Source: Rhodocollybia butyracea (lineage: Eukaryota; Basidiomycota; Agaricomycetes; Agaricales; Omphalotaceae). Taken from it: a DNA stretch of 64,000 nucleotides. A model generated the notes under the pieces. That model made no database searches. It saw only the letters and a program-made list of their open reading frames with translations, and was not told where the DNA came from. Where the stretch lies: assembly GCA_015501585.1 (NCBI GenBank), contig JADNRY010000023.1:310001-374000 (forward strand), written 5' to 3'. The position numbers were made by a program, and so were the translations under genes. Below, piece after piece: positions 1 to 64,000 of the stretch (position 1 is the first letter of the stretch; every line of letters begins with the position of its first letter).

Positions 1-596
1 AACTACTGTGTTTCCCCGTTAATCAACTGGAGCGATTTTATCAGGCGTTTTGAACTGCTCGACATGTTGGAAGTGACTAGAGAAGAAGAACAGTATGTTT
101 CTTCCTTTGAATTTTCGGCTGGTTTCATGGTTCTTATCATTTCTAGTATCGACAGGGAATGGGCGTCATGGTTTTCCTTCTTGGTCAACCAAAACCTCAG
201 GATACACAACGATCCCATCACAGAGAAAATCCGGCTCCGACTCATAAAGCTCTACAGATATGGAGTTCCTTCCTTCAAAGAACATCCTGATGTGTCCAGA
301 TATCGTTTTCCCAATGCTCTCACCGCATCAGCACTGTGGAGACAGCTTGTTGCACTTCATATTATGGTTGATGGGGACCTCACTGTGAGTACTAATCGAA
401 ATCCATGTTGCTTATATATCTGACAGTCACAACATAGTACGAGTTTGGTTTTAGAGTTACCGACACCGCAAAGCACGTCTGGACAAATGTTAAAGTTACT
501 TCTCCTTCGGTCCACCTATTTGATGCGTCGGCGATCTATAACATCGTCAAGGACTTGAAAGGCCGCCGGGTGAGTTTGACAATTGAAGGCTGTTAG
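1..596 (+). CDS. Nucleotidyltransferase-fold family protein, copy A (3' part only)
   Basis: This is the C-terminal part of a gene that begins off the left edge. The supported exons are 1-92, 147-384 and 438-596, joined by introns with GTATGT and GTGAGT donors and TAG acceptors. The stop codon is TAG at 594-596. Each exon aligns closely with the last three exons of the complete copies at 9881-11556 and 12112-13775, including the conserved IDREWASWFSFLVNQNL stretch. No break is visible in this part, so the copy may be intact. The N-terminal half, with the nucleotidyltransferase motif, lies outside the window. The function of the family is unknown. Confidence 0.75.
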
Positions 597-988
597 TGAC
601 CAGAAGTGATGTCCATTAATTGTAATTTTCCGCTGCTCTGTGTTTTGACTCTTGTTTCTTGATCTTTTGTACGTCACGGTTATGATTAGTATGTACATTG
701 TTCTCAGAGTAAGTATAAGCGCCATTCACTAATTCCTCTCTGTCTCCAAGATAACCGCGTGTTGCAATGATAACACGATATCAATCATAGATTGGCGGAT
801 AGTCAAGATTCTGATATCCAACACAGGTGGTGGAAAACACGCCTACGTTCGGAGAAAGGAAAGTTAGCCGCAGCGAGAAAAGAATTTAGTAACGGCCCGA
901 GACTGCCACGAGTGAAAACAAGTAGAAGCGCGTGTACTTCGTTCTTTCGACCTCGTTCCTCTGAGGAAAGAAAAGAAGATAGTATCGA

Positions 989-2104
989 ATGGGCCTCCTG
1001 TAAAACTCTTACTATCTTTTATGATAACCAGACCTTACTGATCACTTTGAACCTTTCAGGCCGCTCACAGCTCAAGATCTTGTAGTCCGAGAACTTTCTC
1101 CTCAAGATCGGTTATATTACTCATTGATAAACCGGGAGTACTATGAGATAGTTTCTTCCTTTAATCCGCGCGCTTTCCAGATTGAAAAAGACCTCTTGCG
1201 TTATTTTAACCAGAGCGAAATCGACGAATTCCGAATGATTCAAGACCACACTGGTACCCTAATTTCTGGGTCCACGGCGCTGCACTTCTTCGATCTCACA
1301 GTCTACGAAGACTCGGACCTCGACCTCTATGTCGATATCAGATATTGTTCTTCATTAGCAAAGTTTCTCTTGCAGATAGGATACGTATTTCAGCCGTTCA
1401 AACATCAAAAATCGAAGTTTGACGAAGCATTGGCAGAAACTATTTCTGATGATATTGATCTTCCAGCAGATTACGATATTGTAGCATATTTGTTGAAAAA
1501 CGCTCCTCGCTCTTGTTGTTTACAACCAAATAAAGTGACACCATTCACACCACAACTCCGTACCCAAGTCGGTGCATCGACAATTCACTGCATGTTGTGG
1601 ATGCACCTGCAAGTCTCTGCAAGCAGGTATGCTCTATTTATCTTTATCGCATCATAATTTTGGGCCTCAAGGAGACTTGGGGAATATGCAGGTGACCGCT
1701 AGCGGCGCCGATGGGGCTCAGAGCATGCGGCATTCTATATGGTTGTAGATAAAAACTCTAATGAGTGTTTTTTGAAAAGTATGCTACAATATCGTAATCT
1801 GCTGTCAGAACCGGAGATTTGAAGACCAGGAATCGCAAGGAAGCTTCGAGGAATATGAGTCGAGTGGAAAAGCTACAGTGTTCAATTTCGTTCAAGATGG
1901 GAGGATGGTTCAGGTGATAGTTTCCGAGAAGTGTGCTATAGATGTGATCTTGGCATTCCACTCCAGTGCGTCTTACAAGTACTAATGTTTTGCGGGACTG
2001 CAGCGTTCAATGACATCCATTCAGCATGTGTAATCAACATCATCTCCGCATCTCATGCATACTCTCTTTATCCTCAGCATTGAGAAATTTTAGGTTTGGC
2101 GGTG
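989..2104 (+). pseudogene. Nucleotidyltransferase-fold family, copy B: 5' half of a split pseudogene
   Basis: A short exon (989-999, ATGGGCCTCCT) is spliced to an exon starting at 1060, as in the complete copies. It encodes the usual N-terminus and the nucleotidyltransferase signature (SGSTALHFFD followed by EDSDLDLYVD). Three lesions are visible. A 341-bp inverted-repeat element sits at 1464-1804. About 24 nt are replaced by 2 nt near 2076, which shifts the frame. Similarity to the family then stops abruptly at 2104, inside an exon. The missing 3' half is found 6.5 kb away, starting at 8596. This half and that half look like one original gene. It cannot make a full protein. Confidence 0.85.
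1464..1804. mobile_element. MITE-like element with ~40-bp terminal inverted repeats, inside copy B
   Basis: The left end reads CAGCAGATTACGATATTGTA and the right end is its reverse complement. Imperfect pairing continues to about 40 bp (left arm to ~1505, right arm from ~1760). The element interrupts an exon that is continuous in the sister copies at 10016 and 12245. Flanking TC dinucleotides (1462-1463 and 1805-1806) may be a 2-bp target duplication. It has no coding capacity and I cannot assign a superfamily. Confidence 0.85.
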
Positions 2105-2263
2105 GCGTCACATCCAAGACGCACCTTGGAGCTTATGTACATACACAGTGTTATCAGATTCTCTTTGTTCCATCGATAAGTACAAGGAGACACAGCAGGT
2201 ATACTAAATATTATATAGCAACTATTGACCAGTTGTGACTTGTCCTGATATGACTCACATCAA

Positions 2264-4556
<2,293 letters not shown>

Positions 4557-5158
4557 GATGTAAGTTTTATGGTGAGGCTTATGTTTATCAAGGTTATCGG
4601 ATTCGAAATGAAACCTGTGGAGAGACTTTATACTTGAGACTGGAATTACAAGACATGACGTAGCGAGCTACGTCCCTTCTACTCTCATTGATTTCAACAA
4701 GAATTTTGATTTTATTTTAAGTTGGGTTCCCACGCTCTCATCGTCCTCCACGAAACAGTACCTTCTATCATCTTCACACTCTTCAATTATTATTAAAACA
4801 CAGTCAATTACGGTTCGCATCATTGTAGGCTACAACTTCGCCGTTTGTAAAGGAAGTATTACTGCGTATCATCCGTACCGGCCTCGATTGCCTTTGCTGT
4901 GTCTCGTATCAACGGAAACACGAGCAATCCCAGCACGAGAACATATCACGAACTTACTCTTTCCAGGTAATTCTTAGACGAAATCAAGCTGAAGCGAGGT
5001 CGTATTCATATTCTTCCGTTTGTGTACATAAATACTAATGTATAATTTTCAAATCATCTGCAAGCTATGTCAAAGGAGCCCCGAAGGGGATCACTAGTAG
5101 ACAGATACATAGCGATTCATGGACTACCAGACATGTCCGACGCTCCCATTAACAACGG

Positions 5159-5410
5159 TATAACGCGCCCTATGGGCAAAGTCCTTAAGAACACCGGTGA
5201 ACACGACAAATAGGATACTATTGTGTGTACGACGGTGTAAAAGACTAACTAGACTCTTAAGTAATCGTAGATACTTATAGTAACGGATTTATTATATAAT
5301 TAATAATAAATAGAAAGATAAGATAGACCGTTTGGTCTATCGGCGGTGTCTAGGATGACCGTATCGCCGGATACGGTCAGTGGTGATTATGGAGAGGCGG
5401 AGGTGTTACA
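5159..5410 (-). repeat. 3' LTR of the gag-only element (252 bp)
   Basis: This is a direct repeat of 8267-8519. It contains two clear stem-loops, GATAGACC-GTTT-GGTCTATC and GACCGTAT-CGCCGG-ATACGGTC. It ends at TGTTACA on the plus strand, where the other copy has CGTTACA. Confidence 0.93.
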
Positions 5411-5422
5411 CCCTCCCCCACC
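5411..5422 (-). other. Polypurine tract of the gag-only element
   Basis: The minus strand reads GGTGGGGGAGGG immediately before the LTR start TGTAAC. This is the expected place and composition for the plus-strand primer of an LTR retrotransposon, and it fixes the orientation of the element. Confidence 0.8.
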
Positions 5423-5474
5423 AGATTAACATCAGGGATGTGAATCGAAAATGGTAATGACATCATCACCATCC

Positions 5475-5732
5475 AAACCATTTCTAATTTGGTTTAACAT
5501 AGAATGCTCCCGCATCAAGTACGGGATTTAATTGATGCGGCGCATCAGATTTTCGGACTTGTCCGAATCAAACGGTAGTGGGGCGTACCACTAGAGTATG
5601 ATTTGATTCGGAAATGTCCGAATGTTCAACGCGCAGACTCGGAAGTTTCCGAGTATTGCTTAATGAGGATTCTCAGTGAGAATCCGGGCTGAGGATAAGT
5701 AGTGATGCCCAGGTAAGGCATATTACCTGGGC
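5475..5732. repeat. Array of consecutive stem-loops between gag stop and 3' LTR
   Basis: At least eight perfect or near-perfect inverted repeats follow each other in 258 bp. Examples are AAACCA...TGGTTT (5475-5495), TGATGCG-G-CGCATCA (5533-5547), TTCGGAC-TT-GTCCGAA (5552-5567), ATTCGG...CCGAAT (5606-5623), ACTCGGAA-GT-TTCCGAGT (5637-5654), GGATTCTC-AGT-GAGAATCC (5667-5685) and GCCCAGGTAA-GGCATA-TTACCTGGGC (5707-5732). The stems are unrelated in sequence to each other, so this is not a tandem repeat. Confidence 0.85.
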
Positions 5733-5751
5733 GTCGGAATAACCCAATAAA

Positions 5752-8097
5752 TCATTCGGAAGGTTTATCCTTTCCGATACTTAAGGAGGTGTCCTCCTCG
5801 ATTGGCTCAAGAACATTTTTAATGTTCTCGGTGTCCGACTCATCGGGGTGTTCTGATGATTCAAGTTCATCGTCTCTATTCCTAGAAGAGACATAATATT
5901 TAGTGAGGGCCGTGTGGTCCTCAATGCGTGTGACGGCTCTGACCATCACTTCTAATTTGGCATACTCCGGAACGATCCCCTCGTTCGTGAGTTGCCTGAT
6001 AATATTGAAGGGTAATCCCTCAATGAACCGTTTCCGCATTGTTGCATCATCCGGTGTTTGGAGCATCCGTGATGCCCATCGTGTAAGTGAGGAATAATAA
6101 TCCCTCACACCCGTATCGGGTGAATACTCAATAAGGTCAAACTGCCGTGCAGCTTGATGAATGGTCGTTGCTTGGATGCAACGATCAAAGACACCAATGA
6201 TGGCGCCTTCAAATGTCCACTTAAGGACAGTGCGGTGTATACCAGCGACTTCGTCGTTATACCAGTCAAGGGCTTTGCCCTTTAGAAACATGCCAAGCAC
6301 GGCAGTCCGTGTAGCATCGTAATCGTCACCGCACATGCGGTTGACTACCATCCATTGGAGAAGTGACATTAGCCACCGCTCGAAGACATCGACATCCGGA
6401 GATCCGTCATAGACCTCCGGAGATGGAACTTTAAGAGCTTTACGGCTCTCAATGGGAGGGATAGGATTCCCTACCTTATCTCGAATTTGTTTACGGTACA
6501 CTTTGTGTACCTTGTGTTTCCATCGGGAACGACGTTCGTCGTCACCTGTTGTTTCTCGCATCTTAGATGCAAGTGAACGCAGTATTTTACGGCGCTCATT
6601 AGGAGTAATTTTACCCTTACGGGTAGCAAATTTGTCTAGCCAAGAGGCATCAGACGAAGAGTCAGTATTTGACTCGGTATCACTAGAGTCAGATGATTCA
6701 TCCGACCATGGCCTGCGTTTGCGGCCTTTGGATTTAGCACTCTTGTGCTTCCTCCCCCCTTCACGGGATTTTTTGCTAGGCGCTTTCGCTCCGGCATTAT
6801 TGCTTGGTCCTGGAAAGGACTCAGCGGGTGGAATGTAAAATCGATCCCAGATTTCTCTGGGAGTAGTCAATTTATCAACGGGTATTCCGTCGACATTATA
6901 TCCCACCATTTGGTCGGGAAGCCCAGATGGCGCGAATCCGAAATCTCGGAGACTGGTGTTATGTTGGCGTTGAATCGCTATGCGACTCATCCAATCTTTA
7001 GCTACTCCCAATGGAAGCGGCTGTGGTTGCAACTCAGCCAATACCGTTGGTACTGGCATTGAACTTGGCTCTGGCGCATTGCTGGGCGGCAATTTGGGCA
7101 GTCTTACGGTAGTGTGTACTACCGGAGGGGCAACACTTTGTGTCGCCGGGGCGATGGATATGGTAGTAGGAACTACCGGAAGGATACCGTGTTGCGGTCC
7201 CATACTGGAATGATTTCCAGTAGTGTTTGGTACAACTACTGGAGGTGTAATAATATTGGGTACCATTGGCGCCCTTGCAGTAGGGAAGTACATTGTACTT
7301 TCCTGTGGTGGTATCGCTACTACCTGATTGAAGTTACGAGGTAACTTCGGTTCACTTTTAATGTTCACCGCGCTTTGTGGTGAGCAAGATTTGGTCACCG
7401 GTAATGGCCTGGGACCTTGCAGTGTCAGAGACGCTGCCTCCGCATTGGGACTCTGTCTCATGCGGGATGTGTAGATGGGTGTCGGTATAGTTACTGACAC
7501 TGGTGCGTATTCCTGTCGGAATACAGGAACATGACGGGGTGACTTGGTCATCCCTTGTGAATACTGTTCGTCCAACAGTGATTGTTGGACTGACGGTGCC
7601 TTGGGCACAGTCTCACGCCATTGGCGTACCGAGTTGTTTGCCTCGGTAGGAACAGATGGTGCTGCATTGTGCAATACCGGCGGTGTGACGGCAGGCCGTC
7701 TCGGTGTGGGTGCAGCAATAGTGATTCTATTGCTGTTTCTCGATGAAGAAGATCTTTCTTCATTAGATCGGATGCTAGATGCATCCCATTTCTCAGTTAT
7801 ATTGAGAATACGATTGAGTACTTGCGTACTCTTGTCGAGTGATGCCGCTACATCTCGTAGCGCAGAAGAAATCTCACTTAAACCCTCTCGGGTTGGCTGT
7901 TTCTTACGAATAGTCATAGACTGTTCATTAGGTGGACTTTTGTCCTGCCTGTAGTGCCGTCCTTCAGACGCACACACGGAATGATGAGTCGCTGATGCGA
8001 CTGAATAGATTGATTGTGGTGACACGTCACCACGAATGGACGGTGCGCGATCGCGCACGCTCCGATATGACTTCTCTGATTGATTTCGAGAGGTCAT
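5752..8097 (-). CDS. Gag-like structural protein (781 aa) of the non-autonomous LTR element
   Basis: This single uninterrupted ORF starts at ATG 8097 and fills most of the internal region. The N-terminal ~430 residues are Pro/Ser/Thr-rich and probably disordered. A basic stretch (GGRKHKSAKSKGRKRR, about residue 460) is followed by an acidic/Ser run. The C-terminal third resembles the Ty3/gypsy-type retrotransposon gag (capsid) fold: VFERWLMSLLQWM, FLKGKALDWYNDEVAG, then a helical region ending FIEGLPFNIIRQLTNEG. No CCHC zinc knuckle and no protease follow. The coding sequence itself contains many short perfect inverted repeats, an unusual constraint for a protein gene. Capsid assignment is by motif recognition. 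Confidence 0.85.
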   Translation of the reverse strand: MTSRNQSEKSYRSVRDRAPSIRGDVSPQSIYSVASATHHSVCASEGRHYRQDKSPPNEQSMTIRKKQPTREGLSEISSALRDVAASLDKSTQVLNRILNITEKWDASSIRSNEERSSSSRNSNRITIAAPTPRRPAVTPPVLHNAAPSVPTEANNSVRQWRETVPKAPSVQQSLLDEQYSQGMTKSPRHVPVFRQEYAPVSVTIPTPIYTSRMRQSPNAEAASLTLQGPRPLPVTKSCSPQSAVNIKSEPKLPRNFNQVVAIPPQESTMYFPTARAPMVPNIITPPVVVPNTTGNHSSMGPQHGILPVVPTTISIAPATQSVAPPVVHTTVRLPKLPPSNAPEPSSMPVPTVLAELQPQPLPLGVAKDWMSRIAIQRQHNTSLRDFGFAPSGLPDQMVGYNVDGIPVDKLTTPREIWDRFYIPPAESFPGPSNNAGAKAPSKKSREGGRKHKSAKSKGRKRRPWSDESSDSSDTESNTDSSSDASWLDKFATRKGKITPNERRKILRSLASKMRETTGDDERRSRWKHKVHKVYRKQIRDKVGNPIPPIESRKALKVPSPEVYDGSPDVDVFERWLMSLLQWMVVNRMCGDDYDATRTAVLGMFLKGKALDWYNDEVAGIHRTVLKWTFEGAIIGVFDRCIQATTIHQAARQFDLIEYSPDTGVRDYYSSLTRWASRMLQTPDDATMRKRFIEGLPFNIIRQLTNEGIVPEYAKLEVMVRAVTRIEDHTALTKYYVSSRNRDDELESSEHPDESDTENIKNVLEPIEEDTSLSIGKDKPSE

Positions 8098-8266
8098 GGG
8101 GACAGCAAATGATATAGCGAGAAGGAAAAATGGAGCGGGTTTGTATAGCTTGTGAAGCGAGTTGGAATAATGATTGTTATACTTGGTAGTATAACTGTTT
8201 TTAGCTTGTTTTAACTAATAGCTTTGTGTTATTCACACAATAGTAATTTTTTGATGTTCAAAAAAG

Positions 8267-8519
8267 TATAACGCGCCCTATGGGCAAAGTCCTTAAGAAC
8301 ACCGGTGAACACGACAAATAGGATACTATTGTGTGTACGACGGTGTAAAAGACTAACTAGACTCTTAAGTAATCGTACGATACTTATAGTAACGGATTTA
8401 TTATATAATTAATAATAAATAGAAAGATAAGATAGACCGTTTGGTCTATCGGCGGTGTCTAGGATGACCGTATCGCCGGATACGGTCAGTGGTGATTATG
8501 GAGAGGCGGAGGCGTTACA
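8267..8519 (-). repeat. 5' LTR of the gag-only element (253 bp)
   Basis: This is a direct repeat of 5159-5410. It has one extra base (ATCGTACGATAC against ATCGTAGATAC) and the CGTTACA variant at the outer end. It carries the same two hairpins. Confidence 0.93.
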
Positions 8520-8595
8520 AACGGCAAGATAAAGAAATGACCTCTTCAGGTGCGATGTGCTGGTCATTTAGTATATGTCAGCTGCCTGAGAGGGA

Positions 8596-9527
8596 AAAAG
8601 CTCGAAATCAAGCCGCACGGGAAAAATATGGTCAGCGTGGGTGGGCAATCGAAAGGAGCCCTAAGGAGCCCCTTTGCTTTCAGGGCCATGTACAAATGCT
8701 CAGAAATTGCCGATACACGATGTGTCGGAGGTTCTGCGTGCTGGGTGATCAAACTCGCTACTCCTGCCCAGATTACCTACGGCGCAGATCCCGTCCGAAT
8801 CAACTCCTGGACCAACCACTCGCACACTTATAAAGGTATGTTGATGCTTGCATCAGAGACTAAAGCTCATACAACTCTTCAGCATAACTACTGTGTCTCT
8901 CCGTCGATCAACTGGAATGACTTTGTCAAGCGTTTCGAACTGCTTGACAGGTTAGAAATGGCTAATGGAGATGAGTAGTATGTTTCTTCCTTTAACATTT
9001 CGCTCGTTTCCATGGTCCTTATCCTTTCCAGTATCGATAGAGAATGGGCTCCATGGTTTTCCTTTTTGGTCGAACAAAACCTCAAGACACTCCACAATCC
9101 CATCACAGAGAAAATTTGGCTTCGACTTCTAGATCTCTTTAGATATGAAGTTTCTTCTTTCGAGGAACGTTCAGACGTTTACAAACTTCTCTTGCCCAAT
9201 GCCGCTACTGGAGCAATGCTATTTGCACTCCATAGTTTGTTCGGTGGGGACCTCACTGTAAGTACTGATGATTAGCAATGCTCAATATATCTTCCATTCT
9301 CATATCTTTCCTAGTACGAGTTCGATTTTAGAGTGAGCGAAATCACACAGCACGTCTGGACAAATGTCAAAGTTACATCCCCTTTGGCCAATCTATCTGA
9401 TCATTCGTCAATCTATGACATAGTCGAAGATTTCAAATCCCGCCTGGTGAGATGGAAGGAAGGAAGGAAGGAAGGAAGTGAACTACTCGGCACGGTCCAA
9501 GATCTAAACAAGATTGAGAGCTCCTAG
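8596..9527 (+). pseudogene. Nucleotidyltransferase-fold family, copy C: 3' half of the split pseudogene
   Basis: Similarity to the family starts abruptly at AAAAGCTCGAAATCAAGC. That is the point where the 5' half at 989-2104 stops, when both are compared with the intact copy (TTTCGCGGTGCAAAAGCTCG near 10667). It is therefore the second half of the same broken gene. A 10-nt tandem duplication near 8656 (CTAAGGAGCC) shifts the frame. The later exons (9034-9260 and about 9315-9527) carry a 4-residue deletion before ALHSLFGGDLT. A GGAA microsatellite near 9456 replaces the usual C-terminus, and the last in-frame stop is TAG at 9525-9527. Confidence 0.85.
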
Positions 9528-9880
9528 GAGGTGACGAAGTGATGTCCATCAATTGTACTTTTTCGCTGTTCACTGTGTTTTGACTCGTGTTTCTTGATCT
9601 TTTGAAATCCATGTTCAGCATGTGTCTTGGAGTTTACAATGTTTGTTCTCAGAGTATGAGCGCTATTCACTAATTCCTCTCTCTCAACGATAACACGCAG
9701 ATCATTCCAACTGGGATTCAATCACAGATTGGCGGATAGTCAAGATTCTGCCAAGTTAGCCACGTCAGAAAAGAATTCAGTGACGGCCCGAGACTACCAC
9801 GAGTGAAAGCAGGTCGAAGCGCGTGTACTTCGTTCTGCTTTCGACCTCGTTCCTCTGAGGAAAGGAAAGAAGATAGTATC

Positions 9881-11556
9881 ATGGGCCTGCTGTAAACATC
9901 TTACTATCTTTTATGATAACCGGACCTTACTGATCACATTGAACCTTTCAGGCCGCTCACAGCTCAGGATCTTGTAATCCGAGAACTTTCTCCTCAAGAT
10001 CAGTTATATTACTCATTGATAAATCGAGAGTGCTATGAGACAGTCTCTTCCTTTAATCGGCGCGCTTTCCAGATTGAAAAAGTCCTCTTGCGTTATTTTA
10101 ACCAGAGCGAAATCGACCAATTTCGAATGATTCAATACGACACTGGAACTCTAATTTCTGGGTCCACGGCGCTGCAGTTCTTCGATCTCACAGTCTACGA
10201 AGACTCGGACCTCGACCTCTATGTCGATATTAGATATTGTTCTTCGCTCGCAAAGTTTCTCTTGCGGATAGGATACAAATTCCAACCGTTCAAACATCAA
10301 AAATTGAAATTTGACGAAGCATTGGCAGAAACTATTTCTGATGATGTTGATCTTCAGGTCCGGCGATCTGAAGACCAGGAGTGGCAAGAAAGCTTCGAGG
10401 AATATGGGTCGTGTGGTATAGCTACGGTGTTCAACTTCGTGCGAGGTGGGAGGATGGTTCAGGTGATAGTTTCCGAGAAGTGTGCTATGGATGTAATCTT
10501 GACATTCCACTCCAGTGCGTCTTACTAGTACCAATATTTGTGGGACTTCAGTGTTCATTGTCATTTATTCAGCATGTGTAATCAACATCATCTCCGCGTC
10601 TCACGCATACTCTCTTTATCCTCGCGCTACTTTCATAGATCGGGTCGCATTGAGAAATTTTAGGTTTCGCGGTGCAAAAGCTCGAAATCAAGCAGCACGG
10701 GAAAAATATGGTCAGCGTGGGTGGGCAATGGAAAGGAGCCCCTTCGCTTCCAGGGCCATGTACAAATGCTCGGAATTCGCCGATACACGATGTGTCGGAG
10801 ATTCCGCATGCTGGGTAGTTAAACTCGCTACTCCTGCCCACATTACCTATGGAGCAGATCCCGTCCGAATTAACTCCTGGACCAACTACTCGCGCAATTA
10901 TGAAGATATGTTGATTCTTGCATCAGAGACTAAAACTCATACAACTCTTCAACATAACTACTGTGTCTCCTCGTCGATCAACTGGGATGACTTTATCAGG
11001 CGTTTTGAACTGCTTGACAGGTTAGAAATGACTAAGGGAGATGAGTAGTATGTTTCTTCCTTTAACATTTTGGTTGGTTCTATGGTCCTTATTATCATTT
11101 CCAGTATCGATAGAGAATGGGCTCCGTGGTTTTCCTTTTTGGTGGAACAAAAGCTCAAGACACCCCACAATCCCATCACAGAAATAATTCGGCTCCGACT
11201 TGCACATCTCTTTAGATATGAACTTCCTTCCTTCAAGGAACTTTGTCCAGATGCCTACAAACTTCTTTTTCCCAACGCCGCTACTGGAGCAATGCTATGG
11301 AGGAAGCTTGTTGCACTCCATATTTTGTTCGATGGGGACCTCACTGTAAGTACTGATAATCTGCTCAATATATCTGCCATTTTCATCTCTGTCCTAGTAC
11401 GAGTTCGATTTTAGAGTGAGCGAAATCACACAGCACGTCTGGACAAATGTGAAAGTTACATCCCCTGTGACCGATCTATTTGATCATTCGTCGATCTACG
11501 ACGTAGTTAAGGATTTGAAATCCCTCCGAGTGGGATGGAAGATCGAAAGCTCTTAG
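9881..11556 (+). CDS. Nucleotidyltransferase-fold family protein, copy D (482 aa, intact)
   Basis: The exons are 9881-9891, 9952-10514, 10573-11047, 11105-11345 and 11398-11556. They sum to 1449 nt with conserved GT/AG borders, starting ATGGGCCTGCT and ending TAG. The N-terminus (PLTAQDLVIRELSPQD) resembles the helical lead of F-box-like fungal proteins. Residues ~70-100 hold GSTALQFFDLTVYEDSDLDL, the G-S...D-x-D pattern of polymerase-beta-type nucleotidyltransferases. The C-terminal half contains VRINSWTNYS, IDREWAPWFSFLVEQ and a final YEFDFRVSEITQHVWTNV block. Substrate and role are unknown. The family is expanded here in tandem on one strand with roughly 350-550 bp between copies. I infer a nucleotidyltransferase fold from the motif; activity is not shown. 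Confidence 0.85.
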
Positions 11557-11660
11557 GAGGAAAAGTGATGTCCGTCAATCGTACCCCCCCCGCCACCTAC
11601 TTTGTTTGGACTCTTGCTAAGTTGATCTTTTGTAATCTATGATCAGCATGTACTGTGCAC

Positions 11661-11888
11661 TTCGTAAGGGGTGTGACCTGTGACCCCACCTTCCGAAATA
11701 AAATTTCGTAAGATCCCACTTGTATGTGTGACCCCTACGAAAATTAGTAGTGCGCCGCAGGCGCCGGAAAAAATTTAGTACATGTAGCGCTGGTGACTCA
11801 AATTTTTTTTCGTAAGGTCCCTCCAATACCTGTGACCAGGTGTGACCTTTCGGACGATCCGGGTCCCTTGTGACCCGTGACTTACGAA
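11661..11888. mobile_element. Short inverted-repeat element (MITE-like) between copies D and E
   Basis: The ends are TTCGTAAG and CTTACGAA, a perfect 8-bp inverted repeat. Inside are repeated GTGTGACC/GTGACCCC and GGTCACA-type motifs in both orientations. The spacers between the other array members lack this 228-bp block. I see no coding potential and cannot place it in a known superfamily. Confidence 0.55.
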
Positions 11889-12111
11889 CTGCTCGAAATG
11901 GTACAGTATTTTGGAATCTACGTTCAGAGAAAGGAAAGTCAACCGCAGGTAAGTTCATGACCTTGAAGTCTCACGAGTCAAAGCGGGTGAATGCGTGTGC
12001 GCTTTGTTGGTTGATTATCGCTCTAGCCTGGCTAGCCGTCTTGTAGTTGGCAAAGAAGCTCGTTCGCTAATAAATTCTTGCTGCTCTGAGGAAAGGAAAT
12101 AAAATAGTATC

Positions 12112-13775
12112 ATGGGCCTGCTGTAAAACTCTTACTATCTTCTGTGATAACTGGACTCTTACTGATCACTCTCTTTTCAGGCCGCTCACAGCTCAAGATC
12201 TTGTAATCCGAGAACTTTCTCCCCAAGATCGATTATATTACTCGTTGACAAACCGGGAGTGCTATGAGATTGTTTCTTCCTTTAATCGGCGTGCTTTCCG
12301 GATCGAAAAAGTTCTTTCACGTTATTTCAATCAGAGCGAAATCGACCTGTTTCGAATGATCCAACACCACACCGGAACTCTAATTTCTGGGTCCACAGCA
12401 CTGCAGTTCTTTGATCTCACAGTCTATGAGGACTCTGACCTCGACCTCTATGTCGATATCAGATTTTGCTCCTTGCTCGGAGAGTTTCTTTTGCATATCG
12501 GATACAAATTTCAGCCGTTCAAACACCAAAAATCGAAATTTGACGAAGCATTGGCTGAAACTGTTTCTCATGATGCCGATCTTCGCCTCAGGAGATCTCA
12601 AGACCAGGAATCTCGAGAAAGTTTCGAGGAATATCAGACGCGGGGTATAGCCACTGTGTTCAATTTTGTTCGAGGTGGGAGGATGGTTCAGATGATAGTT
12701 TCCGAGAAGTGTGCTATGGACGTGATCTTGACATTCCACTCCAGTACGTCCTACTAGTACATTTTTGTGGTACTTCAGTGCTCACTGACTTTTTTCAGCG
12801 TGTGTGATCAATATCATCTCCGCGTCTCATGCATACTCTCTCTATCCTCGCGCTACATTCATAGATCGGGTCTCACTCAAAAATTCTAAATTTCGCGGCG
12901 CAGAAGCTCGAAATCAAGCAGCACAGGAAAAGTACAATCAGCGTGGGTGGGCAATCGTAGGGAGCCCCTTCGCTTTCAGGGCCATGCAAAAATGCTCAGA
13001 ATTCGCTGATACACGATGTGTCGGAGATTCCGCGTGCTGGGTGATCGAACTGGCTACTCCTGGCCGTATTACCTACGGAGCAGATCCTGTGCGAATTAAC
13101 TCCTGGACCAACTACTCGCATAATTATGAAGATATGTTGATTCTTTTACAGGAGACTCAAACTCACGAAACTCTTCAATATAACTACTGTGTCTCCCGGT
13201 CAATCAACTGGAATGACTTTGTCAAGCGTTTCGAACTGCTTGACATGTTGGAAATGATTAACGAAGATGAGTAGTATGTTTCTTCCTTTAAATTTTTTGT
13301 CGATTTTATGGTCCTTACAATTTCCAGTATTGATAGAGAATGGACTTCGTGGTTTTCCTTCTTGGTCAAACAAAATGTGAAGATACACCACAGTCCCATC
13401 ACGGAAAAAATCCGGCTCCGACTTGTACATCTCTTCAGATATGAAGTTCCTTCTTTCAAGGAACGTCCAGATGTCCACGTACTTCTTTGGCCCAATGCCA
13501 ACACTGCGACTACGCTATGGAGGCAGCTTGTTGCACTCCATATGTTGTTCGATGGGACCCTCACTGTAAGTACTAATCAAAACCATGATTATCTGCCATT
13601 CTTATTTCTTTCCTAGTACGACTTCAATTTTAGAGTGAGCGAAAACACATGGCATGTCTGGACGAATGTCAAAGTTACATCTCCTTTGACCCATCTATTT
13701 GATCACTTGTCGATTCGTGACATATTCGAGGATTTGAAAGCCCACCGGGTGGGGTTGACGATTGAACGTTGTTAG
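12112..13775 (+). CDS. Nucleotidyltransferase-fold family protein, copy E (481 aa, intact)
   Basis: The exons are 12112-12122, 12181-12743, 12799-13273, 13328-13565 and 13617-13775 (1446 nt). The intron positions and phases are the same as in copy D. The nucleotidyltransferase signature is intact (SGSTALQFFD, then EDSDLDLYVD). Divergence from copy D is spread over the whole protein, for example in the segment around residues 110-130, so this is not a very recent duplicate. It is the last member of the array; no further copy is visible to its right. Function unknown. Confidence 0.85.
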
Positions 13776-15836
13776 GAGGCGACAAGAAGTAATATTGTTG
13801 ACTGTACTTTTCCGCTATTAGATGTGTTTTGACTGTTGTTTCTTGATCTTTTGTAATCTATGATTGGTATGTATCCCAAATCTACATCGTTCGTAGTAGC
13901 ATTGATGAGTGAGGCGCCCGCCGAATAGAATAAAATAGAACCAAATCGCTGTGCATTCCTTCTGTGAATATCGAACGAGTTAGACTCGAAGTAGGACGCC
14001 AGTGTTTACGCAAGTGAGAAAAGTGCGAAATTCTTGCCTTCTTCGAAACTCAAGATCCCGTTGTCACCGGGGAGGGGGGATTTCACAGTAGGGTACACTG
14101 TAAGGCACCTAAGCGATTCCTTTGCTTTCGAAAACAACAAGATTTCAGACAAATCTCAAACGGGATTTTCCAGATGCCCTTAATAGTTGTTGCGCGTAGT
14201 CTGGCTGTTTCTCATTGCGACTGCCCCAATTTTACTCTTCCCAGATGCCTTTCAAAGTTCCTTTCGCGTGCCATTCCATACGCTTCGCTTTCACGTCCCT
14301 CGGTCAAATTTCGCTCAGAGTCATGAGTCGTTTCTCGGTCATGATAGATATGTGAGCTCGAATCTGTTCAACTCTGAAGCTCATATGCACTGCGTCCCAG
14401 CCCCAAGCATCAGATAATTCCAATCGTGGTAAATCTTCAAGGTTTCCGGACTTCGACTCTACCAGCTTGCGAGATGCATGGTTCGTGAGCGCTTGAGCTG
14501 AGGGTATGCTTGACGATAGTATCCAATGATGATGATACCAAGTTCATATCGATTTGCAGATACGACGGGCCATAGGTAGATGCTTCAGTAGGAGTTTGGA
14601 TCACTGTATGAGATGTACTCGATTAGCGTGAGGACGTGCAGAGGAGGACCTTATCCCATTCAGCTTTCTTTCTCCCAAACATCCTCTTGCTCCCTTTCCT
14701 TGGAACTTCCCCTAAGCCATAACTGAGTACTGAACGTTGAAACATTGAGCATTTAAACAATGACCAAGCGCCAATAGCCGCGTTTCGAAATGTCAACGTT
14801 CAACGTTCAATGCCGGCGCCGCTGTAGAGGATAGAGAGTGACGCGTGTGAGAGGTTACCGTTAGGGATTGTTAGGAAGGTCCAAAAATCCATGTGAGAAA
14901 ACGACTCCTTCCGCTTGAGTAGCAAGAGCGACGACCACATGAAGTCTCTGAACTGGAATCGGGCCTTGGTTTCTGTACTTGATACTCCAACGCTATTTTA
15001 TGCGCATCCACAGTGCACGCGGTGGTTTTCTTTAAATCTTTTCTCCCTCGACGATATCGCGAATTGTTGAACACGTTGGATTTGGATAAGAATGCAAGTC
15101 ACAAGTGCCAAAAGCGCCCAACTATTGAGCGCTAAAAGTAAATAACCTTCGCTGCTCGTCTCCCTTGCCTGAAACATGACACTGTGACACTGACACCAAA
15201 GGATCCAGGTTCAAAATTTGGCAAACTCTGGATTTCTAGCTTCGACTTCCACAAGTTCTTTCAGTTTCCTATTATAGTCTACCAACCGGAAAACTTGGAT
15301 ACTTAATCTTGATATGTTGGACTCGTTCAACTTCTTCCGATGTTCACGAGGCCCAGATATGAATCTATGTGGGAGTTGATGGGAAGATACGAGAACACTC
15401 ACTAGTGTGTGTTCCATGTTTGCTGCTAGCGTCTTCTATAAGCTGGTAAGTCATCGTCCCTTGAACCAACTTGAACCCTCATGTATAGTTAACCAATAAG
15501 AGCTGTGGTCGGATCAAGGTCGGATGATAACGTTCACCGACTCGTCAATTCACCACCTAAGTAATATCCTTCAATACCACTCAGTAAGTATATTCGGACA
15601 ACCATGGATCCAGATCCATTTCTTTCATGCTGTCCGAGGCTGTTCGTCACTCTGGCCATATGTACGCTACGCCAAATGGTTTGTTCGAAGTTCGCACTGA
15701 AGTCTGACGGCATACTATCAGGAATGTGCCTCTATCTAACCTATCTGGGCAATCTTGGTCCTATAAAAATAGCATCAAGCTTAGGCTGCACATCGGAATC
15801 CCCATCAACAACTCGAAATCAAGTCGCCTATCCAGC
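13776..15836. other. Intergenic region without a recognisable gene
   Basis: Only short ORFs with no recognisable family occur here. The best candidate is 15211-15417 on the minus strand (68 codons, from ATG, C-terminus LKELVEVEARNPEFAKF). It contains a plausible GTGAGT...TAG intron (15360-15402) and has no support beyond being open. A purine/GC-rich stretch near 14070 and inverted short motifs are not convincing regulatory sites. Confidence 0.5.
15762..15769 (+). promoter_or_regulatory. TATA box of the small beta-type protein gene
   Basis: TATAAAAA lies 75 bp upstream of the ATG at 15837, a typical spacing for a strongly expressed fungal gene. Confidence 0.6.
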
Positions 15837-16291
15837 ATGTCCGACCCCACCCAAGTATGTTTCGCAGCATTATTTTTTCCTCTGGCTGTGCGCTAACATT
15901 TCTTAAAAGGTTCGCCAGATTAGAGTCTCGAATAAAGGAGAGTACGCTGTCCATATCAGCGCTTATGCTGTGGGCAAAGGCTACAGCGACGGTATCGGTG
16001 ACGTCCAGCCCGGGACCAAGAATATCGTCCTGGATCTCACAAAGATCAGTTTCATCGCAGTGGTGAGTCTTTTCTACAAGGTTCTCAAGTTCGTAGATGG
16101 AAGTTGATCCTGCGCAGTTCCACCTCGACATTTCCATCACACCCCCAATCTCTGGTTACGATCCTACCGAGCTCACGTTCAACAAGGACTCTACAACTGA
16201 AGCCGTATATGTCGCCGGAGGCGGACCAGATGCTCCGACCATTTCTTTTGTGGAGTTTCGTCCTATTCCGGGTCCAATGGGCGGTGAATAA
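15837..16291 (+). CDS. Small hypothetical protein (121 aa), single-domain member of a local family
   Basis: Three exons (15837-15854, 15910-16062, 16097-16291) splice to 366 nt. The protein starts MSDPTQVRQIRVSNKGEY and ends FVEFRPIPGPMGGE. It has no signal peptide or membrane segment. Alternating hydrophobic residues suggest an all-beta fold. The segment LTFNKDSTTEAVYVAG closely matches LMFDNDSKSEAIYVVG in the gene at 50834-51690, and RQIRVSNKGEYAVHISAYA matches ISVANEGELAASISTVG there. The two genes therefore belong to one family, with one domain here and two there. I do not recognise a named family. Confidence 0.8.
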
Positions 16292-17318
16292 GCTTCAATA
16301 AATCAAAATCTTCATTCCGTTTCACGTCCTACAATCAATGATAGCGGTAATAATTGGACCAATTCAGCAAGGGGTTTATGGAATGCATTGGAACACTAGC
16401 TGTACTATTATAACTGGGAAGGTGTACAAAAGTCCCCCGAAAATTCGGTAGCAATCATGTCATCTTGGAGTCTTTGCCAGCTGCACCATCCAATCTTTAA
16501 CACTCATCGCCGTAATCACTTCTACTCGGTTTGCAGATGTGTTAGCGGTGCCAGACCCCAGGCAGGTAAAGTCACTGAAGTCATGCGGAAAAGCAGGGTT
16601 TGTCTTTGCGAGGGAGCCAAGGACGGATCATTGCTCGGGCAAAGTTCGAAGGCTGCTTATTTCGCTCTACTGTTACGCATGCTCTAAGATTCTACTAAAG
16701 CATATTTGACTAGGCTTCGCAAGAAATTGCTGTGCTATACTTTGCCGCTCCTCCGCTGATCTCAGCTCTGCTAGTCGCATTATAACACTGCCGGTGCCCT
16801 CAGTGACTGGTTGAGACTGAAGGGAAGACGAATAGTGCTTGTACATCTACAGGGTGATTCCCATCCCATATCTTGATGCACTGCCTACGAATCTCTAGTG
16901 CGAGTTGATTGGTCTCGAAAATAGGACGCATGATTCTTTCGTCGATCAGTTCACTCTGGAGACCAGAGTACATAAGAAGCATGCATGATGTTAGTTTCTT
17001 AGGTGGCTTTTTTCGCTCCTAGCCCAGGCAACCGTACTCAAATCCCAAGACACTTATTATCCGAGTCATCGTAACGAAGATCCTCGGAAACAGTATACTT
17101 GAGTGATGCGTAGTACAGACAGGAAACGTAGATATTCAAATTTATAGCATTATGGATCATACTAGAGAAGAAATAGAGGAGGCTTTACCTGGCATTTCTA
17201 ATGAAGAAGTGTCAAAGCAAATGTTATCCTGGTGGTACCTTGGGGACGATATTCGCTGAATATAAGTATAAATATAGGAAATCTTTGTCCCTTTGGCTTG
17301 CTTGCTTATCTTCTTGTT
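16292..17318. other. Intergenic region without a recognisable gene
   Basis: Only short ORFs of unknown type occur (for example 16457-16687 plus and 16800-16982 minus). None shows splice structure or a motif that supports a gene. Confidence 0.5.
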
Positions 17319-20300
17319 CTAGAATCTAGATCCATGGGAGAGCTGCTCTAGAGCTCTAGCAATACGCGATAAGTTGCTGTTAGAATTTTCTTCCTGCTCC
17401 CGAGCTTGGCGGGACAGGTTTTCATCAATAGATTCCAAGTGTTTGTTCATCTTCTCCAGAACAGCAAGGAGTGCAGGTGAACCAGTCTGCACTATAATGG
17501 GAGCTTTGTACGCTTGCACGAAATCGTCAACTTTGGATTCCAAGCGCCCGTCCGACTCCGGTGCAGATGGCCCAGTCTGAACCGTATCAGGAACTTCCGG
17601 GACGAAATCGTCAAATTCGTCGTCCAGGATGACTGGGCTGGCTACATAAGGGTCAAGTTCTGGAAACTTGATCATCTCTGTAGCATAACGAATAGGCCGC
17701 ATTTCATCATAAAACTCGCAGTATTCCGGACAGGCTGCATACCCAAGGCAAGCATAGTCTTGTGCACCCTCATTATATTTTTTGATAAGAATCTTGAATG
17801 CATAGATACGCTGGCAAGAGAGATCGATAAGAGCCCAGGCTTTCCAGGACCATGCAGTGGACTTCCCGATGTCAATATCTTTCCCAATATCTAGATCGAC
17901 CTCTGAATCACCACTCTGGAGAGCCTTGTATACTATTTTCTTCATTATGTCCGCAGTGAACTGATGGGCTTGTTTCGTCGTCACCCGGTCGGCAGTGGAA
18001 AATTCGTTAGATATTTCGACTCCTGTCTTTGAGTCATGGGCTACATGAACACAGTAGCGCTGCCATGTGAGTGGGTCGGCCACATAAAAGAATGCGATAT
18101 CATCACCGCCTGCACCCAGTTGCTTACGCATTGGGCAGACATAGTCAAGGACCAATGAACATTCCTCGTCTTCAATGTCTGTCAGCACCAACTTGATTCG
18201 AAGGGGACGTTGGCGGGCAATAAAAGCACAATATAACCATGAGTCCGCCACCTTTGCATCCTCTGAATCTCGGAGCACAGTAACTCTAAAATTCAATGTC
18301 CACGTTTGTCGAGGATCGATAGAGCAAGGCATCACCACACCATTCAAAAGCTCTACCGATTTGACAGGTTTATATTCCTCGTCACCAACGAGGCGATAGA
18401 ATCCAGTGACAGAGGCAATAGTTACGGGGTCCATAGAGGAGACAGCTCGTTTGTTGAAGACCGAAATGGACCCAATGAAATAATCGCTTGCCGAAATGGC
18501 GAATTCCGGATTGGCGACAAGTGGGGGGTCCGACATCAATTTCACGATCACGGGAAAATTAGGTGTTGTCTGGGCTTTGAATTTACGAACCGCTCGAGGT
18601 TTTCCTTCAGGCAAAGTTCCACTAACTTGCTGTACCTCCGGTAGGATATAGGGAGTACTAGGCTTGTAGGCACGGAAGCTGCCTTCAGACAAGGTGCTAA
18701 CATCGCCGGACTTTGTGCAAGAACTAATGTCAATGGGGCAGTACTGAACATATGGTTGCACAGAAGTGGAAGCCTTCGCCGTAAGTTTGACCCCGCTGAT
18801 TATTCCCTCCGCAGATAAAACCCACTCCGCCATGGAAAACTCGTCCTCGGAGTGAGAAGAGCGGAAAATCACTGCCTGATGAGTGATTTCTACGACTCGA
18901 GCAATCACCTTCAGGTCGTGAACATTGAAAGTTTTGAAAAAGAAAGGCTTGCTAATGGACAATTGGCCGACCTTAATTAGTATAGTTGGAATTTCCGGTA
19001 CAGCCCCACGAGACTTCCAACGCAGAAGACGAGCGACAGAAACCGTGACCTTTTCATTGGTTTCGTAGTTCAAATCCTCCACTGAAGTCCATTCTTCTTT
19101 CGTATCACTATAATTTAGAATGCCGTATGCAAAGGGAAAAAAGTTTCCATAGGGATATTCACAGTGGTGCTCTGGCCGATGACGTCCAGCCTGACAAGGA
19201 TTCTGTGTGCTGCAGCAGCTATAGTTTTTGAACCAGGAATCATAATCTGCACGATGGAAGGAGCACGACTTTTCTCCATTTGTGGAATCATGGTACTGCT
19301 TGTTGCATTGAACACAAACAAACGTCTGCTCTTTAGCAGACTCATTCAACTGGGTAGCGAGATCTGTGATGCCATGGATAACGGACGCACTGACAGTGTC
19401 ATTGAGTGATTGCTCCAGACGATCATGATTCTGCTGCAAGACCTCGGAAATGTTGGTGTTGAGCTGCTCCATAATTTTATCATCCACCACAAGCTTCATC
19501 TGGCTGGCGAATTGCTTCACCAAGGCCTCGTCGCCTTTAACAGCATCAATACCTCCATGAGCATCAATGAAACTTGCAGCAGCCTCGTCTTCAGGGTCAG
19601 AAGGAACCGGGCGAGCGAGGATATCCAGCTGAACGCTTTGGTGAATCTGCAGGCTAATCATGAGGTCGTTCGTGCACTGGGTCACCAGTAAAGCACACGA
19701 CGCGAAGCGGTCTTTGTTATGAACGCTCAGGCGCCGAGCAACAGCACTCTGTTTCCGATACGTTTGAATCAGAGCAGCAGACTTCTTGAGCGTATCGTTC
19801 ATACGATCAATGACCTGTCGCGTGGAATCGGTAACGTTGATCTTTTTGAGAGCGGGAAGATGGCTGAGCATGAACGTAACGCGCTGAACAAGGTCTGTGC
19901 ATTTTGTGTCCACGTCTCGAGCGCGCTGTTCAACCGCGATGATAGCTTTTATAATGACGAATGCTGGAGCAACGAAGGGCATAACTTTTCCGAGATCAGC
20001 CAACGAGTCCATCACATCTATTGCGTGCTGAACATAGTCTGTAGCTGTGGAACTTGAGGAACCACTACTGGATTCGGATATGACGTTGTTGATAACGGTG
20101 GCTGCACTTTTGACTACATCAGTAGTAGCTGCACTGCCATCATTGGAGACTACGACTTCACCCACGTAGATCTGGCCTTGTCCTTGGGCATCTTGATGAA
20201 AAATCTCAGCGGGCATGTCCTGAAAAGGCCCAGAGTTGTCATCCACGAAACTGAGTGACGGGTTAAGTTCTGACGAGGTAATCTGAAAGGACATAGGATG

Positions 20301-20924
20301 GCGTACCGAAATATTTCCTCACAACGGGTGCTTAAAGACAATGGATACGCCATTACCAATCGTATAACTTCGGAAGGATCAACAAGAACCACAGTGTTGG
20401 CCTAATTTGTAGATGCTTGGAGATGCTGAACTGGAGACACTGTTTAGACTTACGATTGTTGCTACACCTTTGGAATCATACTCAAATAACATCTTATACA
20501 ACCTCGAAATTTGCCCTTGCTCATCCCTAACCTGGAGGGTTTTAATTAGTTTTCAAACGCAGACTTCTAGATCGACTTACTATTTCGACGTTCTTGCCTT
20601 CTCCAGTATAGGACTTTAAGGCCTCCTTCCAATATCTAACGTGATCCGGCCAGTTCCTAGATAATCCGATAACCTTGATATCCCGTTGCTCAATTTCCAG
20701 TAATCTCTCCGCAAGCGCTTCAAGTTCTGAAAGAAACAACGAAGGGTGAGAGAACACTATTAACTTCAAGCGAGTTGTGAGATGAGGATTAGCCGAAGAC
20801 AGCTAGTATAAGTTACCCATGACTCTCCGCTCCATTGGGGAAACTTGAGGAATCCTGAAGCAGCACGTCCTTCGAATTTGGGCGCAATAGAGCCTGTGTC
20901 AAGAGTAGGTCGTACATGGGACAT
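17319..20924 (-). CDS. Peroxiredoxin-like / MLKL-like helical / Cys-His domain fusion protein, paralogue 1 (1131 aa)
   Basis: The exons are 20924-20817, 20763-20581, 20531-20454, 20401-20307 and 20250-17319, with introns of 53, 49, 52 and 56 nt. The frame is kept at every join (3396 nt). Residues ~1-155 resemble peroxiredoxin-6: GSIAPKFEG, LKFPQWSGESW, VFSHPSLF, IKVIGLSRNW, VRDEQGQISRLYKML, VVLVDPSEVIRLVMAYPLSL. The peroxidatic PVCT segment expected after FSHP is absent. Residues ~215-360 form a helical domain like the N-terminal MLKL/HeLo-like death domains of fungal NLR-type proteins (LADLGKVMPFVAPAFVIIKA, TFMLSHLPALKKI). Residues ~460-520 hold a CHORD-like Cys/His cluster (CVQCNKQYH, SCSFH, YSCC, CQAGRHRPEHHC). 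A long beta-rich region and a C-terminal coiled coil follow. A role in regulated cell death or stress sensing is inference only. Confidence 0.85.
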
Positions 20925-20980
20925 GATGAGTTGCTATTGTTGTTATTAAGTGAGACACAAACTTGACCGCACAGACAAGT

Positions 20981-21107
20981 CTTTATACATACAGAGTTTG
21001 GCGGCGGTCAATCAAATCAAGATCAACTGCTACTAAAATTGATTGGATGCTGGGAATAGATCAGGATGCTGTCTGAAAAACTGCAGTCATATCAGACATT
21101 GTATCAA
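20981..21107 (-). promoter_or_regulatory. Promoter of paralogue 1: TATA box and conserved upstream element
   Basis: On the minus strand ATGTATAAAG lies about 57 bp before the start codon (20981-20990). Further upstream, 21086-21107 carries GTCATATCAGACATTGTATC (plus strand). This element is also found at the matching place upstream of both other paralogues, while the sequence between is much less conserved. This suggests a shared control site. Confidence 0.55.
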
Positions 21108-21298
21108 CGTAGTATAGGAACGAATGAACGTTGAGTTTGAGATGATGGCAAAATTGCCTAACTCCGAGTTGATATCATTCCTACTTAATGATAGAAATGG
21201 TTCATTCAGGTCCCGATTCAACTTCAAGACTGTGCTCATGATTTACTGAACTGCAGGCAGATAGAGTGTGAGAGCATTAAATGTGAAAAGCAGAGCAG

Positions 21299-21536
21299 TG
21301 TCGAGCTTCATGCGCGTCTACACACGAAACTCGTCATATTATCTAAGTATCTTTACAGTATATAATCTACGTACTCATACTGAGACAACAGAGATCTCTT
21401 TCTTCCCAACCACCACCACTACTTCAGTACCTCGGAGATACCTCCCAGAGACAAGTAGGGACTGACCAAATCACAGGCAGATCCCCCGTCGAACTCGATA
21501 CTTGATTCCGAGTATAGACTCGGTCAATGTATCTCA
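21299..21536 (+). repeat. LTR 1 of TRIM-like element (238 bp)
   Basis: It starts TGTCGAGCTTCATGCG and ends CAATGTATCTCA. The first ~200 bp match LTR 2 and LTR 3 almost exactly. Its last ~38 bp match LTR 3 but not LTR 2. Confidence 0.85.
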
Positions 21537-22214
21537 TCTGGAGCCCACCGCCTGAGGGGGGATCCAAGGCAGATCGTCAATACCCCTATTTCATTCCTCT
21601 CGGACTACTCTGACGTCGCTGTCGAACTTCACTCACGTTCATTAACTTTATAAATTCATTTCACTTGCTGACTTCATCGGGCGACTGTCTCATATGTTGA
21701 GCGCGTCGCTTTTCAGCAAGCCCCTATTGCTGCTCCTTCATCCCGCCGCCCTCGCCGTCATTTCGAGAAGGGAACGTGTTGCTGGGATGGGTGCTCGTCT
21801 TGATTTTGAGCTTGTCTTGATCTTGCTCAATGGGTTTCACGAGATTTGGCATGACTGAGATCTGATGATCATATCATTCTCAATACTGGTATTTTCCATC
21901 TGGAGGATGATCTCGACACAGAATTCTCAAGGATCACCTTCTCGTTATCATGTTGGTCACCATTTTGACAATTGCTTCGCAATCATCGACAGCTAGGCTG
22001 CGTCGATTCATCATTTCGTCAATTCTTTAATCGATTATTCACATGTTTATCTTGGCAACACTCTTCCCGTCCATTAATCTCTGGCTCGCGTTGCGCAATA
22101 GCCATTCCAATCTATCTCTACTGTCCTGGGTGTGTCGTATCTCTTGAAGATCAAGAGGACACCGCACCGTATTTTCCGTCTCCTATGTCCGTTTGATGAC
22201 TTCGGAAAGGTGCC

Positions 22215-22380
22215 ACGAGTCGGGACCTTCCAATCCCGAGCCTGTATTTTATCAGTTTCCTTCCTATCCGATAAGCTTTGTCGATAAGCTTCGGTTATCA
22301 CAGTCAGGACCTTCCGATCCCGAGGTCATGATTTATCAGTTCCCTCCCTGTCCAACGAGCTATGTCTATAAGCTCTGGTC
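22215..22380 (+). repeat. Imperfect direct repeat of ~80-90 bp inside the TRIM-like element
   Basis: Two adjacent copies start GGGACCTTCCAATCCCGAG and AGGACCTTCCGATCCCGAG. Each continues through TTTATCAGTT(T/C)CC and ends with ATAAGCT. This is an old local duplication in the non-coding internal region. Confidence 0.65.
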
Positions 22381-22580
22381 CAGTCCACAAGTCATTTCTA
22401 CATGTCCATTATGCCTTCAGCATCTTCACCGCCTCGATACAAAGTGTGTTCAATTTATTAGTCCATTCACATTCCTTTATCTTTCCATTCATCAATGCTG
22501 AGCACCCATATCTTTGTATTGGTGTTCACTTCTTTGTTTCTTCTTTCCCTTTCCCTTACTTTTTTAAAGTAGAGAGGGGA

Positions 22581-22818
22581 TGTCGAGCTTCATGCGCGTC
22601 TACACACGAAACTCGTCATATTATCTAAGTATCTTTACAGTATATAATCTACGTACTCATACTGAGACAACAGAGATCTCTTTCTTCCCAACCACCACCA
22701 CTACTTCAGTACCTCGGAGATACCTCCCAGAGACAAGTAGGGACTGACCAAATCACAGGCAGATCCCCCGTCGAACTCAAAACTTCTGTCTGCCCACAAA
22801 ACAGACTTAAGTTTCACA
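22581..22818 (+). repeat. LTR 2 of TRIM-like element (238 bp, variant 3' end)
   Basis: It has the same 5' ~200 bp as LTR 1. Its last ~38 bp (AAAACTTCTGTCTGCCC ... GTTTCACA) are different. A second copy of the primer-site-like TCTGGAGCCCACCGC follows at 22819-22833. Confidence 0.8.
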
Positions 22819-22833
22819 TCTGGAGCCCACCGC

Positions 22834-23044
22834 GGAAACTCGTCATATTATCTAAGTATCTTTACAGTATATAATCTACGTACTCATACTGAGACAACAG
22901 AGATCTCTTTCTTCCCAACCACCACCACTACTTCAGTACCTCGGAGATACCTCCCAGAGACAAGTAGGGACTGACCAAATCACAGGCAGATCCCCCGTCG
23001 AACTCGATACTTGATTCCGAGTATAGACTCGGTCAATGTATCTC
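22834..23044 (+). repeat. LTR 3 of TRIM-like element (5'-truncated)
   Basis: It lacks the first ~27 bp of the LTR and begins at GAAACTCGTCATATTATC. Its 3' end matches LTR 1. It follows directly on a primer-site copy, which suggests recombination or template switching between two related elements. Confidence 0.8.
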
Positions 23045-23346
23045 AGCAGATGGGCGCTCATGCTGGAGCGTGTGCCACTGATGGCAGTGGAGGATTGCTG
23101 CTATCTTCATAAAGTTGGACAAGGGACAGGCTTATGATTAAGCTTGCATTCATGGTTAAAAGGATTCAATGATTCTGGTACAAAGTGCGCAGCTCCAACA
23201 ATTATCTGGATATTGCAGACAGGAAGAAAAGAGGAGAATTTCATACTTTGTCAGCCAAGAAAAGAAATACTTAGAAAGGTTTGGATTTCTAATTAAGGAA
23301 TCTGAGTGTCAAAGCAAACATATAATGTATCGGTGACTCACACATT

Positions 23347-26300
23347 TCACTTTTTTGTTCTGGATATCTGAACCAGCTGCTCCAGAGCTCTAGCAATCCG
23401 TGCCGAATTACTATTGGGATCCGAGTTACGCTGCTCCTGAGCTTTAACAAGAGCTTCCAACTGTTTGCTTATCTTCTCTAGAACAGCAAGCTGGGCAGAT
23501 GACCCAGTCTGTACCATAATGGGAACTTTTTGAGCTCCCGGGACGAAATCATTGTCATTGGCAGATTCCATGCGGCTGTTCAATCCATCTGCAGCAGCAA
23601 CTGGTGTAGGTGAACCAGTCTGTACTGTATCAGGAACTTTTTGAACTTCCGGGACGAAATCATCAAATTCGTCGTCCATAATGACTGGGCTAGCCACATA
23701 AGGATCAAGTTTTGGAAACTTGATCATTTCTATAGCATAGCGAATAGGCCGTGTTTCATTGTAAAACTCGCCGTATTCCGGACAGGGTGCATACCCAAGG
23801 CAAGCATAGTCTTGAGCACCCTCATTATATTTTTTGATAAGAATCTTGAATGCGTAGATACGCTGGCAGGAGAGATCGATAAGAGCCCATGCTTTCCAGG
23901 ACCATGCAGTGGACTTCCCGAGTTCAATATCTTTCCCAATATCTAGATCGACCTCTGAATCACCACTCTGGAGGCCTTGTGTACTATTGCCTTCATCCTG
24001 TCCACATCAAACTCATGGGGCATTCCCAACGTCAGCCGGTCTCCATTGGACCATGTGCTAGATATCTTGACTACGTTTTTACCGCTGAAATCTGAATCGT
24101 TGGCTACATGAACACAGTAACGCCGCCATGTGAATGGGTCGGCCACATAAAAGAATGCGATGTCATTGCTGTCCGCACTCAGTTGTTTATAAATGGGGGA
24201 GACGTAGTCCAGGACCAATGAGCATTCCTCATCTTCGATGTCTGTTAGCACCAGCTTTATTCGAAGGGGGCGTTGACGGGCAACAAAAGAACGGTCCCAC
24301 CATACGTCCTCCATCTTTGTATCCTTCGAATTCCGATGCACAGTAACTCCAAACTTCAACGTCCACGTTTGTCGAGGATCGATAGAGTATGGCAGTACCA
24401 CACTGTCCAAGAGTTCCATCGACTTGACAGGTTTATATTCCTCGTCTCCAACGAAGCGATAGAAAGCAGTGACAGAGGCAATAGACACAGACTCCATGGA
24501 GGAGACGGCGTGTTTATTGAAAACTGAAATGGACCCAGTGAAACGATCGCCTGCAGGAGCCGCCAATTCAGCGACAAGCGGGGGATCCGAGAGTGACTTT
24601 ACCATCACGGGAAAACTAGGTGTTGTCCGAGCCTTGAATGTTCGAACTGCTCGAGGTTTTTCTTCGGGCAAAGTTCCACTAACCTGCTGTACCTCTGGTA
24701 GGATATAGGGAGTATTAGGCTTGTAGGCGCGGAAACTTCCTTCGGACAAGGTGCGAACATCGCCGGACTTTGTGCAAGAGCTAATGTCAATGGGGCAGTA
24801 TTGAACATATGGTTGCATAGAAGTGGAAGCCTTCGCTGTAAGTTTAACCCCACTAATTGTGCCCTCCTCAGATAGCACCCACTCTGCCATGGCAAACTCG
24901 TCAGCAGCGTGAGAAGAGCGGAAAATCACTGCCTGATGAGTGATTTCTACGACTCGGGAAATCACAGCCAGGTCGTGAACATTAAAAGTTTTGAAAAGGT
25001 ACGGCTCGCTGATCGACAGCTGGCCTACCCTGATGAGAATAGTTGGGATTTCTGGTACAGCTCCGCGAGACTCCCAACGCAGAAGACGAGCGACAGAAAC
25101 CATGACCTTTTCGTTGGTTTCATAATTTAAATCCTCTACCGCAGTCCAGTCTTCTTTGGTATCGTTATAACTAAGGATCCCGTATGCAAAGGGAAAGAAG
25201 TTTCCGTAAGGATAGTCACAATGGTGCTCTGGCCGATGACGTCCTGCCTGACAAGGATTCTGCGTACTACAGCAGCTATAGTTTTTAGACTGTGAGTTGT
25301 ATTGTGCACGATGGAAGGAACAGGATTTTTCTCCGTTGGTGGAATCATGATACTCCTTTTTGCATTGGATGCAGACAAATGTTTGCTCTTTAGCCGTCTC
25401 GTTCATCTGAGCAGCGAGGCCCTTAATACCGTCGATAACAGAGGTACTCACGGTGTCATTGAGTGACTGCTCCAAACGATCCTGATTTTGCTGCAAGACC
25501 TCGGAAATGTTGGTATTGAGCTGTTCCATGACTTTATCATCGATCGAGAGCTTCATTTCACTCGCAAACCGCTTCACAAGCGCCTCATCACCTTTGACAG
25601 CATCAATACCTCCATGAGCGGCGACGAAACTTGCAGCAGCCTCATCCTCAGGATCAGAAGGAACTGGACGAGTGAGGATATCTAGCTGAACGCTCTGATG
25701 AATCTGCAGACTGATCATGAGGTCGTTCGTGCACTGGGTCACCAGTAAAGCACACGACGCGAAGCGGTCCTTGTTATGAACGCTCAGGCGCCGAGCAACA
25801 GCACTCTGTTTCCGATATGTTTGAATCAGAGCAGCAGACTTCTTGAGCGTATCGTTCATACGATCAATGACCTGTCGCGTGGCATCGGTGACGTTGATCT
25901 TTTTGAGAGCGGGAAGATGACTGAGCATGAATGTAACGCGCTGAACGAGATCTGTGCATTTCGTGTCCACGTCTCGAGCACGCTGTTCGACAGCAATGAT
26001 GGCTTTTATAATGACGAATGCAGGAGCAACGAAGGGCATAACTTTTCCAAGATCAGCCAACGAGTCCATCACATTTATTGCGTGCTGAACATAGTCTGTA
26101 GCTTCAGAAACAACGGTGTTCGAAGAACCATTGCCGCTGCTACTGGAATCGGACCTAACATTGCTGACGACCGCGACTGCACTTTTGACTATTTCAGCAG
26201 TAGCTGCACTACCATTATTGGAGACTACGACATCGCCGTCGTAGATATGGCCTTGGCCGTTGACGTCTAGACCAAAAATCTCCGTGGGTATGTCCTCCAA

Positions 26301-27000
26301 GGGCCCAGAGTTGTCGTCCACGCATCTAAGAGTTAGGTCAGGTTCCGAGGAGGTAGTCGGAAAGGACACTGGACAGCATACCGAACGATTTTGTCAAATT
26401 CGGTGACTAAAGACGAGGGATCCGCCAATACCAAGCGTATAATGTTGGAAGGATCAATAAGAACCACGGTGTTGGCCTGGTTTTTAGATATTTAAAGATG
26501 CGGATGCTGAGGACTTTGTATGGACCTACGATTGTCACTGCACCCTTAGAATCGTATTCCGACAACATCCCGTACAACCTTGAAATTACCCCTTGCTCAT
26601 CCTCAACCTAGATGAGACCGTCTTACTTGGTTTTCAAACACAGAGCTAAATCGACTTACTATTTTGACATTCTTGCTCTCCCTGTCATAGGACTGTAAGG
26701 CCCTGTTCCAATATGTATCATCATCTGGCCAGTTTCTGGACAATCCGATAACTTTGATATTCCGTTGCTCAAGATCGGGTAGTCCTCGCAAAAGCGCTTT
26801 AAGTTCGAACTTGAAAGACGAAGGGTGAGAGAACACTAGTGACTTCAGGCAAGTGAGAGGACGGTTAACTGAAGACAGCTAATACGACTTACCCATGACC
26901 TTTGGCTCCACTGGGGAAACTTGAGAGATCCTGAAGCACCATGGCTTTCGAAACTGGGCGCAATAGAGCCTGGATGCACAGTAGGTTGTACGCGGGACAT
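23347..27000 (-). pseudogene. Peroxiredoxin-like / MLKL-like / Cys-His fusion, paralogue 2 (1-nt frameshift)
   Basis: It has the same exon plan as paralogue 1. Start ATG is at 27000 (MSRVQPTVHPGSIAPSFES), a 108-nt first exon is followed by three short exons, and one long exon starts near 26326. The last splice joins VR to CVDDNSGP. The sequence that would be the first Met of an unspliced long ORF is GTG here, which supports the spliced fusion model. All domains are present, including CIQCKKEYH, SCSFH and CQAGRHRPEHHC. One G is missing near 23971-23973 (CTCTGGAGGCC, where the other copies have CTCTGGAG(G/A)GCC). This ends the reading frame at 23943, while the original frame stays open to 23347. 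A sequencing error or a very recent loss are both possible. Confidence 0.82.
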
Positions 27001-27031
27001 CGCTGTTATTCGAGACAGAGAGACGGATAGG

Positions 27032-27158
27032 CCTTTATATAGAGATTGACAATGGTCGATCAACTTGAGATCAACCGCTGAAGTGGATACTTAATGAGCG
27101 CTCAGCGTATATCAGGATGCTGTCTAGAAAATCACAGTCATATCAGACATTGTATCAA
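27032..27158 (-). promoter_or_regulatory. Promoter of paralogue 2: TATA box and conserved upstream element
   Basis: CTTTATATAG (minus strand CTATATAAAG) lies just upstream of the start codon. The 22-bp element GTCATATCAGACATTGTATC.. is at 27137-27158, in the same arrangement as in the other two paralogues. Confidence 0.55.
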
Positions 27159-27275
27159 GGTAGTATAGGAACGAACCAACCTTCAGATTATGACAAGATT
27201 AAGAATTCTTTCATATCATTTTAACGACAGAGTAGGAAGTTCATTCAGGTCCTGAACCTTAAACACAGGCTGCAT

Positions 27276-27760
27276 GTTATTCACAGTCGAGCTCTTCCCA
27301 TTGAATTTCGAGCTTCTTTTTTCTTCTTCGTGCACTCCGTGAGCTCTACGGTCAAAACAAACCTTGTGCATGAGATACATAGGTATGCAGACCGGTAATC
27401 GACATGACCTGACAAGGTAATGGCGTGTAGTTTTGACCAATATCTACGTCGTTTAAGAAGTGATAACGATGTGATTGACGATTGAGACTGTTACGAGGGT
27501 CCAACGTTGATGACATTTGGTCATCTACCCCGCGAGAACCCGCGAGAACCTATGTGGGAACTGACAGAAGAAATCAATGACATAGGTAGAGAGAACTGTG
27601 GTTTGGCTCACTACTCCATCAACGCATCGCCGTGTAGACCGTCCATGATGCATGATGCATGACTGGACCTGAGGTTGGCAACACTGATCACAAGACTCCA
27701 TATCGATTTCGCTCGCAAGGGATTGCAGAGAGTTTGGGCAGCGACGAGGTAGGTGAAGCC
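27276..27760. repeat. Dispersed intergenic repeat, copy 1
   Basis: Blocks are shared, in order, with 32730-33262 and partly with 37780-38130: AATTTCGAGCTTCTT, GTGCATGAGATACATAGGTA, CCAACGTTGATGACAT, CCCCGCGAGAACC and GCTCAC..ATCA.CG. The blocks are separated by indels, so the duplication is not recent. The terpene synthase pair lies between copies 1 and 2. Confidence 0.65.
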
Positions 27761-28440
27761 TCGGCACCTAGAGACATGGGGCTGGCGACAGGAGTGCGAA
27801 AGCGAAGAGGTGCCCGAAGGTTGCTTTATCGGCTCAGTACTAGTAAGGTGGTAAAGAAGTGGATCCTTGGGCGAGTTGTCCTCTTACCCAACAGAATTTT
27901 GCCAGCAGCGTTCCTCGGCGTCTAACAAGCTAATACCTCACAGCTGATCCAGTTGAGGGGTTGGTCCCATTGTCAAGCAAGGAACTCATCCAGAGACGAC
28001 TCTTAGAGTCGAATAGAGATAAGTGAGTCCCGGGCCGGCGAAGATCCTGCGTGCTTTGCCCACCTCGTTCATGGCAGTGCCAATAATACTGACCAGGGAC
28101 CGACAGAAGCTATCATGTTCTGATTCTTGAACCAAAGGAGTCCATTTTGCAAGTCGGACTATAAATTTACCCTTTGCCACATGCCCTTCCTGACGATGTT
28201 TTCGGACAAGTACACCTGCAGCTGCGCTTTGCAAGTTTGCTTGAACCTCGGATGAAAAACTTTCTGGATTGCCGGTTTGGTGCGCATTAGGTCCACAAAG
28301 CCTGTTTAAGTTTTCACCCGGTTCATTTTCACGTCTCCTTCCATTAATTCTCCTCATCCGAGCCATCTCTATCTGTTTCTTCCACCCAGCCCTCTCTTCG
28401 CTCTCACCTTTACTGATCTCCCGAATCTCATCCATAAACG

Positions 28441-29673
28441 ATGTCTGTGACAACCAAATTCATTCTACCAGATCTCGTCGCCTATTGCGATTATGAGCTG
28501 CGCGTAAATCGCCACGGAAAACAGGTCACCGCCGAAACCAAAAAATGGCTCTTCAAAGGCGATAACTTGGTCGGCAGAAAACGCGATAAATACCACGGAT
28601 TAAAGTGCGGTCTGCTAGCGTGTGCGCGCTTTTCATTTGTTCCATGTTCTTTCAAGTCTGATACGCCCAACAGCGATGTGCTATCCTGGTGCAGCCTACC
28701 CTCAGCTCAGACTTTGCAACGACTTTCTCACTTACCTATTCCACATTGACAACCTTTCCGACGATATGGATAACCGTGGAACCTTATCCACAGCAGACGT
28801 CGTGATGGACTCGCTTTACCATCCCAGCCGCTACCAGTCTCTGCGTATCGGTAAAATGACTAGAGAGTGAGTCGACGACTCCTGTGCGTTCCGTTCTTAC
28901 TAACAAGAATCTTTTCGCCACTTAGTTACTGGAAACGACTCATCCGTACTGCGTCACCCGGAACCCAGCAGCGCTTCATCGAAACCTTTGACTTTTTCTT
29001 CCAAAGCGTGACGGAGCAAGCCCGCTCTCGTCGTGAGTGTCTCATTCCAGATCTCGAGTCGTACATCGCCCTTCGAAGAGATACATCAGGTTTGTTCTTG
29101 TTCTTGTTCGCTTACTTGTTATATAGTTCTTAATGTTTTCATGTCAGGGTGCAAGACTTCCTTTGTACTCATCGAATATGCATACAATCTCGACATTCCT
29201 GACGAGGTGATGGACTCTGATATCATTCGCAGCTTGGGCGAAGCTGCAAATGATCTAGTTACGTGGTCTAATGTATGTTGTCCCTTTTACTGTACCTCTC
29301 ACTTGCCCTAATTACGCTCTGTTGGTTCCTGCGTGTATAGGACATATTTTCCTACAATGTCGAACAGTCCGAAAGGGACACGCATAACATGGTCCTCGTC
29401 ATCATGAATCATCACTCCCTCGATCTCCAATCCGCCGTTGACTTCGTTGGTCAACTCTGCAAGCAGTCTATCGACAGATTCAATGCTGACCGTGCAAACC
29501 TCCCATCAAGGGGACCAGATATAGATCGTCAGGTTCAAATCTACGTTAACGGATTAGCGGACTGGATGGTTGCCTCTCTGCATTGGTCTTTCCAATCAGA
29601 AAGGTATTTCGGTAAAAGTGGAAGAGAGGTGAAGACGTCGAGAGTGGTTAACTTGTTACCCAAACGGTCATAA
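28441..29673 (+). CDS. Sesquiterpene synthase 1 (331 aa)
   Basis: The enzyme is expected to cyclise farnesyl diphosphate with Mg2+. Exons 28441-28621, 28674-28866, 28926-29089, 29148-29272 and 29341-29673 sum to 996 nt. The Asp-rich motif is in FHIDNLSDDMD (about residue 90). The NSE metal-binding triad is spliced together as WSNDIFSYNVEQ (about residue 225). YLF..., LRRDTSG and the terminal RYFG...VNLLPKRS also fit basidiomycete class I terpene synthases of about 330-350 residues. It converges on a second synthase at 30389-31687. No cytochrome P450 or other tailoring enzyme is visible nearby. The product cannot be predicted from sequence alone. Confidence 0.92.
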
Positions 29674-30388
29674 CATCAGTTCGTCCTGGCCACGCGCTTG
29701 CTGATCACCTTCGACGCAGGCATCGGCCTTACTCTTTTTTAATTCATTGTTCACCCAGCTCAAACAACCCCATGCCTCTATCTGTATACCTTTCTCCATT
29801 CCAAATTTCGTCAAACATGTATCATTCCAACCATCCTAAAGTGTATCATATCGACCTTGTATTTATATGTCTTGCTTACTCTGGGGTTTTGATCATTCCT
29901 GCCTCCTTCGTCATCTATTTGCCTTATAATTAGCCGGTTAACCTATCTAGTACCTACCTACTTACCTACCTTCATAATCGTGTTTGCAGCCGCTTGCAGA
30001 ATGACCCTTGAATATATCCTGGAACTCCGTTGAAAAATCTTAGGTCTTTGGTATTATAGGAACAAAAATCGGGTCCGGGACCCCTCTTTTATACCAACTT
30101 TCAATCAAGTCAGATTTTTCCCCAGTGACTTGCCTGAGGTCCTATTTCGCGTTTTTCGCGTTTTCAAAGGTTTTGTATATAGCCTGAGGAACACCCTACT
30201 GTCAGATATTTTTGCGTTTGCCTGTCACGGGTGGTACCATCCATTTGATTTCCGTCGGACACTGAGCAGTGAAGGTGACTGAGCGTTCCCGATCACAGTT
30301 CTATATGTAGTACATGTACATACTTAAAAAAGTACTTGTTGAGTCAATATTGAAAAGGTAAGTACATCGAGGTCCCTTATCTATGTAG

Positions 30389-31687
30389 CTATGTAGTGCT
30401 CATTAAATACAGGCCTAATGCTGGAACAAGAAGACTAGCAGCTGCCAGATGCCAGAGGCTTGGCTGGAGGGCGATACTTCTCAGGAAGCCCCTCTTTAAA
30501 TGCAACAATACAGATTGTGCCGGGCTGGGAATGATTGCGGCCACTTGTTTGGGCATCAATTCAACCCATCTAGTCTTTTCAATTTCAGGACCTTTTCCCC
30601 GAAAGTATCTCCAACTGTGGAAATACCAAGAGTCAATACCGCGGACCCACTCTCCCACACTATCACAGTAGCGGTGGATTTGAGGATTGATGACGGGACC
30701 CCAGTCAGGCAAATTCCTGTAATTTTCGAGGACCCTGTCAGCGAGTTCGTCGTTGTATCTGCCAATCCAGTCTATTGCTCCTTGCACATCAAGGTTATAT
30801 TGGTTCATGACGATTGTAACAAGGTTATGGAGGTCATTTCCAACAGCCTGCTCTACGTTGTAGGAGTATATGTCCTGCATAATTGAGCGCGTGAGAATGT
30901 TTAGTTATTATTGTTTTTTAAAAAAGCTCACATTTTGGATAATCAGCATGTCTACGCACCCCATAGTAAATTCATGAATCACTGGATGCTCCATAATCTC
31001 ATCAGGGATGTCCATGGTAAACTCAAGAAGGGTGAAAGACGGTTTTACCCCGATTGTGTCTCTGCGTACTTGAAAGTACGAGTTGACGTCACGAATGTGA
31101 TTATCAGCTCTATCAATTGCTTGCTGGATAATAGAGTTGACATAGGCCTGGTACACCTCGATAAAGCGCCGCTGCGCGGTAGGCGTGGCCCCTTTCTTTG
31201 CAAGCTCCCAAAACCTAAAAATTATCGAGCTTTGTGCTTGTGCAATCAGGGAAGAACGTACTGGCGATGGGCTTCGCCACCGATGAATTCACCCTTAGGG
31301 CGTGGAATGTGGGGGTGGCGGATGGCGTCCATGATGACATCGGCTTGCTTTCGTACGACGTCGGGTTCAGCTACATCTGAATACTCATCGAAAAGGAAGA
31401 AACAGTTCATCAGGTCGCATCCCGAACGAAGATGGGCCGCTTCTGCATGAGGGTATACATATGCGGCCAAGAGACCTAAACAAAAGAGTTGGTATTTCTT
31501 TGAGGTGTAGTAAAACTGACAAACCGAAATCGCAGAGATCGAAGGCCTTCTGCGAGCTTGGATCAAAAGCGTTAAAGCTTCTAAACCAGGCCGACGACAA
31601 GGCTTTCTGTTCCTTGTAAGCAGGGTTGAGATGAACACGCCATGGCCATTTGACAAGTATGTCTGGAATGTAGAACTTGTTTATTGC
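30389..31687 (-). CDS. Sesquiterpene synthase 2, with hydrophobic C-terminal tail (start unclear)
   Basis: Exons recognised in order give [53 protein letters not shown] (Asp-rich motif DEYSD), [28 protein letters not shown] and the NSE motif joined across an intron as [13 protein letters not shown]. This is a second class I synthase, quite divergent from the one at 28441. Two oddities stand out. The obvious ATG (31702-31704) is out of frame with the first recognisable exon, so the start lies in an unseen upstream exon or the 5' end is damaged. After the usual end ([20 protein letters not shown]) there are about 55 extra residues ending in a hydrophobic stretch ([17 protein letters not shown]), which could be a membrane anchor. 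Confidence 0.82.
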
Positions 31688-32729
31688 CTGAGTTTTTGAG
31701 ACATGGGGGAAAGTACTATGCGTGTCTTCTCTTTAAGTATTTTTTCTTTGAGAACATTCTATTGCACCCCTACGCCAGCACCCAAAAATATGGCTCGATA
31801 CTGTGCATGAGAGAATCTTGGACAGCTGTGGGGCTGGAACCAACAGATAGGGATTTTGTGCGGGTTTCGCGATTGCGAAGGGCTCGTCGGAGGTCTTAAC
31901 CCGCAGGTCCTACTTAATGCTTATGATATGGGCCAGCGCTATCGCGTGGAGGTTACTCGGTCCAATTGGCAGAAGGTGAACATCTTTATAGTACAGAAGA
32001 ACTTCTTGTGACTCATTAAAAATCGAAACCCTGTCGCAACAATGGAAGTGGGACTGTAACTCCACTGGAACAGAAGAAACAATGGACATGTCTGGAAAAA
32101 GTGGTTTTAAAACGGAAACGAATAAGAACTTTGCAGTAAATTGTGTGATAATGGGAGTCTGAACAAGAAAGAGCCTACGGCTGTCATTGTTGCAGCCTTC
32201 ATTTTTGTTAACTGTTATTCAATTTTTATGCAAGCTACAGGAAGAAAACGTACTCCACAATGATAGCCACTTCTTCCACTGCTGTATTATATCTTGCTTA
32301 CCCTACCGTTTTGGACATTCCTGTAATCTATTTACCTTACATACTTTATAATTGTGTTCGTAGGCGTCCTATAATCAACAAATTACGACCTCTTGCATCT
32401 TTTCGAATACGGCGGTTTCCCGCCAGAAGCAAAATATCGACGACATGGGCCGAGGAAAACAATCTCTGGAAGCAATCTGCCTTTTACTCGCCTTAGTATA
32501 AGATCAACTACCCGGAAAACTCTTTCATCCTGGGCGAGTATCAACCAAATTTACGGATTTTATGATGAATGTATGTACGCTGGCCGTGCCGCAGGGTTGA
32601 GCTTAGTGGGTTGACGCTCGGTATATGTAGGGAAAAGTTCAAAGGAGAAAGCAATGTGAAAGGAAGAGCAGACGAGTGCAGTGAAGGGTTTTTGCCGGGG
32701 TATTCATCAACATCCCGTAGAGTCGAACA

Positions 32730-33262
32730 TTTCCTGCTCTTCCCATCGAATTTCGAGCTTCTTATTCCGGGTTTTTTCTCTTCATGCGGTCCCGTCGCTA
32801 GCCTATTTATTGACCAGTTCTTTGAAATCTCTTCTGGTCGCAAGAAGTTTTTCGCGTCTTCCCGGCAGCATGCAATATCGTAAATCATGATGATAGTGAG
32901 ATCTACGGTCAAGACACACCGAATTGTGCATGAGATACATAGGTATGCAGACGGGTAATCGACATGAACAGACAAGGCAATAGTCTGCGTAGTTTTCGAC
33001 GAGGATCTACGTCATCTAAGAAGCGATAACGATACGATGGAAACTGTTATGAGGTCCCAGGCGCCCAACGTTGATGACATCTGGCCATTTAAATATTTAC
33101 CCCGCGAGAACCTTGGTTGGAATTGGCAGAAGAATCAGTGGTATATGTAGATAGAGAGAACTGTGGCTCGGCTCACCGCTCTATCACCGTGCAGCTCATG
33201 ATCCGAGGTTGGCAACAGATCTTCTGCTCGCATTGGCAAGGGATTGCAGAGAGTTTGGTCAA
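32730..33262. repeat. Dispersed intergenic repeat, copy 2
   Basis: It shares the ordered blocks of 27276-27760 (AATTTCGAGCTTCTT, GTGCATGAGATACATAGGTA, CCAACGTTGATGACAT, CCCCGCGAGAACC, AGAGAACTGTGG). It carries an extra ~120 bp after the first block. It lies downstream of paralogue 3, where upstream-type sequence of the array is not expected. Confidence 0.65.
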
Positions 33263-33354
33263 AGTACCAGTGACACATGTCGGTTGCACCTTGTCGCCTT
33301 CGTACCCTGCCTGAACGTGGATTTCTTGAGTATTTCTTGAAGCCATATAGTCCC

Positions 33355-33480
33355 CTGACGTTGCCACCCTTTCCGAGCTGAACTATGAATAAGGACCTGC
33401 AGCTAGTATTGTGAACCACTGGTGAACAGTATACAACGAAAATCGATTGGTATCCGGCCTGTGACTGCCAGTGACAAACG
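33355..33480. repeat. Short duplicated block (copy 1; copy 2 at 38385-38515)
   Basis: Both copies contain GACCTGCAGCTAGTATTGTG followed by AACCA, TACAACGAAAATCG and CGTGACTGCC. They bracket paralogue 3 on its two sides, which supports a segmental duplication of gene plus flank. Confidence 0.7.
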
Positions 33481-33742
33481 GATGCAGATATGGTTAGGTT
33501 TATTACCGGCTAGGGACCAAAGGAAATCGCGAGTGCAGTTCAACTAGTAATGATAGGTACTAAGTATTCCAGATATTGCCACAGACAATAGCGCTGCGCG
33601 GCGTACTTCACAGATGCCACTGGTAGATGATGCTCAAGAAAAGAAATAATTAAAGGGGACCTGAAGGGGTCTATATCTGCTATGTTGCCCAAATGCTGCC
33701 TATATAAATACTGCACAGAAAAGTCCATATGACTCACACATT

Positions 33743-36700
33743 TCACTTTTTTGTTCTGGATATCTGAACAAGCTGCTCCAGAGCTTTAGCGATCCGCGCT
33801 GAATAGCCACTGGGACTATTATGCTGCTCCTGAGCTTTAGCAAGCAGCGATAAATTATTATCAAGAGATTCCAAGTGCTTGTTTATCTTCTCCAGAACAG
33901 CAAGCTGGGCAGATGAACCAGTCTGTACTATAATGGGAAGTTTTTGAGCTTCCGGGACGATATCGCCGTCAGTAGACTCCGTGCGCTTGTTGATCTCGTC
34001 CAGAACAACAGCCTGGGTAGATGAATCACTCTGTACTGTATCAGGAACTTTTTGAACTTCCGGGACGAAATCATCAAATTCGTCGTCCAGAATTACCGGG
34101 GTGGCTACATAAGGATCAAGTTCTGGAAACTTGACCATCTCTGTAGCATATCGAATAGGCCGTGTTTCATTGTAAAAATCGCCGTATTCTGGACAGGGCA
34201 CATACCCAAGGCAAGCGTAGTCTTGTGCACCCTCATTATGTTTTTTGATAAGGATCTTGAACGCGTAGATACGCTGGCAGGAGAGATCGATGAGAGCCCA
34301 TGCTTTCCAGGACCATGCAGTGGACTTCCCGATGTCAATATCTTTCCCAATATCTAGGTCGACCTCTGAATCACCACTCTGGAGGGCCTTGTATACTATC
34401 TTCTTCATCCTCTCTGCATCAAACTGATGGGGCATTCTCGTTGACACCCGGTCTCCATTGGAACATTCGCTGGATATTTCAACTACTTTTTGACCCAGGT
34501 TTGAATCATTGGCTACATGAACACAGTAACGCCGCCATGTGAATGGGTCAGCCACATAAAAGAATGCGGTATCATTGCTGCTCGCGCTCAGTTGTTTACG
34601 AGCGGGGCAGACATAGTCTATGACCAATGAGCATTCCTCGTCCTCGATATCTGTCAGCACCAGCTTTATTCGGAGGGGGCGTTGACGGGCAATAAAAGCA
34701 CGGTCCCACCACTTGTCTTCTACTTTTGCATCCTTCGAGTTCCGTTGCACAGTTACTCCAAACTTCAACGTCCACGTTTGTCGAGGATCAATGGAGTATG
34801 GCAGTACCACACCGTCCAAAACCTCTACTGACTTGACAGGTTTATATTCCTCGTCACCAACGAAGCGATAGAAAGCAGTGGCAGAGGCGATAGACACAGA
34901 CTCCATAGAGGCATGTTTATTGAAGACTGAAATGGAGCCAGTGAAATAATCGCTTGCGTTATTTGCAAATTCCGGATTTGCGACAAGCGGAGGATGCGAA
35001 ATTGGTTTCACCATCACGGGAAACTTAGGTGTTGTCCGGGCCTTGAAGGTTCGAGTTGCTCGAGGGTTTCCTTCAGGTACAGTGCCGCTAACGCACTGTA
35101 CCTCTGGTAGGATGTAGGGTGCGCTAGGTTTGGAGGCACGGAAACTTCCTTCGGACAAGGGGCGAACCTCGCCGGACTTTGTGCAAGAGCTGATGTCGAT
35201 GGGGCAGTATTGAATATGTGAATGTGCAGAAGTGGAAGCCTTCGCCGTAATCGTAACCCCAGTGATCATACCCTCCGCAGATAAAACCCACTCCGCCATG
35301 GAAAACTCGTCCTTGGAGGGGGAAGAGCGGAAAATCAATGTCTGATGAGTGGTTCCTACGACTCGAGAAATCGCCGCCAGGTCGGTAGCGTTGAAAGTTT
35401 TGAAAAGGAAAGGCTCGTTGAACGACAGCTGGCCTACTCTGATAAGGATAGTTGGAACTTCTAGCACAGCCCCACCAGCATTCCACCGCAGAAGGCGAGC
35501 GATCGAAACTGTAACCTTTTTGTTAGTTTCATAGTTCAAATCTTCTAGCGAAGCCCATTCTTCCATTGTATTGATATAATTTATGATCCCATATGCGAAG
35601 GGAAAGAAGTTTCCGTAGGGATAGTCGCAGTGGTGCTCAGGCCGATGACGTCCTGCCTGACAAGGGTTCGGCGTGCCACAGCAACGATAGTACCAGGAGT
35701 CATATTCATCATCACGATGGAAAGAACAGGACTTTTCTCCGTTGGTGGAATCGTGGTAATCCTTGTTGCATTGTACACAGACGAATGTCTGCTCTTTCGC
35801 AGCCTCGTTCATCCGAGCAGCGAGACCTTTGATGCCGTCGATGACAGAGGTAGTGACAGTCTCGTTAAGGGTCTGTTCTAGACGATCCTGATTTTGCTGC
35901 AATACCTCGGAAATGTTAGCATTGAGCTGCTCCATGACTTTATCATCGACCGAGAGCTTCATTTCACTTGCAAATTGCTTCACAAGGCCCTCGTCGACTC
36001 TAATCGCATCAATACCCCCATGAGCAGCGACGAAACTCGCAGCAGCCTCATCTTCAGGGTCAGAAGGAACTGGACGAGTGAGGATGTCCAGCTGAATGCT
36101 TTGGTGAATCTGCAGGCTAATCATGAGGTCGCTCGTGCACTGAGTCACCAGTAAAGCACACGACGCAAAGCGGTCCTTGTTATGAACACTGAGACGCCGA
36201 GCAACAGCACTCTGTTTTCGATACGTTTGAATCAAAGCAGCAGATTTCTTGAGTGTATCATTCATACGATCAATAACCTGTCGCGTGGAATCGGTGACGT
36301 TAATCATTTTGAGAGCGGGAAGATGGCTAAGCATGAATGTAACGCGTTGAACAAGGTCTGTGCATTTTGTGTCGACGTCTCGAGCACGCTGTTCGACCGC
36401 GATGATAGCTTTTATAATGACGAATGCGGGAGCAACGAAGGGCATAACTTTTCCGAGATCAGCTAACGAGTCCATCACGTTTATTGCGTGCTGAACATAG
36501 TCTGTAGCTTCAGAAACAACGGTGTTCGAAGAACTATTGCCGCCGCTACTGGAATCGGACCTGACATTGCTGATGACCGCAGCTGCACTTTTGACTATAT
36601 CAACAGTAGCTGCGCTGCCATTACTGGAGACCACGACGTCGCCATTGTAGATCTGGCCTTGACCTTTGACGTCCAGACCAAAAATCTCAGTGGGTATGTC

Positions 36701-37403
36701 CTGCAAAATCCCGGAGTTGCCATCCACGAAACTAAGAGATAGGTCAGCTCATGGGAGGTAGTCTGAAAGGACACGGAATGGCATACCGAAAGATTTCGTC
36801 AAACCCGGTGCTCAAAGACGACGGATACGCCATTACCAAGCGTATAACGTTGGAAGGATCGACAAGAAACATGGTGTTGGCCTGATTTTGAAAAATATTT
36901 TAAGATGGGGAAGCCGGGGACTTTGCATAAACTTACAATTGTCACTACACCATTAGAATCGTATCCCGAAAACATCCCATACAAGCTCGAAATTTGCCCT
37001 TGCTCGTCCTCAACCTGGATTGTTTTAATTAGTTTTTCAGATGCCGAGCTAATTCAACTTACGATTTCGACGTTCTTGCTTTGACTGTCATAGTCCTGTA
37101 AGGCCTTATTCCAATATCTATCCTCATCTAGCCAGTTTCTGGACAATCCGATAACCTTGATATTCCGTTGTTCGATATCCGGTAGTCTTTGCACAAGCGC
37201 TTTAAGCTCCAGCGTAAAAGACGAAGGGTGAGAGAATACTATTGACTTCAAGCAAGTGAGATGGTGGTTGGCTGAAGACAACTAGTATGACTTACCCATG
37301 CCTCTCCGCTCCATTGAGGGAACTTGAGGGATCCTGAAGCCACAGGGCCTTCGAAACTGGGAGCAATAGAGCCTGTCTCAAGAGTAGGTTGTACACGGGA
37401 CAT
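33743..37403 (-). CDS. Peroxiredoxin-like / MLKL-like helical / Cys-His domain fusion protein, paralogue 3 (1150 aa)
   Basis: The start ATG is at 37403 (MSRVQPTLETGSIAPSFEG). Exons of 108, 183, 78 and 95 nt precede the long last exon at 36731-33743; the total is 3453 nt with no break. An in-frame TGA lies just upstream of the long ORF in genomic DNA and no ATG opens it. The long ORF is therefore translated only through the splice GAAATCTTTCG|TTTCGTGGATGG. Domains match paralogue 1: peroxiredoxin-like without the PVCT motif (FSHPSSFTLELKAL), VMPFVAPAFVIIKA helices, and Cys/His cluster CVQCNKDYH, SCSFH, RCCG, CQAGRHRPEHHC. The tail (residues ~1040-1150) has an added ~30-residue repeat-like segment around EINKRTESTDGD compared with paralogue 1. 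Confidence 0.87.
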
Positions 37404-37444
37404 GGTCAGTCGCTGTTATTGGAGAGAAAGAGAAAGAGATAAGT

Positions 37445-37570
37445 CTTTATATAGAATTTGGCAGCGGTCGATCAACCCAAGATCAAACTGCTGGAGTGGA
37501 TGCTTGTTGGGCGTTGAGGTAGATCAGGATGCTGTCTGAAAAACCGCAGTCATATCAGACATTGTATCAA
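37445..37570 (-). promoter_or_regulatory. Promoter of paralogue 3: TATA box and conserved upstream element
   Basis: CTTTATATAG on the plus strand gives a TATA box just upstream of the start codon. GTCATATCAGACATTGTATC at 37549-37570 is the third copy of the shared upstream element. Confidence 0.55.
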
Positions 37571-38709
37571 CGTAGTAGTATAGGAACGAACCTTCAGATT
37601 ATGGCAAGATCAAACTTTTTAATATCCAGACAAAATTAGTTCATTCAGGTTCTAAACGTTGAACACGAACTGCATGTAGGCAAATAAGAGGTCACAGCGA
37701 TGTGCAGGGAAGAGCAGAAGGGTGTAAGTATTAAAGCTTAAAGAGCCATGGTCATGCATACATCCGCAGACCTGAACATTTCCCGCTCTCTGCATCTAAT
37801 TTCTACGGTGAAAACAAAGTGAATTAAAGTTGTGTATGAATGATGAGATAGATACATAGGTGTGCAGACCGATAATTGACATGGACTGATGTACTTTCCA
37901 AAATCTAGGGCATTCAAGTGATAATTGATAATCGATAAAGATGCGATTGGGACTGTTGTAAGGGCCCAGCGCTGATGGAATTTATCAATAATTCGGTTTA
38001 ATGAGGCAAATGAAAAGTCGGCCTACCTGAAATTATCTATCATTCGTGCTGTAGACCATCCATAACCCGAGCTTGGCAGCACTGTTCGCAGGACACATCG
38101 GTTTCCATCGATATCTTCGCCGTTCAAGGGATTGACCGCAGTAAAACTGCTTTGCTTGCTTTCCACTCGCCATCGCATCTGCATCACCGGCACCCGTTGA
38201 GCAGTACCCTAGAGCCGAGGCAGAGGGTTCGAGGAAACGAGAGTGAGCTGGAAGGTGTGACGTCAGATCTTGAAACTTGAACAGGAGAAACGAAGAGCAG
38301 ATGGGTGAAGTGAATGGCTCTGGCCGGGGTATTCATCGACAGGCCTCAACGTGGATTTCTCTAAAGCCGTACATTCCATTCCACTGTCGCCACCATTTCC
38401 TAGCAGAACTATGAACAAGGACCTGCAGCTAGTATTGTGAACCAGTGAAAGATCGTAAGAGTACAACGAAAATCGGTCGTGGGACCGGCCCGTGACTGCC
38501 GGTAACAAACCGATGCAAATACTGGGCGCTTATTAAACAATAAGGGCGCCTTTTGTTTAAAAGGAGGACAACGGATGGTTCATTATACATAGACTTTCCC
38601 TTCTTCCGGGTCCACTGGCTGGAAATAGACCTCTTCTCTACGAGCTCGGACTCTTGATTTCCTCAAACTATACGTTCTTTACGGCCCGCAACGAAACGAC
38701 ACAAATACA
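37571..38709. other. Intergenic region upstream of paralogue 3 and of the AA14 gene
   Basis: It holds a diverged third copy of the dispersed repeat (37780-38130, with GATACATAGGTGTGCAGACC) and the second copy of the short block (38385-38515). A small inverted motif GGGCGC...GCGCC lies near 38523-38553. No gene was seen. Confidence 0.55.
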
Positions 38710-40260
38710 ATGTCCTTGGTTCTCTTGATTTTCACGCTTGGTCTGGTTCACCAAGCTACCTCTCATGCTTGTAAGTTGACTCTATGTGTACTGGATTAAA
38801 CCTGACGCGTTCTTTTCAGCGATTTTCCATCCTAGTATGTGGGGATTCAACGTCACAGAACAGACATTTTCTTATGACAATCGGTGCGTGGCACTTGTGG
38901 CTGACCCTCTACAAATCTAATAGCACAGATCGTTTTTAGGCCTGTGGCTCCTCTCACGAACTATACTTTTGATGAGGTAGGTCATCATAGTAACTTTTCA
39001 CGGCTTTCATTCAATCAACAATCTGTTCCTTTCCCAGTGGTGGTTTCATGGTCACCTCGACTTTCCTCCCCATCCTTCCGACATCTTCGAGCTTCCAGCC
39101 GGCGGTGTCGCTACTACAGAAATCGCTTGCGACAAGGGCGCCACATCTTTTTTCGCTGGTAGCGCCGGTGGAGACGTACAACAAGGCGATAACGTTTGTC
39201 CTGGGTCTCCGATCGCAGAATTCCACACAACAGGATTCGACGACCTGAAAGGATGCGCGTTGGCTATCGCTTACAAGAGCAATGCCAGCGAAGTGGTGCC
39301 CGACGACTTTACGGTGTTCAGTGTAAACCAGACGTGCGTCTGGACGAGGTTTACGGATTTCCAGATTCCCGAGAGAATGCCGGAGTGTCCGGATGGAATG
39401 TGTATCTGTGCTTGGTTTTGGATACATTCAGTGAGTCTTCTCATCCAATACGGAACTCGTAGGGACTAAATGAACTTCTTAGCCTGACAGCGGTGGCGAG
39501 CAAAGTCGGTGACCGTCCATTATAATTCTATATCTGGGCACTCATATCTTTCCAGACTACATGACCAGTTTCCAATGCAACATCACTAATGCTACCTCTA
39601 CGGTTCCCTTAGCTGAACCGCAAGTTCCTCGTCGCTGCGGAGCCGACCCCGACAACGGAAAACAGCTAGCATCGCTCTCAAATTGCACTTATGGCGCGAA
39701 GCAGCCGCTGTACTGGTTCCAGGCTGAGAATAATACCGTGAGCAATCTTTGCTCTATATCGTCGAACAATGGAACGATGTTTAATTTATGTATCTTTTAA
39801 ACAGATGTTCGAAGGCGCACACGCTCCGCCGTTCTACAACGATCTCTACAACTTTGTCGATGGGCCTCAGAATGACATATTCGCAGATTCATATATCGAT
39901 ATACCGTCTCCCTCTCCAGTCGCAGCACTGCCTGTTTTGAATCAAACGGTGGCAGCTGGGGTAAATGTTCCTTTTGCCAGCAATTCTACTGCGACTTCTA
40001 GCTCTGGAACAAATCCCTATTCGGATTCGGAGACTGGCGGCTGGTGAGTCTTTCGGCTCTCGTTTAGCGTTTGGGTATGCGCTGACCAGTTTTTCATGTG
40101 AAGTATAACTCTTAGTACCCCGAGTCTGAATACTACTATAACGAAACGTAGTGCAACAAGGGAAGGATGGAAACGGAGTCGTATCGCTGCTCACTTGCAT
40201 CGACGTGGCGTGGAAAGTGGGAGTTTGGCGTGGGCTTTATTCGGGTGGAGGGAGATTTAA
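38710..40260 (+). CDS. AA14-type lytic polysaccharide monooxygenase (secreted)
   Basis: AA14 enzymes are copper oxidases that cleave xylan bound to cellulose outside the cell. The protein starts [18 protein letters not shown], a signal peptide. Cleavage would expose the His of [13 protein letters not shown] as the first copper-brace ligand. The family blocks follow: [35 protein letters not shown] (second His), [18 protein letters not shown] and, across an intron, [12 protein letters not shown]. At least five short introns were placed, with in-frame joins. The last intron (about 40043-40116) leads to a basic tail ending at TAA 40258-40260 ([19 protein letters not shown]), a common feature of these proteins. 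Cys pairs for disulfides are present. Confidence 0.87.
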
Positions 40261-40533
40261 ATCATGGTCAGGGCGTTATGACTATAGACAGACCAGTGCG
40301 CAGCGCGCGCACGCAACCAATGTCGGTATTCTGGCGATACCGATTCTCTTAGAGATATTTTACTTGTAATCTTATCCTGTTGTAATCTTATCCTGCTAAT
40401 CTTATCAAAATCATATCAATCACAAATCTTATCACGAAGCTTATCAGTGTCACTGAAGCGAATATGACCGAGCTATTTTTCTTTGTTCTTCAACTACCAA
40501 CTTGTGCTTCATCCTACACCCTAACACTACACT

Positions 40534-43188
40534 ATGACTTCTCGGGAAATAATAAACTTACAAGTCTGCTGTTAGCCTCTGTTGCTCTAGTGGTGGCCTA
40601 ATGATGAAATCCCGCAGGTCGGCCAGGTTTGCTTCGGTCTACAGTTAAATTTCTGGTGCAACCGAGTTTCCTGATTTCCAGCGATAGGCGGGCAATCAGG
40701 TCGGCGAGGCCTTTTGGAAGATGCTTTTGGCGGAACATGGTTTAACATATGACGGTGTTCGTTGAACAATCGTTGGATCTTGTGAAATCAACCGTTTAAT
40801 GCGAATTTCTTTTATTTGGCAGGCATACAAAGGATCGGATTTTTTAGAATTGCAGCGTGTTTGTTTCTTCGTATATCTTTCTTGGCTACTAAGGTACTGA
40901 TTGGAAGAGTAGATTGGCGTGTACTTTAGTGAAATAGAGTCGCAAGGAGTTCGGAGATACGTCCCGCGGAGCACGCAGATTGACCTTGAGTCTGGCGTGT
41001 GTAATCGTGTACGTTTCATTCTTTCTACGTGAACTGTTTGGCTGTCGAAAAATTCAAATGGGTTCTTTAGCTGAAAAGTGGACCTATTGGCGGTTTATTT
41101 CGTCCCGATACGTTTGTGGCGGGTGAGCCAGGAGCAGGAAACAATTGGGCGAAAGGATGTGCGTGAAATAACCTTATCACTTTAGCGTCTACTGATTTTG
41201 CTATTATACAGTTTACACCGAAGGTGGATGTGTTCGGAATTGAACATCGCGAGTGTGGGGGCTAACATGTACAATTAGGTGCTGAGCTGATAGATCCTCT
41301 AATGGTGAGCCCTGTTTACTATCTCGACGCGATTTTTGCATTCAACATTCGTTTAGGACACCATAAGGAAACAGGCAGAAGGCTGCGAAGTGCTGCAAGG
41401 GTTTCAGATGATCCATTCTCTTGGAGGCGGTACGGGAGCAGGAATGGGCTCTCTGCTGCTATCCAAACTTCGTGAAGTATATATAATAAATCCTTGCGGT
41501 TAATATTCACCTTAATCATGATAATTTCTGTAGGAGTACCCGGATCGAATGCTTGCTACTTTCTCAATTCTTCCCTCACCAAAAGTATGTGGCGATCTTC
41601 GTTATGTACCTACCTACTACTTACTGTGGTCAATTCACAGGTTTCTGAAACTGTTGTCGAACCGTACAACGCAATGCTTTCGGTACACCAGCTTCTTGAT
41701 GCTAGCGACTTGACTGTCTGTATTGACAACGAGGCCCTGTCAGTGAACTCAACGTTTGTTTTTTATCCGCCACTTATTCCGCTCGCAGGTACAATATTAC
41801 CACCGGGACCCTCAAAATCAAGAGTCCATCTTTCCCCGACCTCAACGAGGTACGCCGCTATTTATGCTACGATTTTTTTTCGTCTCGGTCGCTCATGAAT
41901 ACTTGTAGTTGATTGCAAAAGTTATGTGTGGAGTCAGTACTAGCCTGCGTTTTCCTGGTCAACTAAATGGGTTTGTATGGGTCTGTTAGGTTTTCAGACG
42001 CTGTCCTTATTTTACGTTTTAGTGACCTTCGCAAACTCGGCATGAACCTCATTCCTTTTCCCCGGGTACGCTGGACATATATCTTGTTTTTCTCTCTCTT
42101 TCGCTGACAGCGCGCTTAGCTTCATTTCCTGATACCCAGTTATGCGCCTATATACAGCAATGCAGCTCAAGCATTCCAAGGTATTTCTATCCCTGAACTG
42201 ACACAAGCGTGCGTATAAGTTCTTCTAGTCTCTTGATCGCTGAACAAACTACCATTTGGCATATACAGGTTGTTTGACCGCAAAAATTTACTGGTTGCTT
42301 GTGATCCTCGTTTCGGGTATGTTTCTTGGCGAATTTACCTTTAATACGCGTTGATGCTATCGTAAACTTAAATAGTCGCTATCTTACTGCCGCTACTATC
42401 TTTCGAGGGAACGTTTCTTCCCGCGAAGCCGAGGTGAGCCTCTTGCGGTGCATGTAAAAAGCTTATACGAAGATCGAGGTCTAGGTTGCGGTCCGTGACC
42501 TCCAAACGCGGAACTCTCAACACTTTGTTGAGTGAGTCGCTGTCATCTCCTCGGTGTAGGAAACTGAGGGCAATAATCGATAGATGGATCCCGGATAACG
42601 TCTCGGTATCTTTAGTCTCTACTCCTCCTGTTGGACAAAAACTAGTCTGTGATATCTCTGTTCCTTCCTGTCATATTGACGTTGATCGCTCTTACCAGGC
42701 GGCTACTGCATTATCCAACTCTACAGCAGTTCAAGAACTTTTCCAGAGGACACTAGAAACGGTATCACCTGGCCTCACGCCGCTTTGTCCATTTTGAATC
42801 TGTTTGAGTAACTCTATATGTTCGCAGTTCAGCGTCATGTATAAACGACGTGCTTTCTTGCACTGGTAAGTAGTGTCCTTGAACACCTTATCTCTCTTGT
42901 ATTTTACCTTTCTTTAGGTATACTGGAGAAGGCATGGATCCTATGGAGTTCTCCGAAGCTGCGAGCAACACGCAGGACCTCATGTAAGCCTGCAATTTTG
43001 CTCAAACACGATCGGTGCTCATGTGTCCTCTTATGCAGTGCTGAATACCAACAGGTGACTGATTTTAGTTCATCGTTCCCCGCGCATTTTCTGAAGTGGA
43101 CGATTAACAGTACCAAGAGGCTACTGCCGACGACGAAGAGTATTATGAGGAGGAACCCGAAGCGGGTTTCGAAGAAGATGAAGACTAA
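40534..43188 (+). CDS. Divergent, intron-rich beta-tubulin
   Basis: Many very short exons (about 15 or more) join in frame to a beta-tubulin. It starts [13 protein letters not shown] and continues [50 protein letters not shown], the nucleotide-binding [121 protein letters not shown] and an acidic tail ending GFEEDED at TAA 43186-43188. The usual N-terminal MREI motif that autoregulates beta-tubulin mRNA has become MTSREI. The differences at conserved places (VAGEPG instead of FGQSG) suggest a fast-evolving second beta-tubulin, not the housekeeping copy. I found no frame break, but the exons near 40620-40940 are the least certain. Confidence 0.85.
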
Positions 43189-43380
43189 TGACACGTCTTT
43201 AAACCTATGCTGCGTTGCTTATTGTACCTGCACGTATAGTACAGCGATCATTCTGCTGTTCCGTCCGCGCGGAAAAACCTCGGAGAATCTGATCAGCTTA
43301 TTATTGGAACGCTCACTAGAGTATAAAACGACGTTAAATCTATCGCGCATATTTCAGAATCCCCCGTCTTCTGTACTCTC

Positions 43381-45071
43381 ATGGCTGATCACACTGAACA
43401 TTTCTTGAAACTCAAGCGCGAAATCGCCGATTCGTATCCCGACTTCGAAGCACGGGCTTCTCGTGCATGGACAGAGATCATCGCAGAGTTAGCGAACTTA
43501 GTTTCAACGGTTTCGGTGAAAAAGTCTGAGGTATACAAGGGCCTTCTATGCCGTACCCAGCTTACAAAATCCACAGTATATTCCGCAAGTGAACTTTTCG
43601 GAACTAGCCTTGCTTCCTCCTCAGACAGTCGAGGAGATTCGTCGCATTGGAACGGTAGTTATCAAGGATGTTGTAGATGACACTGAAGCGCGCGCATGGC
43701 AAGATGATTTGAAAGACTTTTTGAAGACCAATCCCGATGTAACTGGTGGGTGCAAACTTTATCATGTACGAACAGATCATCGAGCTAACTGCGCTCTTTG
43801 TCAAAGGCTTTCCCGAAGGTGATAAGCAGTTCTTTGAGCTATAGTGAGTATGAACAAGCATTATGTACTTAATCTTAGTCAATCTCTAATAATAGCTGGA
43901 CGAGACCACAAGTTCAAGCCCGATCTCACCCTAACCTTCTGGCTGCGTCCGCGTGGCTCAACAATCTCTATCGCACGGAGGAGCCTTTGGAAGGGGTAGA
44001 TCTTTCTACACCCCTCACCTATGCCGACAGGTTCCGTATCAGACATCCAGGCGTTCAATGGGACGCCCATCCTCCCCATGTCGACAGTAAGGAGTCAATA
44101 GGATTTCATCTAGTTTACGAAGCAAACATTTTACAGGTGGTTCGATTGAACGTTGGGAGGACTCTGCTTTCCGATTATGCTTCGATACTATTCTGTCCGG
44201 AGAATGGCGTAAGCATGATCCATATGCTCTCACCAATCGCCTGAATGCTCGTTCGTCGCTTTATGGTAGACCAAGCCAGGTATGGTCGGATCTCAAGTTC
44301 AAGGATTCTACTCACGTGTTTACAGGCGTCTGTATTCAGAACTTTCCAAGGATGGCTTGCTATGAGGTGTGTATTTGCAGATTGTATTGATATTATCTTC
44401 TGATACTAGTTGCATCTCAGCGAGACTGAACCCACCCAGGGAACTCTGAAGGTTTTCCCTGATGTACTGTTGTCGAACTCGTACATAATACTGCGGCCTT
44501 TTTTCCGTCCTCTGGTGCCAACTGATTCGAACGAGATTCTCGATGTAAAAAACTGGGTCTTTGGTAAGCAAGACCCCCAAATTAATTTCGTTGTTAACAT
44601 TCTCAATGATTACTTCCAGATATATCCTACGCAGACTTCCCCGGTATCCTTCCTAAGGAGGGAGGGTTTACCGGCCCACGACCTACGCCTCAAACCCATC
44701 CCCACATGATGTTGGAAAAGACGATGACATCAGTGCCGAAGGTTATGCCCGGAGACGCTGTCTTTTGGCATAGTGATGTTGTTCATTCAGTAGAGATTGA
44801 ACATACTGGAAAGGAGGACTCGGCAGGCAAGTACTTCCATCATTGTATAGAGTGTGTGTTTTAACGAGTTCACGCAGTCATGTATATTCCCTCGATGCCC
44901 ACTACTCCGTCAAACAAGGCATACGTCGAGAAACAGAAGGAATGTTTCTTACAAGCTCGCAGTCCTCCTGACTTCCCGAAGAGTTCTCAGAACTTTATTG
45001 GTATCGGAAAGGCTCATGATTTGCTTTCTCCCATTGGCGCGCAAGCTATGGGCTTGCCAATTGCTGTTTAA
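43381..45071 (+). CDS. DUF1479 family protein (2-oxoglutarate/Fe(II) dioxygenase-like)
   Basis: The start is MADHTEHFLKLKREIADSYP and the stop is TAA 45069-45071, with about eight introns. Recognised blocks are TVVIKDVVDDTEARAWQDDL, RFRIRHPGVQWDAHPPHVDS, the spliced GSIERWEDSAFRLCFD, GEWRKHDPYALTNRLNARSS, LYGRPSQASVFRTFQGWLAM, TLKVFPDVLLSNSYIILRPF, PGDAVFWHSDVVHSVE and a C-terminal SPIGAQAMGLPIAV. The HVD and a later His (HSDVVHSVE) fit the metal ligands of a cupin/2OG-oxygenase fold. The substrate of the family is not known to me. It lies 193 bp after the tubulin gene on the same strand. Confidence 0.85.
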
Positions 45072-45554
45072 TTCGGATCCAAGAGTCGCTCGTTATAATA
45101 GGAGACGCGTGGATTTTTGTAGCTTTACATAAATAAGAAGGTTTTAAGAATTGTTTCCTCAGGCGTTGACGCCTTTTCCGGTTAGACGAGAGACATAACG
45201 AGAGACATACAGACTCTCCACAAGTAAGAATGCCCCGATGACCAGTACGAAAGATGATACCGTCGGGGAACCAGCACTTTGTATACAGCTCATGTGGCCT
45301 CTTACTATAACCTCAAGACCCAGACGGATCCTCGGACCACAATGCTCATTGGATCATAATAGGAGTTATGGCTTGGTAGCGAGGTCCCTCCGTATGGGAT
45401 ATGGATTTGAATTTGGATTACACGGCCCAGTCAGCAGAAGGCTGAGAGTGGTCCGTCCGATAGAGGAAATAACACCGGTATAGGCACGTATATAAGTCGG
45501 GCACCTTATAAGTTCAAAGACCTCACTTCCGCTCTAGGTACAAGCACAAGCGGA

Positions 45555-47217
45555 ATGTTTTCTGAAAACCTCCTCAAGTTTTCTTTCGTGTCTTTCTTCC
45601 TTCTTGGGCTTCTTCGAGGTACTGTGGTGCATGGAACACCTCTTGAAGCCGAAGTAGGGGTCGACGTGTCTGCTCGTGCGTCATCAAGAGCAAACTGTTT
45701 CCCTGCTCTTGGATTCAAGATGCCTAACTCTGTCCCTTCGTCTACGGATGGATGGTGGTGCGACACGGACACGGAGTATGGATTTGTTGGGTTTAGCTAT
45801 GAGGTGACGGCGTGTAAGTGCCACCATCTCGAGTGTTTATCGATATCATCTATACTCACCACCACGGACTTCCCATGCAGGCCAGAGCCAGAGCCAACTT
45901 GTGACCGATTTCAAGAATATACGCAAGAAGTTTAATGGTCGCTATATCCGTCTTTATGGATTTTGTGATAACGATGGGTTCTAGTGCGTTTGATACATCA
46001 TTCGTCTCCATGTGTAGTGGGGTTACTTACTATGAGGTACAGTGACGATATTATTGAAGCTGCTTGGGCCGCGTATGTCCGGTCGTCATGTCATGCTGAT
46101 GAACTTTTCATTGATGATTATAACTCTTCTAGTGGCCTTGGTGTCCAGGCTTTGATATGGGTGAGCTATTCTCCGAAGCTTGCGTTTTCGTATCCTTAGT
46201 AAGTGTTTAATAATGAACTTAGTTCGGCTTCGATGGTGGCGACGAGTGGATGACACGTCGAGATACCCTTTTCGCGACACTACATTCGAATCCCAAGGCG
46301 CCATTCACCACTCGTGTTGTTCAGTTTGGGTCAGAGCCGTTGTTTGATAGTGTTCTTCCGCCTGAAGAACTTGCGGCGCAGGTGGTGGACGCGAAAGCCC
46401 AACTGAGTGATTTGGGGATTCTAGTGACTGTGTCTGATCTGGCGTAAGCTTGGATCCAATGTTTGTCTATCTGGTTACATTATAGCTGATTCGGCTTTCT
46501 TCAGCTTTAGCTACCAAGTAGGCATATGGTTCATTCTTCTCTTGCTTGTCCAGCTGTTGAATGTTTTACTTGTAGGAGAACGAGGACGACGGCGCATCAG
46601 ATGTGTTAGCGGCACTGGACTTTGTCGATGCTCATATGCTTCCATTCTTCTCTCAGCAAGCTTCTATAGGTACACTTGCGTTTGTTCTGCCATGTCCAGT
46701 GCGATCTAGACTGAGGATTTTCGATAGCAAACGATTCATGGCCTCTTGTCTTGGATGACTTGGATTGGTGAGTACTTTGGTTATCACTTCGAAGTTCAGG
46801 TTGATATGTCTTGGCCAGGTTTGTCGAGAATGTGAATGGAAAGAAGATCTATTTGAGTGAGGTGGGTGCTTCGGATTGAAACGAGTTATTGTTTCTCAGC
46901 TTCTTCTACTACAGAATGGCTGGCCAAGCGTGACGTCCTCAGGTGTCCAGCCCAACAGCCCAGATGCTGTGGCAAACGTGCAGAATGAACATGTAAGCGC
47001 TGTAACGAGTTTCAAGTACCTCATGTCAACGATTCATTGATCATATTAGGACTATTATACTCTGCTGGACTCAAAATGTACTTACTTTAAAAATGTAGCG
47101 GGCGGTGGTGTTGGCTGGTTCGCACATATCTACTCGGATGACATGGAACCCGGGTACGGAATTTACGGAGATGATGGCGAACTCAAGTTCCCATTTGCTC
47201 CAAAGACGTCCTGCTGA
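45555..47217 (+). CDS. Secreted GH17-like glucanase (glycoside hydrolase, TIM barrel)
   Basis: The protein starts with a signal peptide (MFSENLLKFSFVSFFLLGLL..VVHG) and ends KTSC at TGA 47215-47217, with about nine introns. Blocks typical of GH17 beta-1,3-glucanases are IRLYGFCDND, ALIWFGFDGDD, VVQFGSEPLFDSV, VTVSDLAYSYQ, a barrel strand with VLDDLDWF and the catalytic YLSENGWPS, where Glu is the expected nucleophile. The second Glu may be in QFGSEPL. In fungi such enzymes act on wall beta-glucan. A short N-terminal Cys-containing segment (DGWWCDTDTEYGF) precedes the barrel. The exact specificity is not predictable. Confidence 0.82.
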
Positions 47218-47427
47218 AATAAATAAAACATAATTTTCTGGTCCTATTAAGCTTGTGTTTCAGATACATGCAAAAAAGACACGCCTAGTCCATCCAGCGC
47301 GTCGCCCGCGACACGCATGAAAATCGTTTGCGTAGCAACGCGTGTACCACGTGCCTTTTACGCGCTCTGATTGGCTAAACGGCTGCCTAAAAGGTTGATT
47401 GCCTCTTTGTTGTGTATTACGACCACC

Positions 47428-48955
47428 ATGTTTAGTTTCTTTCGCAAACCAGCCACTTCTGAGCCGACAAAGAGTATAGAAGACTCTTTAGCTGAGACTT
47501 CAGCTTCTCGCAATCGGCAATTACGGACGCCTTCGCCGTCTGTAAATTCTACCACTGGGAAGAATCTCTCGCCTCCTGGTAGAGATACTGCGCCATTTCC
47601 ACCGATAACTCCTTCTCCGCCGCCAGATAATCTCCTGGATAAAGAACTAGGTCTCATCACTGATCCTGCGGCATTACATGCTCTTATTACTTCGGTTCCG
47701 CCAAAGACACTCCATGAATACACTTTGGCGCACTTAATACCGCCAGCTCGTAGTTCAAAGCCTATCCACCCACCTTCTTCGTTAACTTTAACTCATCTAA
47801 CTTCCTTTTTCTCGAGTCTTTCACCACCTCCACGGCTACATTGCGTGCGCTGCCATAAATTCTATTATGACGTTGAGAACGCCGAAAGAAGTTGCTTGGT
47901 ACCGCACGACGACGACAGCGCCCTAGTTGAACGCGTTGGAGGCAAGGGCGTTGATACACAGTACCAGACATTGTGGAATTGCTGTAGTCAAACAGTGGAT
48001 GGCGATGGCGATATGGGTCCTCCGGATGGCTGGTGTTACGAGGGAAAGCATACGGTAAGCTTTGTTATACTTTATTGCGTTGTAGTGCTGCTCTTTAACG
48101 AAGTATCAGACCGACACCAAACGAGCTAGGTTCCGTGCCGACTCCTCACTGCATGACGACAAGCTCACTTCGTGTGATCGTCTCAAGTGCTATGATCCTG
48201 TAGTATCAGATGACGGCTCGGAATCATCTACGACCTCTTCACGTCGTCCTCGGAAGCGGAAACGTTCTACTCGCAAGCGCGAGGCAGCCGCAGCCGCAGC
48301 CGCAGAGCAGAATCCCGATGACCCTCCCACTGACGATGATACCCAAAGTGTTCCTACGCACTCTCGCCCGAGGAAGAAACTCAAATCCCCACCAATCGTG
48401 CCTAGTTCACCATTGGTTACGGCCTCACCTTCAGCATCAGCATCAGCTTCTACCTCTAGACCACGGAAAAAGCGCGCCAAAGCTACTCATGATGACAAGC
48501 CTTTCAAACCCGAATCTACACCAGCCGATGACGACGATATGGACGTGGATGATTCTGCGTCTGTCGTGTCGAAACGCGCCCCGAAAAGCTCAAGGGCAAC
48601 CAAGGCATCGGCTCCCATTTCCACTTCCACTTCTCAGAAGGGCGGCAAACTGAAAGCCGCAATGAAACCAGCCTCTTCCAAAAGCAAGGCTCACACTAAC
48701 TCTATTTCCACCGTCGAATTTGCCACCTCACCTAGTCCGAGATCCAGTAGTCCGGTCCGTGGGCACGGTCAGACATCTGGCGACGAGCGCCATAGGAAGC
48801 ACAGCGTGTCTTTTGCAGATGCCCCTATGGAGGAGAGTATTTCCCGTTCTGGCTCGACGAAGAGTACTAAACCGCGGTCGAATGCTCGGCCTCGAACGAA
48901 GAAACTCGAAGAAGTGGTTGCTTCATCGGTTGATGGAGAGATGCCATTACAGTAA
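47428..48955 (+). CDS. Hypothetical 492-aa protein with CHORD-like Cys/His domain and disordered basic tail
   Basis: Exons 47428-48054 and 48104-48955 give 1479 nt. The start is the ATG of MFSFFRKPATSEPTK; an upstream in-frame TTG is not needed. Residues ~130-215 hold CVRCHKFYY...SCLVPH...LWNCC...GWCYEGKHT. This is the same C-x2-C...C-x2/3-H...CC...C-x3-H layout as in the large paralogues at 17.3-37.4 kb. The rest is low complexity: basic runs RRPRKRKRSTRKR and RPRKKLK, acidic DDDDMDVDD, and Ser/Ala repeats. This suggests a nuclear, chromatin- or nucleic-acid-associated protein. Function unknown. A ~130-bp fragment of this gene recurs at 62041-62168. Confidence 0.82.
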
Positions 48956-49351
48956 TGACGTGCAGTCGTACTGGTGATGCCCTCCTCCCCATACTCTCCT
49001 TTGTTTTTCCTATATCTCCTGTATTTTTACTGTCTTCTCAGACTCTCGTCCTTCCTTCCCTTGTGCCCTCATGCATATTATATAAACATTCATTTTCTGT
49101 TTTGTATCTTGGATGATATTCCTTGCTATCTATGTATCTATGTTGAGTCATCTACTTGCTCATTTATACAGAGCTATCGAGTCATAATATCTATTGCTCT
49201 CACCCACTCTTTACTAGTTTTCCTTACTAAAATCAAACTCCTTGTCATTCCTTTGTTTATTTGTGGTGCTGCTGCTTTCTCTCTTTTCAATGCCTTGTAA
49301 GTTAAACAATCATGAGGAGTAATATATCCTAGTTTGACTCTTGTACACTAT
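48956..49351. other. 3' flank, pyrimidine-rich, no gene
   Basis: The region is T/C-rich sequence following the stop at 48955. Nothing is supported beyond untranslated and intergenic DNA. Confidence 0.5.
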
Positions 49352-49901
49352 TCATAGCTTGCTCAAGTTCTGCCTCCTTGGCGGTGACTTCGAAAAAGAG
49401 GGCCACTCTATGGGGGTACCATAGGTGATATCGGAAGAGCCAGGCGAGCCAGAACCGCTGGTGAGTTGGGCGATGAAGTCGTTCTTGCCGCCAACGATGG
49501 CAGCCCCAGAATCGCCGTCATGAGAGAACGGAGTAGATTTATTGTCGTAGGGCCGCACGGGTACACCGCCGCCTGGATCGAGTCAAAGTTGTCGAAGAGG
49601 CCATAGCGTCGTTGGCGTGACATAAAACCATTGAGGCAGCCGACGGTAGTAACAGTTGTGAGGCCGCGCTTGAACGTTTGAACACGAATCGCGTGTAGTC
49701 GCCTACGGTGTCCTTGCTATTCGGATCCTTGATCTCAGCGGCGACTTTGAGGAGGTAGATGCGATCCTCAGGGTAATCAAACTCTAAGGGAATATCGTAC
49801 TGGGGGTACATTAGCCCCATGGCATGAACTTGCCTGACTCGATCTTGGTGCCTAGAATATGAACAGTAAGATTGGGCACCTTTAGTTGAATGGGCCAGCA
49901 C
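49352..49901 (-). pseudogene. Broken protease-fold hypothetical gene (GDSG motif), fragment
   Basis: Reading the minus strand gives MYPQYDIPLEFDYPEDRIYL, DPNSKDTVGDYTRFVFKR, GFMSRQRRYGLFDNFDSIQA, DNKSTPFSHDGDSGAAIV and AQLTSGSG..SDITYGTP. These fit a widespread Agaricomycete protein with a trypsin-like GDSG serine motif. The pieces lie in different frames. A tandem duplication GTTCAAAC/GTTCAAGC near 49670 and a short insertion near 49556 (after QAAVYP) break the frame. The N-terminal part is not recognisable here. Confidence 0.7.
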
Positions 49902-50833
49902 GCACCTAAATCAATCACCAATAAAATGCAAAGAGACTCACATGTGTTTGCGCCAGGCATCCCATAGCTGCGTTTGTCAGCAACTTTCAACGTTCAACAT
50001 TTCCTTCTTTGCACATCTCCTTATCTCCTTGAGCAAATATTTTTCCCTAAATTGCTGAAGCAATGCCATATAACTGTTAAGCTATGAATTGGCCATAACA
50101 TAATGCTGTCTTGGACCTCCACAAATGCTCAGGCCGCTGCTCACAGAATCCAGATCTGAGATGTGCCTTCCCAAGTTAGACTTGAACCAGTCACCTCAGT
50201 GACCTACTACAGATCTGATTAACTCTCTGTGAGCTTATCAGCCTGGGTCTTTGACCAACTATCATTGCTTGTATCATTGAAGCGAGCACCGATGGTGAAT
50301 CATTCCTGGCCGCTGGTTCGAGGCTGGGTGATTCCAGGTTTGAGTCTATCCCCAAATGGTCTGCATTGATTTGCTGAGGGTTATGCTTGGAGTCCACCAT
50401 TACAATAGGGTCATTCAAAGCTAGAGCAGCCGCGCTGCTTGCTTATAAATGTCTGAACCTTGTCTTAAAGTCACTGGTCAGTGTTCTCCTAGTCTCCTAT
50501 AAGCAGACTCGTTATACACTGACAATCCATATGCATGTGGATGTCACTATGTAGTATGTAGTATAAGCTTTGTACCCATCTAGTACGGCCCACAGGACTT
50601 AAGTACAGAATTCATTTGGAATTCAAGTTCATTTAACGGACTTGAGCTACTACATGAATCATCTCAATGTCACAGAAAATATGCACGAAGGAAAGTTGAA
50701 GATGCCAGTCAATAGCGGCACTTCTGATCATCGTTAACTTTGAAGCTTGCTGACGCCCCTGGTAACTTTCAACTTGTATCACTGCTAAGTAATAAAATAA
50801 GGCACAAAACAGAATCAAGATTACATACTATTC
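49902..50833. other. Intergenic region without a recognisable gene
   Basis: Only short ORFs without motifs or splice structure occur. Repeated short words (CTAGTAC, AAGTT) do not form a clear element. Confidence 0.45.
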
Positions 50834-51690
50834 ACTTACTATGGGACCCCGAATAGGGCGAAGTCCTTTGAAAGTTAAGGTCGGCCCATAGGCTGGGCTG
50901 CTCCCAACAACATATATGGCCTCACTCTTGGAGTCGTTGTCGAACATGAGGAAAGGATCAATGCAAAAGGTTTCTGATCCGCCAACGGAAGCCCGCACCG
51001 AGATCTTGTTGTGATAGAGTCAGTATGCCCACTACCATTAGGAAGGAGACTTACCGCATCGCCATCAAGTTCGACAAGATCAAAGTTGACGGTTTTGTTT
51101 GGTGGGACATCCGGATTCAAAGATCTGAAGTTACCTGTACTCCCGACAGTTGAAATGCTGGCAGCGAGCTCTCCTTCGTTAGCAACGCTGATCACACAAC
51201 ACTTTTGGCAATTATTAGACCACAGATACCTAGAAAAAAACTATTGTAAAACGTACATTTGGATTAGGACGATACTCAATAAAAGTAATAGTAGGTTTGT
51301 CGTTGTCGTCGGCTGCTACAATGTAAAAAGCCTGGTCTTTGGAGCTCTGATTGAACACGGTGTAGTGAGTATCGATAGCACTGCCACTGCCACCGCCAGC
51401 TATGATTGGGAGGTAGTTTTAACTTGGAACTTATCATGGAGTCAATATGTGGTCCACCGCGAGGCCGCTGGGAGGAGACTAACCTCGGCATTTTCTTGAA
51501 GCCCATCAATCGTGCTGAGGTCAAAGGTCATGGCAGTATCAAGCTCAGGCTTGATTTTGTACTCCTTTGAATTGCTAATTACACTGATGGAGCCCTTAAA
51601 TTCAAAGTCATTTCGGAGACAAATCTGGCAACATTTTTAGAAGTTATCAGAGGCCTGCATTGTGTAACGTACATATCTAACGTTAGACAT
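50834..51690 (-). CDS. Two-domain relative of the small protein at 15837-16291
   Basis: The start ATG is at 51690 (MSNVRY, then after an intron ICLRNDFEFKGSISVIS) and the stop is near 50836 (RPIRGPIVSE). Five or so exons encode two similar domains. Domain 1 contains GSISVISNSKEYKIKPELD, then TVFNQSSKDQAFYIVAADD and ITFIEYRPNPN. Domain 2 contains ISVANEGELAASISTVGS, then MFDNDSKSEAIYVVGSSP and LTFKGLRPIRGP. Both match the single domain of the 15.8-kb gene. The border after NAE near 51480 is uncertain; a GTCTCC donor keeps the frame. No signal peptide or membrane span. Function unknown. Confidence 0.7.
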
Positions 51691-53757
51691 GCTGAATAGG
51701 TGATTTGATTTTCTGTTGTTGATGAGTACTATGCGCAGTGGGATCGGAGACGAGAAGCTACTTTTATAGGACAGAGACAACAAAACTATCACAAACCTTG
51801 GTGGTCAGCTGCCAGTGGCAACCCCTTGCACCGGCGGGGATCTGGCATCATGGGACCATACGATTAATAAACTTCCTTCCTTCCTTCCATTTGTCTTTTC
51901 CCGGATCCCTCAACTTGCATAAGGCATTCCTAACGCCTCATGCGGGATACTCATATCGTAAATGAGGTATTTACTCACCATGTAATCTATAGGAAGGGCA
52001 AAATCGCTCATACTTCCATCGGCGAAGTTACAGTGAGGTTGAGGTTCTGTACCCACAAGGAAAGTGTGAGTAACAGTAAATATGATTCATCACATTGCCT
52101 ATTTGATGGCGGAGTGCTCATTCATGTCTAACAGTCCAATGCTTGAAGTTTGAGGCTTGACAGGCCAACATAAAGGCTGGGAACGATGTCCCGTTGTAAA
52201 CAGCTTCTATCAAGATTCGGGACTAGTTCATCTGGGAGCAACGAGGGTGCCTTCACTCGAATAGCCGGCCGGGGGGAGTACCTGGTCATCAATGTTAGAA
52301 TCAAGCCAGATTGTTGAAGTTTATCGATATATCATCCGGTGTCAGTACTTCAGTCCTGGATAGTCCTGGAGGCCATAAATCATTGGAAGTCTTTCTTCGC
52401 AAGCCTCAAGGCTATTCTATCCCACACGCACCTCAAAGTGTTCATTAGATCATTAGAAGCTTCGGCATCATTTGCGTATAGAAGCTTGAAGCCTGTTACA
52501 GGGAGGTTGGACTTGGCCCATCTCTGATCAGATGACTGAGTAGATTATTTGCCTCAGTGCAGCACGTACCGAGCCATTTCATTCCTTTGTAATGTTAGGA
52601 AGAAAAATGGTGTTGGCCCTAAGCTTAAGGCTTACACCTTTGGATACACCTTCAACTCTTGGGCCATGCCATCTTCCTTCGCCTCTCCTTCACCCAATCA
52701 GGAGCAGAAAAATCGCATTTTATGTTGCTCCTCAACTCAAAGAGTCTTCCTATTCAACAAGAAAGGAATAAGATAGTATTCCGGGAAATATGGGTCGTTC
52801 CGAGTGTGGTCAACTTATACGTTTGTCTAGTCTAAAAGCGATGATCTAATAGTCACCTTCCTCTTGAACCCGAGAGTTTCATACCTCTCATGCAACGGGG
52901 GAATCACCCACTCGGTATCTACCCACTAGCACTGGGGGATACTGGTTTTAGATTTTACAGATTCTTCATTTGTTTGTCGGTGTATACAACTGTAGTACGA
53001 ACCTTATTCAATGTTGTACAGCCCATATGAAGAGAATTTTCATTTCCTTTTCTGTTTTATCATCAATAGTACGATTGAAGTCCTTCAGAAACGGTTTTGG
53101 TTCATCTAAGATCTGTGTTGGAGGAATGAGTCCTAATCAAGCATCGATGTTCATCCAAAATGAAATGTAAAGATAGCTTGCGCATATACAGGTCTTCTGG
53201 TCGCTCTCCTACCACCATCATCCCTTGAGCGCCTAAACCTCATTAACGAGAAAAAGGGCTCGAAAATGGTGAAATGTGGACTCGGTATAGCACAGATAGA
53301 CTCGTAAAGGCCAATATGTGACCTTAGGCAGTATTTTTTCGCAGGCTTAGACGATGTGGAAGTAGTAGTCGACGCCAATGGACTAGCCCCTTTCTTTTCA
53401 CTGCGTGTCAACATTGCACATGCATCGTCGGCTGTAATCAATAGCTTCTATAACGATATGGGACTTCCGAAAAGTTTGGAAATATTGTATAAACATCTCC
53501 AGTAACCGTTAGCATCACACGGAAACGTTCCATATCATTCCTTTCTGAATATACCGAGACCGACTCAAATCATTCACTGCACCCAACCCATCTAATGATA
53601 AAGTTAGTGAAAAGTTTGTGTTGTCCTTGCAAAGGTTGCTAAGTGAAGAAATGGATGCTGGGCCATTGGATTAAGTGTCCCTGTGAAGACCATATGGTAG
53701 ACTGGTGCACTGTATCTTGATGATTAATGATGCAAACAGCCGAATGTCGTTAGCCCC
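51691..53757. other. Intergenic region without a recognisable gene
   Basis: A CCTT microsatellite occurs near 51870-51888. Several ORFs of 60-96 codons (for example 53151-53441 minus) have no motif, conserved structure or plausible introns. I see no tRNA or repeat with confidence. Confidence 0.45.
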
Positions 53758-54152
53758 CACGGCCCTTATTTTTTTTTTTTTTTTTTTTTTCAATCATATT
53801 TATTCGCATCTGCGCGATAGCGTATGGTAGCGAGTATACGTACAGTAGGTACTACAGTGAGAGAATTTGTACTGTCAAGGTGAATGGCTCTGTCTGCAAC
53901 AGTAAGTTCCCGAAGGAACAGGGCGAGAGCGTGCTCCCTGCCAGATTACGCACTGGTCAGCGGTGTGTCAATGTCCGTGCGTTGTGGTGGATAGGTAATG
54001 TAAGGTAGGTAATGTATATAAGAGAAAAGATGAGAGATGAGAGAGATAGATGTGAAAGAGATGTGAAAGAGATGATAGTGAGAGAGAACAGGAAAGAAGA
54101 TAGATAGAGCAGAGACTGAGTGAAAGGTAAATGAGACAGAGGAAACGAGAAA

Positions 54153-57100
54153 CTACCCGTCTTCCTCTTCTGGCAACTCCGGTAGGTCCCCGAGGATGTG
54201 GTGGAAGCGCTTGGTTTCGTCAACATATAGAAAAAGATGCCGTAAGAGTTTGGGTGATGTGAGGAGAGAGCGCATATTCCAGTGCTTCCTGCTGACAATC
54301 TGTCGTAGGCGGTGCCTTGCCTCGCGATGCGCTGAGCACTGGAAGATATAGTGGAATACCGTTTCGGGGTGCCGGCGGCAACATGGACATGTAGGTGAGT
54401 CTGCTCGTTTTATGCGGTGGAGATGTTTCTGCAGAGGGATATGCCCGGTACGAAGTTGAGTGAGGATGGTGAGAAGTTTCCGAGGTAGATGGCGAGATAG
54501 CTTCCAGTAGTTCCGGCTGGCTTTCGTGGCTGGCGCTGGGTCAATTTCCTTGAATTTTGTATAACGGGGGGACTTCTTCCACAAATCGTCGTGTTGTTTC
54601 TCGACCTTGCGGCGGTAGACACGGACAGCGGCGGTGCGACTGCGGGGTAATCGACGATGTAGTTCCTCCGGTAATAGCCTTCTATTGCTGGATCTGCCAG
54701 CTGCTGCTCTTTTCGCCTCCTGATCTGCTCTCTCGTTTCCTTCTACACCTTTATGGCTCGGAACCCAGGAGATCTTTATGCGAATATCCGGAAAGATGGC
54801 GCGTAGGCGAGTGAGTAAAGAGTGGAAGATGTCAAGGATGTAGTGGGAAGAATTGGTGGAGGACGTATCAGCCGCCGTGATTGCGGCGGTATTATCGGCC
54901 CATATTGACAGCTCCCGAATAGCTTGTTCCCGTGACGCCAAGTGCAATCCCATGACCATTCCAATCAGCTCTCCTTCGTATACTTCGTGATCGTCTTCGT
55001 GCCCCAGCCTGTATCTCACGGCCGCTATCTCTTCGCCTTCTCTGAAAAGCACGGCAGATGCCCCGACATGGTTTTTGTATCCTGAACCGTCTGTAAAGAC
55101 TTGTACATCTGCTCTGTCCTCATCCACCATCTTCAGTGCCTCGTTTTCATCTTCGCAAATGTGAACAATTAGCCCAGGATCCCAGTTTGCCTCGTATCGG
55201 ACAGCCTTCCGTTTCTCCATTACCTTTGGTTTCAACCCGTAGGATCCCATTAGGTCATGAAGGGGAGAGAAATGCCGGGTCCGTTTGGAGTAACGGGCTG
55301 CATTCTCTACTCGCTTGGCAAGGGGATGAGAGTCGGGAAGTGTGGTGAGTCTTGTCGCTGCCCGTTGTCGCTGTCGTTCGATCTCTAACGGCATTGGCAG
55401 TAGGGCCGCATGGATATCTAAAATGTCAGTAGCTGTTGTAGACATTGCTCCTGTAATCAGTTGCGCCGCTTGGCGTTGGATGGAAATAAGACGTCGTGTC
55501 ACAGCTAGTTGTCTGCCTCTTCTCCGAGTCTGAGGGACTAGCACAATGTCTGCTGCATAGAGCATTCGCGGTAGGGCCTTAGCTTTGTAAAGCTGGCGTA
55601 TGTGGCTTGCTATCATGCCTCCTTTGCTTTTCGCTAATCGGCGAAATTGTACTAACCATTCCGTTCCTCTCTTGATCATCAGGGCGTGGTGTTCCTTCCA
55701 TCTCAAGCCGCTGTCCATCAGGGCTCCCAAGAACCTTGAAGCGTTCTTTGGCTTCACCAGCTCGCCTGCTACCTGTACGCCCGGTCCTGTTAGTACGCTT
55801 GTTTTCTGTTTGGTCTTGGGGTCAGGAGTGGGTCGCCTGCGTCGGGTAAAGTCGGTGAGTTGGAATTTGTCGACGCCAAATGAGCAGTTATGGGATTGTG
55901 CCCACTGGAGTATCCCGTCTTGATGGTGCATTAGATCCTGTAGCTGATCGTGTGCGTCTTCCACAGTTCTGGCCCATTTCAGTGCTGCCACGTCGTCCAT
56001 GAAGCCGAAGCCCTCTTCACTGTTTTCTTTCCTGAATAATCGGAGTAGCCCAGCCGCGTAAAGGACATAACCCAACCCTGAGAATGGATCTCCTTGGTCT
56101 TCGCCTCCCTGTACGTTGAATATATCTGATACAAAGTCGTCGAAACTTATCCGTGTTTTGCGCTTAGCATATCGTCGCTTCAACCATTCGACAAGCTCCA
56201 CTGGTACTCCCATCATTCGAAGCTCATGGTAGAGCATATCAAGGTCAACGCTTGGAAAGGCCCCCTTCACATCCATGAACAAAGCAGAAACTACGTACCC
56301 TTCTCGCCAGAGTTGCTTGATTCGATCGACCATTAGATGAATTGAGTCTGTGGTTGACCGTCCGGGTCTCGCTCCAAACTGCATTCCTGGCAGTAAGTTC
56401 CGCATTTCAGCCTCGCATGATATCTCGTCGACCGTGCAACTGTTAGTGTTGCGGCCGTGGTGATGCGAGAGAGTAATTGGACGATGGTTGGCGATAATCC
56501 GGCTTGCCTGGTTTCCTCAAGACAATGGTCTCTGTTGTGGACCAGTCCTCTGGATAAATGTGGAGGGAGGATGTGGCCCGGTATATTGGGCCGAGGTATG
56601 GGACAAGGATGTCGATACAGGCCTTGAATAGGTCGTTTGGAAAGGTGCCGATGCGGGTAGCTTTTCCATTCTTCATGCGCCGTATGCGCTTGATGATTAG
56701 TCGGTTGGTTGGGAGTTGAAACTGCCAAGCTGGAGGTGGATAAGTTGGATTGGGTGGGACATTCGAAGTTGTAGGTGGTGGAGGAAAGAACGCTGTCCTG
56801 AAAACTTCCGCTTTTTTGTTATTGTCGCTGACGCGTCTCTCTGTTCCGCTAGAATCTCGGGTGACTAGATCTGGGATCCGGGAATGCCCTCCATCCGTAG
56901 GCCCCGCTTCCACTAACTTACCAACGTCCCACATTGTGCTTGACGTAGCTTGTTCCAAGTATTCAATCCACTTCTCTGTCTTTGCTCGCTTTACCTCCGC
57001 AGAAAATGTTTGGCGTATGCGGCGATATTCTTCATGGACCGGGTGTTCAGGATTGAGTCGTTTCCTATATGATTTGTTGCCCAGGTTGTTCCGGGTCCGC

Positions 57101-58095
57101 CGCATGTTTGCGAGGTTTGTATTCCACCACCGACTGAACAGTGGGACCCGCTCTTCCACGACCTCTCCAATTACGCCATCTATCTCCTCGAGTTTGGACC
57201 AAAACTGTTGTGTGTGCTCTATTTCTTTAGGTTCGTCGAGTTCCTTCACTTTTTCATCGAGGCGTTTCCTAAATTCCTCCCAATTGACTCTTTTCCAGTT
57301 CCTCCGTTTCCGTGGGTCCGCAACGCCTGTCTGTAAATCAAAAATTGTCAGGATTGGAAAGTGGTCGGTTTTAACTGGCTGAGAGGCTGGGCTGGTGTTG
57401 CACTGTACAACATGACCCAATAGGTCACTGGTACAGAACACATTATCAACTCTGGTGTAGTTGCCTGTTGAAAAGGAACGCAGGGTTGGTATAAACTCTG
57501 GGAGGGCCATGCGCATAGAGTGCACCGCAAGTAATGTGATAAGCTGGTGGGCTGCGTCGAGGTTTCGAGTGGTGAAGAGGTGGGAATTCCGAGGCTCGTC
57601 CCACATGGGGTGGTGTCGGTTGAGGTCACCAAACCAAGCCATGTGTAGTGGCGTTTTTGGGATGTTGTGTGCTGCAGGACTGCGTAGCCATTGAGCTAAA
57701 GCGGCCGTTGTGCTGTTATTCTCGCAGTCGTTATAGATATTAAAGAGGCGCAAAGTTCCAAATTGTCCAACTAATTGGACTGCAGAAATGTCTTGGTGGT
57801 TGATTTCGAGAGCTGTCCAGGCGTTAGTAGGGAGGCGTTTATTGACCATGATGAGGGACCGGGTTGGGATTGTGGACCATAGGTCACGGTGTTGCGAGGG
57901 ATAAATTAGGTGGAGATGTGGAAGTGCTCGTGTTCTGCCTAAAAAGTCAATGTATGGTTCCTGTATCATCAGGAAGTCTGCGTTTGTGGCACTCCCGTGT
58001 AGGTAGTCATGCATGCAGGTGTCGGATTTGTTGGTGTTTAGCTGCGCCACTGTAATCCTGTCTTGCGTGTGTGGCGACTGGGGTCCCCTATTCAT
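54153..58095 (-). pseudogene. LINE ORF2: endonuclease, reverse transcriptase, RNase H (frameshifted)
   Basis: The ATG at 58095 overlaps the ORF1 stop as ATGA. The first ~270 residues are an EEP-type endonuclease (QLNTNKS, IQEPYIDFLGRTR, WFGDLNRHHPMWDEPRN, TDHFPIL). Reverse transcriptase motifs follow (LRKPGKPDYRQP, then GARPGRSTTDSIHL, FMDVKGAFPSVD, GEDQGDPFSGLGYVLY and the catalytic FMDDVAAL). RNase H has VFTDGSGYKN, YEGELIGMVM, IWADNTAAI and SHKGVEGNERADQEA. A C-terminal Cys/His motif reads CPCCRRHPETVFHYIFQCSAH. The frame breaks near 56400-56450, between RT motifs, and the sequence there is shorter than expected, so a small deletion is likely. Confidence 0.9.
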
Positions 58096-59801
58096 TGGGA
58101 GCCTCCAGGAAGCGCCTGTCTATTCCATGGTGACATGCTTGAGTTCCCCCACTCACCTCTGCTCCTAGGTTGACTTGGCTGGCTGGGCCTCGCCCTGGAC
58201 TGTGATCGCGAAATGTAGGCATCGAGAGTTCCCTGTCTTGGGGCTGTGGGAGCTGATTGCCTTGCCGGTGTACGGCCGCGTACTGGCTCTTGAGACTGTA
58301 CTCCGCTGCCGTTCCCTGGCTGTCCTCTTGCTAAGCGACCTTTACCTTTACCTCTCTGTACCGTTTTCCAGTTTTGGTCATACCCCTTTTGTACCTCTAA
58401 TCTCCAGTTCTGGTTTATGTTCTCCACCGTCTTGTCGCCACGCCGGACCCAAGTTTCAGGGTCATCAGTGACATAGAAGCAATATCCGCGAGTTGGGTCT
58501 CGCTGCGCCCGCCTCTGGATCTGCTGCAGAAGAGTTGGGCAGTCACGGTCAGCTGCAATATGTCCTTTTGCTTTGCAGACAGCACAGTAGAATATGTCAG
58601 CTTTGGCTGTGCAGGTTTGGGTGGGATGATCCTTGCCACAGCGCCCGCAAACGTCCCGCGTTGAGCCGCACTCCCGAGCAATGTGGCCATACTGCTGGCA
58701 TTTCATGCATCGTTGGGGGTCCTTCTCATCTCGTCGGGCATTGATGAACTTACTTTCAATTGTGAGTCCCTCCCGTATCGCCTTATTCGCGTTGTGTCTG
58801 CTGTCAAATGAGAAGATCGCAAAACCCATTTTTTGACCAGGGCTTCGCCTCTCTGGTTTGCGCAGCCACCGCGCTGATGAAATGGCACATGGACCTAGTC
58901 CGCTGTCCTCTGCAATCCTTGCCAGTGTAAATGGAGACTCCAATGTCACCGATAAGGGGACAAATTCAGCCACCACATCGTGTCGAGGGAGCTCAATAGT
59001 CACATCACTACCCCATGCTTTGGCAATCCGTTCGCGTCTGCTTTTGTCCTCTAACCATACCAGCTCGTCAGCCTTTCACATTACACAGAAGGCTCCTCCA
59101 CTGCGGAGCTTGGTGACTGCAACCACCTTTACTGTGTCTGCATCCTCGCCCTCTTCCTTCAACATGCTTTCAAAAGCTAGGTTGGCTTTCTGGGCAATGA
59201 CTGATTCTGAAAGTGTTGTCCAAGCCGAAGGTGACTCGGATTTGATGAAGAATCGCCGGTCTGCTATTTCTCCTGCATGTATGGCAGCAGCATGCTGGGG
59301 GCGTTGCAGCGTCTCAGCCGTTGCCTTGGCAAGACTTCCGGCTTGCAAAACCCGAGCATATGATTGCTGTAGATGCGGAAAAGCAGTGCCAGTAATTTCG
59401 CCATCTTCGCCATCTTCTGTTCCTTTTGTTAACCCTTCTACCTTTTTGACTGCTACCCCTAAAGCCTCGCGTGTTGCCTTCAACTCCTGTGTGACTGGTT
59501 CTAGTTTCTCATCCACTTGTGCAGCAATTTTTCTCGCCAACTCTTTCGTTAGGTGTTCTGCGCTGCTTTTCCAGATCTGTTGTTGCATGAGCATGCCCAT
59601 GATCTCCACTTTCTCCCAAGCTTTCTTCCTTAAGGGTGCAGTGGTGGACTGGGCTATCTGCTCGCGTGCTATTTGCACTATACGTTTTGGAAACACCTGG
59701 AAGAAGTTTTCGCCCTCTCTCATGAGTTTTTCTTCGACTGCTCGTGCCTCGAGGTCGAGTACATCATCTGCACCTGACCATGATTGTGAGCCGTTAACCA
59801 T
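58092..59801 (-). pseudogene. LINE ORF1: nucleic-acid-binding protein with zinc knuckles (one in-frame stop)
   Basis: The start ATG is at 59801 and the stop at 58092. Two open segments (59801-59076 and 59003 onward) are in the same frame, separated only by one TGA (59076-59078) in the context FCVM-stop-KADELVWL. The N-terminal half is helical (probable coiled coil, residues ~15-130). The C-terminal half has three CCHC-type knuckles (CMKCQQYGHIAREC, CGRCGKDHPTQTC, CAVCKAKGHIAADRDC) and a basic Gly/Arg/Gln-rich tail. A single CGA-to-TGA change would explain the break. Confidence 0.88.
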
Positions 59802-59996
59802 TTCTGACTTGTGCTGCTGGCTCGTTTCGCTATTGGCGAATTTTAGGTTTTAGGGATATGAAGAAATTGTTTTATTGCTTCTTATTCGAATACAGAGGCC
59901 TACCGAGGCCCGACGCTCACTTTTTTGGCTCAGTCGAACCGTGAGAAAGTCGGTGTAGGTGGCGGTATTGAATCAAGAAGTCCTCACGGCCCTTAT

Positions 59997-61770
59997 ATTA
60001 GTAGAGCGCCTCAGTTCACTTCTATAGTGACATCTCTTTATCGTGTCTAACATCAGCGTTGTGCGTCCGGAGGAACCAGCCTCTCAACACAGCAGCGTTG
60101 AGGTTAGATGCCCGCGGCACATATCCCAGGCGCAATATGTGTAGCGTGGAACCCGGCTGTTTCTAAATGGGACCGTGCCGGTTAAACCTACCTACCTACC
60201 TACCTGGGCGTTCGAAACACGAAGGAGTCCGCAGACAGTAAAATTCCACTAGTGAGTACTGAACACCAAAAAAAAAACTAGCAAAAAAAACATTCTTTTG
60301 GGTGGGTGTATTCGCGGTTGGTGTATCAGCGTATCATATATCGTGTACTACGCATATCAACCGACCAATTGTAGGGAAAGCGATTGAACCCAAGGAAGAA
60401 CGTTGAAAAGATGCCGAACTTGAGAATTGAAGGAGGAAGAAGGAACACGGGTCTTGTCAAAGTGTGCTGTAGATTCTGGCATGAGTGGGAAAGCTTGGAT
60501 AGTCGGGTCTTTATGCATTATGCGCGAGTCGAGAGATGAACGAAAAAAAGCTGGACGTGGGCATGAGTTCCCAGTAGAGACAAGCTCACCTATCCATCCA
60601 ACCCAGACCCAACCCAGATTATTCGAACGCATCCAGAGCTAAAGCATCTCCAAATCTGTTTAATCACTCCGGTGTATCTTTGGAATCAAGGCTTTATCGG
60701 ATCGTAGGCGGAGAGGTGACCCCGAGTTGTTTGATAAACAAACACGGCGTTGATGCGAGCTCGCATTGGGGACAAGAAGAAAAGGTGACATATTATGGAG
60801 AGAAGCAGGTGCGTTGGTGTCAACAATGATCTTGTCGTGGACCGTGGTTGAAGGAGGTGATATAAGGACCCTGAGAATAGAGCGTATTTGCAGCGGGTTT
60901 CATCTCGCCAGTATCTTGTTGATCATGTGCTTGGAGCATTAGCTCACAAATAATGAAAATGATCACAATGGCCAGGTATTCACAGAAAAGGAAGATCTGA
61001 AGACAACTGAGTTCATCAGATATTTCCAAAAAAGGAAGGTCCAGGACCACCACACTCTTTCAGACAGCTAGATATTTCCAAAAAAGGAAAATCCAGCGCA
61101 CCACGCTCCATCGGACAGTGAAGCAAATGGCCAGGTATGTCTAGAAAAGGAAAATTGTAGCTCCTCGTCGGATGTTAGTCCTCTGGAGTCACGCGTTTCA
61201 TCTCGTCGCTATCTCGGCGATCATCTACAAAAAAACACCCTGTGCAAATACGCTCTAATGCCGTGAGGACAGCGTCGTGTCACTGAAAATGGCGCAATTT
61301 AGGTGTTGGGCTTTGTGGATGACGTAGGAGTGGTTCGAAGCAAGTTTGAGGAGATACAGATGAGGAGCAGAAACGAATTCATTGAATCTGTAGTCCCAAT
61401 GACGTCCCAACACTCTCCTAATCGCTATGACTGTTGTAAGCCGCCCAATCCGTGTCCCGTCGATGGCAGAGGAAGACAAATAACTAGCAAAACAGAGACC
61501 CTTGAAGTCGTTCCAGCGCAATTTTTTGGTCTCTATATGTTCTAAGCCGCCGTACGGATGACGTTGCGAGTATTGTGCGTCTTCGGTTGCTTAAAAGGTA
61601 GTACCATCGGAATCTGTAACTTAGTAATCTGTATATTATCCACGACGCCAGAGCAGAAACACGTACCATACAACAAATAATGACAACACGCCAAAACAAC
61701 TGTATTCCTTCGTACCATCCTCTTTATGTATGGGTGTGTGCTAACGAGCATGCAAACACACCGTGTTTAC
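59997..61770. other. Repeat-rich region right of the LINE, no gene
   Basis: A (CCTA)n microsatellite lies at about 60188-60205 and A-runs near 60270. An approximately 53-bp imperfect tandem duplication at 61018-61125 has copies starting AGATATTTCCAAAAAAGGAA, and a weaker third copy extends to about 61155. ORFs here (for example 60820-61053 minus) are short and unrecognised. Confidence 0.55.
61018..61125. repeat. Tandem duplication, unit ~53 bp
   Basis: Two adjacent copies read AGATATTTCCAAAAAAGGAA, then (G/A)(G/A)TCCAG(G/C)(A/G)C(C)ACCAC..CTC, then TC.GACAG. The copies are about 80% alike by eye. Confidence 0.7.
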
Positions 61771-61923
61771 AAAAAAATCTGCTGGTCGGATTCGTACACT
61801 GATATATTCACGTGATTTCCGATAAGCCATGTAAGGTTGTGGGAAATATCAGGTGATTTCCGATATGCCCTGTATGGAATCACGTGACATTTCCGTCGAC
61901 ATTTCTGACCAGCAGATCTTTCT
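61771..61923. mobile_element. MITE-like inverted repeat (~153 bp)
   Basis: The outer arms contain ATCTGCTGGTC (left) and GACCAGCAGAT (right). Pairing continues in to TCACGTGATTTCC / GGAATCACGTGA. Between the arms, CCGATAAGCC and CCGATATGCC are repeated. It has no coding capacity. The exact ends and target duplication are not certain. Confidence 0.7.
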
Positions 61924-62040
61924 GCAAACTCGGTGTGAAATGGGAAGGAGAAAGAGACGATACGTTGACGACACGAACATCTGTTCCTCATGTGATCTTT
62001 GCTCACACTCTTTCGGCCCGCCATTTCTGCAATTGAAAAT

Positions 62041-62168
62041 CTACTGCATTGCCACCGATAACTAGAACTAGTAGCTCCTTCTCCGCCGCCAGATAATGTC
62101 CTCGATAAAGAATCGGGTCTCATAACTGATGCTGCGGCACTACGCACTCTTATTCCTTCGGCTCCGCT
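62041..62168 (+). pseudogene. Fragment duplicated from the gene at 47428-48955
   Basis: The stretch CCACCGATAACT...CTCCTTCTCCGCCGCCAGATAAT through GGTCTCAT(A/C)ACTGAT and CTGCGGCA(C/T)TAC to CTTATT.CTTCGG.TCCGC matches about 47590-47705. It has a 10-bp insertion (AGAACTAGTA) and scattered substitutions. Only about 130 bp are kept; neither start nor Cys/His domain is present. Confidence 0.75.
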
Positions 62169-62248
62169 GTCGCGCTACACACACCGTTGTGCGCGTATCA
62201 CGATGCATACAGCGCGTACTTAGATTATTATTACGGACTTACTTAATA

Positions 62249-62630
62249 AGGGCTGTTCAATTCTAACTGCGGCAAAAATCGCGAATGCTCACGATTCAAT
62301 CAAATGAGAGGCCGACGATGCCACCTGATGCTTATATCAGGTGCAATGCCAAAGCCATGACTGGATTCATTGAGCTCTAGGAAGCTGTAGGTACAAGGAG
62401 GACACTATCTTTTTAATTAATTTGTACCATTCTCATATCTGTTGAATGCTCTACACATTACTTAGGGCATGGGTACTACCAAAAAGTAAGAACGAGCCAA
62501 ATTGTGAGGGCACGGAGGTCCGGGCGCATCTTGTTATTACTCAGGGTTGGTCAGGGTGGCACTTGTCGGCTCTCATTTGAGTGAATCATGAGCACTCGCG
62601 ATTTTTAACGGATTAGAATTAAACAGCCCT
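62249..62630. mobile_element. MITE with ~60-bp terminal inverted repeats
   Basis: The left arm begins AGGGCTGTTCAATTCTAA and the right arm is its near reverse complement, ending TTAGAATTAAACAGCCCT. Similarity runs for about 62 bp up to CAAATGAGAG. ATA on both sides (62246-62248 and 62631-62633) may be the target duplication. The 382-bp element has no ORF, so it would depend on a transposase elsewhere. Confidence 0.85.
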
Positions 62631-62879
62631 ATAGGGGTGCTCAATTCTTAGAACGAAAAAATAATTAAATAATTGTTTCAACATTCAATGACCCTGAGCC
62701 GCGCCAAAGCCATCGTCTTTCATCTCCTTTCTCTCTTCTAATGCCTTGCGATACTTTCCTTTCCATATCTTCGTAATAATATCTGTCTTCTATAATTTCT
62801 CAGCGAAACACTACATCTTTTCGGTGTGTACATGTATTTTTTGTGGGAAATGTGACTAACAAACTATCAGAACGCCAAA

Positions 62880-63383
62880 ATGGACCCACTCTCGCGCTTC
62901 GCTGATGCTGCCCTTGCCTATGGAGCTCACGCGCAGGTTCCAGATACCGAAGCACGTCCGCCACTTTCTCAGATCAATCTTCCTCAAATTCTTCCTCCAT
63001 CTTCATCTTTAAAACGACCTCTTTCACCCACTACCGCACCAATGGGTAGTAAAAAAGTACCTTGATGGGATAATCCTTATGCCAGTACTCCACCACATGC
63101 CTATCAGACTCTAGTGACAAGTCAGCCTTCCACACAACTGCAGGAACCTCCTCTATCTACGGCATATCCATATTCTATGCAAACACAAATGTATCACACT
63201 CCACCTCCCTTGCCTGGCTCCTACACATATCCTACAGACATAAATACTCCCTTTCCGGCTTTGGACACCTCCAATACCACAAAGCCAACCGCTCCAGCTC
63301 CTTCTACAGCTCCTGCCACATCCCAGAAAGAAAGAAAAGGCAACCGCACTGCCAAGAAGTCAAATGCACCAGCAGTATTCTAA
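62880..63383 (+). pseudogene. Pro/Ser/Thr-rich hypothetical ORF interrupted by one TGA
   Basis: Two open segments in the same frame (62880-63065 and from 63066 on) are split only by TGA at 63063-63065, in the context GSKKVP-stop-WDNPYAS. Together they would encode about 167 residues of low complexity: MDPLSRFADAALAYGAHAQ, Tyr/Pro-rich middle, basic end KERKGNRTAKKSNAP. A CGA-to-TGA change would explain the break. A long T-rich run follows the stop. I recognise no domain; it could also be the first exon of a gene cut short by the copia insertion to the right. Confidence 0.5.
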
Positions 63384-63426
63384 CATTTTTTTTTTATTTT
63401 TTTTTAGGTTTATAGCAGGTGTATTC

Positions 63427-64000
63427 TGGTACTGGTACTGGTACAGAGAGAGAGTCGTTAAGATAAGTAAAGTATAATGTAAGATGTGAATATAGTCAAC
63501 ATACCTGGTACAGAGAGAGAGTCGTTAGAGGCTCCTCTCTGAACCAGGTTGGTAATATAAGTAACTCGATTAGGAATCAAGTGCTATATTCGTCATAGGC
63601 CTAAGGTGCTAAGTCAGCGTCTAACACCCCCCCTTGACTGGCGTCGAGGCCAAGCATTTTAACCCACTGGGCATGAAGAGTGTGATGGAGTGGTTTAGTG
63701 AAGATATCCACGACATTTTCCTTGTTTGAAACATATACAACGTCGACGAGCCGTTTCACGGTGCAGTCTCTGATGAAATGTTCTTGGATCGATATATGTT
63801 TCATCTTGCTATGGGCGTGCGGATCGTGTGTACAAGCGATTGTTCCTTGATTATTGCAGAAGATAGTTGTTGGAAGCGCCTGTGGAAATCCGAGCTCTGC
63901 GAAGAGATTGCGGAACCAGAGTACTTCACGAGCACAATGGGTAGTTGCCAGATACTCTGCTTCACAGGATGAAAGGGCAATAACGGATTGTTGTTTTGAA
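63427..64000 (-). mobile_element. Ty1/copia LTR retrotransposon, 3' end (runs off the right edge)
   Basis: On the minus strand, the pol end is followed by a G-run (plus-strand CCCCCCC at 63627-63633) that serves as polypurine tract. An LTR starts TGTTAGACG at 63626 and ends near 63427 by the CCAGTACCAGTACCA run. The lower LTR border is a best guess. The LTR has an internal duplicated motif GGTACAGAGAGAGAGTCGTT (63439 and 63510). Only ~370 bp of pol is in the window. Confidence 0.8.
63601..64000 (-). CDS. Copia Pol polyprotein, C-terminal RNase H (partial)
   Basis: The open frame enters from the right edge with SKQQSVIALSSCEAEYLATT and continues EVLWFRNLFAELGFPQ, FCNNQGTIACTHDPHAHSK, KHISIQEHFIRDCTV and NVVDIFTKPLHHTLHAQWV. 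This is the classic end of copia-type reverse transcriptase/RNase H. The stop TAG lies inside the LTR (63601-63603), so pol and LTR overlap by about 26 bp. No break is visible in this part. Confidence 0.9.
   Translation of the reverse strand, partial: SKQQSVIALSSCEAEYLATTHCAREVLWFRNLFAELGFPQALPTTIFCNNQGTIACTHDPHAHSKMKHISIQEHFIRDCTVKRLVDVVYVSNKENVVDIFTKPLHHTLHAQWVKMLGLDASQGGVLDADLAP

Follow-up and report, generated by a model that had tools for sequence, protein, structure and literature searches.

What does a peroxiredoxin-like domain do in front of a long exon that encodes an MLKL-like helical bundle, and do the two belong to one gene at all? The question is raised by the window, the whole 64,000-nucleotide stretch of Rhodocollybia butyracea DNA that was analysed, in which three tandem paralogous genes on the minus strand share this arrangement (Table 1).

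Table 1. Positions of the three gene copies, their fusion-junction introns and the parts of the copy 3 protein
Feature	Position	Strand	Details
Copy 1	20924-17319	(-)	1131 aa; exons 20924-20817, 20763-20581, 20531-20454, 20401-20307, 20250-17319
Copy 2	27000 to about 23347	(-)	exons 27000-26893, 26842-26660, 26607-26530, 26476-26382, 26325 onward
Copy 2, frame	ends at 23943; remaining coding sequence in frame 24006-23347	(-)	frameshift near 23.97 kb
Copy 3	37403-33743	(-)	1150 aa; exons 37403-37296, 37245-37063, 37014-36937, 36881-36787, 36731-33743
Copy 1 fusion-junction intron	20251..20306	(-)	56 nt; donor GTACGC
Copy 2 fusion-junction intron	26326..26381	(-)	56 nt; donor GTATGC
Copy 3 fusion-junction intron	36732..36786	(-)	55 nt; donor GTATGC
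Copy 3 pseudo-peroxiredoxin domain	36722..37382	(-)	residues 8-158, introns included; Pfam AhpC-TSA and PDB LsfA/Prx6 matches
Copy 3 extra helix ahead of bundle	36446..36511	(-)	residues 229-250; AlphaFold model, outside MLKL match
Copy 3 MLKL-like helical bundle	36029..36445	(-)	residues 251-389
Copy 3 CHORD-like Cys/His module	35627..35779	(-)	residues 473-523; C473 C476 C490 H493 C505 C506 C512 H517
Copy 3 beta-sandwich region	34061..35578	(-)	residues 540-1045
Copy 3 C-terminal helical tail	33749..33904	(-)	residues 1098-1149; predicted helices

As the first-pass annotation had proposed, each intact gene encodes one fused protein, with four small exons that splice in frame into the long one. 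Spliced copies 1 and 3 are letter-identical to the deposited R. butyracea proteins P0003 and P0001, respectively. Exons 1 to 4 have the same sizes in all three copies (108, 183, 78 and 95 nt), the introns differ in length (53/50/50, 49/52/48, 52/53/55 and 56/56/55 nt in copies 1/2/3), and all 12 introns have GT...AG ends. DNA identities among the copies overlap between introns (0.65-0.82) and exons (0.75-0.87), so that plain conservation alone could not tell the two apart. A common donor and a CTNAC motif had been claimed for the fusion-junction intron of every copy; the donors are as described (Table 1), but an exact CTNAC is present in copies 2 and 3 and not in copy 1. By eye, reading through this intron unspliced leads to a stop within it in copy 2 (TAA) and copy 3 (TGA). 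The reported difference between ATG in copy 1 and GTG in copy 2 is also present. Taken as a separate ORF, the long exon has no conserved start codon near its 5' end in the three copies, and the first Met common to all three lies inside the bundle region. A shared block, GATACAATGTCTGATATGACTG, stands upstream of all three start codons (at about 21.1, 27.2 and 37.6 kb).

Copy 2, which the first-pass annotation had not marked as damaged, carries a one-base shift relative to copy 3, leaving a spliced frame of 948 residues, and its deposited protein P0002 reads as though an extra intron had been removed at the frameshift. Copy 2 may therefore be decaying or mis-sequenced.

In order to see how far the fusion extends, spliced copy 3 was used in a homologue search, which gave 112 proteins, 99 of them aligned. 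None of the 13 proteins left out of the alignment (P0034-P0042, P0057, P0096, P0108, P0112) showed the peroxiredoxin motif searched for or a precomputed AhpC/TSA domain. The peroxiredoxin part was found in 26 of the 99 aligned homologues, and a search with a core profile (best 120 of 164 proteins) added two fused proteins, from Marasmius crinis-equi and M. tenuissimus. About 8,000 candidates were scored in each search, and the counts are lower bounds. There are thus at least 28 fused proteins in ten genera of marasmioid Agaricales: Rhodocollybia (4), Lentinula (5), Gymnopus (1), Collybiopsis (4 in C. luxurians, 4 in C. confluens), Dendrothele (2), Stygiomarasmius (2), Tetrapyrgos (2), Moniliophthora (1), Paramarasmius (1) and Marasmius (2). 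More than one fused copy is present in several of the genomes, in some cases on contigs for which the same length is listed. P0103 and P0111 were rejected as fused proteins; they were among the 28 rows that passed a coverage cut, but their N termini are unrelated low-complexity sequence. Two Lentinula models of 168 residues (P0113, P0114) have a short divergent tail right behind the peroxiredoxin part, as with readthrough of intron 4; either short isoforms or a gene split during modelling may account for them.

In a midpoint-rooted tree of the core from 42 selected sequences, of which 14 have no peroxiredoxin annotated, all 28 fused proteins fell within one 32-row clade (UFBoot 100, SH-aLRT 99). 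The four unfused rows of this clade are two Marasmius fiardii proteins, which nest with fused Marasmius rows, and P0017 and P0020, which start inside the linker that follows the peroxiredoxin part. M. fiardii has likely lost the peroxiredoxin part, and P0017 and P0020 look like truncated gene models. The fusion label requires four changes on this tree, and a single change was obtained in 0% of 200 bootstrap trees; the 99-row tree agrees, with four changes of which at least three are forced by well-supported branches. In our reading the fusion was gained once and truly lost once, and the other two changes are gaps in annotation. The 42-sequence tree also shows a pair of paralogue lines that is repeated in Tetrapyrgos, Dendrothele and Stygiomarasmius.

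The N-terminal domain has the Prx6-type fold that the first-pass annotation had suggested. Pfam AhpC/TSA scores 41.6 bits on the spliced N terminus of copy 3, 39.5 on that of copy 1 and 38.7 on the whole of P0001 (cut-off 26), structural alignments with 1-Cys peroxiredoxins give 25-30% identity, and the fold is predicted with a pLDDT of 83-95 for residues 11 to 160. The further claim of a redox-type sensor in the ordinary sense found no support, because the peroxidatic Cys, its Thr partner (PxxxTxxC) and the catalytic Arg are each missing from all 28 fused proteins (P0007, whose gene model skips the Cys segment, is counted among the 28). Residues 1-160 lack any cysteine in 12 of the 26 fused proteins counted, copy 3 included. 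Direct redox input through a peroxidatic cysteine would accordingly not be possible, judging from these sequences. Many structural peroxiredoxin residues are retained despite the catalytic loss, and a tryptophan, W74, has been gained and is invariant in 28/28. The canonical P0115 has an annotation for PF10417, the family of the 1-Cys peroxiredoxin C terminus; scans of the fused N-terminal stretches of copies 1 and 3 did not report this family at E <= 10.

The part coding for this domain is under purifying selection in the spliced frame. Among the three copy pairs, omega was 0.51 (0.31-0.81), 0.39 (0.24-0.64) and 0.40 (0.23-0.71), with all bootstrap intervals below 1. Since a confident fold, omega below 1 and the invariant W74 go together with the lost Cys, Thr and Arg, the pseudo-peroxiredoxin represents selected non-catalytic use and not decay. 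Among the three copies omega was 0.02-0.03 for the bundle and 0.32-0.50 for the linker, and segment dS ranged from 0.24 to 1.68, a spread that makes gene conversion among the copies possible. With P0007 and P0009 set aside, mean identity in the other 24 of these 26 fused proteins was 0.52 for the peroxiredoxin part, 0.73 for the bundle, 0.32 for the linker and 0.54-0.57 for the beta region, which is therefore about as variable as the peroxiredoxin part. In two genus groups the peroxiredoxin part and the bundle are conserved to about the same degree, and this, like the possible gene conversion, counts against a simple 'variable sensor' reading; within the three local copies, however, it varies far more than the bundle.

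A flexible linker connects the pseudo-peroxiredoxin to the helical bundle. A short motif, [DN]xxGxGx[IV]Y (residues 175-183 in copy 3), recurs in 21 of the 28 fused proteins in a part of it that is modelled with a pLDDT below 50. The bundle is predicted to be a four-helix fold, with the MLKL N-terminal domain as the top row of the fold search. MLKL is also the family matched by 44 of 45 members in a profile scan, and an hhalign comparison with controls points the same way. Pfam MLKL_N scores 22.5-25.5 bits on the window copies, slightly below the cut-off of 27, and more than 27 bits on the relatives P0076, P0106, P0172, P0174 and P0175; the precomputed PF22215.2 is annotated on P0002 and P0003 and not on P0001. 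By profile and modelled fold, then, the bundle resembles the helical domain of the MLKL/HeLo superfamily, as had been proposed. Pfam scans of the three long exons gave no kinase or pseudokinase family at E <= 10, and no NB-ARC or NACHT domain was reported in the copies. An N-terminal membrane helix of the HeLo or CC-RPW8 type is not present, the bundle starting at residue 229-251, behind the pseudo-peroxiredoxin and the linker.

The CHORD-like assignment stands as a resemblance. The Cys/His module has profile similarity to the CHORD of RAR1 and CHP-1, and its eight putative ligands stand in CHORD order, each conserved in at least 97 of the 98 rows that have a letter there (99 aligned). Pfam CHORD gave no match in the window copies, and 13.8 bits on the relative P0184 against a gathering score of 24.6. 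The CHORD pattern also comprises the spacing of the first Cys pair and a last C-x4-H. We regard the module as a putative shortened CHORD-like site of zinc type. In the C-terminal tail, R1107, L1108 and S1110 are at least 90% conserved in the 99-row alignment.

The core without a peroxiredoxin was found, among the matches listed, in Agaricomycetes, Mortierellomycotina, Umbelopsis, Bifiguratus and chytrids. Aligned non-fused relatives are about 34-51% identical to copy 3 in the core, which is old and widespread in fungi. Such strong conservation across fungal phyla is usually atypical of a fast-evolving allorecognition gene. In P0184 (Bifiguratus adelaidae) a partial match to the NLR-type domain NPHP3_N precedes the core, the sole case among the relatives scanned, which is either a real fusion or a mis-joined model. 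Two members of the family that look fungal, P0112 and P0094, are deposited under Salix suchowensis and a Chlamydiales assembly and are probably contamination.

Elsewhere in the window, an ORF at 47371-48126 (+) without a Pfam match encodes another Cys/His cluster of CHORD-like appearance (CxxC ... SC ... CC ... C). Between copies 2 and 3 lie two terpene-synthase C-terminal pieces (PF19086; 29341-29670 (+) and 30392-30904 (-)), and a piece of an AA14 lytic polysaccharide monooxygenase is found at 38981-39466 (+). The ORF at 54156-56516 (-) and neighbouring ORFs to about 59.8 kb encode reverse transcriptase, RNase H and zf-RVT, presumably a LINE-type element by its appearance. A tandem trio of related ORFs stands at 1028-1657, 9920-10528 and 12074-12757 (+), with no Pfam match in the two that were scanned.

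The architecture is read from sequence and modelling, and its retention in related mushrooms suggests that the dead enzyme has taken on a new task in recognition or control. A role in cell death or in self/non-self recognition, as raised by the first-pass annotation, would be a possibility, as would a ligand and gating. We tentatively favour a non-catalytic recognition or scaffold domain set on a conserved MLKL-like effector. The shared exon pattern, the single clade of fused proteins, the selected but catalytically dead fold, the near-constant bundle next to a more variable pseudo-peroxiredoxin in the local copies, the multiple fused copies per genome and the integrated thioredoxin domains of plant immune receptors all count in its favour. 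A somewhat doubtful alternative is that the core is a conserved cytosolic scaffold or a trafficking or chaperone-type protein, its bundle being a structural relative only and the peroxiredoxin an added docking domain. RAR1 and other CHORD proteins act as co-chaperones, the bundle is internal, and the core is conserved in the aligned non-fused relatives and occurs from chytrids to mushrooms, all of which fit this explanation; the agreement of profile scan, hhalign controls and top fold row on MLKL, and the several fused copies in marasmioid genomes, speak against it.

The pseudo-peroxiredoxin could also be an oligomerisation module, pairing with itself or with a working peroxiredoxin and so setting the spacing or state of the bundle; we consider this rather unlikely. 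Prx6-type folds form dimers and rings, and in the fused proteins the fold is intact, with structural residues kept where the catalytic ones are gone. Hetero-oligomers of peroxiredoxin isoforms, reported for Prx1/AhpC types (PMC13038412), count in the same direction. The missing PF10417 report in the two N-terminal stretches counts against it. Under this explanation redox input could arrive indirectly from the partner protein, which is possible. That the domain senses peroxide through its own cysteine, for which the Prx6-type fold might be cited, is very improbable and largely refuted by the loss of the catalytic residues in 28/28 and of every cysteine from residues 1-160 in 12/26. Wrong joining of two adjacent genes by annotators, to which the early stop of P0113 and P0114 could point, is scarcely credible. 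The three local copies and the genomes of ten genera, which were annotated separately, have an identical in-frame junction, and the long ORF has no conserved start near its 5' end, the first Met shared by the copies lying inside the bundle region.

If the pseudo-peroxiredoxin is indeed a recognition domain on an MLKL-like effector, the bundle, zinc module and beta region of the old core would form an effector that acts on membranes or in signalling and that the other domains keep inactive. The ancestor of the marasmioid Agaricales would have captured a peroxiredoxin at the N terminus of this core, and the captured domain would have lost catalysis and become a protein-binding module. It could lure, as bait or decoy, a molecule directed at the true peroxiredoxin, or serve as a partner-binding lid; binding of the partner would relieve inhibition and allow the bundle to oligomerise. 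The most specific form of this proposal, a one-protein fungal immune sensor without an NLR module, in which a disarmed peroxiredoxin, as bait for molecules directed against the redox defence of the host, is wired through a CHORD-like zinc switch to a conserved MLKL-type executioner, is unlikely; if true, it would be an integrated decoy of an origin independent from plants.

A pseudo-peroxiredoxin selected across a clade on an MLKL-type bundle is a clear case of an enzyme fold turned into a non-catalytic module, and the fusion offers a defined place to study the gating of MLKL-like proteins outside NLRs. The peroxiredoxin-free core is a fungal family in which an MLKL-like module occurs together with a CHORD-like one, and its members are mostly deposited as 'hypothetical protein'. 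Among the papers listed by a literature search, with most subscription journals outside its coverage, no paper on an architecture of peroxiredoxin, MLKL-like and CHORD-like parts was seen.

Compared with known systems, the N-terminal domain shares its fold with LsfA, yeast Prx1 and Prx6 and, unlike these, lacks the catalytic Cys, Thr and Arg and is fused to other domains. The window module has the C-x13-C-x2-H followed by CC of RAR1 and CHP-1; unlike theirs, it starts with C-x2-C and has 11, not 14, residues ahead of the CC pair. In contrast to mammalian MLKL, whose helical bundle kills cells in necroptosis, the window copies have no pseudokinase match and carry the bundle internally. Thioredoxin domains are listed among the integrated domains of plant immune receptors (PMC4759884), and by analogy the window protein would likewise place a redox-fold domain in a candidate immune-type protein, although it is fungal and no nucleotide-binding domain was found in it. 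A further comparison is with the basidiomycete MLKL-like domains (BaMLKL; PMC9815663), which come from a study of NLR N termini, whereas scans of the window copies gave no NLR domain. Like the modelled window protein, they belong to the MLKL/HeLo/Goodbye superfamily and have four helices in the bundle and one more helix before it, described there as 'hG', to which residues 229-250 of copy 3 are similar. The window protein differs in having a pseudo-peroxiredoxin before the bundle and a putative zinc module and beta region after it.
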